A DNA stretch of 64,000 bases, from contig OX485806.1 of the NCBI GenBank assembly GCA_950295325.1, positions 49,781,169-49,845,168 of the forward strand. Reading direction: 5' to 3'. The stretch comes from Polytrichum commune (taxonomy: Eukaryota > Streptophyta > Polytrichopsida > Polytrichales > Polytrichaceae). Below the pieces are notes generated by a model that was given only the letters and a program-made list of their open reading frames with translations, made no database searches and was not told the DNA's origin. Shown here one piece after another: positions 1 to 64,000 of this stretch. How positions within the stretch are numbered: position 1 is the first letter of the stretch; every line of letters begins with the position of its first letter. Both the position numbers and the translations under genes were made by a program.

Positions 1-209
1 TGACGGGATGCCTTGGAGAGGTGCTCGTGAAAAACGCCCCGAATTTTTCTCCATGATTTTCTCCGTTCTCACGGACAATGATGACATTATCATGGATTGG
101 CAATGTGGTGTTGGTTTGTTCTTCATCTTCTTATTTTTCATGTCTTTGTTTTTTGATGTTTTACTTTCATTTGTATTTGTTCTATTTCCCATTCAATTTC
201 TTATCCTCA

Positions 210-330
210 TGTGAGCCCAAACTCGGTGCTCACATGTGTCCTTGAGTTTAGTATTCCATAAAAATTTAGGCTTTGATATTATCTATTATTCAAAAACATA
301 AAAAGTATGGAACTTTGACTTTCAGTTGAA
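210..330 (-). repeat. LTR terminus, TGTGAGCC family
   Basis: The sequence from 210 starts TGTGAGCCC and includes a nearby GTGCTCACATG. It is homologous to the reverse complement of the LTR end at about 16426 and to the copy starting at 6024. Later A-rich stretches also match the 16.3-kb copy, so I read it as the end of an old LTR. Nothing like a primer-binding site lies to its left, so it may be a 3' or solo LTR. The other end was not located. Confidence 0.45.
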
Positions 331-837
331 ATTAAGCTCTAGACTAGAATGTTAGTGTTTTAAGTGCTAAATAGATTATAAAAGTAAATTAGGGATTAGG
401 TAGGCAGGTTTGTAAGAATTGAATTTAGTTTATTATTTCTTCAATATCACTAAAGAAATTTAATAAAAGTATGATATACATATATGTAGTTGTGAACTCC
501 ATGCAAGCCATGGCCACTCTAAATGTGCGTGGAAGAAATGTGTATTTCCATCCAGTAGTCAATGGAAACATCCAGTGGAACATGATTTGGCGTTTATTGA
601 GCCACGTGAAAAAACAATGGTCAAAATAACCATAGAAAAAAAATGACTACGGTTTTTTTTTGCCATGTTTTCTACTAGGGCATCCTTCATACATAGACAT
701 GGTGCAATTGTTTGATAATAGTCTCAAGTAGTGAATCTAAGAGTTGAAAAGTCATAGAATCTAAAGACCTATAATTTCCTATTGTTTCATTTTCCCAACC
801 TTTGGCAAAATTAAAAAGGCCACCTAGCAAGTATGTG
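331..837. other. AT-rich non-coding, no gene seen
   Basis: This is probably the rest of the LTR that begins at 210 plus flanking repeat DNA. There is no open frame with recognisable protein content on either strand. Confidence 0.4.
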
Positions 838-1070
838 AACCCTTAGAATGGTCCACCACTTCGTGGGATCATTTTTTGTTAGAATGATAGCATTAAAATT
901 TAGGGAAAATTTAGGGAAAATTTAGGGAAAATTAATAGTTAGCCAAGAAGAATGAAGGTGAAGTACTGAGGATTTTGGGCTTTCAACCGAAAGTAACAAA
1001 ATTCTAGTGAAGGGTAAGGTTGGTTAAAATGAAAACTAAGTAGTGCTAGAAAATAGCGAAGTAGAAAAAT
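838..1070 (+). repeat. Left arm of a distant inverted repeat
   Basis: This segment holds a CCACCACTTCGTGGGATC block, several AAATTTAGGG units, CAACCGAAAG and TAGTGCTAGAAAATAG in order. The same blocks occur in reverse order and complement at 8611-8850. Both arms are non-coding. They look like opposite-facing copies of one transposable-element end. Confidence 0.65.
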
Positions 1071-1744
1071 ATGCTAGCTAGTAAAAACTACAAGCTAAGC
1101 AAATGTTAGTAGATGCTAGCTAAGCAAGTATTAGTTGATGCTTGCTAAGAAAATATTAGTTAACTAGTTAATAGGGTCATACAAGACTATTGGAGGTATT
1201 TGGCATAAGAAGACGAAATCAACTTGAAGACTATTAAAGAAAAAATAAAATAAAAACAATGGCTACTTGTCCACTTGCCCCCTTGCCAACTCGATGACGA
1301 AAAATTAGAAATGTTCTAAGGCTCTCCGTCATAGCCACCTCGGCGAGAGGGTGACAACCTCAACCGGGAAAAAACCCCGAGCCAAAATTTTGGGAAAGAG
1401 TTCGAAGAATGAAGCCGGTGGCGGAGGGGTCCAACTCTTTTTGAGAGGGTTAAAAATCCCCTCTTCCCCTCTCAATCTCTCTCCACATTTTTTATTTTTT
1501 GAACGGCGAAGCCCTCTAGAATTGTAGTTAGAAGGAGAAACAACATTCTCATTCATTCAACATAGTTAGAATTCTTGAGAGAAGGTAATGTGTTTTTGAA
1601 AACACCCCTAAGTAGCTGTGCCACTTACAAGCAAGCGTAGTGCAAAAATTACAATTTAGCTTTCAAATTTTGAGTGAATGTAGTCTTTTATGTTAGCTTT
1701 CTAAAATATCTAATATTGTTAAAATGAGAGTTAGAGAGCACACG
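1071..1744. other. Non-coding repeat DNA, no gene seen
   Basis: Short GCTAGCTA and TTAGTTGATGC-type repetitions lie at 1070-1160. The open frame on the minus strand near 1329-1556 has no recognisable product and I do not call it a gene. Confidence 0.4.
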
Positions 1745-2205
1745 TTATGAGTGTTTGAATGAAGGTGTCTGAGCTGCCTCTTAAATTACAAGCACTGACT
1801 TTGCAAGCGCATAACTAAAACAAAAGTTATTCAATTGATTTGGTATTTAATTATGTTATAGGTCTTGTTATTAGCTTACTAGAATGTGCAAGCATGCTAT
1901 AATCTAATTTGATGTGTGAAACATATAAATGTTTTAATGAAGATGTTCTAGCTGCCTCTCAAACTATAAGTACTGATTTTGCAAGTGCATAACTAAAAGA
2001 GAAATGATGTTGTTGTTTTGATATTTGAATGGGTCATAGTTCTTGTTATTGGCTTTAAAGAAAGTATAAGTTTGTCACAATCTGATTTAAGGACTGAGAG
2101 TTATGAATGTTTGAATGAAGGTATCCCAGGTGCCTCCTAAAATATAAGAACTGACTTTGTAAGCTTATACCCGCAAGAAGAAGCATGCAATTGTTTTGAT
2201 ATTTG
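1745..2205 (+). repeat. Diverged tandem repeat, about 180 bp x 3
   Basis: Three consecutive copies share the order TTGAATGAAGGTGT, AGCTGCCTCT, ACTGACTTTGCAAG, CATAACTAAAA, TTTGATATTTG. The copies start near 1751, 1930 and 2109. They carry many substitutions and indels, so the array is old. Function unknown; it may be part of an LTR or untranslated region. Confidence 0.6.
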
Positions 2206-2279
2206 GGATAGTTGGAGATCTAATTTTAAGGTTTTAATACATACCAACATCTCGGCTTTAACAATTTGAAATCTAGACC

Positions 2280-3345
2280 ACATATACTGACACTACCACC
2301 CTCTCTTAACGGAGAGGGTCTTAGTTGCACCCAACCCCCTATGTCTTAAGTAGTTGAACGAGTTTCAAACATGGAATACATACCAACATCTCGGCTTTAA
2401 CAATTTGAAATCTGGCCCACATATACTGACACTACCACCCTCTCTGAACCGAGAGGGTCTAAGTTGCACCCAATCCCCTACCTCTTAACTAGGTGAAGGA
2501 GTATCAAACATGAAATACATACTAATATCTCGGCCTTAACAATCTAAAATCTAGCCCTAATATACTATCATTACCACCCTCTCGGAACCAAGAGGGTCTG
2601 AGTTGCACCCAATCCCCAACCTTCTAACTAAATCAAGGATTACAAACATTGGCTACAGAATAGCATCTCGGCCTCAACAATCAAAATCAGGTGTGAAGAT
2701 CCTACCCCCAACACCCTCTCGGAACCGATAGTGTGTCTATATGTTCCATCCTCTTACCTTGAAATTATTTTCAACCTAACCTAACTAATCAAGATTTGGC
2801 CTCCTTATACTACCAGAGTCCGTAACTTGCACATATTAGCTGCACCAATAATCATTCAACACATATAAACAACCTAGCTCAAACGATCAAAATCAAGTGT
2901 GGAGATCCTACCCCCTACATCCTCTCGGAAACGAGAGGGTCCCTACCAAGAGTTGGGGCCAAGTAAACATTTTCCCTTAGCCGGTAGGCGTAGAAGCCCC
3001 TAGGAACTTCAGACCATCATAACGTCCTCATACAATCTTTGATTCTAACAAGCGACCACTCCATTTTCATCTACGCTTCTGTAAGATGCCAATGGACTAC
3101 TCACTTGCCACATTCCGGCAAGTATTGAGGAAGTTATGCCTATTCAAAACTAGGGCCCATAGCAAAATCTGATGTGGGGATCCTACCCCTCCACCACCCT
3201 CTCGGAACCGAGAGGGTGTCTATATGACATATCATATACACAAACAAATACTTCACACATACATCAAACCTAAGTCCCAAAGCAAAATCTGATGTGGGGA
3301 TCCTACCCCTCCACCATCCTCTCAAAATCGAGAGGGTGTCTGTGA
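2280..3345. repeat. Dispersed array of 22-bp hairpin palindromes
   Basis: Seven copies of ACCCTCTCGGAACCGAGAGGGT or close variants occur at 2298, 2437, 2576, 2713, 2919, 3196 and 3316. The copy at 3196-3217 is a near-perfect palindrome. The first three sit in a longer tandem unit of about 139 bp (CATCTCGGCTTTAACAATTTG...). The last ones sit in a different unit (GATGTGGGGATCCTACCC). The hairpin is the part kept between otherwise different units. Function is unknown. Confidence 0.75.
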
Positions 3346-4395
3346 CCTGATCCCCTTTCTTGGAAATATTTTCAAGCAACCAACTAAGCAAATTTTCCGT
3401 CCTAGTATAACCCCCTCCCCCTTCTAGACTTTTAGAGGAACAAATTTGACCCGACCCCCTTACTTGGACACATTAGATACACAAACAAAAACTTCACACA
3501 TACATCAAACCTAGGTGTTCCAAGCAAAACCTGATGTGGGGATCCTACCCGACCCCCGATATTGCACATATGAGCTACCTCATCAAGATTGCAGAATATG
3601 GTGTGCAGATCCTTCTTAAAATTGAATCCTCAGTGGATTTTTGTTGGTGGGTTTTTTTTCCTGGTGCTACGTACAAGGGCCGAGGCCGATTACTATACAA
3701 GAACCAAGGTTTCTTATAATAATGCGGGCAGGTGGGTGTCAAACCCATCGAGGCGCAAGTTACCCACTCAAGGTTCCTTCTTAATTTCGAGAGCCCTATC
3801 CATATGTTGTTTGTCCTATTGTTTGCGAGTTCTCTTCCATATGTAGAGAGAACAATTTCCTGTGTCATATTCCCATAAACCTAAATCTTGAAGTACCCCT
3901 TGTGCATATAACCTCTACGACAATCTTATTGTAATAATCAAATTCTCTCTTGTCTCCTCACGAGACCCGCTCTGATTAGAATTGTTGCGATGCTCGCTCT
4001 CTGCCATAAATGGTGTTTGTGAACCACTGTCTTCCCTTTCTTTGTCTATCGGTTGCAGATTCAACCCTCTTTTGTCCACTGTACACATTTTTTGCCAGTC
4101 AGATGGGGTCCCTCTTCCTTCTATGCACGTTTCCTCCTTCTTAAGTTCTCTTCGTTTCCTCTGTTTTGAATTGTTGAAACTCGTGCCTCCCTTTCTCTTC
4201 TTCCACTTCTTTCCTGGATCGATTGTGGAGACTGTATTGTGGTCTGGTTCCTTCATGTGTGCGTTCCAGTTCCCTTTTCTTGCTCTCTTTCATGCTCTCT
4301 ATTCTCTGGGCATCTCTCTACTTCACTCACAAAATGACCCTTCACCAACCTTGTACCAATGTTAAAGGTTTAGGGTTTACAATTGTCTGTTAGCC
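3346..4395. other. Repeat-derived sequence, leader of the decayed gene that follows
   Basis: 3346-3560 continues the GATGTGGGGATCCTACCC repeat. 3980-4395 is pyrimidine-rich on the plus strand with open frames (for example 3982-4365) but no recognised domain. It looks like an untranslated leader of the transposon-like gene downstream. Confidence 0.35.
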
Positions 4396-5970
4396 GTGCC
4401 TCGTTTTCCTTATTTGGATTTTTTTTCTTATTCGTCCCTCTCTATGTCCATGGCTTCCTCATCCACTGTGCCATGTGTGTCAGAAATGGTTCAGCTCCGT
4501 GCCAATGGCGTCGGGATACCCTTTTTTTTCCCCATAGATGTGAACGGATTTGCATCTGTCTCTTCCCTTCACCTTAGTATCATGTGTTTGTTGCAAGATA
4601 GTACAATATGGGTCGAACGCGAGATTTATGATAATGTTATTTCTCTGTTGTCATTGATCATGCGTGAGAATTCTAGGGTTGCCGACAACGGATCATCAGT
4701 GTGGGAACTTTGCGCTGGTAAATAGAAAGTGTACAGACTCCCATATTCTTGCACAAATGTATCCACGAAAATCCGTACCCCTCCCCATTCCTCCTCTTCC
4801 ACTTTAAACAGTCCTCCTGTGGTCAAAGTTAAGATTGAACCTGGTATACACACTGTCATACATCTTTTAGATTCCTCCGATGGTGATGAGCCCCCTCTAT
4901 CCACTCCCATTCTCAAGCCATCCTCCCTCAATTCCCCTTTTTGACCCCCCCTCCCAAACCCTGCATTTGCATACTTCAGTGTCTACGTACTTTGGCTTCT
5001 ATGCCTGATAGGAAAAACATGCTTAAGAAGCTAGATTATGACACTCTGAAAATTATGGAGGTGAATTTCCTTCCGCCTTGCTTTGATGGTAATCAGATGT
5101 TTGTCCTCCCCCCCGTTGGTGTCTCATCCTCTCATACAAAGGCCAAGTCCATGGACGGCATGGACAAACGCTACGACGGCCATGTCTAGACCAAAACCCA
5201 AACCACCAACATTAGCAATGACTTAGGCCTTGCTTTTTGTTCGTCCACCTGCGTTGGCCACCTCGAGTGCTATAATCCTTATTGCGACTACCTCCAACGT
5301 GTTCATCGTACCTCCTCAGTCAATGATATTGAATTTGATGGATTCACCAAAGCGCCCTTTTCCGTTGGTGGTCCTGTGCCTACCTTCTCCACCCTAGTGT
5401 GTAGGATCTGTAAGGAGCCTCCCAGTTGCATTGCTCTATGCCACGCCAAAATCTTCTACGTCCACGGCAATGACACCACTTAGCGTGTGTGTATTCATTT
5501 GGGCTACCATCGGCACCCCGTCAAGGTTGGCAACTGTAGAGATAGCCGCAAGCGCATCGACGCCTTCATTGAGGAGCATGTCAAGAGAATGCCCCAAGCC
5601 ACTCATAGCAAAATCGTTCTTGAAGCCAACAAAGATCTTGTGGATGAGTTCCTCCTTCATAATGATAGTGACCCTCATTAGCTTCTTTCGTTGCAAGAAC
5701 TTGAGCCCGTTTTTTATCGGTGCGTGGAGTTGAATTCCCCCCACCTCCGAAACAAGGTTACAACCTTCAAATACTTACGTAGGTTGGGAGTTATGGATGG
5801 CATCGCCAAGCTTAAAGGTGTCAACACTTGGGCCTATGTCCAGTGGAATCAATTCCCAGGCCAGGGTGACGAGATGGACAAAGTTTTCGTTTTCAAGATG
5901 TCCGAGGTCAGCCCTGGTAGTGGGGTCAACTTGGTTAAGTGCATGCAACCTGGCGGGGATCTGCAAGCGA
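4396..5970 (+). pseudogene. Decayed repeat-encoded protein, transposase-like, unrecognised
   Basis: An unrecognised protein can be followed on the plus strand. The first part, 4396-4944, has one in-frame TAG near 4725 and a serine/proline-rich stretch with VKVKIEPG and an acidic DSSDGDEPP. The second part, 4941-5970, is in another frame with stop codons at 5187, 5480 and 5679. It contains a cysteine-rich segment (STCVGHLECYNPYCDYL, then VCRICKEPP) that looks metal-binding, then a conserved-looking block (GYHRHPVKVGNCRDSRKRID, FKYLRRLGVMDGIAKLKG, KVFVFKMSEVSPGSGV, MQPGGDL). All three stops in that frame are TAG. The frame ends where LTR/PBS sequence begins near 5985, so it is truncated. The zinc-binding N-terminus and repeat context suggest a DNA-transposon protein. 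I cannot name the superfamily. Confidence 0.45.
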
Positions 5971-5984
5971 CAATTTTCTTGCAG

Positions 5985-6200
5985 CAAGAGATTCTGGATC
6001 CATCCCCTGATGGTCGCCAGTTATGTGAGCCTAATATGGTGCTCACATTTCAATTTAACCTTTATAACATTTTAATAGAAGCTAGAAAGTTCTAGAGTTT
6101 TAAATGTTAAAGGGATTTAAGTTTTACATGAAACTGTGTGAAATGTAAGGGAAAAGGCCAAAAACAAGTAATTAGTTAATTAGATTTTATGTGACACATA
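5985..6200 (-). mobile_element. LTR end with primer-binding site, TGTGAGCC family
   Basis: On the minus strand an LTR end (...GGCTCACA, boundary at 6024) is followed within a few bases by TGGCGACCATCAGGGG (6019-6004). This is shaped like a gypsy primer-binding site complementary to a tRNA 3' CCA end. A short leader then resembles the one at 16447-16480. The leader is cut off by the decayed gene ending near 5970. The LTR continues rightward for at least 150 bp and its far end was not found. Confidence 0.5.
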
Positions 6201-7781
6201 AAATTTATGTTAGGATTATGGGTGTCGGGCTTAAAAAATATTGTTGGTTTCGGATTCGGGGTCTCCCGTTTAAGGAAGGGGGTCTTGTTTTGAAGGGATG
6301 AGGTAGTTGGATTTCCGGGGTGCCCAGGAGAGGGGTCCGGCAAGTCTAGGGGCCTCCTCTCTCATTTTCTCTCACTTCACCAAACACCAAAAACAAAGAG
6401 CGGCGACAATGGGGCAGAGCCCTTGCCAGATTTTTGATTCGGGATTTAGCATTCACCATACAAGGCCAACAAGGTGCTGGTTGTGGGTGTCGTAGATTGG
6501 GCAGGAGAAAATTACAATCTCCAGCTCCTGAATTCAGAAGTGCCAATCTGGATCTGAGGTGTTCGAACCGTGGCTTGCTAGCTGGGGTTGCTACACAAAG
6601 GGTGAAGACCCTACCAGATTAAGTGGCGGAATCGTTGCAATCAAAGTGGCGATAGGGAGCTGGTTGCCAATGAGGGAAAGGTCGGCAAAGGCCAATGCAG
6701 GGTCAGGAATCGCCGTGAGGTATTGCGGTTACAACTCTATCGGGAGGCTCTCTCCTCCAATGGCCAAGCTGGGTGGAGAAATTAGCACTTGTGTGTCGAA
6801 GAAATGCAGGAGGGCCAGATCGACACTCATTCATGTTGAATTCCAGCTGCTTAAGGTAACAATTAAGGCACTAATCCCACGCAATTGTGAAGGTGTTGAG
6901 AGCTAAATAAGTGAGTTTTGGGAGGGAGATCGCCCTGGTCCAGTGCATCTACACAAGGCTCTCCTCTGAAAAAGTGGTTAATTCGGAGGAGCAATTCACC
7001 TCAGGGCATTTTGCCGCAGTGAATTGAAGCATGCATGGGCTCTTCCGAGAATGCAGCAACACGGGACGGGAGTTGATCCCTTGGGTGTATACTGAGGCAG
7101 AGGTGAAGCCGTTCAAGGCGAGGGGAAGATAGCTAGGAGTTGGGCTCGCAGCTACCAAGAGGATTCGGGGAGGTAGAGAGGCATTTTTCCAGCGAAGCTG
7201 CTGTCTGCACTCGGTGGGCGCCATGGGTGAACTGGGCCTCTTCGAGGATGAGTGCAACTGATGTAGATCAACACCACTCTGTACCTAGGCAGAGTACTGG
7301 AGCTGCTAGTCGGAAGATCAGGACTGAAGGGTGGCAGTTGAGGTTCTGGGAGTTGGGTTAAGGCCATCCACTTAACATGCTAGAGCATTGGATAATTAAT
7401 TAGGGAGGCCAACTTAGGTGTAGCGTAGGAGTTAGCATTGTGCTAAATTATGTTAGGAAAAACTTGTGGGAATGTGTTGATAGGGTGGTGTGTTTGGAAC
7501 TCAACTAGTGAACGTGTAAATATATTTCACGCGGGAGAAGGGCATTTTTTAATGTTTGTAACCTGGTTTCTCTTGAAGTAAAATTGTGGCGTGGCATGGA
7601 TACCTCTGGTGCCTCAATGCTGAGTTCAATGGGAAGAGGAGGTAATTAAGTACGTGTGAATCATAGGCTCTCACCCAGACTACGACGCTTAAGGGTGGGG
7701 GTTTATGGTTGACATTCGATCCTTCAATGGACGACGATGCGGCGATAATCCTTTCATCCTCTCGCGAAAAGACAAAGACCT
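6201..7781. other. Moderately GC-rich non-genic stretch
   Basis: Between about 6300 and 7370 base composition is richer in G than in the surroundings and several open frames exist (for example 6559-6906 plus). None shows a recognisable domain. It may be the untranslated or gag-proximal part of an old element. I see no gene I can support. Confidence 0.3.
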
Positions 7782-8138
7782 CTAAGATTCGCCTACCACC
7801 TTGACCTCCTGCTCCGTGTCAATTGATTTGTCTTCATTCAAATCAGCCGCATTATTTGCCTCGCTATTCATGCACCTTGTGGCGTCCTTCTCCTGCATAT
7901 CCGCTCGTATTTTATCATATTTTGCATATTGTTTATGCTCCTCCTGCATCCTCCACCTCCAGGCTTGTATGGACTGCAAAAATGGAGTCAGCTCATAGTT
8001 AATACTATATCGATTTCCAGCACCTCTGTCATGTTCCGGCGATGGATTAAAAGGAACATGCGGATCTCCTAGACTTCTAATCTCCTTCTTCCATCCTAAG
8101 CCAACAAACATATCTCTCTCCTCTCCCATTGTATGCAT
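7782..8138 (-). CDS. Hypothetical hydrophilic protein, possibly spurious
   Basis: A 118-residue frame begins with ATG (MHTMGEERDMFVGLGW) and is rich in charged residues, with a possible helical segment (WRWRMQEEHKQYAKYDKI) and an acidic C-terminus. No family is recognised and there are no neighbouring exons. It sits in repeat DNA between the LTR fragment at 6.0 kb and the inverted-repeat arm at 8.6 kb. It may be a chance frame or a piece of a gag-like protein. Confidence 0.2.
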   Translation of the reverse strand: MHTMGEERDMFVGLGWKKEIRSLGDPHVPFNPSPEHDRGAGNRYSINYELTPFLQSIQAWRWRMQEEHKQYAKYDKIRADMQEKDATRCMNSEANNAADLNEDKSIDTEQEVKVVGES

Positions 8139-8610
8139 GTGTATCTACATTCATATTGGGTATGAGTGTAAATTATGTCCTCATATATATTTAGCTCAAG
8201 ATAATCTCTTCGACCACAAACAATAATTGTTGCACTCCAAGCTTTAGAGTTGACTCACCCATAGGACAAAGACAAAAGTGATGGAATAAAAACAAAGCAA
8301 GTTGGTTGCCCTTTCTATTTCGATTGACTCATTCTTCAATTATACCAATCTCAAAAAAATCATTTTCATTTATTCTTTCTTGGGATCATCCTTGGTTTTA
8401 ATCAATAACTTATATATTATATTACAATTTAGCTATCATTTTAGCACTTAACAGTTTCTAAACTTAATGAGACCATTTCAAATTCGTGGCATTTTTATTT
8501 AATTTAAGACCTATACATTCCACGGAAATATATCATATTTTTTACTATTTTTGGGAGAATCTAAAATATTGTGACTATATATACGAATCTTTTTAAAAAT
8601 ATTTCTAAAT

Positions 8611-8850
8611 ATTTTTCTACTTTGCTATTTTCTAGCACTACTAGTTTTTATTTTGGCCAACCTTACCCTTCACTAGATTTTTATTTCTTCCGGTTGAAGG
8701 CCCAAAGTCCTCGGTAATTCACCTTCCTTCTTCTAGACTAAATGCTAAATGAGCTAATTTTCCCTAATTTTCCTATCAATTCTAAATTTTAATACTAGCA
8801 TCTTAACTAAAAGTGATCCCACGAAGTGGTGGACCACTCTAGGGATTCAC
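8611..8850 (-). repeat. Right arm of the inverted repeat
   Basis: This is the reverse complement of 838-1070 with moderate divergence. ATTTTTCTACTTTGC, CTATTTTCTAGCACTA, CTTCCGGTTGAAGGCCC and GATCCCACGAAGTGGTGG appear here in mirrored order. It implies two copies of the same element end in opposite orientation, 7.5 kb apart. Confidence 0.65.
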
Positions 8851-10735
8851 ACAACCCAACAAGAACAAAGACTAACCCTATGGGCTTTTAAATGAACAAC
8901 ATGCTCTGTTTTTTAAAATTTATCTTGTCTGTCTTGTAATTTTTATTTTTTTTCCATTTCTATTTGAAAATACAATAGCATCAGCCCTAGAAACCACCCA
9001 CTATGTAGTTAAATATCATATTTACTATCACTAATGAAATTTGTCTTCTTGAATATTAATTGCAAACTGCCCCATATAGTTTTATCAATAGTATATGTTA
9101 TCCCAATAATATCCATCACCCGTTTTCAAAAAATCTTCACATTGTAAACTTCATGTTGTAATTATTGCCACTTTCTAATTTCATTCTTTGCCAAATTTTG
9201 ATCATTGATCACAATATGTATGTACTAAAGAAATGGTAGGATGCAAAATATACAAAACAAAAATGTGTCAAAGTTCACTGGGATATCAGAAATGATAGAC
9301 TTACCCTGGAGATAGGGGCACTACAAAAGTTGCCACGGTGCCATAAAACATCATACAACACATCATATTTCAGGCATTTCCAACTTCAAACCCCTAGTCA
9401 CAAAGAAACCATCTCCAACCTTTATTAAACAACTTCAGCCTCAATCCCATGCCCATTGCCGCCACAACTTCCATTCTTCCCAACCCAAGAACTGGGTACT
9501 AATATTTTAATCCCTTGAAGAGAAAAAAACTCATCCAGAATTTTGAATTTATGGAGGCATTTCAATATCATGCAAAGAAATTCTTACTTACCTTTTGCAC
9601 TTACATTGATGCTTTAATTCTTTGTAAACATAGATTGCTCAAAAAAAAGATTGGCCTAAACGTTTGGCCAGGCATCTGGGTGGTACTTGATAGCTACACG
9701 CTTCCCCTCCGTATCTATAAGCATAACCATTTTTGTCAACAACGTAGAAACTTGCACAACCAATTGGCCTCGAGGTCACGCACAACTGCATCTCAAAGAA
9801 CTGACACACATGATTGTTGCATCTTGAACTTACACCACAATTTCAACAAATGAGGAAAAAATTAGGAGCATTGACTCAGTCACCTACATGCAAAAACAAC
9901 AATTATGACCTAAGACAAGACACAAAAATAATGTGCATTTTGAGAGCACCAAAAAACATCATTGCCAAGCCTCCAAAAGAAGTCTCCTTCAACCTCACTG
10001 TGCAACTTGCCGACCGCAACGATCACCTCTCTGAGAAAACCACAACGCAATAGTGAGTGCGCTCACAACTGCAAGCGAATCCCCACATCAAGAGATACTT
10101 GACTACCGACACAACGGCCTAGAACAAGAGGATGCATCATCGAAGCTCATGATCCCACCATAACCGGAATTCATGTGGCCGTTGCATCCACTCTCCGTCA
10201 CATTGCCAAAAAAAAAGACCACACTAAACTGAGCTTCCTAAGGAGACACATTACACTTCTCATAACAAAAATGAAGCGACCTCATTCACAAGACTACTAG
10301 CTAACGTGATCTAGAGGCAAATGAGATAGAAATACAACAAGGCAACAAGAAATACAGCAAGGCAACAAGGCAACAAGGCAAAGGAAACAAAAGAAAAATA
10401 AAATTATTTGAATGAGTAACTAGCAATCTAAAGGACTTAGGGTGATCTGAAGGCAATCTGAAGGAGACAAGAACAAAAAAATGTTGCGAAAGGAGGGGAA
10501 TGATAGTGGACCTACATGGGCGGGCTTTTCCTCAGACTACGTAGGGACATGCTTCGTGGAGTAGGCTTCATGATGCTCTTTAAAAATAGGATAGGTCCCT
10601 AGGTAGAGGCAATAATGACAAAATCAAGGGGGAGTGGGAATGACAAGGATTTGGCCCCATCATTGTTGGGGGTTGCAAGGAAGCCACGATTCAAATCGCC
10701 CCAACTAAGTAAACAAATTTGCCAGCCCCAACAAT
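8851..10735. other. No gene seen
   Basis: AT-rich sequence with two open frames of about 80-110 residues near 9515-10053 that have no recognisable content. A small (GGCAACAA)n-like run lies at 10335-10380. Confidence 0.35.
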
Positions 10736-10857
10736 GATGGAGTGTAAGTTACGGGTAGGGAGTTGCACATCTAGGGTGGAGATTAATTTGGGCAATTATG
10801 GAATGTGGGCTACAGGCAGGGGGTTGCACATCAACGGTGGAGATTAACCCGGGCAGC
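10736..10857 (+). repeat. 61-bp tandem duplication
   Basis: Two adjacent copies carry GTTGCACATC, GGTGGAGATTAA and GGGCA in the same order, with GTTGCACA at 10762 and 10823. The copies differ at several positions. Confidence 0.5.
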
Positions 10858-11341
10858 TGGGATTTGGGATTTCGGCAGCGGACATGCCCATAACTTCTCA
10901 TCTCCATCCCTTTCCCTTCACCATCCCTGTCATCCCCGTCCATGTCACCCTCGCCTATAGTTCTAGTTTTTTGCCTTCCCTCTCCTTCGCCTCCAGGTCA
11001 TTTTTTAATATTTTTATGTGTTTTGCCTTTAGATCCTATCCACTTGGTAGTCTTGTCAGTGGGCATGGCATTTTTGGCGGTGTGACGGAGAGGCATGCAA
11101 GGGCCAAAAGGGTTTTGATCATGGTGGCGTCGTGAGCTTGCATGATGCATCTTCTTGTTTGGGGCAACTATGTTTGGAGATGGGTTGCTCCTACAGCGCG
11201 GGTTCATTTGCATTTTTTAGCGTACTCATTATTGCATCATGGTGTCAAATAATAGGAATAATGGGGAAAAAATCAAGAAAATGTGAATGTCATGTGGTTG
11301 GCCATGCAATGGAAGCCAGGGTGTGGCCTTCCATTTGGCAG
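10858..11341. other. No gene seen; left flank of the nested gypsy element
   Basis: Short open frames on both strands show no recognised domain. The LTR of the nested element begins at 11342. Confidence 0.35.
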
Positions 11342-11710
11342 TGTTAAAGGTGACCTCTCCATGAGGAATGCCCGAAACACCATGGGCACAAGGGAACCCT
11401 AGAGTGATACCCAGGACTTGTGGCGCTGTTGGCGAGAGAACCCAAGTGATCCTAGTGTGAGTGAAGGCTTTGTTACGAACGCCTTCCACCCACGGAGACT
11501 ATGAGTCACAAAGGTAAGGCCATGATCAATGCTTATCTTATGGCGTGGCGATTCTACACTCCTCAATACCAACTTAATCCGATGTATAAGATAGGAGATG
11601 TGGCAATATGAGTAGGGCAATGTCTCGAACAACGCCTTGGTATGGCAGTGGCATGGGAGTGGCTTTTGGGACTGCCATGGTTTGAATAGGCATAACATTC
11701 TTAATATTTG
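11342..11710 (+). mobile_element. 5' LTR piece 1 of a broken chromodomain-type gypsy element
   Basis: From about 11360 the sequence aligns with the first third of the solo LTR at 26835 and the LTR at 43341. Shared blocks include GAATGCCCGAAACACC, CATGGGCACAAGGGA, GGACTTGTGGCGC, CCAAGTGATCCTAGT and GGCATAAC. It stops at AATATTTG (11703-11710). The LTR resumes at AATACTTG (14170), exactly where the intact copies continue. So this is one LTR interrupted by an insertion. Confidence 0.75.
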
Positions 11711-14169
11711 TGGTACAGATTTTTGGTCCAGGAATAGATATTTTGAAATTTTGATGAAATCTGAACTCAAAATGTAAATTAGAATGCAAAGTGAACACTA
11801 AAATAGGTGATTAGTGACTAGTTAATGGAAATGAGCAAAATGGGACTCATTTTACTCACCTAAATCAAGTCTCAAGAAATGAAGAGTCGTTTGGGCAGGA
11901 CTATAGTCATGTGAATATGTTGAAGAGACTCTTGAGATCAAGCTACGAAGCAAGGTGGCAGTTGGGGAAGTTGGTTCATGAGATATAGACCAGGAAAAGG
12001 GGAGAGGAGAGTTCAGTTCCTCTCGCAAAGAGAGCCTCTTCTGCTTCCATAGTTTTCTACACCCTTAGCGTGGTTGCTCGATCCGGATGTGAAGCCCTCT
12101 TATGACGTATCAGATTTCTTTTGAATATAAAAAAATATTATTGATCATTGTTTCCATGTTTTCATTGTTGACTCAATTGTCTTACTCGGGAGGCTTCTTG
12201 TGTGAATGTCTTCTTCAAAATAATAAAGAGTCTGTATGAGTGTTTGAGATAATTGGAACTCCCTTTCGAGAAGGAAGAGATTTTGTTGTGGCGATTGCAG
12301 TGAAGAAGTCTCAAGGAACAATCCCGGGGGAAACTCCAGGTGTAGGAAATCATCATCTGATTGAAGCGGAATGTGAGTCTGCGATTAATTTTGGATCCCT
12401 GGGAGAGGGTAAAGAAACACTACCAGTTGTTCTGGAGTGTATAAAAATGTGAGTGATGTGCTTTGAGAAATGAAGTCATGAGGTATATGAATGATGATCA
12501 ATTTGTGATCAGCATCTCTGAATCAAAGTGGTAGTAAGGGAAGATTCCTTTCATGCCATGAGAAATATAACTTGCATCACGAGTTTTGAATTAGAAATGG
12601 TTGATTGATACGATAATTAACTCTTAAGATCCTCATGTGAAAGGAGTGAATCTCATTTATCTCTGCCTAAGACGCACGAGAGGAAATCGTGCATCCTTCC
12701 TGTGAAAGGAGATTGAAAAATGAGTGAGAATCAGTTTGTTCAGACTATAGTCTTGCACTATATAAGGATGTGAAATCCTGTGACTTTGGTGGATCTACTC
12801 GAACGGAATTGAAGAGTGAATTGTGGGTATACTTTAGACTGGTTTAAGTGAGAGCAAGAATTCCATTCATATAGCCCATGAATTCTTTCTTTGGACAACA
12901 TGCTCACATGTTGATAAGGGTGGATTATCGGATGAGAAGTACCTAGATGAGAGGGCGACTACACTCATCCTCATGTCAATGTTGATGTAGCGACCCTATA
13001 TCAAGTATTCAAAGCAAAATTATCACTCGGAATGGGAATCTAAAGTGGAAGCTTCCCAGTGAGACAGGAGTAAAGGAGAGTAGATTAAATGTTACTTCGT
13101 GTTCGGATGGGCGTAATCCTCGATTCAAAAGATGTAATTGCGGTTAAATCTCTTGTGATTGAGGCAATTGACGGAACTAAGATATTTCCAAAGACATTCG
13201 CCGCGACCATAGTCTCTTGAGAATGTGAAGAGGCAGAGAAGGCGGAGCGTCGAAGTGAAAAAGGTGAGTCGTGGAGAGGAAGAGGCGTGTGTGGCTTATC
13301 CCATATCGTTTGGGGGAAGGCTCAAGGGCAAGTATATAAGGAGAAGTGGCCAACACCTCGTTTGAGAACAAGACGCTGACTTGGAACTGGTTATTGGTTA
13401 CTTGCTACTTGTTACTAAGACTATGGCCTTCTTTGTGAGACTCGTTACTTGGAACTGGTGACTGGTTCTTGAGACTATGGTTGGTTACTCAGACTATGGC
13501 CGAGCCGTCTAGACTATGGTCCTCGGGATTAGACTCTTTGCTCAGTCCGGTTCGCTTAGCTCGGTCACTAGGTTCGCGTTACTTGTAACTAGACTTTTGC
13601 AAATTACAATAATTAATTTTAATGCATTAAGTATAACATGATTGTATTAAATTCAAAAGGATAAATTTTTTTTTTTGCCACAATATTAATTCAACCCAAT
13701 TAATCTAAAGTCTTGAGGGGTATGAGAAAGATGTGTGATATATATATATATACTAACCTGTGGTATGGCCTATGGTCCCTGGATACTTAATTGAAGAGAC
13801 TATGGTCCAAACCAAGGTGCTTTGGCCTTGGAGTTATAAGACTATGGTGTACTCAAATGCCTATTGTTGAGTTGTGACTCTCTACATTGCTAAATCACCA
13901 TAAGAGTGATGTTACTGACGAGAATGGGTTGTAAGGAAGTGACTGAACAATTGCATGTACTGCTGTGAGTGACCTTTAACCTTAATTAAATCTGTCTTAA
14001 AATCTCTTCTAAAAGTCATTTTCCTTGGGTTTGTTGTCCTAAATTCATCTTAATACCCTTGTGAACTATCAATTAACTTAATGGTGATCCCTAGATTCTA
14101 AACCTGACACTCATTTGGCCTTCTTTGTGTGGTTTTCTTAATTGGAACCCAATCTAAAAACCTATCTAC
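11711..14169. mobile_element. 2.46-kb insertion of unknown type inside the 5' LTR
   Basis: This block interrupts the LTR and is bordered by AATATTTG (left) and AATACTTG (right), an apparent 8-bp target duplication with one mismatch. I see no convincing terminal inverted repeat, LTR or transposase. The interior has many GACTATGG/AGACTATGGTC words (13390-13870) and no credible coding frame. It could be a non-autonomous DNA element with decayed ends. An 8-bp duplication would fit a hAT-type insertion. Confidence 0.5.
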
Positions 14170-14412
14170 AATACTTGCTCGAATGGGGTAAGCAAAGCCT
14201 CCATCAAAATCTATGTGAAACGCAAATGACCATGAAGTGGTTCTATATAGGCATCGAAGATTATACAAAGAAGTAATTTTGGTCTGAAGCTGCTAGGAGT
14301 TTTTAGCCTAGCGGCTAAGGAAAAATATCTACTTCGCCCCAAGTTTTGGTAGAGAGACAAAAGGTTTCCTGATAGTGGGGTAGGGGCCTTGCCAAAAGTC
14401 CTAGAGGCTTAT
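14170..14412 (+). mobile_element. 5' LTR piece 2
   Basis: This aligns with the middle of the intact LTRs: CTTGCTCGAATGGGG, GAAGCTGCTAGGAG, GGTAGAGAGACAAAAGGTTT, GTGGGGTAGGGGCC and CCTAGAGGCTTAT. It ends at TAT (14410-14412), immediately followed by CACTA, the terminus of the next insertion. The LTR resumes at 24388. Confidence 0.8.
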
Positions 14413-14443
14413 CACTAAAAAGAAAACGCAAAAAAATGATTGG

Positions 14444-15054
14444 GATTTATAACTACTATATGCATCATTTTTAGTCTTCAATCTCGTCATGTCGGACCAA
14501 TCGCTCCAGACAAAATAACTATGGTCATATTGGATAATTTTTGTTTCTCATGGCGCATTCCTCATGATACGTTGTGAGGCCAAACCCACCATCCTTAAGC
14601 GTCCTAGTCCGGGTGATGGTTTTGAGAATCACATGTGTGATATTGGAACTCGTAGCAACATGGAATGTGGGTTCCACATCAATAAGCTCACGGCTTACTT
14701 CAAGTCATGATGTTTTATTAATGTGATCCTCTTGAATAGGTAAATTCTTGGTCTTCTCAAGGGTCCAACCCACAGCCTTGGCCACACATGCCCTCAAAGA
14801 TCTTCCTTTTAAAACCTTGGTCATGGTCGATGATTCTTCACTAGTGCTTGTTGCCTCGTTGATGCTATAGTGTATCGGCTCCATGGTGCTTCACGTCAAC
14901 ATTGCACTTCAACTCATCCCATTATAAGAACACAAGTGTTAAAAAACACTTGTCTCACTTGGCCTTGCTTCCTCTTCCACAAGTCCCTTACAATTCACTC
15001 CAAAGTTAACTCCTTAATACAACCCCTAACCCGGCTAGTCTAACCAACTAGCCT
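14444..15054 (-). other. Degenerate coding-like sequence inside the CACTA element
   Basis: On the minus strand, between roughly 14900 and 14520, a nearly open frame reads MTKVLKGRSLRACVAKAVGW and later DVEPTFHVATSSNITHVILK, with at least one stop. No family recognised. It may be decayed gag or a decayed transposase exon. Confidence 0.25.
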
Positions 15055-15650
15055 AACTAGCTAGCCACCAACCCAAGCTTCGTTCAAACTAACCAGCTGG
15101 TCTAACCACAGTCACTTAAACCACCAGCTAGGTTTAACCACAGTCACTTCAAACTAACCAGCAGTCACTTAGACTAACCAGCTGGGTTTAACCACAGTCA
15201 CTTCAAACTAACCAACAATCACTTAGACTAACCAGCTGGGTTTAACCACAGTCACTTAAACCACTAGCTGGGTTTAACCAGCATTAACTTCAAACTAACC
15301 AGCAGTAATTTAAGCTAACGAGCTGGTCTAACCAGCAGTAACTTAGACTAACCAGTTGGGTTTAACCAGCAGTAACTTAGACTAATTAGCTGGGTTTAAC
15401 CACAGTCACTTCAAACTAACTAGCTGGTCTAACCAACAGTCACTTAGACTAACCAGCTGGGTTTAACCAACAGTAACTTAGACTAATCAGCTGGGTTTAA
15501 CCAGCAGTAACTTAGACTAATCAGTTGGGTTTAACCAGCAGTAACTTAGACTAATCAGCTGGGTTTAACCACAGTCACTTCAAACTAACCAGCTGGTCTA
15601 ACCAGAAGTCACTTAGACTAACCAGCTGGGTTTAACCACCTACACCGAGT
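15055..15650 (+). repeat. Tandem array of CTAACCAGCTGGGTTTAACC-type units
   Basis: About 600 bp are built from units such as CTAACCAGCTGGGTTTAACC alternating with ACAGTCACTTCAAACTAACC or AGCAGTAACTTAGACTAA. Unit length is about 35-40 bp. Each unit contains an AGCT-centred CCAGCTGG that is itself palindromic. The array is irregular, with variant units interleaved. It probably lies in an untranslated region or LTR of the gypsy fragment that follows. Confidence 0.8.
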
Positions 15651-16426
15651 CCAACCTGCCTGCAAACGAGTCCAGCAGCTCCGGGCTTTGGCCAACTACT
15701 AACCATAAAATCAAATGCTTTGATTTAAATACTATAATTCTAAATACTAAAGTCTAAATACTATAAGTTTAAACACTATGAGTCTAAACACTATAAATCT
15801 CAATACTATAAATCTAAATGCTAGAAGTTGAACACTATGAGCTAAGCACTTGCTTCTAAATGCCTTAAATCAAACACTAACTACATCTAACAATATAAAG
15901 CTAACTTCAAGACTAAATGGTCTTGGCTCTCGACCTTGAAACCTTGCACACCCACGTGCCCCTTTCTTGCTCCCCACACACCCACACTTATAACACATGG
16001 GATGCTAAGGGAGCAAGAAGGAAAAGAGAGAGAGAGGAAAGAGTGAGGGTTATATAGTGAGGTGAAAGGGAGGAGGTGAGTACCCCCAAGGCTCAAGATA
16101 AGCCCTTTGATCCCTTCCTACTTTGTAGGCTCTCATCCTATCTTCTAAGCCTTCAACTCTTAAACCAACAACATAGATCCTAATTCAACCATTTAACTCA
16201 AGGAGCTACCCTTGGTTTACCACACACTACGCTCACCTAACTAAGGAACTTTCTTCATGCCGCTAAACTTCTAATCAACCACTCTATACAAGCCTAAGGC
16301 CTAAACATAACTTCACTCAAGCCTCACTCTTTTTATATTTTTGTGAATAATCATAAAACATCAAAATATAACTTCTAATGGTTTCCAAGGGTTAAGAACA
16401 CATGTGGGCACCATTTTGGGCTCACA
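15651..16426 (+). mobile_element. LTR (3' part), TGTGAGCC family, plus orientation
   Basis: The segment ends ...TTTTGGGCTCACA at 16426. This is the complement of the LTR termini at 210 and 6024, and matching A-rich stretches upstream support homology. The LTR start was not located, so 15651 is only a lower limit. A run of AATACTATAAATCTA words lies at 15720-15840. An open frame at 15887-16096 on the minus strand is probably chance. Confidence 0.5.
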
Positions 16427-16430
16427 TTAT

Positions 16431-16446
16431 TGGCGACCATCGGGGG
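16431..16446 (+). promoter_or_regulatory. Gypsy primer-binding site
   Basis: TGGCGACCATCGGGGG lies four bases after the LTR end. It begins with TGG, complementary to a tRNA CCA end, and is conserved at 6019-6004 on the other strand. It primes minus-strand DNA synthesis in gypsy elements. The tRNA was not identified. About 40 bp later the sequence switches to an integrase gene on the opposite strand. Confidence 0.55.
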
Positions 16447-16485
16447 ATAGATCCCAAATTTCTTGCTCCGAAGGTAAGTGCCGAC

Positions 16486-17985
16486 TCACACTTTGTACTC
16501 TTTACATCTACTCCCTGAAGTGCGGGTAAGGAAGAGTTCGCCGTTCAACGTTTCCAATTGGAGTGAGTTGTTAGGAAAAACTGCATGCACAAAGTAAGGC
16601 CCTAACCACACCGCATCAAATTTTACAGGGAACTCAAGTTTCCTTGCGTCTTGTATCATTACCATCCTTCCCGGTTGAAATGCCATTTTCTTATGTCTTT
16701 TGTCGAAGATGATTTTTCTTCGACGTTGAATCGCCTCGATATGTTGAGCGGCCGTCCGTCGTCGCTCGTCAAGCTCCTCCAAGTCGGTGAGCCTATTCTT
16801 CAAGGATTGTTTGTCGGTAAGTCTCAAATCTATGGCCACCTTAAGTGATTCTACCTCATATTCGATCGGAAGTGTGGCTTCCAAACCATACACCAATGAA
16901 AAAAGTGTGGCATGGGTAGTCACCTTGTAGGTTGTCCGGTATGCCCATAGTGTCGCGGTCAACTTGATGTCCCAATATCGCTTTGAGTCTATAACTGTCT
17001 TGCGTAGAATGCTCACTAAAATCCCGTTGACACGCTCTGTTTGACCATTGGTCTGCGGATGGTAATGTGTAGTTTTCCTATTATCTATTTGAAACTTACT
17101 AGTCATTTCGCTAATGAGATCATTCAGAAATTGTGTACCTTTATCACTAACTAGAAGTTTAGGACATCCAAACCTAGTGATAATGTTCTCATACATGAAA
17201 ATAGCCGCGTGAGCGGCCGTATCCGTTTTGACTGCTTTGGCCTCTGCCCACTTTGTTAAATATTCCGTGGCCACTACGATGTAAACCATTCCCCTTGAGG
17301 AATGAGGATGAACCGGTCCCACATAATCTATTCCCCATTTTTCAAAAGGAACTAATGGTAAAGAGACATGTAGTGGCATTTCTATCCTAAGATCAATTCT
17401 GGCGTACCTTTGGCAAACATCACATTTTTTTACATAATCGTGTGAGTCCTTAAACAAGGTAGGCCAAAAGTATCCGGCTCTAAGTATTTTTTGGCCGGTA
17501 AGTTGCCCTGATAAATGCCCGCCGCATGCGCTATCGTTGCATGCCAATAAAATGGAAGGCACCTCCGTTGCGGACACACACCTCCTAAGTAGGCCGTCGG
17601 TTCCTCTCTTAAACAATCTATGTCCCAACACCATGAAATGTCTACTATTAACCCTTACTTTTCTTCTGTCTTCCTTGGACCACTCCTCGGGCAATGTTTG
17701 GGTCGTCAAGAATTCCACGATACCCGCATACCAATCCGGTCTTGAAGTAACCACAAAGAGATCATCATCCATTAGCCTATCGTCCACCGGATTTTCTCCC
17801 ATCTTTTTCGACAATCTAGACAAATGGTCGGCTTGCAAGTGCATGCGGCCCGGTTTATATTCCACCGTGTAATCGAATTCCTCTAATAGCAAAACCCACC
17901 TCACTAATCTACCACTTAGCTCCGCCTTGTTCACCAAATATTTAATGGCCATGTGATCCACAAAGAAGACCACCGGGTTACACAA
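16486..17985 (-). CDS. Ty3/gypsy RNase H end plus integrase, 5'-truncated
   Basis: This is a 499-residue open fragment of a gypsy pol polyprotein. Residues 1-60 are the end of RNase H (VVFFVDHMAIKYLV, ending ADHLSRL). The integrase zinc-binding region follows near residues 150-190 (GGHLSGQLTGQKILRAGYFW, then CDVCQRYA). The catalytic core has its Asp residues in WGIDYVGPV and LLVSDKGTQF and its Glu in HYHPQTNGQTERVN. The C-terminal part runs to a GPYF-like WLGPYFV motif. Gag, protease and RT are missing. The first residues are not a real start, because the frame is cut at 17985 where CACTA-type sequence resumes. No internal stop remains. The HPQTNGQTERVN style differs from the other two gypsy elements in the window. 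Loss of LTRs in proper orientation means the fragment is not mobile by itself. Confidence 0.85.
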   Translation of the reverse strand: MCNPVVFFVDHMAIKYLVNKAELSGRLVRWVLLLEEFDYTVEYKPGRMHLQADHLSRLSKKMGENPVDDRLMDDDLFVVTSRPDWYAGIVEFLTTQTLPEEWSKEDRRKVRVNSRHFMVLGHRLFKRGTDGLLRRCVSATEVPSILLACNDSACGGHLSGQLTGQKILRAGYFWPTLFKDSHDYVKKCDVCQRYARIDLRIEMPLHVSLPLVPFEKWGIDYVGPVHPHSSRGMVYIVVATEYLTKWAEAKAVKTDTAAHAAIFMYENIITRFGCPKLLVSDKGTQFLNDLISEMTSKFQIDNRKTTHYHPQTNGQTERVNGILVSILRKTVIDSKRYWDIKLTATLWAYRTTYKVTTHATLFSLVYGLEATLPIEYEVESLKVAIDLRLTDKQSLKNRLTDLEELDERRRTAAQHIEAIQRRRKIIFDKRHKKMAFQPGRMVMIQDARKLEFPVKFDAVWLGPYFVHAVFPNNSLQLETLNGELFLTRTSGSRCKEYKV

Positions 17986-19855
17986 ATGGTCTAGTAGTTA
18001 GCATTTCAATTTTGATGACTAAATGTCATCATTTGGTATAACTATAAATAATATCATTAAAAAAACATCAAAATTTACATTCATGGCAGTTATGTCATTT
18101 GTATGATGAAGATGATTGAGCATAGTCATTATCTTCAAATATATTGCTTCATGATATGACTAAATCTAGTTATCGAATTTAAAAAACTTACAAAAAAATA
18201 TGCCTAAGTATAATCAACATATTCAAACAGTGGACCACAAGAGATAAATATATATAACAAATATATTGAAATATTTTACTACAATAGATGGCAAAACATA
18301 ATCAATATTTTCAAATACTTTATTTTAAGACATCTTATGTACATATGTCACTAACTAAGCAAGTTCAAATTATTGATTGCAAATGATATACACTACTACC
18401 CATCCTCTACCCAAAATGTGTTTCTTACATTCACCTATAACTCTAGACATGCATGGCATAGAGACTCGGTGGGCTATATTATAAAGTTCCTTATAACTTC
18501 TTTAATCTTCTTAATGGGATAGTAATCCAATTCTACATTTTTGAAGATGTTGTATTCATCATCGTGACTCCTATGTACCATTAGAGTTACACAACCTTTA
18601 GGTATTGTACCTCTTTCTACGTTTGTCATTTTTCGGTGCACAACCATCTTTTCCTCCTCTCACTTCATAACCCATCATTTCCATATTATTCCCTATTGAA
18701 AATGTGGAGGGAGGTGGGGTTTCTTCATCCACTACAACTACCTATAGTTCCAATAATTACGTAAATCAAAACCTCATAGAATAGCCATGAAAGTAAACAT
18801 GCGATTTGATGAAATACTAAATAGTCACATAGTTTGGCAGATTTATGTTTATATTTTTGGTAGTTTTTTCTTTTCTTTTCTTCCATACTTCATCTCCCTT
18901 AACTTCTTTATTTGTTTCATCATTTATACTTGGTCCATTGTGTTCTGCAATTTTTGTCCTTGGCCTCCATTATTCCCCTGCAGTTCTCATATTTGTTATT
19001 GGCCTCATGTGAGAATTTGCACCGATTTGGAGTTTCTTTACCTTTGTGATTTTTTTTTCAAATTTCTGAATAGGCACTAGGCTCTGATGTTAAATCAACA
19101 TTTTTTTTCCTTCTCATTGCATTTGTTTGCTTCTTGCTCCAACCTCTTCTAAGATTATTTTTTTTACGATGATTCTGTAGTAGTAGTTAGGATTTGCAAC
19201 GGACAACCTCATCAATTGAGGTAAGAAATATTAAATCAATAACTATGTTTAGTATCATTTTAGAAAATAATGACTAGTACTAGTCATACACTTAACAAAC
19301 ATGGCTTCTATTAGACCTAGACTTCACAAACATTACTACTATTAGTCATACACTACACAAATTTGACTACGCATCACATTGCAAGCATTATTGCAAATAA
19401 TTTCTACATTTATTATAGTCCATTCAATCTTCTAGTTTTTCTTCATTTTCTTCTCCGTGCTTTCATTTGCAAACTCATGGGGAAAATTAACTATTTTTGG
19501 GTTCTCTGCCAAGTTGCTTGTAGCATATGTTTCAATGTTTTGTTTTCCAATCATTATATTTTTCACCCCTATAATATTGAAAACAACCAATATCAACTTC
19601 ATACTATTTTCTAACCCTTCTATATGTGTGTGTGTAGGTTTTGATCTTGGCCCATATTTGTTAAGCAGCTGGATAAAAAATTACAATAAAATTTGCTTCC
19701 TCTATGGGAAGCAACAAATATGTGGTTTGTCCCAACTGTTTGTGTTTTATCCCCCCTCCATTTCTGCAACTCCATCTTGATCTCTTTACATGTTAAAGTC
19801 CTATCCAATTCAATTGCATGCATTAATATAGTCTTCTATTATGTTGGATTAATAC

Positions 19856-20215
19856 TTACTGGGTAATAATAAAATATGGCCCACAACAACTCGCACAAAA
19901 TTCAAGAGTTTGAAACTCACTAGGTTTGTTGCGATCTTCTCCCCACCACAACAATACATCTTTTCTTAACGCACTGCCTTTTTTTTGCCACCCATGATGG
20001 CGGTTACTTAGACACCTTCCATCTTTAAGTTCTTTTACAACACATCCCTCTATACAATTGCACTTCAAGACAGTTGACCTTCCTATCTTCTTTATGTACG
20101 CAAATGATCTCATTTTGCAGTTAAGAGCCCCACCTCTACCTTTGTTATTTGCACGTCTAGGGGCTTTGCCTCCAAGGTCGTCAATATTCAAAGACATAAT
20201 TACTAGGTCATTCAT
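19856..20215 (-). CDS. Hypothetical cysteine-containing protein inside the CACTA element
   Basis: A 119-residue frame starts MNDLVIMSLNIDD and contains KCNCIEGCVVKELKDGRC and a C-terminal FCASCCG. The cysteine spacing could bind metal but matches no family I know. It may be a decayed exon of the element's own gene or a chance frame. Neighbouring sequence shows no clear splice partners. Confidence 0.25.
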   Translation of the reverse strand: MNDLVIMSLNIDDLGGKAPRRANNKGRGGALNCKMRSFAYIKKIGRSTVLKCNCIEGCVVKELKDGRCLSNRHHGWQKKGSALRKDVLLWWGEDRNKPSEFQTLEFCASCCGPYFIITQ

Positions 20216-23200
20216 GTTGACATCCCTTTTCTAAATAATCATGATTGGATCCGTCATCGTGTCATGATTCTTTCGACATTTTGATTTACTTGTGAGGTTT
20301 TTTTTACTCAATGTTTGGAATTGAGGTTACTCAATGTTTACCCTAAATCCTAAGGGGATTGCCGACATCGTCTAGGGTCATCTTCTTACCTCCTAGATTT
20401 GAGGCTTGTATTTGGCGTTTTTCCAATACACATGGGTGATTCACAAATGATGACCAACTACATAACTAGCCGTAGCAATGTTTTCTAGATTAATGACTAT
20501 AATTAATCATAGCTATGATGTGGATGACTAGTCTTAGTCATGTTTTCTAAAGTAATAATTAGTCTTGGCCATATTTTTTTAACTAATGACTAATCTTAAT
20601 CATATTTTTCTAAGGATTTTAGGTTTAGGGTTACGCACCTTTGCTGCGGGTCATTGACTCGACGGCGGTGTACATTCTTCGTTCCATTCTATCATCTCGT
20701 CATTATCGTCGTCCCCATTGTCTCTGGTGCAAAAATCCTCCTTCTTTGGTCTAGCACTAGATCAGATAGGGAACATCAAATAGAAGAAGGTCCACAACTT
20801 GGTTTGGAACGGCCACTATGAGGAGTTGATCTTCTTTTGCCTAGAATAAGGACGTCCTTGGAGTCCTGAAATTTGCATTCTAGCAATTCCTTGGAATATC
20901 CCTTCCACATGCTCACCCAATAAATTGGCTACGAACCTCAATATTACATGCTCAAAGAAAGACGGTGAGAGTGGAGATATTTGTGCCATTTTCCTTGTAG
21001 TGGAATACCAATGTTTAGACAACAATTGATTAAAAGGTTAAAGACATCTAGAAGCAAGCCTCACACCTCAATGTAGCAACAAAACTTCAACTAAGGAAAT
21101 GAAGGAGATAACCAATAACGCTAAACCAAAAGGAAGAACACCGAAGAACAAATGATGGTCAAAGAACAACACACTAGAGCAAAGAGGGAAGCAACCACGG
21201 AAATAGGTACTCAGCCATGAAATTACAAAGAAATTGTGTGGTAATAGGGTAGATAATCCACAAGGATAAGATAGGCAGTGATTTTAATGAAAAAAATCTT
21301 TAATGTACAAGGAGGATTATAAATAGCAATGTCATCCATTAAAGGAACAACTTATAAGGACATTATAGGAGAATATAGGATTAATAATTAGCATCCGGCG
21401 TGAAATTTTATTTGCCAACTCAAATCATTTTGATTTATGTCATTTGCGCCCAATCTCCACAAGATTAGGTTTGACACAAACCCTCCAACTATAAGCAATT
21501 AAGGCAGGAATTTGCAGACACGCCGACGTCGTAGTGAATAGCAATAGCAACTTAAATGGTAGTTTTGGGTTTATAATTTAGGTGTTTAATAGGTGGAAAA
21601 TGTATTTTGGTTTAGGGTTTCTGTTGCATGTCATCCACGTTGCATGTAGGTTTTAGGTTTTTTATTCTTTATGACTACATATTGTCATCGGTTTATAAAG
21701 ATAATGACTATATTTAGTCATGGTTGTCCTACATGTATGATTAGTCTTGATCATAGATCCTCGGTTAGGTTTAGGTTTTTCTCCATTGCTTAATATATTG
21801 ATGACTATTAGTAGTCATGTATTTTCTTTATTGAGCACTACAACTAGTCATAAGTTGACTAGGCATAGACATGATCAACTTCATTCATAGTATAATTCTA
21901 AATAATTCCACCGTCATCCTTGGACTTATATATGTCCTTTGCAAGATTGTCGTGTATAAGAAAAATGTTGGACCCCCTTCAATTGCATAGAAATATTTGA
22001 AAATGGATTCGACATCATGAGAGCATCTTTTACAATTATAATTGTGGGACATAGAGGAGAAAAAAACCAGATAGACAACAACTCACAAATCACGCATGCC
22101 CAAATAAAAAATACATAGGTACAAAAATATTATCAAAGAAAATCATCCACAACATCTTTGAGAATACAAGCAAAATCTTGAATTCAAGAAATCAATCATG
22201 ATATGTTTGCTAGACATCGTTGATGTTTTTCTTCTTTTGAGCAGTGTCTAGGTGGGATGGTGCGTAGCTTGCTATGTTGCACTCAAACATGTAGGAAATG
22301 CGGAGACCTTATGTGTAGGTTGCAATAATTGCTACTTTACAATCTATAATTCTAGTTACTTTACTACTTCAAAGGGATGGAGAGCCTAGTTCATTTAGCG
22401 ACCAATAAAGGTTGGCGCGTAATTTTGGGACGGATATTTTTCATAGACAATAGGGCTCATGAGCAATTCCAAAGCTCACTCCCTTTTCATATTGGAATAA
22501 GTGGGAGGTTAGAGTATCAACGCATCTGTACATGAAATGGGTGTATTTACATTGCAAGCATCAAAGACCATGGATGGATTATTGACATTTGTAAGGCAAT
22601 TATTTTTTAAAATGGAGTGCAAAAGTATGTACAAAGCAAACTCATAGTTTATAAAATATGTGCTACAATTAAAGAAAATTGTCTACCAAAATGGGGATGT
22701 TTTGAAAGGAAACATTGCATGTTTCATTTATAACTCTATTGGGAGGAAGGATATTGCCAATGTGTAGTGAAACTATATGTCGTTGCCTACACCGTGGAAC
22801 CCAAAAACATGGGGATATGCCATGTTGTAGCAACACGAGAAATTAAAGAGGGATATGAACAATTTACGCATTACCCAATAAATTGAACCATTGTAGTGGC
22901 CTCGAGTGAGGCATGCATCCACTGCTTCATTTGGCATAGTTTAGCGAGAGTTTAACAATTCCAGATTTTAGATGTAAGAAATCCTCTTTAGAACGAACTA
23001 TTGTAGCCAATTTCCATACGGATGACAAAATGTAGTCATTGTATTGGACTCTAGGACTACAAACTCTGAAACCATATGGATGACTAAATGTAGACCTTAT
23101 TTTTGACTTTATGACTACAAAAATTGGACATAGTTAATGGAATCTCCAAATATTGAAAGCGAACATGAAGAATTTGAAGTTGTACGAATGATACCATAGT

Positions 23201-23724
23201 ACCTAGGCGGATACAACAACAACCCTACTGATATTAATGATGGACTCGAGGATGACGAAGATGCCACCGCCATGGAAGAAAAAGAGTTTGAGAAGGTAGA
23301 ACTCATGAAGGTCTTAGATGAATAAATAAATCTATTATATGAGGGTTCTCAAATAACGCATTTAATTAGAATGCTTATTTTTTTAAATTGCTTTACAATT
23401 TTTGGAGTATCAAATGCATGTGCAGATGATTCACACTCTTCAAATTGATCAATTGATCCCTTATTCAGTAGATTCATTTGCATTTCCCCTTCATGTGCAG
23501 CAATTTTTTTTCTATAGATAACAAGAAAAAAAATGGGTGGAAGATTATTTTATGAAGAGGTCAAGAAGCTCAAGAGTATTATCAAAGATAGATAAAAAAA
23601 CCTGAAATGGATAGTCTATAGTAAGGCAAGGACGAAGAACATTATGGCCTAAGGCCCATATCCTTTTTCATTGGCACAACACCTGGTACCCTTGTATTGA
23701 GGGGATTCATGGATCTAACTACGC

Positions 23725-23825
23725 AAGACGTTGAACCAAGCGTTGGACGGTGGAAAATGGAAGGAAGGAAAGAAGAAAAGAAGGAACCGAGCGTTGGACG
23801 GTGGAAGACGGAAGGAAGGAAGGAA
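23725..23825 (+). repeat. Short tandem duplication, about 48 bp x 2
   Basis: GAACCAAGCGTTGGACGGTG and GAACCGAGCGTTGGACGGTG begin two neighbouring copies, each followed by a GGAAGGAAGGAAAG purine run. Confidence 0.55.
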
Positions 23826-24387
23826 AGTTGCATGGCAAAGATAGTAGCTATAGGTGTATATCATTGTTTTTGTGATTTTATAAACTATGTATTTGCATAT
23901 TGCAAAGCCAAGAAAAAAATTGTGATGTTGTGTAAAAGTAATAGAACTCAAAAACATTGCAAATAAGTAAAAAATGATTGTATTGTCAAAATATAATATA
24001 CAACCAACAAAATGCCATTGCCATAAAACATTTGCTGAAATGATCAAAGACCAAGGAATCACAACATGAATAAGTATGAAGGAAGTCCAAATGCAATATA
24101 AAAACCTTTCATCATCAGGACCTGAAAATCATAGTAAGCTAAGTTATAATCTTAGTGATGTGGTCCGTTATAACTATTATGAAAATAAAGACTATTAAGA
24201 GAATATGTTCCCAACACATACTCTACATGATTCCCATCTAGGTCCTGTCGAATATGACTAAAAGCCTAGTCATATCATGACTAAAATCACTTCTAGTCAT
24301 CACTTTGGTCCTACAGGACTACCTTAAAACCGATAGTCATATTCGGTCATATGGTCGTAGTCATTTTTTCAAGTTTTCCTTATAATG

Positions 24388-24500
24388 TATATGGGTGAGG
24401 CAACATAGCCGACATAACCCACCCGAGGCCAAACCGCACGGCCTCCATGAGCATTGGCCAACATGGAAGCATAGTTGTTTTCTATGATTCGGGTTGTTAT
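24388..24500 (+). mobile_element. 5' LTR piece 3
   Basis: After the CACTA target duplication TAT, the LTR resumes with ATGGGTGAGG, CCCACCCGAGGCC, CACGGCCTCCATG and TTCGGGTTGTTAT, matching 27440-27550 of the solo LTR. It ends at GGTTGTTAT (24492-24500), which is duplicated after the MITE. Confidence 0.8.
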
Positions 24501-24785
24501 CTTAGGGGGTTCACTGGCGAAAATCGTAGAACAACGTGCGATAAAAAATAAGGTCCAATATATTCATGGTAGATAAATTTTGTAAAAAATGTACATGTAA
24601 CATAAGGGATTTTAAAATAGTGAAACATGTTTACATGTAAAATACCATCACATATAATATTTTCAGGTTTTTTACATGTAAAATACCATCACCTTATAAT
24701 CTTTTCTGCAAGGTAAATAACCGCCCCAATAAATAGGTCCCGAACGCACGTGTATGCAAAATATAAGAGGGAGTGAACCCCCCGA
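24501..24785. mobile_element. 285-bp MITE with 9-bp target duplication
   Basis: The ends are inverted repeats: CTTAGGGGGTTCACT at the left and, read inward from the right, TCGGGGGGTTCACT. Both flanks carry GGTTGTTAT (24492-24500 and 24786-24794). A 9-bp duplication fits a Mutator-like non-autonomous element. The interior is AT-rich with a repeated ACATGTAAAATACCATCAC and no coding capacity. Confidence 0.85.
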
Positions 24786-25046
24786 GGTTGTTATATTGTT
24801 GCTCCGGCAACACGATGATCAACTAAAGATTGGACTTCCATGGATGGAAGTCGACATCTTACCATTGGCTGCGGATTAAGCGGTGAGTCTCGAATGCAAA
24901 TGTAGGAGGGTTGGTCCCTCTCTATGAACTAAAGGATCCGTGGTATAGGGAGCTAACCATTGGCATGGCGGAATGCAAAGACTGTGACCCTTGCTAGGAA
25001 TGAAGATGGTCAAGATTGTTAAGAAACGATAGCAAGGGTTGCGACA
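24786..25046 (+). mobile_element. 5' LTR piece 4, LTR end
   Basis: It starts with the second GGTTGTTAT copy and continues TTGTTGCTCCGGCAACACG, GATGGAAGTC, GGAGGGTTGGT, GGAGCTAACCATTGGCATGG and CAAGGGTTGCGACA. This equals the last quarter of the intact LTR and ends in CA at 25046. The primer-binding site follows directly. Summing the four pieces without the duplications gives about 966 bp, close to 973 for the solo LTR. Confidence 0.85.
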
Positions 25047-25048
25047 TA

Positions 25049-25059
25049 TGGTATCAGAG
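25049..25059 (+). promoter_or_regulatory. Primer-binding site, initiator-Met tRNA type
   Basis: TGGTATCAGAG starts two bases after the LTR end. It is the standard gypsy/copia primer-binding site complementary to plant initiator methionine tRNA. It fixes the plus orientation of the element. Confidence 0.9.
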
Positions 25060-26834
25060 TAGGGTATCAATCTTTGAGCTAGCACTTGGAGAAAAAGATG
25101 GCTATCAAACGTGTGGGACATGACGGTGAGCTTGGGATTTCCAAAAGGTTGTGACATTCAAATTGGAACAATGATCATCTAAAACGGATTTTGACCGTAT
25201 CATTGACTTTAATGACAATGATAGGGATGATGGTAGATTTGGTGAGGAAGATAAAGGAATCCTTTGAAAGGGCTTCTACAAACCTTGAAATATATTTGGG
25301 GGCTAGAATACCGAATGCACCCAAAAGCTCGGAAGGTGATGATGTTGGAATGTACTTAGTGCAAATGAGGCACCCGAGGTTTCTTTAGGCCAATGTGTGC
25401 AAATTTAACACCCAAATGAATGGCACAACTAAGATAGAAAAATTCGCTAAGAAACGTATCGTTGTAGATGAGGTTGCAAAAAAAAGGTGTTGGATGATTT
25501 GTTGAAATTTCTAAAGCTTATTGAGGACATGGTGGGAATCATCAAAATTGCCAAGAGCATTGAAGCCGATGACCCTGAAAGGAAGTTGGGTTGTTGCTCA
25601 CAAGAAAGGGCTTGAGACAAAAGAGGTCCCAAGGCAAATCATGCTCATACTGCGGACAGAATGTTGGAAGGTGGTTTTGTGCTACCAAAGTAATTCATGT
25701 TTGTTCCGTGGATGGAATGTAAGAAATTGGTTTTGTGGTACCAAACCAAATCATATTTGTGCCACAGACAAAATGTTAAAAGTTGGCCTTGTGGTACCAA
25801 GCTAAATCATTTTTAGGCCGCGGACAAAATGTTAGAAGTTAGTTGTATCGTACTAAGCCAAATCATGTTTGTGCTATGGACAAAATGTTAAAAATTGGCT
25901 TTGTAATACCAAGACTAATCATGTTCGTGTCACGGACCAAATGTAAAATGCCGGAAATGTTGCCAAAGCTAGGAGCCTTAAGCCAAGGCCTAGTTTTTTT
26001 ACATCATGGCCCGAATGAATGAGAGAAATGTCTCATGGTCTGACAAAGAGGCAACACACTCCTTTATGAGTCCAAAGCTCACATATGCGTTGGGGTTTGC
26101 CGACGCGTAGAACAGGTAAACCCATCAAGGTGCGGTTTATAGGAGGCAAACTACAAAGGCAAAGGAGGTGGCTATGCATGTAACCTTTTAATGTGGGACA
26201 TGGGATTTTTGTGAAGATTTCACACTATGTGAAATTGATGAGATGGATGTCATTATAAAGGTCACCTTCTTTGAAACTCACATGGTAGATGTGAGGTGCA
26301 AGCCGGTACGCTTGTAATTTGTCATGATGGCAATCAGTTGAATCTCAAATTGATAAGGACTCCTATGGTAGAAGGAGCCAAGTTGAATTTGGCCTTAATG
26401 TACCAAATGAATAATGAAAAAATAACAGTTGTGGTTCAATTGGAGCAATTCATGGGGAGGCTAGGAAAGATGGGCCTTCTCCAAACCACATTTGTGGGAT
26501 TTGGTGAGGTACAAGGATGTATTCACCAATGTGTTGCTTAAAAAGTTACCGCCAAGGAGTGGAAAACAACTTTGCCTAACAAGAGATTGAGTTCTTGAGC
26601 TATATGATGACAAATGAAGTTGGTGAATAAACATAAAGGTGGTCAAGGCAATCCAAGAATGGAAGCGACCCTTGACCCCGAAAAAAACTTATGTCATTGC
26701 TTGGCCTAGCCAATTAATGTCGCCGCTTCATTCAAGATTTTTCTAAGGTTGCTAGTGCCTTGTCTCACTTATTTAAGAAATGGCTATCCCAAAGATGGGA
26801 TGAGCCTTGTCACCAAGCCTTTGGGGAGCTTAAG
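25060..26834 (+). pseudogene. Gypsy gag-protease-RT remnant
   Basis: Downstream of the primer-binding site, plus-strand frames are broken into short pieces. Open fragments start near 25191 (gag-like, ending DDVGMYLVQMRHP), 25521 and 26296. The end of RT is recognisable at 26735-26834 as RRFIQDFSKVASALSHLFKK, then WDEPCHQAFGELK. The catalytic RT palm is missing; only about 150 bp separate protease-like and RT-thumb-like sequence. Many stops and frameshifts show the element is dead. The reading resumes after a solo LTR and a hAT-like element at 30063. Confidence 0.65.
25630..25935 (+). repeat. Tandem array of about six zinc-knuckle-like units in gag
   Basis: A unit of about 56 bp repeats with AATCATG-type words near 25637, 25692, 25749, 25805, 25861 and 25917. 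Each has TTTGTGGTACCAA and GACAAAATGTTA. In one frame the first unit reads CSYCGQNVGRWFCATK, like a CCHC knuckle, and later units keep FCGTKPNHICATDK. Stops and frame changes have accumulated. It looks like amplification of a nucleic-acid-binding finger. Confidence 0.6.
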
Positions 26835-27807
26835 TGTCGCGCACTTCTTCATGAGGAGTGCCCAAAACACCATGGGCACAAGGGAAACCCCGGAGTGACA
26901 CCCGGGACTTGTGGCGCCGTTGGTGAGAGGGCCCAAGTGATCCTAATGTGGGTGAGGGCCCCGGCCGTTGGGAACGCCTCCCACCCAAGGAGACTAGGAG
27001 GCACAAGGGTAAGGCCATGAGCTATGCGTAGCTCATGGCGTGGTGATTCTAGAATGCTCAAGATCACCTCAATCGGAGGTGTGAGCTAGGAGTTATGGCC
27101 ATTTGAGTGGGGCGCTGTCCCGGGACAGCGCCCTGGTACAGCAGTGCCTGGGAGTGATTCCCGGGACTGCCAAGGTTAAAACAGGCATAACTTCGTCAAT
27201 ACTTGCCTGAATGGGGCAAAAGAGGAGTCCATCGGCATCTACATGAAGCGTAGATGAAGATGGAGTGGTTGCTTGTTACCATTAGACATCATACAAGGAA
27301 GTTATGATGGTCTGAATCTGCTGGGGGCTTCTAGGCCCAGCAGCTAAAGGAAAATGTCTACTTGGCCCCAACTCTTGGTAGAGAGACAAGAGGTTTCTTG
27401 ACGGTGGGGTAGGGGCCCCGCGTAGAGTCCTAGAGGCTTATTTGGGTGAGGTGGTGTGGCCTCACCCACCCGAGGCCGAACGGCACGGCCTCCATGGGCA
27501 TTGGCCCAATGTGAGGCCATAGTTGCCTAGTATGCTTCGGGTTGTTGTAGTGTTGCTCCGGCAACGCAATGATCAACATGGGATTGGACTTCCATGAACG
27601 GAAGTCCACATCTAGGAATGGGGTACCGATTAAGGGGTGAGTCCCGAAAGTAAAGTAGGAGGGTTGGTTCCCTCCTATGAACTATAAGGTCCGGGGTAGG
27701 AGGAGCTAACCATTAGCATGGCGGAATGCGAAGGGTTAGCGCTCGTAACCTTTGCTAGAATTGAAAATTGGCAAGATTGTCAAGGGGGGCTAGCAAGGGT
27801 TGCGACA
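26835..27807 (+). mobile_element. Solo LTR, 973 bp, with TSD TTAAG
   Basis: It starts TGTCGCGCACTTC and ends GGGTTGCGACA. TTAAG flanks both sides (26830-26834 and 27808-27812), a 5-bp duplication normal for gypsy integrase. It interrupts the reading ...GELK|SKF... of the surrounding element's RT/RNase H junction. It belongs to the same LTR family as that element (11342-25046 pieces and 43341-44336). It is the best full-length reference for the family here. The lack of internal sequence points to LTR-LTR recombination. Confidence 0.92.
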
Positions 27808-28264
27808 TTAAGAGCAAGTTCATTTCACGGGTAGGTCACTTAGTGCATTTAAAAAACAACGTGCGGCATAATATAGAGAGGATTAAAATCATTTGAAATA
27901 AAAATTATAAAGGAATTCCAAATAATGAAGGGGCCATTAAATTGAGACAATCCCATTATAAGTAAGTTAGATGGACATAAAACGTGGGCCATTATTTTTT
28001 TTGTAAAATTAATATAGGGGCTGAAGACAAGGATCCTAGAAGGTATGTTTAGTATGATATGTAAATGGGTTTAGGATTCACGGGGATGGATGATAATTGG
28101 GATTTCCGTCTGTCCAAAATTGGATGAAAAGTGAACGGGCCATCGTTGGGGTCGTCTTCCCCACACCCGTTTGCATATGGCTAGGGTTTCAATTTGCTTT
28201 GCGTTTTCATCCATTTTCATCATGAAGTGCTCACACACTCACCGGATAACCATGATAATTGTCT

Positions 28265-28784
28265 TCAAGCAGGATCTTCATGTGGGTCAAGTCTGTTATG
28301 CAGAGGATCAGACTGTGGGGTGCATTTTGTCCAACGAAGCACAATAAGGCTATCGTCAACTATAAGATCCGCTGCCAAACAAAAAAAGGGACGTTCAAGT
28401 AATGTTAATAAAGCTGGAAATTCTACTAACATATTGAACGGAGTAGATGAGGGGTCATGGTGGGTGGGCAGGGTGCAAGCTATGCGGCGTCGCAATGGGA
28501 AACAATATGGAGTATTGAAGTAGGCGGTTGACCTCCTTGCTCGAACAAAGGAATCAAGGAGGAGAAATCCTAACAATCCTCATATTGAAGTAATGTTGCA
28601 ATATTATAAAAAACATCCTAGCCGTGATCAGTTTAAATATGATCACACATATAACCAATGGATTGATATAGATTGTGTTATATCTACTGTGACCATGAGC
28701 TACAATTCTACAAACGAAGTATACACTCTAGACATGAATGATTCAGAGCAGCTGTCCAAGTTTGTGACAAACCAAAGTATATAG
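28265..28784 (+). pseudogene. Probable captured host gene fragment inside the hAT-like element
   Basis: In one plus-strand frame an acceptor-like ...TTCAAG precedes a serine/lysine-rich stretch, then VDEGSWWVGRVQAMRRRNGK, an in-frame TAG near 28520, and then AVDLLARTKESRRRNPNN and LQYYKKHPSRDQFKYDHTYN. It ends DSEQLSKFVTNQSI with a stop at 28782-28784. The text has the composition of a conserved plant nuclear protein (W-rich, Tyr-rich, basic), not a transposase. I do not recognise the parent gene. A single premature stop in an otherwise clean frame suggests recent capture. Confidence 0.5.
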
Positions 28785-30062
28785 GATTTAGTACCAAGCT
28801 TGGATCATCTTTGACTGCTTCACACAATGTAAGTATTCAACCTTACAGCATGTTAGAGTTTAAAGATTGTCATTTCTTAAGAAATTTTTTATGATTGATG
28901 AAATGTTATATAAAATGGGGGTTTAGGTATTTTGAATTCAAGGTTTTTGTATGTTCACTGCAATGCATTAAACCCTAAATGTTGAACATTGGATTAAGGA
29001 ATTATTGCATTTTGGTGCTGAATTATTGCATTTTGTCATGGCTTCGCTTCACTGTGAACAACTAGGTTTATTGCAATGTTGGTAGAGCCTCGAAGCAGGA
29101 TACAACAAAAAAAGGAATTTGGGAATTAGGATCAAGAGCAACAAAGATGCGCTTCGCACTTCAATGATGAATCATTACATTTTAGTGGTGAATTATAACA
29201 TTTGAGTAAATTTATGAATTATTATGTTCATAAGCACTCACCTTCTAGATCATGCGCTTGATGTCTTTGGCAACTGGGTGTTGAGTCGCTGCCACGCCAG
29301 CAGGAATGGGATCACGTAGATCCCACAGACGAGGACTGCGCTAGTTTTATGAAGTTTCTTCCCCGTTTGGCCGTCATCCACAGCTCTGCCAAAGAATTTT
29401 TAGGGAGCATAGAGGAATTCGCAGCTTTCCGACTAAACCACTGCCATTCTTCCCGTTTTTTGATGAGTTTGGGTCAGCATTTTGTAAACCGCATGTTGTG
29501 TTTGTGAACACACGGACATTTTTCCTCTATTTCCACCCTTACCTTATTTGTGGTGTACTTGGGGTTATTTTGTACACGCTATAATATTGTGACTCCACCC
29601 TAAATCATAAATTCTAAACCCGCTTTACTATGCTCTATGTTTTTGGTCACTTGCATTGCAATGACCGCTATGGTATTTGTGTTGCCATCTCCTATGTCTT
29701 TTCATCATACAATGTTTGCAATGGTATTACTTTGTTATAGTCTCCTATGTGTTTTCTTCATAACTTTGTTTGCAATGGTATTATTGTTTGCACCCTTCTT
29801 TGTTTTCATGCTTTCCCTCAACACTCGTCAATTGCGTTAGGAAGTAGATTAGCTTTTATTACTTAAAAGGAATATAGAGTACAAAAAATTGCAGTGACTT
29901 GGACAATATAAGTAATGAAATGGTGCAAACAAATGGGCCATTTTTTAAATATAAGTAATTATAGGGAGGCTTTAATTCAACCTTTGAAAGTAAATAGCCC
30001 CAAAACAAAAAACCCCCAGCCGCACGTGGTGTACAAAAATGCCTTAGAGTGACCTACCCGTG
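28785..30062. other. Remaining interior of the hAT-like element, no gene seen
   Basis: AT-rich sequence with one open frame at 29637-29840 that encodes a hydrophobic run without homology I can name. Confidence 0.35.
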
Positions 30063-32710
30063 GTTCATTTTGCCACATGTGCTCAAATTCCCAAATTTTC
30101 ACAAGCATTTTGAGGTGCATACAGAGGTGAGGGACTTTGCCAATGGTGAATGTTGATACAAGATGGATGGCCATTGTATATAAGAGCAAGAAAAACGGAT
30201 GGTTGTCCGACCTTGTCCGACTTGTTTAAGAAATGTCTATTCCAAAAGTGGGATGAGTTTGGTCACCAAGTCTTTGGGGAGCTTAAGAGCAAGTTGTCTT
30301 CGCCGCCCGTGCTCAAGTTTGTGGAGTTTGACAAACCTTTTGAGGTGCATACATGGGCCAATGACTTTATCATTGTTGGCGCAAGATGGATGGCCATTGC
30401 ATATAAGAACAGGATACTGGATGGTTGTCCGACCTTGTCTGACTTGCTGAAAAATTGGCTATTCCAAAAGTGGGATGAACTTTGTCACAAAATCTTTGGG
30501 GAGCTCAAGAGCAAGTCGTCTTTGCCGCCCGTGCTCAAGTTTGCGGAGTTTGACAAACCTTTTGAGGTGCATACAGGGGCCAATGACTTTGCCATTGTTG
30601 ATGCAAGATGGATGGCCATTGCATATAAGAGCAAGAAATTGGATGGTTGTCCAACCTTGTCTGACTTGCTAAAAAATGACTATTCCAAAAGTGGGATGAG
30701 CTTTGTCACCAAATCTTTGGGGAGCTTAAGAGCAAGTTATCTTCGCCGCCCGTGCTCAAGTTTGCGAAGTTTGACAAACCTTTTGAGGTGCATACGGGGC
30801 CAATGACTTTCCCATTGTTGATGCAAGATGAATGGCCATTGCATATGGGAGCATGAAGCTCGATGGTTGTCAAAGGAGATGGCCAACTCATGAGAAATAA
30901 CTCTTTGTTGTAGTGCAATGTTTGAAGATGTGGCAACATTATTTGGGGTCACACAAAGCAAAGGTCTACATAGACAATGTGTCCTTAAAGTATTTTGAGA
31001 TACAAGTGCAAGTGAGTGCCAAGCCACTGCGGTGGCACGATATCTTTGCGCTTATGAAGGTGGATTTGATCCACAAACCGGCCATAGCAATGTGGTGCTA
31101 GACGCGTTAAGTAGACGGAAAGAGCTCCAACCAATGAGCACTATCTAAATCTTGTGGCTAATGTTTACCGGTAAAGAAAACTTGTGATGCAAGATAAGAT
31201 AACGATATATTTACGACCCTAAAATATAAAGGTTTCTAGGTGAGCTTTGCAAGGGCAAAGGGCTCAAAGAGATCAAGTTTGTGAACATATTGCTCAAGTA
31301 TAAGCAAAGTTGGGTGTATGTGCCACAAGGCAAGTTGAGGCTATTGGTTTTCAAGGGAAATTATGATAGTCCCATTGTTGGCCATAAAGGAGGAAAAAAC
31401 CACCATAGAGTGGTGTCATAGAGGTATCATTGGTTGTGCATGAAGGAGGGTATAACCCACTTTGTAAAGGCTTGCATGGATGCCAAGTGAACCAAACCTC
31501 TTACCAAAAGCAAGGCGGCCTTTTGCATATCCCACCGGCGCCATGGTTTAGTGTTTTCATGGCATAGTGAAGCCATGGCATAGTATGTCCATGGACTTCA
31601 TCACAACCTTGCCAGAGCTAGAAGGGTATGATGCCATCTTGGTGATGGTAGATTGGTTTGTCAAGTTGGCACACATGGTGTTGATTGACGAAAGCGCAAC
31701 AGCGTTGGAGACCGCATAGCCTTTTCTCAATAGATGGTGGAGGTACCACGTGTTGCCAAAAATAATTGTATCAGATTGAGTTCCAAAGTTCACAAGTGCA
31801 TTTTGGAGGCATTTTTCTAGGAAGGTCGGAATGAAACTGAGGTCTAGTATGGCCTTCCATTCCTAAATGAATTGAGAAATGGAACGTGTGAATGAAATCT
31901 TTAACGAATACTTGAGAAACTTGGTGGGTGCGCCCAATGAGATTGGGTAGACTATGTGGGTCGAGCAAAGTTTAATTGCAATATAGCCACGTACTTGGTG
32001 ACCAAGGGGTCATCTTTCGTGGTGGCTTATGGAATGGATGTGCTCCAACCTACTAGCCTCACTCCCGGTGGGGCACATTCAACACTAGAGCTCAACCAAG
32101 ATGGTGAGGACTTGGCAAAGAAACGTGAACGAGTCTTGGAGATGACCAAGTTATTGGTGGAGAAACCCTGAAAGCACCAGAAAAAGCAAGTCAATGCCGG
32201 AAGACGCGAAGTGAAGTATGAGGTGATCTGAAAGGTGTTGTTGAATGTGAACAACTTCACCTTGCCCGAAGGCCTCACTCCAAAATTCATCTCCAAAAAT
32301 TGGAGCTTCATTTCCCATTGTGGAACGATTGTTCAAGGACATGTAGAAGTTGGAGTTACCGCCCGAGATCAAAGTGCATACGACATTCCATGTTTCGTTA
32401 CTAAAGCCATTTAAGGAAGACAACTTGTGATCCGATTGCAATCAATTGATTAGGCCACCTCTCGACCTTGTAGGAGGTCATTTGGAATATGAGGTAGAGG
32501 GCATCCTCAAGTGTAGGAAGACCAAGTGAAAGGAAAACACAAAGAAATACTTGGTGAAATGGCGAGGATACCATAAGAAGGAAGCCATTTGAATAGTGGC
32601 AAGAGACATGGTGAATGCCAAGGAATTGGTGAAGCATTTTGAAGAACTAAGGCTAAAGGTTCCAATAAAAAGAAGCGTAGGCATTGATGAGGACATCAAT
32701 CTCCTTTAGT
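30063..32710 (+). pseudogene. Gypsy RNase H, integrase and chromodomain remnant
   Basis: The broken element continues after the hAT-like insertion. RNase H is seen as FEVHT, then LDGCQRRWPTHEKELFVVVQ and HYLGSHKAKVYIDN, and ends near 31105 with LDALSRRKE. Integrase zinc-binding residues occur at 31380-31490 and the core at about 31590-31990 (MDFITTLPELEGYDAILVMV, then IIVSD), with many stops. A chromodomain follows near 32470-32645 (YEVEGILKCRKTK, KYLVKWRGYHKKEA, ARDMVNAKELVKHFE). This places the element among chromoviruses, whose chromodomain reads histone marks to guide insertion. GTGGGGGAGA at 32709 resembles a polypurine tract. Confidence 0.8.
30161..30826 (+). repeat. 222-bp tandem triplication within the RNase H remnant
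   Basis: Three copies of a unit start at AGATGGATGGCC (30161, 30384, 30606), and a fourth partial copy starts at 30826. Each unit encodes the RT/RNase H junction (ARWMAIAYKSKKLDGCPTL, FQKWDELCHKIFGELK, VLKFAEFDKPFEVHTGAND). The first two and most of the third stay in one frame, giving a 218-residue open stretch. This is an internal duplication, not seen in normal pol genes. Confidence 0.88.
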
Positions 32711-33407
32711 GGGGGAGAAACGCTAATAGTACACTTAACTTGGAGTCAAATCGCTCCACAACATGTACTTGTTCTTTGGCTTGAGGCAATAAATTGCAAC
32801 TTAACTGGTGCAAAGAAAAAAATATGAAATGAAGTCCTAGTCTTGTGTTTGTGTTTGGTTAGTGGAAAAAGAGGAATAGACATTCCAAACTAGGTTGGGT
32901 AAGCCGAGTAATTGGAGGCCATGGTTTGGAGTGGGTTTGGAAAAAACTAAGCAACGTCTTAGCCATGGGTTTGTCCGGGCGGGGGCAAGGTGATGGCGCG
33001 TGCTCATAAAAGTGCTACATATGAGCTAATGAGAGTTGGCGCATGGGAGTCATGAAGTCATGTCTCGAAAGAGCAAAGTGGGAACTTAGCATCATCCCCG
33101 TGCGATCGAGGCGTGGCTTAACAATAGAAAACCATCTCGGAGTTGCAACAAAAACAAATTTAGTGGAAGCGTCAAGGTCCGGCCTTAGATGTGTCAAATT
33201 AGGCTAGTGGAGCTTAATAAGCAAGGCCCCAAAGGAAGGGCAACCCAAGTGAGTCTTAAAGTAGGTGGGTCTAGTATAGGTTAGGTCCTTGGATCCTAGG
33301 AACGACACCTTTGGGACTATACCAAATTTGAAGATGCATTATGGGGATTGTGCCCTAAGGTAAACATAATGCCACACCATAGAGGATGGCAACTTGAGAA
33401 TTGGTGT
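32711..33407. other. 3' untranslated region of the broken gypsy, no gene seen
   Basis: No coding content recognised. It runs from the purine tract to the insertion point of the methyltransferase element at 33407/33408. It appears to continue after that element at 43284-43340 and then into an LTR. Confidence 0.4.
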
Positions 33408-33515
33408 TGTCGTGTAAACTAAGATCGTTAAACACAACAGATCGAGTGTCATCATCAACATCAATTAGCAAAATAAACATAGCAAACTAATATGCTAAAC
33501 AACCGCCTCTTCAAG
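33408..33515 (-). repeat. 108-bp block, outer copy (A1)
   Basis: On the minus strand it reads CTTGAAGAGGCGGTTGTTTA ... TTTACACGACA and lies just outside the 3' LTR. It equals the inner copy at 33950-34057 as far as I can see. It abuts GTGT, which also follows the 5' LTR. Confidence 0.85.
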
Positions 33516-33516
33516 A

Positions 33517-33947
33517 TGAGGGTTTCTCTCTCCAAGCTCAAGAAACTAAAAAGTCTTCTTACAAAGATTAAGAAACTCTAAAATTCACACACAAGAGTCA
33601 AGCTATCTCTCACTCCACGAAGGGAGAATCCAAGAGTGCAAGTGATGGAGAAAGAATGCAAAGGCTTTACTCATGATCTACTACACCATAGCCATAAGAT
33701 AGCAACAACAAGTTCTCTCTCTCTCAAAACACACTCACAAGACTTGACTTGACAACAATGGCAAGTCAAGATGCCTTCCTCTCCACATAACTCCAATCCT
33801 ATGTGGATTTCATCCATGGAGTGGATGAACAACTGACTAGGACTCCCAATGGAGTCCATAATCCATCCAAACACACATGGACTCCTATTGGAGTCCATTT
33901 ACTCCTAATTTGACGTGACTTGGCCCCCAATGTCGCCTCACGTGACA
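33517..33947 (-). repeat. 3' LTR, 431 bp
   Basis: Read on the minus strand it begins TGTCACGTGAGGCGAC and ends GAGAAACCCTCA, so it has TG...CA ends. It has the same length as the 5' LTR at 42853-43283. The differences I saw are single-base changes, mostly transitions. Confidence 0.92.
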
Positions 33948-33949
33948 GC

Positions 33950-34057
33950 TGTCGTGTAAACTAAGATCGTTAAACACAACAGATCGAGTGTCATCATCAA
34001 CATCAATTAGCAAAATAAACATAGCAAACTAATATGCTAAACAACCGCCTCTTCAAG
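33950..34057 (-). repeat. 108-bp block, inner copy (A2)
   Basis: Second copy of the block, between the polypurine tract and the 3' LTR and separated from the LTR by two bases. It shows no visible difference from the outer copy. Nothing like it flanks the 5' LTR. Confidence 0.85.
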
Positions 34058-34382
34058 TGCCCCCCCTAGCAGATAAGGAACCCCTCCAATCGGCTAGGAA
34101 TAAACACACTCATCGGTAGAGGTGTTGAACATGATGAAGTTGTTGCTACATCTATACATATCCAATTGGGTAGTGGTAATCTAAGGAATTAAATTCATGG
34201 TTGAGGAAGTAACCCAAGAACTGTAGGCTGGGTGCAATGTGAGCCCCATCCTTAATCGCCTTCAACAATTTATGTTGAATTCTTTGATAACTCTCCCAAT
34301 GTGATTTTCAATCCCATAAAACTTCCGACCAACTAGATAACAACTTCACCACTAAGACATGTGACAAACATCCACAAAGTCC
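34058..34382 (-). promoter_or_regulatory. Polypurine tract and 3' untranslated region
   Basis: A run of seven G on the minus strand (34066-34060) within CTAGGGGGGGCA directly precedes the 108-bp block. This is the expected place and composition for the plus-strand primer of reverse transcription. The rest of the interval to the integrase stop has no coding content. Confidence 0.55.
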
Positions 34383-35375
34383 CTAATCATGACCATTAAC
34401 GGCCATGGAGTGGGAGGCTTTCCGACAACGAGGACAAATCCAATTGCTAGAAGGAAGAGTCAAAAGGGGAGGTGTCAAACATGCCATGTGCCATCCACGT
34501 TGACAATGGTCGCACAATAACATCGTTACAGCTCCTTTCTTCTCTCCACACACATAACAAGGCAGACCCTGTGGTACAACCGCCAACTCGGGATGCACAG
34601 AGCCATCGATGGGAAGATGACATAGAGCACAATTCTTTGAATGCTCACGACATTCCCGTCCATCCTTGCCTTCAAGCAATAATATACCACTTGGTAAAAC
34701 ATCTTTTACCCGCAAAATTGTGCGCCCAGTCTTGACATCCAATGTCGTAGGCGCCTCCCGTTGCAAGTAAACATAATCCCCCTTGGAAAATCTACGAACC
34801 TGAGGTCGATAAGCTCCACTGCGGATCCGGGCATACCGTAATGTATCACAATGCTGAGCTATATTTAAGTTCTCCATGGCCATAGGGATGGCCTTTTGAA
34901 AGAATTCTGCTCGGTCATGAAGATATTGAGCCCAAACATCTGGATCATCCAAGTCTACCACAGGAGCCAATTTCTCTCGCACAGAGCTAGGTAAAATTGG
35001 TTCCCGTCCATACAAGAGTTGGTAAGGACTATAGGATGCCAAAGATGCTTGCGTGCTAAAACGGTAACCCATTGCTATCCATGGTAACATCAAGTCCCAA
35101 TCGCGATGGTTGCCATGAAACAACCCATACTTCCGTAAACCGCGCTTGACAGTCTGAACAATTTGTTCAGCTAAGCCATCTGCCTCAGGGTGATCTCTGG
35201 AAGTTGTTCGATGATCAATTAAAGCCTTAGTACACAAAGCCTCGAAAGATCCAAGAAATTCTCTCCCTTGATCCGTCAACACCTCTGCAGGTGCTCCAAA
35301 CCGTGCCAAAACTCGATCAAGAAATGCCATAGCCGCCAATTCTGAGGAATTTTGGGAAAGAGCCACGAGTTCAAT
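34383..35375 (-). CDS. Integrase core and C-terminal PHD finger segment
   Basis: Integrase inserts the cDNA copy into chromatin. This segment begins just after the stop at 35378 and carries the second catalytic Asp (VLTDQGREF) and the Glu (HPEADGLAEQIVQTVKRG). A GPY-like C-terminal region follows (FSKGDYVYLQREAPTTLDVK, then VKDVLPSGILLLEGKDG). The last 58 residues are a PHD finger. The first catalytic Asp (SLDFAGPL) lies in the preceding segment. The natural stop is TGA/TAG-type at 34383. Chromoviruses normally carry a chromodomain in this place, so the PHD finger is a substitute chromatin reader. Confidence 0.9.
   Translation of the reverse strand: MELVALSQNSSELAAMAFLDRVLARFGAPAEVLTDQGREFLGSFEALCTKALIDHRTTSRDHPEADGLAEQIVQTVKRGLRKYGLFHGNHRDWDLMLPWIAMGYRFSTQASLASYSPYQLLYGREPILPSSVREKLAPVVDLDDPDVWAQYLHDRAEFFQKAIPMAMENLNIAQHCDTLRYARIRSGAYRPQVRRFSKGDYVYLQREAPTTLDVKTGRTILRVKDVLPSGILLLEGKDGRECREHSKNCALCHLPIDGSVHPELAVVPQGLPCYVCGEKKGAVTMLLCDHCQRGWHMACLTPPLLTLPSSNWICPRCRKASHSMAVNGHD
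34425..34559 (-). other. PHD finger fused to integrase
   Basis: The order is CYVC, then 11 residues, CDHC, four residues, H, two residues, C, and then a final CPRC. This gives the C4HC3 ligand pattern. WHMACL, PPLLTLPSSNWICPRC and the aromatic before the last pair are typical of plant PHD fingers. PHD fingers read the histone H3 tail, either unmodified or methylated at Lys4. No aromatic cage can be judged without a model. Confidence 0.9.
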
Positions 35376-36413
35376 TCACTTACTAAAATGCTTCACCATC
35401 ACAAGTACATACTTTGCCCCACGTGGAGTGATAGTAAGCGGTCCGGCAAAATCCAAAGACCAACGATATCCCAAGCCCATAATAGGTAAAGGCTGAAGTT
35501 GAGGTAATAAAGTATTAAAACTTGACCTGACCCGGTCACATACTTCACACCTAGAAACATAAGTGGCAACCTGTTGATACATACCAGTCCACCAATATTG
35601 GTTGCGCAACATAGAGTGTGTCCTTCGCACTCCAAAATGTCCAAGCTCCTCGTGCACTTGCCGCACTAAAAAAACTCTTTGATTTAGCCTTAGAACGATG
35701 CGCCTTGTTCCGTTCGGCCACACACGAAATAACAAGCCGTTTGCCCAACAAAACCTTGTTATTCGATGGCTAACTCTATCTCGCTCCATAGCAGATAGTC
35801 CAAGAAGAAATATCCCTTGTTGAAGTTTGTGCAAGACCGCATGGTCTTCCCACACATCACTAACAACGAGAGATTTATCAACCTCCTCATCTTGTTCTTC
35901 CACAATGATCTCAGCAGCGAATCCCGACATCATTGTAAGATATGTAGCAGCGTGCCAACCCGGCACTGCCTCACGATTACAATATCCATGCCACCTGGCT
36001 CCAGTTAAATCCTCATCTGAAGGACTTGGATTGCGAGACAATCCGTCTGCATCCAAGTTGGCAATTCCTGCTCGGTGAACAACTTCAAAGTCATATTCTT
36101 GAAGTAACAATGCCCACCTAGCAAGTTTCCCGGTGAGTTTATCTGATTCCATAAACCATTTTAAAGGCTGATGATCAGTCACCAAAGTAAACTTTTGCCC
36201 ATACAAATAAGGTCGAAAATGTGCAATGGCCCAAACGGCCGCCAAGGCCTCGCCTTCATAAGAAGAATAATTAGATTCAGCATTATTATTGCTTCTAGAT
36301 GCATAACCCACCACATATTCTTTTTCCTCTTCATCTTTCTGTGTCAATACCGCTCCCAATCCCACTACACTCCAATCCGTGTGCAATTGAAAAGCTCTAG
36401 ACACATCCGGGCG
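35376..36413 (-). CDS. RNase H and integrase N-terminal segment
   Basis: RNase H removes the RNA template. It starts after the stop at 36416 with RPDVSRAFQLHTDW. The acidic residues lie in QLHTDW, the NYSSYEGEAL stretch, TLVTDHQPLKWFM and the terminal NLDADGLSRNP. A spacer follows. The integrase zinc-binding region is HEELGHFGVRRTHSMLRNQY with CEVCDRV, and the first catalytic Asp is in WSLDFAGPL. The segment ends at the TGA (35378) that replaces a conserved Trp. Confidence 0.9.
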   Translation of the reverse strand, partial: RPDVSRAFQLHTDWSVVGLGAVLTQKDEEEKEYVVGYASRSNNNAESNYSSYEGEALAAVWAIAHFRPYLYGQKFTLVTDHQPLKWFMESDKLTGKLARWALLLQEYDFEVVHRAGIANLDADGLSRNPSPSDEDLTGARWHGYCNREAVPGWHAATYLTMMSGFAAEIIVEEQDEEVDKSLVVSDVWEDHAVLHKLQQGIFLLGLSAMERDRVSHRITRFCWANGLLFRVWPNGTRRIVLRLNQRVFLVRQVHEELGHFGVRRTHSMLRNQYWWTGMYQQVATYVSRCEVCDRVRSSFNTLLPQLQPLPIMGLGYRWSLDFAGPLTITPRGAKYVLVMVKHFSK

Positions 36414-36485
36414 TCAAAGCACTGGCGCTGAACCGAGCCTCTGCTTCAATGTATCAAATGCGTGTTGTTGTTCCCGACTCCAAAT

Positions 36486-37526
36486 TCATGGTTGGTCTTT
36501 CCCCGTGAGAATGGTGAGAGGTTTGGCAATCAAACTAAAGTTTTTGACAAACCTTCTGTAATAATTTGCCAATCCTAGAAATGCCCGAAGTCGTGGTACA
36601 TCACTAGGAGCGGGAATTTTGTGCAAAGCATCCACCTTTGCTTGTTGCACACCAAGACCGCCAGGAACAATCATGTGGCTTAAATAGGGCAATCGATCAT
36701 GGAAAAACTTACATTTGCCATGATGTAATCGGAGTTCCCACCGTTGTAGTCGTTCAAATACCGCTTGCAAATGTTTCACATGATCCTGTGGACTATTATT
36801 AAAGATGATAACATCATCAATGTAACATCTAGCAAACGGTAAACCAGCCAATAATTGATCCATCACCCGTTGAAATTCAGCTGGTGCATTCTTAAGACCA
36901 AATGGCAAAAATTTCCAATGATAAAGTTGATCATTGTCATCTTTATCAATTCCCCAAAATGCGGTCTTCACCCGATCACCCAACAACAAAGGTAATTGAT
37001 GATAACCAGACCTCAAATCCAGAGTGCTGAAGATTCTAGCAAATCCCAGTGCATCAAACAATTCCTCTGGCATCGGCATTGAATACCGATCCGACTTGGT
37101 CTTGCGGTTGACTGGACGATAATCACCACACATCCGTTTTTCCGTCCAGTTGCCAAAGATATCTTTCTTTGAATGCATAACCGTGGCACAAGCGTACTCT
37201 CCATTGGAAAGTTCAATCAATTCCGCTGCCAATAATTCTTGACATCGAGTTTGAACATCCAACCTTTCAGCTGTACTAAGTCTGTACGGCCGTCTGAAAA
37301 TAGGATGGTCGTCCTCGAGTTGAATACGAACATGTTTACCTTTATATCCTTCAAGATCATGAAGACTAAAGGCAAAACAATTACGGTAAGAGCGAATAAA
37401 TGCCCGTACCTTTCGTGCTTCGACACCAGTAAGTTTTGGCCCCACTTCAATTGGCCAATCGTCAAACTCCGTGGTTTCCTTCTTCATAGAAGGATTGCCA
37501 CTTGGTGCCAGCACAACCTGTGATTG
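36486..37526 (-). CDS. Reverse transcriptase segment
   Basis: RNA-directed DNA polymerase of the Ty3/gypsy type. Landmarks in order are MCGDYRPVNRKT, STLDLRSGYHQLPL, FLPFGLKNAPAEFQRVMD, the catalytic CYIDDVIIF (YIDD box near 36.83 kb), and AFLGLANYYRRFVKNFS leading to RNase H. The segment starts after a TAG at 37529 and ends at the TGA at 36488. WSREQQHAFDTLKQRLGS follows between this and the next stop. All palm motifs are intact. Confidence 0.93.
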   Translation of the reverse strand, partial: QSQVVLAPSGNPSMKKETTEFDDWPIEVGPKLTGVEARKVRAFIRSYRNCFAFSLHDLEGYKGKHVRIQLEDDHPIFRRPYRLSTAERLDVQTRCQELLAAELIELSNGEYACATVMHSKKDIFGNWTEKRMCGDYRPVNRKTKSDRYSMPMPEELFDALGFARIFSTLDLRSGYHQLPLLLGDRVKTAFWGIDKDDNDQLYHWKFLPFGLKNAPAEFQRVMDQLLAGLPFARCYIDDVIIFNNSPQDHVKHLQAVFERLQRWELRLHHGKCKFFHDRLPYLSHMIVPGGLGVQQAKVDALHKIPAPSDVPRLRAFLGLANYYRRFVKNFSLIAKPLTILTGKDQP

Positions 37527-37529
37527 CTA

Positions 37530-37862
37530 GTCCGTGGAGAGGGCAACACCTTTGCCCCCATCATTTGAACTTGAATCCAAATGCGTATCCTCTCCACTAC
37601 AATCAGTTTGTGTAGCTAAATAGCTACCCACATATGAAGTGTCAACAAGAAATAGAAGTGGAAACATTTTATGGGCCTCCAACTTCCCAAAATCTTGGGC
37701 CAAAGCTGAAAAAACACGTTGGGCTCGAAACTCTTCCACAACCTGTTGCTTCAAAGAAAATAATTCCTCGGTGTCATTGACCTCTATGTGATCCTTGGAT
37801 TGCGGCTCCATTGCCCCCTGACTATTGTTCTCTGCCCTCAGAGGAAGCAATTGGTCATCCAT
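37530..37862 (-). other. Linker between methyltransferase and RT
   Basis: About 110 residues of the polyprotein without recognised domain. They are rich in Gln, Glu and Ser, including EVNDTEELFSLKQQVVEEFR, and end in a TAG at 37529. Confidence 0.6.
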
Positions 37863-38912
37863 ACGTTGTTGAGCAGCAAGACAAATTCCAATTATCCACA
37901 CAATGCTATTGAGATCCATAGCTTGTCCCAATAGGAAACGTCTCTGACCTTCCTGAAGCCCATGAGCAGCCGTGGTGCCTGTATGAAAACCCATGGCTCG
38001 TTCCCGCTCATCTGCCGTAGGCTCATCATGAGTTTGGGATTTTTAATCCCAAACCATGTCTGGTCCATGAGATCGAAATGCAAAAGATTGTGGATATGTC
38101 ACAAAAGTTGGTAGTGCATCTCTCGGAATTCCCACCTTGTTAATTAATGCAAATAGCAATGTGTCATCCTTGGTAACTGCCAAAGAAACACGATGAGCAT
38201 CTAAAATGTCATCCACCTTGCGATTCATAAGGCGGAGAATGCGGGCGATCGCCGCTGAAAGCACCTGAGGTGATACCAAATTGGTCCAAAACCAACGAGG
38301 CCGATGAGCAAAAGATCCCAAGGATGCAGCATCCAGAAATGTTGGAGTACCCAGAATTTGGTTAATGTACTCACCATCCTTCACCACTTTGTGCTGTGTA
38401 TCACCCAATAATGGCACATTTTCAAAAATGTACCCTGGCGGAGTTGATTGGTGGGTAAACCACCATTGTATCAATCGCATCAAATCCGCGAACAAACTAG
38501 ACCTAGGATCATCCAAACCCTGGCCAGTTCCTACCCGTGAATGGCCTTGACAAGGCCATCCTGCAATAATTAAATCCACGTGGCCCAATCTTCTCAAATC
38601 CTCATCACTAATCATAGTGACATCTTGAGGAAGTTGACCACAACATCCAAGAATGGTAGTGGCTGACAATTGTGCGGGGTACCTCAACAACAATTGTTGA
38701 ATGTGGTGTCGGACGGCTCTATTGGCTGCATATCCATTATCCACATGAATATATCGCCTAACTGTAATCCCAGCCGCCAACACTGCCGCCAAACCTGTGC
38801 CAATGCTCCCAAAGATTTCTACAAGGACAATACCTTCAGGTGGTGATTGCCAACGGATGGGTTGAGCAAAAGAAAATGAAGATGACGTTGGAGGCGTCTC
38901 TCCAAGCCCCAA
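37863..38912 (-). CDS. DNMT3-like C5 cytosine methyltransferase domain
   Basis: This domain transfers a methyl group from S-adenosylmethionine to cytosine C5 in DNA. Conserved motifs appear in conventional, non-permuted order. Motif I is VEIFGSIGTGLAAVLAAG and motif II contains YIHVDN. Motif IV is DLIIAGWPCQGHS with the catalytic Cys, then SLFADLMRLI. Motif VI is YIFENVP. Motif VIII-like FAHRPRWFWTNL is close to the AHRARYFWGNL of animal DNMT3. After a TAA at 38045 the same frame goes on with ERERAMGF and RRFLLGQAMDL, which fit motifs IX and X. The full fold therefore spans the stop. The first ATG-like residue in this segment is not a real start, because the domain is internal to the polyprotein. 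The conventional order separates it from plant DRM enzymes, which are circularly permuted. Confidence 0.9.
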
Positions 38913-39023
38913 GTCCGCTACAATGTGTCGACAATGGTCGGATAACTCTTTAGGGGTACGTCATGGTGGAGGTGGATCCTTGAAATGTCGAGCAGGAATT
39001 TGTAAAGTTGGCAAATTTTGTTG

Positions 39024-40283
39024 TTATGTTGTATTACAAGCGTAGTCCAATGTTTCCTCCAACAAAACTGGAGCACAAGGCAAATCCGCAACTGAACCAC
39101 TGCAACCAAACATTGCCTCCGCAACCATAGTCATAGAAGTAGCTGCAAATGCTACCGGAATAAATACCTTCCTGCCATCTCCAGAAGACCATCCCGGTCT
39201 AATCCATGCCTCTTCAGTCCAATTATCCAAACCAAAGCCAAGTGGATAAAGAGCTTGCTGACCAACAAGTATATCATAGTTGGTAGCATTAGTAACAACA
39301 CACTTCATTAACAAATGAGTGTAGGTAGGTCCTGCCCCCACATTAAAAATCAAACGTAGAGGTGCCTTGGTGTAACCTGTTGCACGTTCAGTGCCCCCTA
39401 CTGAAGTCACAATTGTGAATGGACAAGGAACTAAGTTTGCTGGCGTCAATCCAAGACTGTCAGCAAATCCTTTGCCAATCATAACCGGTTGAGCACCGGA
39501 ATCCATCATAACTCTCAGTGGTGTAGCACGAATAGTAGGCATATCCGTGCGTGAAACGACAAACAAAGATTTGTCGTTCATCAGTCGTACAACTCCAGGT
39601 TGCAAATTATACCGCTCGCGAGCAGGCCTTGCAGAAATATCTGCAAGATATGCCGCTCCTGCTGCATAATTCGAAAAGGACGTGTCCACTGCTGAAATTG
39701 TTGATGGATTAATATCAGTGTGCTTACCAAAAGCAATGATCGCCGCATCCGCAAGGCTCGCTCGCAAATTGGCTAAGTCCTCCACCTCCTCAGCCACAGT
39801 TACGTCAACAACAGCTTGGGACACTTGAAGGGATGGCAAATCCGCCTTACCTTCTAACATTCTCCCAACTAAATGGAAAACTCCAGCAGGCTTGAAATCT
39901 GGAGCCATCAACTCTGAACCCGAGAAAATTGGCATATAGAGAATTTTATATGCCAATGTCTGCGTAACATCCTTCGAGATGGAATCTCCATCTCTCAAAG
40001 GTACAGGGTTTTTAGTCCCAACAACAGTGGTGTCTACCAATCCAAATGAGAGAGGTAAACGTGCTTGACCAACTTGATCCGCTGGTCCAGCATGGCGAGG
40101 ATGTGACACCTCGTTGCTACCACCACTTGTAGAAGCCACCGCATTTGCCAATGTTTGTGATTGCGTAGAAGCCGCAGCCACCACCTCTCCAGATGCCCCA
40201 AACATATACATGTCCGCACCCGAGGTGCCACCACCTGCATGCGGCTCAGAAATTTGAGCGAAAGATGCAGAAGATTTGAGCTT
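39024..40283 (-). CDS. Retropepsin-type aspartic protease segment
   Basis: The protease cleaves the polyprotein. The active-site motif MMDSGAQPVMIGKGFADSLG lies near 39.5 kb, and the later conserved NYDILVGQQALYPLGF corresponds to the ILG flap-side motif of retropepsins. An N-terminal linker of about 150 residues precedes it. The segment is in frame with Gag across the TAA at 40286 and with the methyltransferase across stops at 39026 and 38963. An ATG at 40211 could serve as an internal start but nothing supports its use. Confidence 0.85.
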   Translation of the reverse strand, partial: KLKSSASFAQISEPHAGGGTSGADMYMFGASGEVVAAASTQSQTLANAVASTSGGSNEVSHPRHAGPADQVGQARLPLSFGLVDTTVVGTKNPVPLRDGDSISKDVTQTLAYKILYMPIFSGSELMAPDFKPAGVFHLVGRMLEGKADLPSLQVSQAVVDVTVAEEVEDLANLRASLADAAIIAFGKHTDINPSTISAVDTSFSNYAAGAAYLADISARPARERYNLQPGVVRLMNDKSLFVVSRTDMPTIRATPLRVMMDSGAQPVMIGKGFADSLGLTPANLVPCPFTIVTSVGGTERATGYTKAPLRLIFNVGAGPTYTHLLMKCVVTNATNYDILVGQQALYPLGFGLDNWTEEAWIRPGWSSGDGRKVFIPVAFAATSMTMVAEAMFGCSGSVADLPCAPVLLEETLDYACNTT

Positions 40284-41624
40284 TTACTCAAGCTCTGCCA
40301 CCTTAGCCTCAAGACTCTGCTCCCTTGGAGATTTGCCAGTGACATAACTGGCAGGCCGCATCTCAGGCTGAAGTTGGAAACAATGATCCACATCGTGATT
40401 AGTGCCACCACAATGGTTACATTTCAATTGTCTCTTCTTAGAATTGTCCCCTGCTTTTACTGGTTCTATCTTTTGTTTTAATTTTCCCAAAGGCTGGGTT
40501 TTCTTCTTCTTAGGACAATTGGGATCATTCTTCGAATGACCAGCTTCTCCACAACCCCAACAATGCAAAATCTTTTGCTCCTTAACGGTTTGAATCTCAG
40601 CTAAACTACTAGTAGCTGTCACAATTCTTCTTGATTTCGTACTCTCTGTCATCCAAGATACCATGTCTGTGGCATCGCGTTGACAGAGAGCCCGATCACA
40701 TCTCTCAACCACGGCAAACGCTTGTGCAAGCGTAGCTCTGCCTTCGTAGTCGAGGATAATCCGAGGTGATGCCAACTCAAATAGCCGCTTGTCAATCTTA
40801 GACAAAAAGATTTTGACAAGTTGACTCTCAGCAAAAACACCTCCCGACTCAACAGCAAAGCGTGCGAGTCGCGTATACATGGTCCGTGGAGTGTCATCCT
40901 TCTCTCGGCGGAAATCCTGAATGCGCTGCATCTGGTCTCGCCGAAATCCACCATACTCCACCTCCAAATGTGCGACAAATTCAGAAAGGGGATTAAATGG
41001 AGGTGGTGGACCAACAGCCGTCAATGCTGCATGTGTAGCACGTGCCATCCGTGAAAGGGTAGCCGTGCTACTGCCAACCACTATTGGCCCAAGTGCCAGT
41101 TCTTGGTCCTTAGACTCCTCCGATGGATCCTCCTCCTTTAAGGTGGGTGGAGCTAAGGTAGCAACCGCCCCATCTTTAAGGGCTGAAATAAGCTCAACCC
41201 GAGCCTCCCAATACTGCTCCACCTCCCGAAGTTGTCGCTGATGACCCTCTGTCCAGCGTTCATAAGTTTGGAGTGCCTCATACTCCAAATGCTGAGGCAG
41301 AAGTTCAAAGGCATACCAATCATTGAAATTGGAAGACCTTTGACGTTTCTCTTTAATCCAGGTACGAAACCGGAGTTTCCAATCGGGCAAGGAAATGCCC
41401 CCAGCTCGACCTGAAAACCGATCACGCACTGAATTGTGGCGATCGTCCTCCATTTCGTCGAACGTGCCGACACTCCAAATCCGAAGCCTACTAGTAGTGT
41501 CCAACGCCGAAATAGGCTCAAAAGCCTCGTTGGTATCTACCTCTGGCTCAAGATTTGTGGTATGCACGTCCTCCAAGTAATCTGGTGATGGAGATCGATA
41601 ATATCGGCTCCTAGTTTGCACCAT
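40284..41624 (-). CDS. Gag with two zinc knuckles
   Basis: The 446-residue capsid/nucleocapsid protein starts with MVQTRSRYYRSPSPDYLEDV. The capsid-like region has RDQMQRIQDFRREKDDTPRT and YTRLARFAVESG, typical of plant gypsy Gag. The nucleocapsid has two knuckles: CWGCGEAGHSKNDPNC (residues 355-370, CX2CX4HX6C, slightly long) and CNHCGGTNHDVDHC (402-415, canonical CX2CX4HX4C). The end SLEAKVAELE looks like a short coiled coil. The start is the first ATG after the leader and the only one that gives the whole domain. No stop lies within Gag. Confidence 0.9.
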   Translation of the reverse strand: MVQTRSRYYRSPSPDYLEDVHTTNLEPEVDTNEAFEPISALDTTSRLRIWSVGTFDEMEDDRHNSVRDRFSGRAGGISLPDWKLRFRTWIKEKRQRSSNFNDWYAFELLPQHLEYEALQTYERWTEGHQRQLREVEQYWEARVELISALKDGAVATLAPPTLKEEDPSEESKDQELALGPIVVGSSTATLSRMARATHAALTAVGPPPPFNPLSEFVAHLEVEYGGFRRDQMQRIQDFRREKDDTPRTMYTRLARFAVESGGVFAESQLVKIFLSKIDKRLFELASPRIILDYEGRATLAQAFAVVERCDRALCQRDATDMVSWMTESTKSRRIVTATSSLAEIQTVKEQKILHCWGCGEAGHSKNDPNCPKKKKTQPLGKLKQKIEPVKAGDNSKKRQLKCNHCGGTNHDVDHCFQLQPEMRPASYVTGKSPREQSLEAKVAELE

Positions 41625-41790
41625 AAAATAATCACTTGAGTACCTGCAACTATCTACAAGGTAATGACAACCTGCACTTGTTGCGGGCTATCTAAATGGC
41701 AATCCCTTGCCAAATGCCAAGTGTTTATTTAGGCCCCCAGAATTCCAAAATTGTGCAAAGGTTTGAGATTGGTAATTAAAATTAAAAAAA

Positions 41791-42222
41791 TCAGCGTTGA
41801 AAATGTTAATTTCCAAGGTGATTATGGACTCCAATCAACAAACTAATTGCACCAATGGACTCCTAGGAAGATTTCACGCAAATTAGGCTCAAATTTCACT
41901 CCGTTCGGAGTTAATTTGCACCCAAAAACAAAAATCAGCGTTGAAAATGTTAATTTCCAAGGTGATTATGGACTCCAATCAACAAACTAATTGCACCAAT
42001 GGACTCCTAGGAAGATTTCACACAAATTAGGCTCAAATTTCACTCCGTTCGGAGTTAATTTGCTCCCAAAAACAAAAATCAGCGTTGAAATTAATAATTT
42101 CAGCAATGATTTTGAATTCCAATCAACAATCCAATTACACCATTGGATTCCTTGGCAAATTTCACACAAGATAGGCTCAAATTTCACTCCAATCGGAGCT
42201 AGTATGCCCCCAAATTTGAACC
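41791..42222 (-). repeat. 144-bp tandem repeat x 3 in the element leader
   Basis: Units begin at TCAGCGTTGAAA (plus strand 41791, 41935 and 42079). The first two are nearly identical and the third is diverged. They lie between the 5' LTR and Gag, where packaging signals are expected. Each contains TCAAATTTCACTCCGTTCGG. Confidence 0.9.
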
Positions 42223-42852
42223 TCAAAGTTTGTGAGAATGGGATGCCAAGTTTGAAAGGTGAAAGTAAAAATGTGAAATAAAATAAATAAAAATAAAAAT
42301 AAAAATAATTGTTTTAATTAAACAAAAACAAAAACAAAATAAACAAAATAAACAAAAACAAAAACAAAAACAAATAAACAAATAAAGGTAAGGGCTTACC
42401 TTATGGGCTTGGCTGGCGCCGCCCGCCCGCCCCCGGCTTCAGGAACAGGAGCTCCAGGAGCTCCAAGAGCTCCAAGAGGGTCCGGTGAGCTCCGGATCGG
42501 TCCGGAGCTCAACAAAAATTAAAAACAAATCGGATTTGAACTAAAAAAATTAAAACTAAAACTAAATCGGATTTGATTAAAAAAAATTAAACTTTGCTTC
42601 CACAATTTGCAAGCAAGAAAGATGTGACTTGAGATTCCATTTGGTCTCAAGATTCAACCATCAACAATTCAAGAAAACACAAAGACACAACAAAAGAGAT
42701 GTGGAGATTTTTCTCAAAATCTTCTTGAGGGTTGCAAGGAATTGCAAACTAAGCTTTCATACACTTGTATCATTCATTTGCTCCCACTACTGGGCTATTC
42801 TAGCTCAGAAATACAACCAAAAATGAAAAATAAGCCCAATTGTTGTCAAGTA
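42223..42852 (-). other. Leader of the methyltransferase element
   Basis: It holds an A-rich run of AAATAAA/AAACAAA words (42270-42385), a GC-rich block (42405-42515) with repeated GGAGCTCC-like words, and the LTR junction at 42853. After the LTR the minus strand reads TACTTGACAACAATTGGGC. I cannot match this to a common tRNA primer site. Confidence 0.5.
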
Positions 42853-43283
42853 TGAGGGTTTCTCTCTCCAAGCTCAAGAAACTAAGAAGTCTTCTTACAA
42901 AGATTAAGAAACTCTAAAATTCACACACAAGAGTCAAGCTATCTCTCACTCCACGAAGGGAGAATCCAAGAGTGCAAGTGATGGAGAAAGAATGCAAAGG
43001 CTTTATTCATGATCTACTACACCATAGCCATAAGATAGCAACAACAAGCTCTCTCTCTCTCAAAACACACTCACAAGACTTGACTTGACAACAATGGCAA
43101 GTCAAGATGCCTTCCTCTCCACATAACCCCAATCCTATGTGGATTTCATCCATGGAGTGGATGAACAACTAACTAGGACTCCCAATGGAGTCCATAATCC
43201 ATCCAAACACACATGGACTCCTAATGGAGTCCATTTACTCCTAATTTGACGTGACTTGGCCCCCAATGTCGCCTCACGTGACA
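42853..43283 (-). repeat. 5' LTR, 431 bp
   Basis: It matches the 3' LTR (33517-33947) over its whole length with about six visible differences. Minus-strand ends are TGTCACGTGAGG and AAACCCTCA. It contains the element's promoter and polyadenylation signals by family rule. An E-box/G-box-like CACGTG is 3 bp from the LTR start. Confidence 0.92.
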
Positions 43284-43340
43284 GTGTGCCAACTACAAAT
43301 ATAGTTAACGAGGGCATCGACTCCATTTGGTCGGGGTAAG

Positions 43341-44336
43341 TGTCGTGCACCTCTCTATGAAGAATGCCCAAAACACCATGGACTCAAGGGGGATCCCAGA
43401 GTGACACCCGGGACTTATGGCACCATTGGTGAGAAAGCCCAAGTGATCCTAGTATGGGTGATGGCCCCGAGCGTTAGAAACTCCTCCCACCCACGGAAAC
43501 TAGGAGTCACGAGTGTAAGGCCATAAGCTATGGATAGCTTATGGAATGTTGATTTTAAAATGCTCAAGAACAACTTTAATCAAAGGTGTGAGCTAGGAGA
43601 TATGGCAATTTGAGTGGGGCACTATCCCGGGACAGAGCCTTGAGACAACAGTGGCCTGGGAGTGGCTCACGGGATTACCAAGCTTTCAATAGGCATAACT
43701 TCTTGAAATCTTGCTTGAATGGGGCAAGTGAGGGGTCCATTGGCATCTACGTGAAACGAAACTGATCATGAAATGATCGTATGTAAACATCAAAGATCAA
43801 ACAATGAAGTTATGTTGGTCTGAAGCTGCTGGGGGCTTCTAGCCCAAACGGTTAAGTAAAAAAATGTCTACTTGGCCCTAATTCTTGGTAGAGAGACAAA
43901 AGGTTTCTTAACAGTGGGGTAAGGGCCCTGCTAGAGATCCTAGATGCTTTATATGGGTGAGGTGGCATGGCCGGCCAAACCCACCCAAGGCCAAACGACA
44001 GGGCCTTCACGGGCATGGGTCCAACATGGGGTCATTGTTGCTTAGTATGGTTCAAGTTGTTATAGTGTTGCTCCAGTGTTGCTCTAGCAACACGATGATC
44101 AACTAAAGATTAAACTTTCATGAATGGAAATCCACATCTTACCATTGGTTATCGATGAAACAGTGAATCCTGAATGCAAGTATAGGAGGGTTGGTGCCCT
44201 TCCTATGAACGAAGAGGTCCACAGTATGGGGAGCTAACCATTTGCGTGGCAGAATGCGAAGGGTTAGTGCTCGTGACCCTTGCTAGAATTGAAAAATGAC
44301 CAAGTTGATTGTGGGTAGTTGTCGACGGTTGCGACA
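43341..44336 (+). mobile_element. Probable 3' LTR of the broken chromodomain gypsy, 996 bp
   Basis: It starts TGTCGTGCACCTCTC and ends GACGGTTGCGACA, co-linear with the solo LTR at 26835-27807 over its length. GGTCGGGGTAAG before it could be a worn polypurine tract. Together with the split 5' LTR (11342-25046) it would delimit a 33-kb nested element. No matching target duplication was found (GGCAG before 11342, AGTGG after 44336), so the pairing is inference. Confidence 0.75.
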
Positions 44337-44861
44337 AGTGGGGTGTTTGTGTCCCTCTAGACATAGTATCCACCTCAAATTTCTTCATTCTTACTAATGT
44401 GGTTCTTACGCTCACAAACCAATGTAAATTCCTACAAATTTTTAAAGACAAGGTTGTGGAAAATTCTACATCATTGGATATACATTAGTATTTAGCTTCA
44501 GCAAGATGCATCAGATTTCTTCATGATATTAATGTCTGGAATTACCACATCTTGGTTGTGTTGCTTAATATTGAGCTACAGACATTTTTGGTACCTATCC
44601 ATGAGACTAAAATCGTGGTGTATATTTTGATGATTCCTTGAAAGCTCTTGTACATGTTAAAATGGTGAAATATTTGAAAAAACTATTTGAAATCAATAAA
44701 TTGGTATATTTTGTTGATTTGAAAATACTTAAGCAATATCATGTGGGAGATTGGTCGACCATGGTTGCTCAACTTAGCATTTCATCTCTTGATGTCTTTC
44801 TAGGAAAAATATTAACATCCGACATATGTTTTTGACATTCAAAGTGGTTCTCTACATTACT
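44337..44861. other. No gene seen
   Basis: AT-rich flank between two LTR copies. One open frame (44638-44835) has no recognisable content. Confidence 0.35.
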
Positions 44862-45118
44862 TGTCACAATCTTTGCTAGCCCCCTTAACAATCTTGATCA
44901 ACTTTATTTCTAGCAAGGGTCACGAGTGCTAACCCTTCGCATTTTTCCATGCAAATGGTTAGCTCCCCATACCGCGGACCTCTTAGTTCATAGGGGGTGG
45001 ACCAACCCTCCTACATTTGCATTCGGCATTCACCGCATAATCAATAACAAATGATAAGATGTGGACTTTCATTCATGGAAGTCCAATCTCAAGTTGATCA
45101 TCATGTTGCTAGAGTAAC
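44862..45118 (-). mobile_element. LTR fragment, same family, opposite orientation
   Basis: On the minus strand this matches the last roughly 257 bp of the 973-bp LTR, ending GCTAGCAAAGATTGTGACA. It breaks off after GTTGCTAGAGTAAC. It is a truncated relic. Confidence 0.8.
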
Positions 45119-45588
45119 AAGAGGAATCTATGTGGAATCCAGTATGTTGTCGACATTCCCCATGGCTTCGGTTGTGTTCACCAACATGGACTTCGACTAA
45201 GCTGTGGAAATGTGTTGAAGATGCAACTTTTGTTGATGACTCGATGAAGTGAGGGATCTCAAGAATAAATGCCCACGTACAAATATACAAAGTAGCTACA
45301 AAGGAGGAGAACATTAGATTCCAACAGTATGGTACAAAGTTCCTCTTGGATGATAATCTAACAGAGGGATGATAAATGTCAACACTCCCTATCCAGCTGA
45401 GAAGCTCGCAACCCTAGCTCTCACATTCATTTGTATACTTGTCAAGGGGAGTATTTGGGAAGCACAAGAGCATCATGTAGGAGCATAATTGAGTCGAGGA
45501 AAGGTCAACATGATGAGCCGCCCTGCAAGCTTGGTGAAACATAGTGATTGTAGCATATTCAACAGGTGCAATCTTGGAGACATGTGAC
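45119..45588 (-). other. Exon-like sequence of an unrecognised gene, interrupted by a hAT-like element
   Basis: Minus-strand frames include KIAPVEYATITMFHQACRAA and LCFPNTPLDKYTNECES with a stop at 45414. Removing the 749-bp element at 45589 and one target copy joins this to GNPLERTLQSHVS in the same frame. Product unknown; it could be a dead gene or a repeat-encoded protein. Confidence 0.3.
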
Positions 45589-46337
45589 CAGGGCTGATTT
45601 TTCACATAGTTTTTGGCCGTCCACGTCCAAAAACCTTGAATTGAAAGGCAAAAAAATTGCAACCCGTCCCAAAACCGGTAATTTCTAAACCAACCCGTCC
45701 ATGGAAAGGTTAAACAAAAAATAACCCGTCCCAAAACCGGTAATTCCTAAACCAACCCGTCCATGGAAAGGTTAAACAAAAAACAACCTATCCCAAAACC
45801 GGTTTGAAAATGAAAATACCCGTCCCGCAAGAGGTAAAAATAAGTTTCTTACAATGTTGGTAAAATATTAGTAAAAAAACAAAAAACAAAAAAACCGAAA
45901 GATGTCAACATGTGATTGGTTGCACTTGGAAACAACAGGATCTTGACAAATTATGCCTTCAATGTTTGTCAGTTATATGTCTTTTGCTGTCAATTCTCAT
46001 CTTTCCAGTACACCCCATTCTAAATTTTGTGGTTGATGAATTAATGTATGCAAGTGAATCAAGCACTTCAAGATTGATATATTGATTGGATATTAGTGGT
46101 TTGATTGCATTATGCTTATATTCACATGTCATATGACATAATGTAAGTGTTATTTGTACCATTTAATTTTTTTGAAAAAAATTATCAAAAAAATTGTTAT
46201 TTCTAGAGCCCATCCAAAGTGAATTTGACACGTCCAAAAACTGGTTCATTTTCTAAGAACCCGTCCAATGGAAAAAAAATAAAAATTTATGAACATGTCC
46301 CTGGACATGTTGGGGACCTTGTGAAAAATCACCACTG
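45589..46337. mobile_element. Non-autonomous hAT-like element, 749 bp, TSD CATGTGAC
   Basis: The left end CAGGGCTGATTTTTCACA and the right end read inward, CAGTGGTGATTTTTCACA, form an 18-bp inverted repeat with two differences. CATGTGAC is perfectly duplicated at 45581-45588 and 46338-46345. CAG termini and 8-bp duplications are hAT hallmarks. The interior has a 62-bp tandem repeat at 45661-45830 (AACCCGTCCCAAAACCGGTA) and further CCCGTCC words toward both ends. There is no transposase. Confidence 0.93.
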
Positions 46338-46345
46338 CATGTGAC

Positions 46346-47576
46346 TGGAGTGTCCGCTCAAGTGGATTCCCAAAAAAAAAGACACCTAGACTTCAACAAC
46401 AACCCATTGAATTTCTTGTTCATCATCATTCCAGAAGGGATCTCCTGCCTTAACTAGCACCCATTTAGCACGAAGTCCAGCACTTTTCATCTCATTAGTG
46501 CATGCATGCTCATAAACCCTCCAAGGCTTACTAATTTCCTAGCAAAAATGTCTCTTAAACAAAATCTAATAAGAGCCAACGGTGGCAAGATTGGGGCAGC
46601 TACTGGGACTAATGTTTCCCTGCCTTCAGGTAATATGAAAAGTGAATACTCTACATAAAATTAGATTGGGGTTGGTCTAAACGAAAGTTCATTGCTGGAA
46701 AAAAATTGAGTATCCGAGTTTAAGAATCAAATCCCTTTTATAAAATAGTCCACTGTCCTCATGCTGGGTTCATTGACGTAGTTGCCATATTTGGGGAATG
46801 TTTCGTTTAAGATATTAGAACTAATCTTAACAGGCCAAGGACCACACACAACCAAGCTTCCATCCACACTAAGAACTTGGTGACTATTACAAGCATATGC
46901 TCATCATGTTTCCCTCTACATTTCTCTACATCTATGTTTTGCAAAACCGTATAAAGACAAAAATGTGGACCAAACCTCCAACACTACATTATCTAGATAT
47001 ATGTTAAGAAAACGTAATGGAAAGAACATTTATTTTGGAATTTGTTGATAGAAGAATTTGTTCCTATTGGCATTTCTGCTCACTGTGAATGAAGCCTTGA
47101 CAATCTTCCTAACAAACTGCATTGTCAATGTTCAAATATCATTATTCTCTCTAGTCATGCTTACACAAAAGGTGAGTGAAAAGAAAATGTGGCAGTGGAC
47201 AACATGCAGATTGATGTGTGGGAACACAAAATATCTGTAATATGTTTATACTATGGAATCAAGTCTCTTCCATTGCTGTACACAAATCCGCTCACACTTT
47301 CAGGACACTCTTCTCTACAATGCGAAGAGTGGACGACTTACAGAACTGCCAATCAGTGGGTACATGTATCAATCTTCTCCAACTTCTTCAGGAGCTGTCT
47401 CTAACCATGCCAGCCATTTTCCCACTTCCCTGATTGCCTGTATCCACAAGTCCCTCCATGAATCAGTCTTAAGGTGTTGAAGTCAGACAATGTCTTGCAT
47501 CACAAGTTTACTATAATATGAAGCAAACATTCTGCACCCAATCACTATAACATTGATGTCAAACTACAGAAATATG
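46346..47576. other. eIF4G 3' flank with one exon-like segment
   Basis: On the minus strand 46530-46386 reads WRVYEHACTNEMKSAGLRAK, then WVLVKAGDPFWNDDEQEIQW and VVVEV with a TAG stop. It is preceded by an acceptor-like GGAAATTAG. No family is recognised and no partner exon was confirmed. The rest shows no coding content I can support. Confidence 0.3.
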
Positions 47577-49745
47577 TCAGGTAGGTGTGTTCAAAGAGTT
47601 CCCTTTAGTCATGTTCAACACATCCTTAACAGTCTGTAGAGCTTCGAGAATCAGCACATTGAAGTCCTTGGTACAGTCCTTACCCTATCTCTTCCTGGTG
47701 TGGAATCTTGGACATTATCTTGCCACTTTGTGTAAGCACCCTCAGATATAACCTAATACAGAGCAAAGGAGAAGTTACAAATTGTTAAAGACCTGTAAAC
47801 AAGCACAGCAGGACAAGCTCCAAGGTGGTGTAGAAAAAAATAGTTTCAGCAACGTTAATTCACTATAGGACAAGTACCTCATCATGGTAGAAATTGTCAA
47901 ACAATTTTGACATCAGTCCTAGTGGATGACCAGCCTCATTTGCAAACAATTGAACTGCAATGATATCTGCAAGACAATACTTGAAGAAAAAATAGTAAGT
48001 ACAAGAATAATAGGAACAGAATAAGTTTCACAAAACACCATGTGTTAACCTTATCATGTACAATTCGAAACGAAAATGATGGATATTGAAATAGAAGGCC
48101 TGCAAACACCCAGTTACCCGTAAGGAACATCTAACTGATGATGAAGACCCAGGAAACCCTAAACCCTGAGCCTATAAGCAGCTTCTGGAGGGCACCCCAG
48201 CTATGCTGCTCAGTAGTGACTGAGAACCAGACAATCATCGCAAGAGACAATCAGTCTCCTGGCTCTCAAAGGCACTCTCTGGTCTATATCCAGCGAGTGA
48301 AGGCCTACCTGACAATTTAAAGTGAGAAACTCACACTGTAATTGGTTTCCTTCTGCAGTTCTGGCCTTGCCTGAAGCAAATTTCCGTAATAAAGGGACAT
48401 AGGTTTTTGTGTCCACCGGCAATGCCTGTACAACACCAGAACAGCTACACACGATTAGTTCTGATTAGAGACTTCAACTAATAAATACTTTAGAAGCTTG
48501 CTCTTCATCAAATTAGTGAACTAGATATTATTCATCATCAGTTGCAAAATCTCAGCTCTCAAGGACAAACTTGTGGAACAGGAAAATATTCTGCACTGTG
48601 ATCATCAAGAACATGAGTATCTTCTGCATAAGCTCTTTGTCCTACGCATTCACCATTGGGACATAAGACCAGTCACATGACAACAATTAGATCTGAGATT
48701 TGACAAAAACCATTCTCCTACAAATTAATATTGCATATTGCACAAAGAAAGAAACACCATTCAGTGAGCTCGTACTAACCGTGAAATCTGAAGGAATGGG
48801 ATTTGGCAGGCAATGCCTCAAAACTTGTGTCATTATCATGCGTAGGAATGATGGGTCTGAGGTGGTAGATTGTGGGACATTTTTCTGAATACAAAACAAT
48901 AACTGCTGATCAGATCCAATAATATGAAAGAGGTTATACAGAGGAACTTACTTCATGTGCTTGATGTTGTTACTAGGCATGAGATTTTGGTTTATGAGAC
49001 TCGAAAGCTAACAAACACTGGGATGCTGATATAAGTGACACGTACTTTCAAAGCACTTCCACTAAAGAGCGAACTTCAGCAATATATTCCTTGGCTGTCA
49101 CCATGTCATGAGAACTATAAAGGGTGGAAAGTCTGTGACTGCCAAAATGTGTAGACTTTCTGACGCAATGAACTAGGTGCCAAAGACTTCTAGCTAGATC
49201 ATAGTGACATACAAAACTCTTACATAAAACTCCCCACAAATGAGCACACTCATACACTGCAAGTTGAAGTCATGGACATTGACTGCATTATGACTGCATT
49301 AAAACTTACCACCACTAAAATACTATTTCTTAGAAAAACATGTGCCTCACATACCAATGACTATATTGCAACATACTCACTGCAAGTTTTCACTGTCACC
49401 AACACATAGATCAGTATCAAGATTATCTTCTCTCTATTTCTGAGCATTTCCAACTTCATGGTTTTCTTGATGCTTTCATAGCTAACCATTTACACAACAC
49501 ACACTCCTACATAAAATGTAACATTCTACAACCTTGATTTCCACTACACAACTAATCCCACTGACATTAAGGGTCAAACCATCAACCCCAACCAATGCAA
49601 ACCATACCTCGCAATCAGATATCTTATGTCCGAAATATCAACAAAGGGTAAGGTTCAGTTATATTACCTCAATCCATTGCACAAGATCCAGAATCGGATC
49701 TTTCCTAGCTAGTGCCTCATGGATATGTCTCTCCAACGGCAACAT
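47577..49745 (-). other. C-terminal W2/eIF5C-like module of eIF4G (exons 13-17)
   Basis: Five short exons, all in phase, follow the MA3 domain. They read LERHIHEALARKDPILDLVQ with WIE; SDPSFLRMIMTQVLRHCLPN; KTYVPLLRKFASGK; QYIIAVQLFANEAGH; LMSKLFDNFYHDE; and VISEGAYTKWQDN. The pattern of an aromatic DWIE-like start, then LFD-FY-DE-VISE-AY-KW, is that of the W2 domain of animal eIF4G and eIF5. Straight reading stops at 47651. A frame on the same strand reads EALQTVKDVLNMTKG and stops at 47577. It aligns better with the end of W2 but needs a 50-nt intron (GTAAGG...CTACAG) or a one-base change. Confidence 0.75.
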
Positions 49746-52700
49746 CTGGAAGAATAGAAAATATGAGTCCAAATATACAAGTGTCAATGTGGTAACTCAA
49801 ATTGCTAATATTGTCCAACATAGGACATAGAATATATTGAATACATAGGACATCTCACCGGAAGTAGAGCTTGGAGGTTTCTCCTTTCCAAAAAGACATC
49901 CAGCTTGACACCTTTATTTTCTATTTTTGGTGACACAAAATCCTCAACATGGATACCAGAATTCCTGTAAGCAGTGAGCATGAGCTTCTCCCCTTTCTCG
50001 TTTCTCAAAGTATCTAGGACAGCACCAAAGATGTCCAGAGAATAACCCTCCATTAAAATCTCACCACATTCTGCACCACCGTCCTTCAACAGGGTGTTTA
50101 CTTCAATCAGAGAAAACACGCCTGCAGAGACTAATCCTCCCAGTAAAACACCAAAAAACTCTGGTGCCTTGGGGACATCCACTGCAGTATCCACCAGATG
50201 TGAGAGTACTCCCTCCATCCTGCAAGTACAAATCACAAAAAGCACTAAGTTCATGTTCTGCTACAGAATGGCATATCAAATTGTCAGATAAGGAAGCACA
50301 TTCACAAATAGACAACAAAATCGAAGCCAAGCTTATATTGTGAAGCACAAACATTACCCTTCATAGAACTGCTCATGCGTTAGAAGCAAAGGTTCACACT
50401 TTGAAAGATGAAGAAGCAACTTCAAAAGCAAGTCTCTATCTTTTTCCTTCTTCTCTAGAGACTCTGACACCCAAGTCGAAACCATTACAGGATGGTATCG
50501 GGTAGCCTTCAACTCCTCCACACACAATGCAGCTTCTTTTAGGTCCATTACACTGCAGAAAGCAGTGGAGGGCATTATCAGGAAAAAAATTCACAATTGA
50601 GAAGATGGAAAAAAATGATCAACAGAAATTGTCAAGATGTAGACAGCTAGTGAGTTGAGCTGACTCAATCACATGAAACAAATGCTGCTGCCAAAGAAAT
50701 TTCAAGACATCGAGACTGTTTGTCTATTACAAACCTACTAAGACATGGAAAAGTAACCTGTAATATTCGTTTATGGTTGATTGACATTTCTGCTTCAGTT
50801 CTGCTTCGCTCAATAACAGTGAGGGACAAGGTGGCATCACTTCAGGCTGCTGTGGCTGGAATTCATAGACTGATGCATTTGGATGCTCAAGTTTGGCAAT
50901 GATTCTATTCTGTTCAGGTGTAATGCGCAAGTCTCGACCTCCATCAGGAGCCTTCAGTCTGCCTAAATGGATTTTTTCAGCTGGAGTAGGCTGTTCCGCG
51001 GTAGAAGCTCGCATTGGCATGTCCTCCCGAAAGCCATGATGCGGTCTGTCTGCAACACTGAATCGGACAACCCCTCCACCTGATCGGTGCACATCAGCAC
51101 ATGCCATGGGTGAAATATCACTCAATGCCCCTCGTCCAGTCGATGGTTGTCGAATGCCCAATGCCCTCCCAAGATTGCCCTGGGGGCCTAAAGTGATATA
51201 ACCATCATCAGTAGCCTTCTGAGTTAAAGGCAGAGGAACTGAACGGATGTCCACAAGTGATCTATCCTCCATCCGCACATCCTGGACAAAGCTCCCTCCC
51301 CCACCTTGCATTGCTCCTTGTGGAGATGGAGCCCTCCGCATGCCACCCAAAGCTGCCCCTGTCTCATTCAAGCTTGTACTTTAACTGATTGCACTTGATC
51401 TTGATAGTGAAACAACTAAGCATAAATGGAGTATATTCATTTACAAGCTCTTGACAAAACCAGGCACCCTCCAATTCCAAATTGTCTCTCTGAAACAAGT
51501 CAAGACAGGAACAACCACAGTTCCTCAACCACAGTATCATACAGAAAGACACACAAATAAGTCAAGGAAAAACGAAAAAAAAAAAAAATGCATGGAAGTG
51601 CATAAAGAAGCAGCTATACTACCCTTGAACCTCAATGTGCAAGATGACCAGGAATCAGATAGTGAAATCTCGGCATTGTATCCAATATATCTCCACGTAT
51701 ATATACACAAACTGATAAACGCAATGATCAGAGTGTCCACATACAGCTCCTTTCCCAATGCTCAATATGATGTCCTCTACGTCTTACCAGCACCTATTTG
51801 ATTTGGCGAAAATCCTGGCAATTGAGAACTCCGCATGGCAAATTCTGGAGAAGGTCCAATTCTAACTCGAGCAGGAGCACCTCCCATGCTAGGACCTCGA
51901 CGGTCTCCACGTGCAGCTTGCTGCCTCTCTTGCACAGCGTCTCTATGTACCTCATCAATTTTCTTGGGTCCTTCAACTTTTCTTCTCTCTTGCCATCCAT
52001 TTTGCCGAAGGTCAATAACATCCTTCAACATGAATCTCAACCTGGATGATAGCTTCATGTTATTTGATAGACCCTCTATTCTTCTGAAGTATTGATCGAT
52101 ATGCTCTTTAGCTTTTGGGTGATCAATGATTCGGCCAATCGTGCTCATCAACTTGCACAAGGCCTCAACATCTTCCTCATCCGGGTTATAAAATTCCCCA
52201 AGGAGCTTCTTGATGCACTCATGCATGATCCGCTCAGTTAACATGCTTTTTTTGTAAAGCTCTCCTATAAAGCGAATATTTCCTAGCATTCTCCTCCGTG
52301 CCTTCAACCGCTTCTCTTCTCTCTCCTCAGGAGTCAGCTTCACTTCACCTTCATTCTCTATCTTCTCAGCCTCTTCTTGTTCTCTTTCCCCACGCTCAAA
52401 CTCCACTTGACACTTATTGAGGAGAACTCGCTTGAAAGTAAATTTCTCATCATTTTCAGCAAATTCTGGTAAATCTGCAGCAAGCTTGACACAGAACTGG
52501 GCGTACATCTCACAGAATGTGGGCTCCATCAGTGCTTTGTCAAATATCTGTGAAATGACACCTGTGAGAGTTTCAGCAGAATCAATACTGGCAGCCTGGA
52601 CCTGTGCAAACAGTTTCTCAAAATTTTGAGGTGTCAGCTTGTTCAGAATCCCCTTAATCAGCCTCTGCTTTGCAGATTCCTCGTCTGAGACCTTACCAAC

Positions 52701-55700
52701 CTCATACCTATTTTCTGCCTTGTGGATTGCAGGTAATGGAGAGCGAGATGAGGAGATCATCCCTGAACCCACCATTGGTTGCCGATGCCACCTATCTCCA
52801 TCTACACCATTCAAATTTGCCCGAGAAGGAACAGGTGCCATGAAATGTGGAAGCATTGTGTTACCAGGCCCTCGTGAAATCAAACCCGTAAAACCTGTTT
52901 GCGGACTGACCATGCCAGGCCACACTGGTGATGACAGATGCGAAATTAATCCAGGCTGTGTATTTGTTTGTCCTGGCCGGAAACCAACTGGCATACACAT
53001 ATCCATTCGCACATCACCAAGCTGATTCCTTCCAGGGGATGGTACAAGTCCAGATTGTCTTGTCCAACGATCTTCATTTGGTCCATGTTGTACAACAAGT
53101 CCCCTTCGGTCAAGTCGTGGGCCACCACTGTTAGGCTGACGGTCCCCTATGCGTCCAGGGCTAGGTATTACATCCAGCACTCCACTGCCATATATAGCTG
53201 GGCTAAATAAATGATCTTGAATAATCTCGTGCCGGATTTCAAAATTAGGTGGAAGGTGCTGATTTTGGTCTTTGAAAGTCATAAGGAAATCACGAGTATA
53301 CTTCCTGTCACCTCGGTCTAGAGGTTGACCAAATGATACACTTGGTGTCGGAAGCTCAGCTGCATCCTCCCAGTCATCCACTTCCTTGAGTAAAGAGTTT
53401 TGTGGTACAGCAACACAATCTTTTACATCACTGTTCAAAAGGCCAGGACCAGATTCATCAATCTGCTTTACCCCTTCCAACTTCTTTTCTGGGGCTGCCT
53501 TGTATGCATTATACAAATCTGCAGTATTTCCAGCTGCATCTGCTCGGGCAAGAAACTCCTTCTTCTTCTTCTTTTTGCTGGCCCCTTTCAAACCTTCCAT
53601 TGCAAGGTTTGCATGTCCCATGGAGGTGGGTTCAAGCGTTTCCGTCCCATTTTCAGTAATGTGTACAGCTACACTAATTTCACCCAACGGACTACTCAAC
53701 AGAGGAGTACGCTCAATGACAGAACTAATTTCTTCAAATGAGAGGGCAGAAACGTCCTCACACCCAGTGGGAGCACTTTCTGTGGATCTCAAGTTGCCTA
53801 AAGATCTCAAACATGTGTTTGATTTCAATATGAATAAATCATCTGGAATTCCTGGCGTAGTCAGCTCCATAAAGTCATCCTGTTGATCCCCTGAGACGAC
53901 TGGCATCAACTCCGTCACAGGTGGATCTGATAACTCAACAGCTTTTACTCCAGACTTGGGTGTCCCTTCCACAGTATCAGTGGACAATGACAGAATTTGA
54001 ATTGCTGATTCCTCTACTTCACATGAATAATTATCTAGAAGTGCATCTGATTGTCTATCAATTCTATCAGATGCCAGGTCATTTTCAGATAGACATTTAT
54101 CTGCTTCATCTGTCTCGTCCAACACTTCAGCACCACCATTACTAGTCTTTCCACCAGTAAAATCTTTGACAAAGCTTAACTCTGTATCACCAACCTTGAA
54201 GCTTGGACCAACTCCTGTATTCAATGAAACCAGAGAAGATACTGTAGAATGACCAGTATCCCCTCCCTCCATTTGCAGAGCAGCCAACACACCCTGATCC
54301 CCACCTTCATCATTCTCCAAAAAAGAATCTGGTGTGACCATCCCTTCAATTGGTTTTAGAACCAAAGCAGATTCTTCCTCCAGGACCTGACTACCAGGCA
54401 CAGTTGAATCCAATTTAGAATCCAATTCACTGTCCAACCGCTCATTACGATATGTAACATCCCCATCTTTCCCTCTTTCCTCATCCTGCACTGATGCAGA
54501 GAAGCCTTCCTCAGCAATACTTTGCTTGCCCCGAAAATCGTTCAGATCCACTTCAACCTGCCCGATAGCACCAGTCACACACTTGCATCCAGGACAGGAA
54601 CTTGCAGAAGTCCCCGTTGTAAAGTTTGCATGGACTAATACATTTCTTTCACAAAGTGCACATTCCTTGCCTTTTGACACTTTATCCTTGCTAAAGGAAC
54701 TGTCAGATGAGGAACCAAATTTATCAGAGATTGATATAGAGGCACACTCATGCCCTGTTGGTGATCCTAAATCCCATGGTTCATTAGCATCTGCAAGTAC
54801 TATCTGTTGAGCAAGGAGCTCCCTTTCTTCCTTTCCAACAAATTCGCCAGCATCTTCAGTGTGTGGAGTCTCCAAAAATGAGGTTGTTTCTGGACAGGAA
54901 CAAACAGAACAAATGCTCTATAAGAGCTTGGAAGAGCCACAACCAAAGAGACTCAAAGTAGCAAAGTGAGGCATCAGATCCTCTTCTACACTAAGACATA
55001 GATGACATCCCAATTACAAGCCAATAACATGACTTGCTCAAAGCAAGCCAAGCATACAACAACCAAATAACTACATATGTCAATACAAACACAGCCTTCC
55101 CATAAATACCATCACCTCCACAAATGCATCCTTTCCATGTCCAAATCTATCAGAAATATAAACGATCAGTAATGTAGTAAAGCAGTAATCTATCAGCACA
55201 GTACACATTCAAATATGCAGTAAAGCCACCAGTCTTGGCCTAGTCCTGGACCAGTAAACCTAGCATCCCGACATTAAAAGTAGCTACAAATCAAGGATTG
55301 ACAAATAATTCCAGTTACTTGGTGTATAGGAGATGACAAAGAGATCTGAATTGCATGTTCTGTAGGACAGCAGGTATCACATGAATTAGTGGACATCTAT
55401 TATACTATGGAGATGAAAATGGACAACTGTAGACCCAACAGGAAGATTCATGGTATACCTATTATAATCAGAGAATTAAAGCCAATAAAGACTTTTGAAA
55501 CAAGTCCAAATTGAGAGACTACACAGTATTACACAGTATTTTTGCCAATAGGAGACAACCAATAATCGCATCACTGTGCTCTACTTTCACTTCAAATAGA
55601 TTGATACCATTCAACTCACGGTTGTTGCCTCACCAACTTATCCTACACAAGCATCCCCAATCATGACTGTCATTCAAAGCATCAGACTGCGACCTTCATC

Positions 55701-58700
55701 TGAATAGCAGTACCAAGTTGCCATTTTCAAGATCGACCTGAATTATGCAAAGGTTTGCACACCGGGTCAGAACAAGAAGCTAGGATAGGCATATGAAAGA
55801 TATCGTCTATCAAAACCACATTGTTCATGGAGTCAGAACATGCACATGCCCTCTATTTAGTAATAGACAACAACATTGTGATTCAAACCAGACATACCAT
55901 GACCCATGAATGTCACTTCAGATCTCATCTTGGGAAGTTCCTGAATGCTTGTACTGATTGAAGGTGCATGGAGTGTAACTGTGACCTCAGCTCCAGATTG
56001 AGCATCATGCATGCCTGCTCTAAGGACCTGTAGCGATGCTGCAATAGCAGATGGACCATCCAATGACAAATCTTCCATTGAGGTCAGAACAGTTGATGGG
56101 GCCAGCTGACTAGAATACTTGTCTGATTGCCCTTCAAAAACCTGTAAAGTTGGAGTAATTAGGTGAGGGGATGGATGATGTTGCTGCTGTCGTTGTCTGT
56201 CTTTCTTGGTGTTCTTCCTTGAATTCTGGATTCCCAAGGTCTTCACGGTCTCAACTTTCACAATTTCTCCCAATAACCCTGAACTACCTCTATCAGCTGT
56301 ACTGGGAGGCTTCAGATTAACAGCACCTGTACTTAAAGAGCTAGTACAAGGCTTTGGAGATGCAGCAGTAAATTTACAGTTTGCAACAGGGGTTGAAATC
56401 ACAGACATGTTTATGGTCGCCAATGCACCTAAATTTGGAGGGCTTATAGATGCCTGACCATTTGTAGTGACTAATGAGCTCTCAATGATTGCCTGTCCGG
56501 CATCAACCAGGCTAGAATCTGAAGCATCCAAATCCCCAAACTTAAATGCCAAAGGAGGTAGTGTTAGACAGGGGGCCAAGAGGCCAGACGTGGAAGCAGG
56601 CAGACCTGCAGGCCTTCGATTTAACATAGATAGATGGTTATTTCCAACCAATGGCATTGGGCAAGATCCTATACTGCTTGGCCTGGAATTAGCCATAACA
56701 GCAGGAATTCCAGCAAGTGTGGCCGAAGGTACAACAATAGGAGTGATCACTGTTGGTGCCATTGGGGGCTTGTTGTACACTTCTGGCAGTGCAGAGCTTA
56801 ATTGAGGCATTGGTCCCAGTTGAGGGGACCCTTTTGGACAAGCTGATCCCGGGTGGCCAACAAAAGGCACAACTTGCCCAGGAAGAGGACCAGCATAACT
56901 AAATCTTACAGCTGAGTTGTTCGATGGTGGGCCTCCAGCAGGTGCAACCGCCTTGGGGGGTACTGACTGAAAGAAACTAGGGGGAGGATGACTGTAAGGA
57001 TGACCATAGAAAGCCATGCTGCCAGGAACCATCTGATGAGATGGTGAAGGATTATATCCTGCAGGAGGTCGTTGAGCAGCACCATTAGTAGATAGTCTTC
57101 CAACCAGTCCAGGAGTCCCGGAACCAGATGTCATAGGCTTAATTTCCTTTAAGCAATCCCCTCTTTTCACCTCAAATCTGAGTTCCTCATGTGTATGTGG
57201 ATCCACAATTTTAATGGCCCTACTCACTCGCTGTGGAAGGAACTGGTTTGTAGAAGGAGCACCATATTGAGATCCTTGCATACTTTGAGAAAGCTGACCA
57301 CCCATACCACTAGCCAGGTTGGGACCTATGGAATGTGCCATTTGAGGTAAAATTTGCTGCGCAGACAATTGATTCGCCAGAGAGCTACCAATATGAGTAC
57401 CTAATACTTGCGGTCCATGAGGAGGGGGAGCCATCATAGGTTGCGCATACTTCATGGCTTGGGTCAAGCCTTGCTGCACTATTCCTTGTTGTTGGGGCAT
57501 TGCTTGATGTTGCTGCTGCTGTTGGGCCATTGCCTGTTGCATTTGAGCAAGCTGTTCAAGAGAGAATCAGAAAATCATGCATGAATATAAGCTCTACGTG
57601 TAAGCAGGAGGCTCAATTTAAACTTTAATATTGGAACTCTTGTTCTTGGCACCCCAATAAAGACCAAAAGACAACTTTCTCTAGAAAGACCTCTATCCTG
57701 TCAAGTCAAGATAGATGTGGTAATTGTCCCCAAACTTCCACCACCTTATCTTCCTTTACATTAAAATCAACCGGTCTGGGTAATCCATTATCTTCCAGCT
57801 GCTTGAGGTAAGCCAAGTCTCACATCACGAACCATAGCATGACCTTCATACATGTCCGTTAAAGTGCATAAATAACCCCATAAGGACATACAAATGTCAC
57901 CAATACCTGGAGCAAGTGAGGAGCAGGTATGTGCACATTGGCTGCCTGTGTGTGTTGTTGGGTATATTGTGCTTGAGCAAGCTGCTGTTGGGTTGCTTGA
58001 GCCTGTGGGGTTGCTTGAGCTGTTAAAGGAACATTGCTTAATGCCTGAGAGTTTACATTTGCTTGAATATGCTGCACCATTGCTGGTGAAAAATCTGTTA
58101 CTGGGGTACCCATGTTGGTTGAAGCCACCTGCAACCCAAATTTCTCAGAAAATTGCTGTACAGAATAGGTACCAGCTTCCAGAGTATACATAGTCTTTCA
58201 AATCTTCCAGGCAAGTAGTACTGCCAATTCAATGATATTAAAATTGTTAAAACCTTCAAGTGAAAGATGGCTTGCACCATTATGCAAGCTGACAATGGCA
58301 GTATGGAGCACAATAGATAACTGCAGACTGGAAACAGTTCCCAACTTTGGGATGATGTACTTAAAAAAACTGGCACAAAAGTGCTAGATAAACACCAAAG
58401 CACCTTCCATATTCACCAATGTAGTCATTCATTACTAGGACAAGTGATAGATAAGCCCTTGCCTCATAAGATATACAGACCTACCTGGATCTGCTGCTGT
58501 TTCCCGTGTGCAGGTGCTGACACTCGTGGAGATGGTCGCTCAAACCGGGCCTGTCTCCAAAACTAGTAGAAGTTAAATTCACTAATTCTATTGCAATCAA
58601 AAATCATGAGAAAATCTAGTGTTTTCTGGATTGCAGTTTCTTCCATCATATCCAATAGTATATATATAAAAGCAAAATTAACCTCCCAATCTATCCAGCC

Positions 58701-61700
58701 AAACCATTACAATAATATATGTTGGTTATAAGAAGTTTCTGACATCATTTCAGTTGTTCCTGGAATTAAAACACAAATAAATTTCCAGAACCAGGCCAGT
58801 GGCTTCAGAGGCCACCGAACTGAATGACAAGGTTCTATTCTAGGTCTAGAGATCATCCAGAGTGGTTTCCAGAAAATCAGTTTCACCAAAATCGAGATTC
58901 CAGCTCACCCTCGTACCGTAGCTCTAGCAGCTTGCGCAGAAAATAATTAATTTTAAAGGTGCCTAAATTTCTGGGAAAATCATTTCGTTTAGTGTCCAAA
59001 AAAAGGAAATAACATTTTAAGAGTACCTAAAATCACAAAATCGCCATAAATGAAATTAGGAAAACCATCCATGAATTGTACAAATAACTTGGATGAATGT
59101 CTAAGTTATTTTAAATTACTTCTTGAGTCTGCCCAATTTTAGAATATTATTTGTTGGGCTGCCTAACTTACTTCATACTTTAATTAATTATTAGGCAGAA
59201 AGGTGCCCAAGCTGCTAGAGAGCTACAGTACTTCCAAGCAGTCAATAACAACATATTGGCAGCCCTTTTTGAACCTAACTTCTTTTGGCACTTCCCGCCC
59301 AGAGTTAAAGCACATGCTGGAATTAAAAACTGTGGGTCTAAAATCCCTGGGTTGGGTGAAAATAGAAGCCACTGACTTTAGATGATACAGAACGAACAGA
59401 ATCCCATTGGAGACTAACTTGTGGGATTGCAAAAAAGCACACAGAATTACAGATAACTTCATTTCCTAACCATGTCAAAGCCTCAGGCTATACATGACAA
59501 GCAAAATACTGAACTTTCTTTCATTGCCCAGAAGTGGGTGTTTAATAACAGAAAATCTTGATGAGGCCTCATTTTCCATCACCAGAGAGTAACCTACATC
59601 TGAATAATATGTTACAGCTAGACATACACCTCCTCTAAACAAACACACCTGTTCACGCTGTTGCTCGTCAATATTTGGTGGAGCAGAGTTTGTCCGCAAG
59701 GGGTACTACATGTTTACAAGAACAAGACATGGGACTGTAAGATATAGTTGGAGGCATGGGTAGGTCCCACATGGATTTAGGGAAATAAATCCCTACCCTA
59801 CACAAGGTACGGGTAGGGATTATGATACTCCACATGACTTCCAGATCTCTATTGTCATACACTGTCAACACCTGTAACACACAGTTTTATCTAGAACTTC
59901 CAGAATTCTATTTTACTCTACAGTAACACTGTCAATACCTACAATACACTCACTTATACAATCTGAAATCTAATGTAGAGCTGCTGATTACACCAATACT
60001 TCGGATAAAATCCATTGGCTTCCGGATTTGAATATACGATGTCTTCACAAGACACCACAAAACATATTCCTATGATACCACACGAACATCACCCCTGATG
60101 CTGATAATCTTCACATGGCTGCCAACAAATTCACAAAAGACTTCAACTACAGCATTCCAACTTCAGCACTCCAACTCCAGCTCTGGAAATCAACATACTT
60201 GAATATCTTAAATAAGTTACACTAATGTCTAACCCCAGACTGATAGTAGAGGATAGCAAATACCGGCATTGAAAGAGGTTTTCCGGTGGTGAAGCTCTCA
60301 AAACTGGGATCAAAACTCCCAAACTGAAAGGACAAGGGCACGTGTGTTGATTGAGAAACCTCATATGAAGCAGCTGCACATGAGACCACACAAGCACACA
60401 AACTTTAGTAACTCCATACAAGCCCTACAATTGACTGTAGAAAGAGTTGCATTCCTTCAAGTACTTCATGATATTACTAATTGGGAGTACAATGTGGAAC
60501 TGCGATTTTCAGTCCCGTTGCTCCCTCCTCACCAGTGGAGCCAACACAATCAGCTGGTAATTTACATTGCCAAGTATAGGATATCCAATATTTTATAGAT
60601 AAACTAAGGTACTATTCATGCATATCAGACATGCAGAAAGCTACTTGTAGATATATTAAGAACAAAAAACCAAAGCAAAACTGAGCATTAAGAGAGGCAG
60701 ATGACGCACTGGTGGTAGGTTGAATAGATTCGGACAGTACTCCAGACCCAGAAGAGCTAGCAGAGCTCTTGGCAAGGCCACCTTCCATAGTCTTTCTTAC
60801 TTCCAAAGATTGGCACACGGATCCAATCTGTGGGTGTTGAATTGCATTTGTGGCATCTGTAATTTTGACACGTCATAAGCCTGTGATGTAAAGATTACAG
60901 CAAGCAGAGATGCTCAAAACATCCACTTGATAGCACACAAACAATTCCTACTTTCAGATACATCCTCACTTGGAGGAATTACACTCCCACAATAAATCAA
61001 TATCAAGTTAAATCAGTCCAAATTGAACAACATTTGCCAAGAAAGTGACAAAATCCTTCATCCCAAGAATAAATATTCCACAAAAAGGAAATCATGTAGC
61101 TTAAAACTCCAACATCTGAACAATGTAAATACCTTGAGGTGACATATCATCAACAGGGAAGTGCAAAGAGCAGCCGCAATGAGTGGCTAGTTCGTGATTT
61201 CTAGACAAGATTGAATATGAACAGGTATACAGAAACCACCAACATTATGCAATCCAAACATTGATTTTAGAGTTTTTTATTTAATTGTGTTTCATGTGTT
61301 TTGGAGTTGTGCAAAGCCCTGAACACTGCACCCCATGGAAGTGCTCTTCCTACCTTCAGAAACCCTTAGAAGGGATGTTAAGCTGTTAGTTCATGGCATT
61401 CCGATCAACTGAGAGGAAGATGTTGACATTGGTCTTTCGAATTTCAGTGGTATATCTCCCTTCCCAGGAGAAGGTTCTTTAAGGTTAATGGCATGCTCCC
61501 AGGATAGATTGGGGTCAACAGATCGTAACAAAAGGTCTGAACGGATAAATTGATCTTGATTTTTGGTTCCCTCAACAAAACACTCACCTTAATTGAAGAA
61601 TTCCTTAATGTAGAGAACACAATTCTTGTCAGTCTATGGGGCTGGAGAAATTGTGTCAACTTCCAATAAGATAAATCCCACCATTATAAGTGTCCCACAA

Positions 61701-63189
61701 ATTTTGAAGAATGTGCTTCACGTCATCGAGAACACCAATTCTTGAGGGGAACAAAACTCAACAGTTCATTGTGTACAACCGCTTCTATAATTCATTGATT
61801 CAAGAGAACCATCAACACCAATGTCCACGTCCCTGGTTCTGTGCAATAGGAGCTCACATAGGTTTGTCACGCCATTTCTTTGGCAGCTAGAAATATGTCA
61901 ACACCGTTGGGTTCGGACATGCCAACTGAACTTTCAAAACAGTGCCTACACACCAAGAGGAGGTGCCCCGCAAACGTGACATGTATGAGCACATAATTAT
62001 TCCTAACCCTTGCGGGTAGACACATATGGAATGTACGTCCACATGTGCATGTGTGAAGCCCACAAGGAGAAGTCAATAATTAGAATTATACAGATGTATC
62101 AGTCAAAAGCTTAAAATAATGATCCATCAATAAACAAATAACCCATGAAAGCAGCCTTCAAAGTAAGAACTACCTTGTTGTTGAAGGCTGCTTTGACGTT
62201 GGGTTGAGACAGGCAGACGCAGCATATTGGAATCGCCTGGCTCTGATGACCCTCCAACAGAAGGACCTCTTCCAGGTGCAGTAAGTCCATTTGCTCGCCT
62301 GCCACTGCCAGAAGCAACAAGTGCTTTACACTATAGAGCGCCATAATTTAAGTTAAACAAGACAGTTTGATAGTCTGAAATAAGGATCGGTGCTAGTCAA
62401 ATTTTGCACTGAACTACAGAAATTTACTCACTGCACACCGAAATAATGATTACGCAAAATCATTTGTCTCTATTATAAACACCTGAGTGAAAATAAGAGA
62501 TGCACATAGCTTAGGTCTTTCCAAGACCAATCCTAATAGAACTGAGAATACGATTGATTGCAGATAATAAAAGTTCCAAAACATTTAGTGACAGAATGTG
62601 AGGTTTCGAAATTGCAAATAATCGAGACAGATACAGGTCAACAATAGAAAGCTCTAAGCAGAGCCGGTGCAAACGGAGCTTGCACTTCACGGTTGATACA
62701 ATCATGGCGGCCCTGATATTCCTTTCAACTCATAATGCTCACTACCTACAACTACAACAGGAACTAAAATGATGTCAAACCAAAATGAATGAGTTAGAAA
62801 TAAATTTACTAAAAAAATAAAAAATAAAAAACAACAACAACAACATAAAGAGAAACAAATAAAAATATCAAAAGCTGGCAGATGCTGGACCACCGCCCAT
62901 GTCTGCAGTAAGAAACCTAGCAGGATGGAGAACTTCGTGCGCTTGAAGCAACTTACCCAGGGTTGGTGAAAGCGGCTAGAGTGGAGGTTCGAGCTTTAGG
63001 GGAGACAGAGGAAGCCGGCTGGGGAGTCACAGCCGCGACAGCAGAGACCCTTTTGGAAGGGCCAGGCCCTCCGCCCTTCGCAGGTATTGATAAAACCCCC
63101 CCTGCCCGTGCAAAACCAATATCACTTGCTCTTCCAGCCCTTTTCAACTGTGCATCACTCCGGTCTCCCTTGCTTTGATGATGGGACAT
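47651..63189 (-). CDS. EIF4G: Eukaryotic translation initiation factor 4G (17 exons)
   Basis: Cytoplasmic scaffold of the cap-binding complex: binds eIF4E, eIF4A and eIF3 to recruit mRNA to ribosomes. Exons: 63189-62957, 62304-62174, 60856-60710, 60373-60264, 59705-59649, 58550-58485, 58155-57907, 57551-55898, 54889-51788, 51358-50758, 50552-50358, 50219-49859, 49745-49668, 48884-48780, 48425-48335, 47966-47878, 47752-47651. All junctions are GT-AG and in phase, giving about 2456 residues. The start is MSHHQSKGDRSDAQLKRAGR, like other plant eIF4G proteins; an in-frame upstream ATG at 63324 is less likely. Landmarks are NSAPPNIDEQQREQ, VDPHTHEELRF, the eIF4E-binding YTRDFLM (about 1413), MIF4G (about 1620-1850), MA3 (about 2117-2240) and a W2-like module (2303-2456). 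The exon 3 donor and the last exon are least certain. The end could instead be 47577. Confidence 0.93.
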
Positions 63190-64000
63190 ATATCCCGTGG
63201 TTTTAATAGCCTCCCTTGGAAATCTACAATGCAGATCTGCGATCCACCTACACTCTTCAAGACTTGAGAAAACGGCCTTGAGACAGCGGCCTGGAACGGA
63301 GTGATTATCGACTGTCTCAACCATGCACGAAACTTACCCTCTAGGAATATCTCAACTCACAATCTACAGGCTCGGCACAAGCCCCAAGTGCGCCGACGTT
63401 TGCCCTCACAAACCCTGCACATTGACAAGCACCTCTAAGCACCCACACAATCTCTCCACTTCCTGAGATCCACTTCCAGCAAAGAGGACCAAGTAACAGA
63501 ACCCTAACACGGCACCAACTATATTATCTTTTGCGCCGTTTTAGCACTCGAAAGAGACGGTACAGCAGAAGCAGGTGACAACATGGGAGCGGGCAGGGAG
63601 CCTTTGGCTAAGATCGGTGCTGGCATGAATTAGACACGGGGTTGGAATGATAAAGGTGCACATCGTTTAAAAACACAAACTGGGGGAACAGCAAGACCAG
63701 AATAGTGCGGGTATCACCATGATGCTATGCGAAATATATAGTCAGCCCTTCGTAATTGTTAACAGTTGGGAGGTTGTAAAAAATAAACACTTCAGGGTAC
63801 TCACATGGAATTTGGTAACCTTGTTTTAAATATTTATAAACATGCAAACATGGTTATTGAATTAAGGCTCTGCAATGCTCTACCCAATTGTTGACGACAA
63901 TATATGATTAGGTAGCGGATAATGAAATTCCAAATAATATTGAAATACTTATTTGGAATGCGTTATTTGTATTGTCAAATATTCTTAAATTTGATATCAA
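63190..64000 (-). promoter_or_regulatory. eIF4G 5' leader and upstream region
   Basis: This is the sequence before the eIF4G start. The first 135 bp stay open in the same frame up to an ATG at 63324. Upstream ATGs exist, so short upstream frames are possible. I see no clear TATA box at a fixed distance. 63400-63560 is pyrimidine/CA-rich on the plus strand, as leaders of housekeeping genes often are. No other gene is visible to the window end. Confidence 0.35.

What the first reader, a model, noticed from the sequence alone, without database searches (positions are those of the whole stretch)
37863..38912. A gypsy retrotransposon that carries its own DNMT3-like cytosine methyltransferase
Motifs I, II, IV (GWPCQGHS), VI (FENVP), VIII-like (AHRPRWFW) and, past an in-frame stop, IX and X lie in conventional order between protease and RT, in the same frame as Gag and Pol. 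Methyltransferase capture by retrotransposons has, as far as I recall, been reported in dinoflagellates and a charophyte alga. Here the neighbour gene is a land-plant-type eIF4G, so this may extend that phenomenon to land plants. Most transposons are victims of methylation. One that encodes the enzyme could mark its own copies, or keep new insertions in tolerated heterochromatin.
Basis: partly seen in the sequence, partly recalled or inferred. Interest (0 to 1): 0.93.

Follow-up and report, generated by a model that had tools for sequence, protein, structure and literature searches.

The report
Moss retrotransposon encoding a DNA methyltransferase
A family of jumping elements, present in well over a hundred copies in what is most likely a moss genome and related to elements in liverworts, peat mosses and green algae, carries its own gene for an enzyme of the kind that adds methyl marks to DNA, so a parasite normally silenced by DNA methylation may bring its own methylation tool.

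Summary
On the minus strand (38873-37791) lies a full DNMT3-type cytosine methyltransferase (MTase) domain inside a Ty3/gypsy element (33408-43283) with a 4-bp target duplication. It is not a one-off: the same 407.8-Mb genome (seven large chromosomes, probably a moss) holds at least 129 copies of this subfamily and a second subfamily; many MTases are open and under purifying selection, and some copies are recent. Named relatives occur in Marchantia, Calypogeia and Sphagnum and, with the same domain order, in Closterium and Klebsormidium, where the first such gypsy (KnitGypsy-Dnmt3) was published in 2018. New here, as far as my searches show: bryophyte families; an MTase at the end of a Gag-protease ORF closed by a family-wide stop codon in the plant-virus leaky context UAG-CARYYA (stop codon in 182 of 183 listed sites), followed in frame by RT, RNase H, integrase and a PHD finger. 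DIRS-like split repeats with a DDE integrase were already noted for Klebsormidium. A second architecture, MTase between RNase H and integrase, forms its own clade in environmental sequences. Enzyme activity, readthrough and role are inferred, not shown. New variant of a known kind.

The parts
33408..43283 (-). whole element, flanked by 4-bp target duplication ACAC (33404-33407 and 43284-43287)
   Evidence: repeats
42852..43283 (-). A1, 5' terminal repeat, starts TGTC
   Evidence: 98.2% to A2; ends read
41786..42214 (-). 144-bp tandem repeat, 3 copies, in the 5' leader
37527..41687 (-). ORF1 frame: Gag-like protein (two zinc knuckles by eye), weak aspartic protease match, MTase; 1386 codons, interrupted in this copy by stops at 40286, 39026, 38963 and 38045
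   Evidence: uninterrupted in another copy
37791..38873 (-). DNMT3-type cytosine MTase domain, motifs I-X
   Evidence: relatives
37521..37529 (-). TAG CAATCA: proposed leaky stop (UAG-CARYYA) between ORF1 and ORF2
   Evidence: motif in PMC5382211, PMC2754532 (passages)
34383..37526 (-). ORF2 frame: RT, RNase H, H2C2/DDE integrase, PHD finger; interrupted in this copy by stops at 36488, 36416 and 35378
   Evidence: for uninterrupted copies
36672..37145 (-). reverse transcriptase core
   Evidence: PF00078 5.4e-28
36093..36407 (-). RNase H
   Evidence: PF17917 3.9e-38
35187..35669 (-). integrase: H2C2 zinc domain and DDE core (core cut by a stop in this copy and below Pfam's cut-off; above it in two other copies)
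   Evidence: PF17921, PF00665
34425..34559 (-). PHD finger at the C end of Pol
   Evidence: PF00628 1.6e-10; best solved matches of the same finger in another copy include CHD4, PHF12, KAT6A, PHF21A, KDM5
33950..34057 (-). B1, inner copy of the short split repeat; a G-rich run lies just before it
   Evidence: 100% to B2 over 108 bp
33516..33947 (-). A2
33408..33515 (-). B2, 3' terminal repeat, ends GACA

Best explanation
This is a decayed copy of a recently active Ty3/gypsy family that long ago captured a DNMT3-type MTase. Shown by sequence: the element encodes Gag-protease-MTase as one ORF that ends at a conserved UAG-CARYYA stop, then RT-RNase H-integrase-PHD in frame; it has split direct repeats (A, internal, B-A-B) and a 4-bp target duplication. 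Inferred: a minority of ribosomes read through the UAG, so the MTase is made and packaged at Gag-like levels and RT/integrase at lower levels; inside the particle or nucleus the MTase methylates the newly made double-stranded cDNA de novo (CG at least, as shown in print for SymbioDIRS-Dnmt3 enzymes in yeast), and the PHD finger tethers integrase to histone H3. New insertions would arrive already marked, which could shelter them from detection as foreign DNA or settle them in tolerated chromatin. My odds: anatomy and family 0.97, readthrough 0.85, catalysis on the element's own cDNA 0.45, a PHD role in targeting 0.5.
Against: No activity is shown. The nearest tested relative, KnitGypsy-Dnmt3, gave no methylation in yeast, which its authors call inconclusive (PMC5890265 section 10). 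CpG is not depleted in the element (0.64 observed/expected, rest of window 0.45) and C-to-T type differences show only a mild CG excess, so nothing in the sequence shows extra methylation of the copies. Readthrough has no protein or ribosome data. PCQ and ENV are each changed in 3 of 30 copies. The dN/dS values include decay after insertion, and within the linker the 6 most diverged pairs give 0.54, not above 1, so the contrast between linker and MTase is weaker there (MTase 0.26 over 15 such pairs).
Confidence: 0.68

Rival explanations
1. The conserved UAG is an ordinary terminator; ORF2 is made from a spliced or separate transcript or by re-initiation.
For: A family-wide stop is equally expected. 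I recall Ogre elements of legumes removing such a stop by splicing.
Against: The six bases after the stop fit the leaky consensus CARYYA in both subfamilies although they differ (CAATCA; CAATTA or CAGTTA) (the searches fixed most of these bases, so the differing hexamers rest). ORF2 continues in frame with no base gap and in the one subfamily-2 copy read has its first Met only after 116 residues. Stable RNA folds follow in both copies folded (z -2.4 and -3.0).
Confidence: 0.13
2. The MTase acts on something else than the element's cDNA: RNA, the target site, or host chromatin (raising silencing so that the element does not kill its host).
For: Such roles are discussed for retrotransposon MTases in PMC5890265 section 11; the PHD finger could bring the complex to chromatin.
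Against: The domain is closer to DNMT3 than to DNMT2 (83.9 against 21.9 bits) and sits in the Gag-protease ORF, upstream of RT, as expected for something packaged.
Confidence: 0.3
3. Bryophyte elements captured the MTase on their own, separately from Klebsormidium and from the type with MTase between RNase H and integrase.
For: The 59 gypsy MTases form one side of a branch only at SH-aLRT 80 with cellular and DIRS-like rows added, the 32 of type I only at 5; in the RT tree MTase-bearing rows and rows without a seen MTase are mixed.
Against: Klebsormidium, Closterium, Marchantia and the moss share the slot before RT. Type II is one clade of 27 rows in the MTase tree (99), and 34 type II rows cluster in the RT tree (99, with three rows in which no MTase was seen). 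Some MTase-less rows may be ORF2 alone.
Confidence: 0.3
4. A one-off insertion of a host gene into a dead retrotransposon.
For: The window copy alone is broken by seven stops besides the family one.
Against: 129 places with the same MTase, a second subfamily, uninterrupted copies; relatives in other plants.
Confidence: 0.01

Closest known systems
KnitGypsy-Dnmt3 of Klebsormidium nitens (de Mendoza et al. 2018, PMC5890265; sections 9, 10, 11 read, otherwise passages)
   Same: Gypsy, Dnmt3-type MTase in the Pol polyprotein, intronless, purifying selection, repeats arranged as in DIRS. A K. nitens protein with the order MTase-RT-RNase H-integrase was found here (P0135).
   Different: Host a probable moss; MTase in a Gag-protease ORF closed by UAG-CARYYA; PHD finger (the K. 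nitens MTase protein is partial and shows none; a K. nitens PHD protein, P0208, shows no MTase). A text search of the paper has no hit for PHD or moss.
SymbioDIRS-Dnmt3 of dinoflagellates (PMC5890265)
   Same: Retroelement with a Dnmt3 MTase, shown to methylate CG in yeast. Environmental proteins P0103-P0105 look DIRS-like to me; not classified by a tool.
   Different: DIRS class; the MTase rows of P0103-P0105 form a separate clade (99).
DIRS/PAT split direct repeats (recalled; search listings only)
   Same: A1 - internal - B1 - A2 - B2 order.
   Different: Gypsy RT and DDE integrase with a 4-bp target duplication.
Chromoviruses (recalled)
   Same: A histone-reader type domain at the C end of integrase.
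   Different: PHD finger; no chromodomain hit in Pfam scans.
Type I leaky stop of tobamoviruses
   Same: UAG followed by CARYYA (PMC5382211, PMC2754532, passages).
   Different: Here between Gag-protease-MTase and RT of a retrotransposon; not tested for function.

Membership tests
Ty3/gypsy LTR retrotransposon | order protease-RT-RNase H-integrase with DDE core | tested here: met
   the protease match is below Pfam's cut-off; MTase lies between protease and RT
Ty3/gypsy LTR retrotransposon | two simple long terminal repeats | tested here: not met
   split direct repeats in the window copy and 8 of 10 others, also one copy of subfamily 2
Ty3/gypsy LTR retrotransposon | short target duplication | tested here: met
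   4 bp exact in 3 of 6 elements, 3 of 4 letters in the other 3
DNMT3 family | conventional motif order I to X, unlike rearranged DRM | tested here: met
   the host DRM exon shows the last motif before the first
DNMT3 family | closest to DNMT3 by profile and fold | tested here: met
DNMT3 family | de novo CG methylation | not testable with these tools
   no assay; KnitGypsy result inconclusive in print
KnitGypsy-Dnmt3 lineage | Dnmt3 MTase in gypsy Pol before RT | tested here: met
   same order in K. nitens P0135
KnitGypsy-Dnmt3 lineage | DIRS-like repeats | tested here: met
   for K. nitens from the paper's Fig. 4 legend only
KnitGypsy-Dnmt3 lineage | RT and MTase each close to the K. nitens ones in a tree | tested here: inconclusive
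   K. nitens P0135 lies in the same large groups but not next to the moss
DIRS | tyrosine recombinase, no DDE integrase | tested here: not met
   rve and H2C2 domains present
programmed UAG readthrough, type I | UAG-CARYYA with in-frame, constrained downstream ORF | tested here: met
programmed UAG readthrough, type I | extended protein made | not testable with these tools
   no expression data held

The most novel reading that the evidence does not exclude
One lineage of gypsy elements captured a DNMT3 MTase once, before land plants and their algal relatives parted, and has carried it ever since as a working part of its life cycle: MTase delivered with Gag through a leaky stop, integrase with a PHD histone reader, replication through split repeats. 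In another branch the MTase has moved to a new slot between RNase H and integrase, and a further relative (P0214) holds an adenine MTase in the protease-RT slot, so carrying some DNA MTase is a lasting need of these elements.
Probability: 0.35. Interest if true: 0.9.

Novelty: new variant of a known kind. Interest (0 to 1): 0.74.

Why it matters
Cytosine methylation is a main plant defence against transposons. A successful, recently moving family that keeps a de novo type MTase under selection in land plants gives a tractable system (Marchantia has relatives and genetics) to ask what a parasite gains from methylation, and whether such elements shape bryophyte methylomes. Gene counts of plant DNMT3s may also be inflated by these elements.

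Tried and rejected
The + strand of the given coordinates (frame 1): many stops. Host DNMT3 through DUF3444: eight exon matches; no MTase was found in the six loci scanned by profile or, by tblastn, in the eight loci. The best host-like match to DNMT3A proved to be DRM; a second exon is DNMT3-like, a third (C5) was not read. No tree with a full host DNMT3 could be made. CpG loss as a sign of self-methylation: not seen. Naming the host: listings and passages on moss genomes gave no match; Polytrichopsida with n = 7 is recalled only. A prior report of bryophyte DNMT gypsies, or of a PHD finger in such integrases, was not seen in the listings (open-licence PubMed Central only; searches matched 678 and 37 papers of which 20 each were listed). 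PMC12344493 passages say streptophytes and dinoflagellates, citing the 2018 paper; PMC6453930 passages name no retrotransposon MTase. A bacterial name on one hit (P0004) looks like contamination. Rows dropped: P0190 from the last tree for its long branch; P0095, P0106-P0108 from the first; I chose 16 of 30 loci for being mostly open and 7 of 11 subfamily-2 loci. Scripts ended in errors; one search had read minus-strand loci on the wrong strand and was redone, only the table printed before the error is used. My notebook (entry 2) says nine loci have only the family stop; the recount is ten.

Full report
What is there. The MTase lies on the minus strand. ORF 38960-38043 scores 47.3 bits against Pfam DNA_methylase; the piece after the stop at 38045 holds the stretch that in relatives matches the end of DNMT3A. 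Upstream in the same frame are a Gag-like protein with two zinc knuckles (by eye) and a protease match below Pfam's cut-off, downstream RT, RNase H, integrase and a PHD finger. The element is bounded by TGTC and GACA and a 4-bp duplication ACAC. Its repeats are not plain LTRs: a 432-bp repeat A stands at the 5' end, and at the 3' end a 108-bp repeat B, then A, then B again, the split arrangement I recall for DIRS/PAT elements. The same B-A-B order was read in 8 of 10 other copies and in one copy of the second subfamily. At the inner B-A joint the two element ends are joined by two bases, like a circle junction; how a DDE-integrase element replicates through such repeats I cannot explain.

Not a one-off. 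The MTase protein finds 129 scored places in the own genome of 407.8 Mb (545 candidates, so a lower bound). Together with searches by Pfam profile (123 of 353 scored) and by a DNMT3A piece (150 of 296 scored), there are 243 distinct places; one is host DRM, one a host DNMT3-like exon, one was not read, and most of those outside one search are known by score only. Of 30 loci fetched for the first subfamily (the window copy is one), 24 have an open MTase and 10 have no stop but the family one in the 1305 codons held. Of 30 loci from the Pfam search, 11 belong to a second subfamily, mostly 60-64% identical in the MTase. The seven copies whose A repeats could be compared show 97.9 to 100% identity; two are 100% over 340 and 373 bases.

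Selection. Ratio of mean dN to mean dS is 0.29 over the 276 pairs of open MTases. In 16 chosen copies it is 0.44 for the MTase core, 0.34 for the RT stretch, 0.44 for the Gag/protease tail and 1.14 for the linker that follows the MTase; among pairs with dS above 0.1 these are 0.26 (15 pairs), 0.29 (1), 0.33 (15) and 0.54 (6). Between the subfamilies the MTase gives 0.12 to 0.17 with dS 1.7 to 2.6 (14 comparisons). Decay after insertion raises these values, so the true constraint is likely stronger.

The conserved stop. TAG CAATCA occurs at the same place in 27 of 30 loci, TAA CAATCA in one, and in two the site was not found. A genome search with the codon left free gave 120 places; of the 100 listed, 98 were TAG and 2 TAA. 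Subfamily 2 has TAG followed by CARYYA near the same place in all 11 loci read, in frame with the start of the MTase in 7 of them; of 83 places found, all listed, 81 were TAG, one TAA and one AAG. UAG followed by CARYYA is the type I readthrough signal of tobamoviruses (PMC5382211 and PMC2754532, passages). ORF1 (1386 and 1366 aa) and ORF2 (1047 and 1048 aa) abut in frame in the two copies read. Of 26 relatives with the last MTase motif and no RT or RNase H match, 22 end 86 to 141 residues after it, as ORF1 does here (126 residues in one copy), so the split probably exists in related families; contig ends cannot be told apart from stops there. Against: no expression data.

Relatives. Of 62 proteins found with part of an uninterrupted ORF1, 13 are named Marchantia, one Calypogeia, two Sphagnum. 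A wider search listed 120 of 587 proteins; it includes four K. nitens and nine Closterium proteins, of which one and four carry the MTase by Pfam. Two orders exist: MTase before RT (the named proteins in which both were found) and RT-RNase H-MTase-integrase-PHD (35 proteins, none with an organism name in the listings). Of the second order, 27 MTases put into the tree form one clade (99), and 34 RTs of it cluster (99, with three rows in which no MTase was seen). The 59 gypsy MTases hold together against DIRS-like and cellular rows only at 80, so one old capture is likely but not shown. MTases of the moss, Marchantia, Calypogeia and Sphagnum, with environmental rows, form one clade of 17 (99).

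Host. LEAFY matches show a plant; two of three gene copies have D where I recall mosses having it, one has H. An eIF4G-type gene (MIF4G, 6.5e-51) lies at 51777-54917.

Against a strong functional reading: CpG is not depleted, KnitGypsy-Dnmt3 gave no methylation in yeast (inconclusive), and the 2018 study found a land-plant-like methylome in K. nitens. What remains likely is that the MTase matters to the element, since selection keeps it; what it does is open.

Noticed in passing
P0214 (environmental protein): A gypsy Pol with an adenine MTase domain (Dam, PF05869) between protease and RT and a PHD finger between RNase H and integrase: a different DNA MTase in the same slot.
   Followed up: partly
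P0099, P0100, P0130 and others: 35 environmental polyproteins with MTase between RNase H and integrase; in P0100 the catalytic motifs read ECQ and ENT instead of PCQ and ENV.
   Followed up: partly
window 30151-30871: Tandem array of a 222-bp unit, 3.3 copies, coding an RNase H-like piece of a retroelement.
   Followed up: no
window 16486-17997, minus: Another integrase-bearing retroelement fragment of 503 aa, no MTase in it by Pfam.
   Followed up: no
C4, 40-60 Mb: Of the 243 places, chromosome C4 has the highest density (0.95 per Mb against 0.44-0.76), 33 of its 56 in the 40-60 Mb part; perhaps a low-recombination or sex chromosome.
   Followed up: no
window 38045 and loci L005, L012: The same premature stop in the MTase is present in 3 of 30 copies: the window copy and L012 are each other's nearest (3.9% apart), L005 is not (nearest others 1.8%): recurrent change or recombination between copies, and perhaps help in trans.
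   Followed up: partly
window 41786-42214: A 144-bp unit repeated three times in the element's 5' leader.
   Followed up: no
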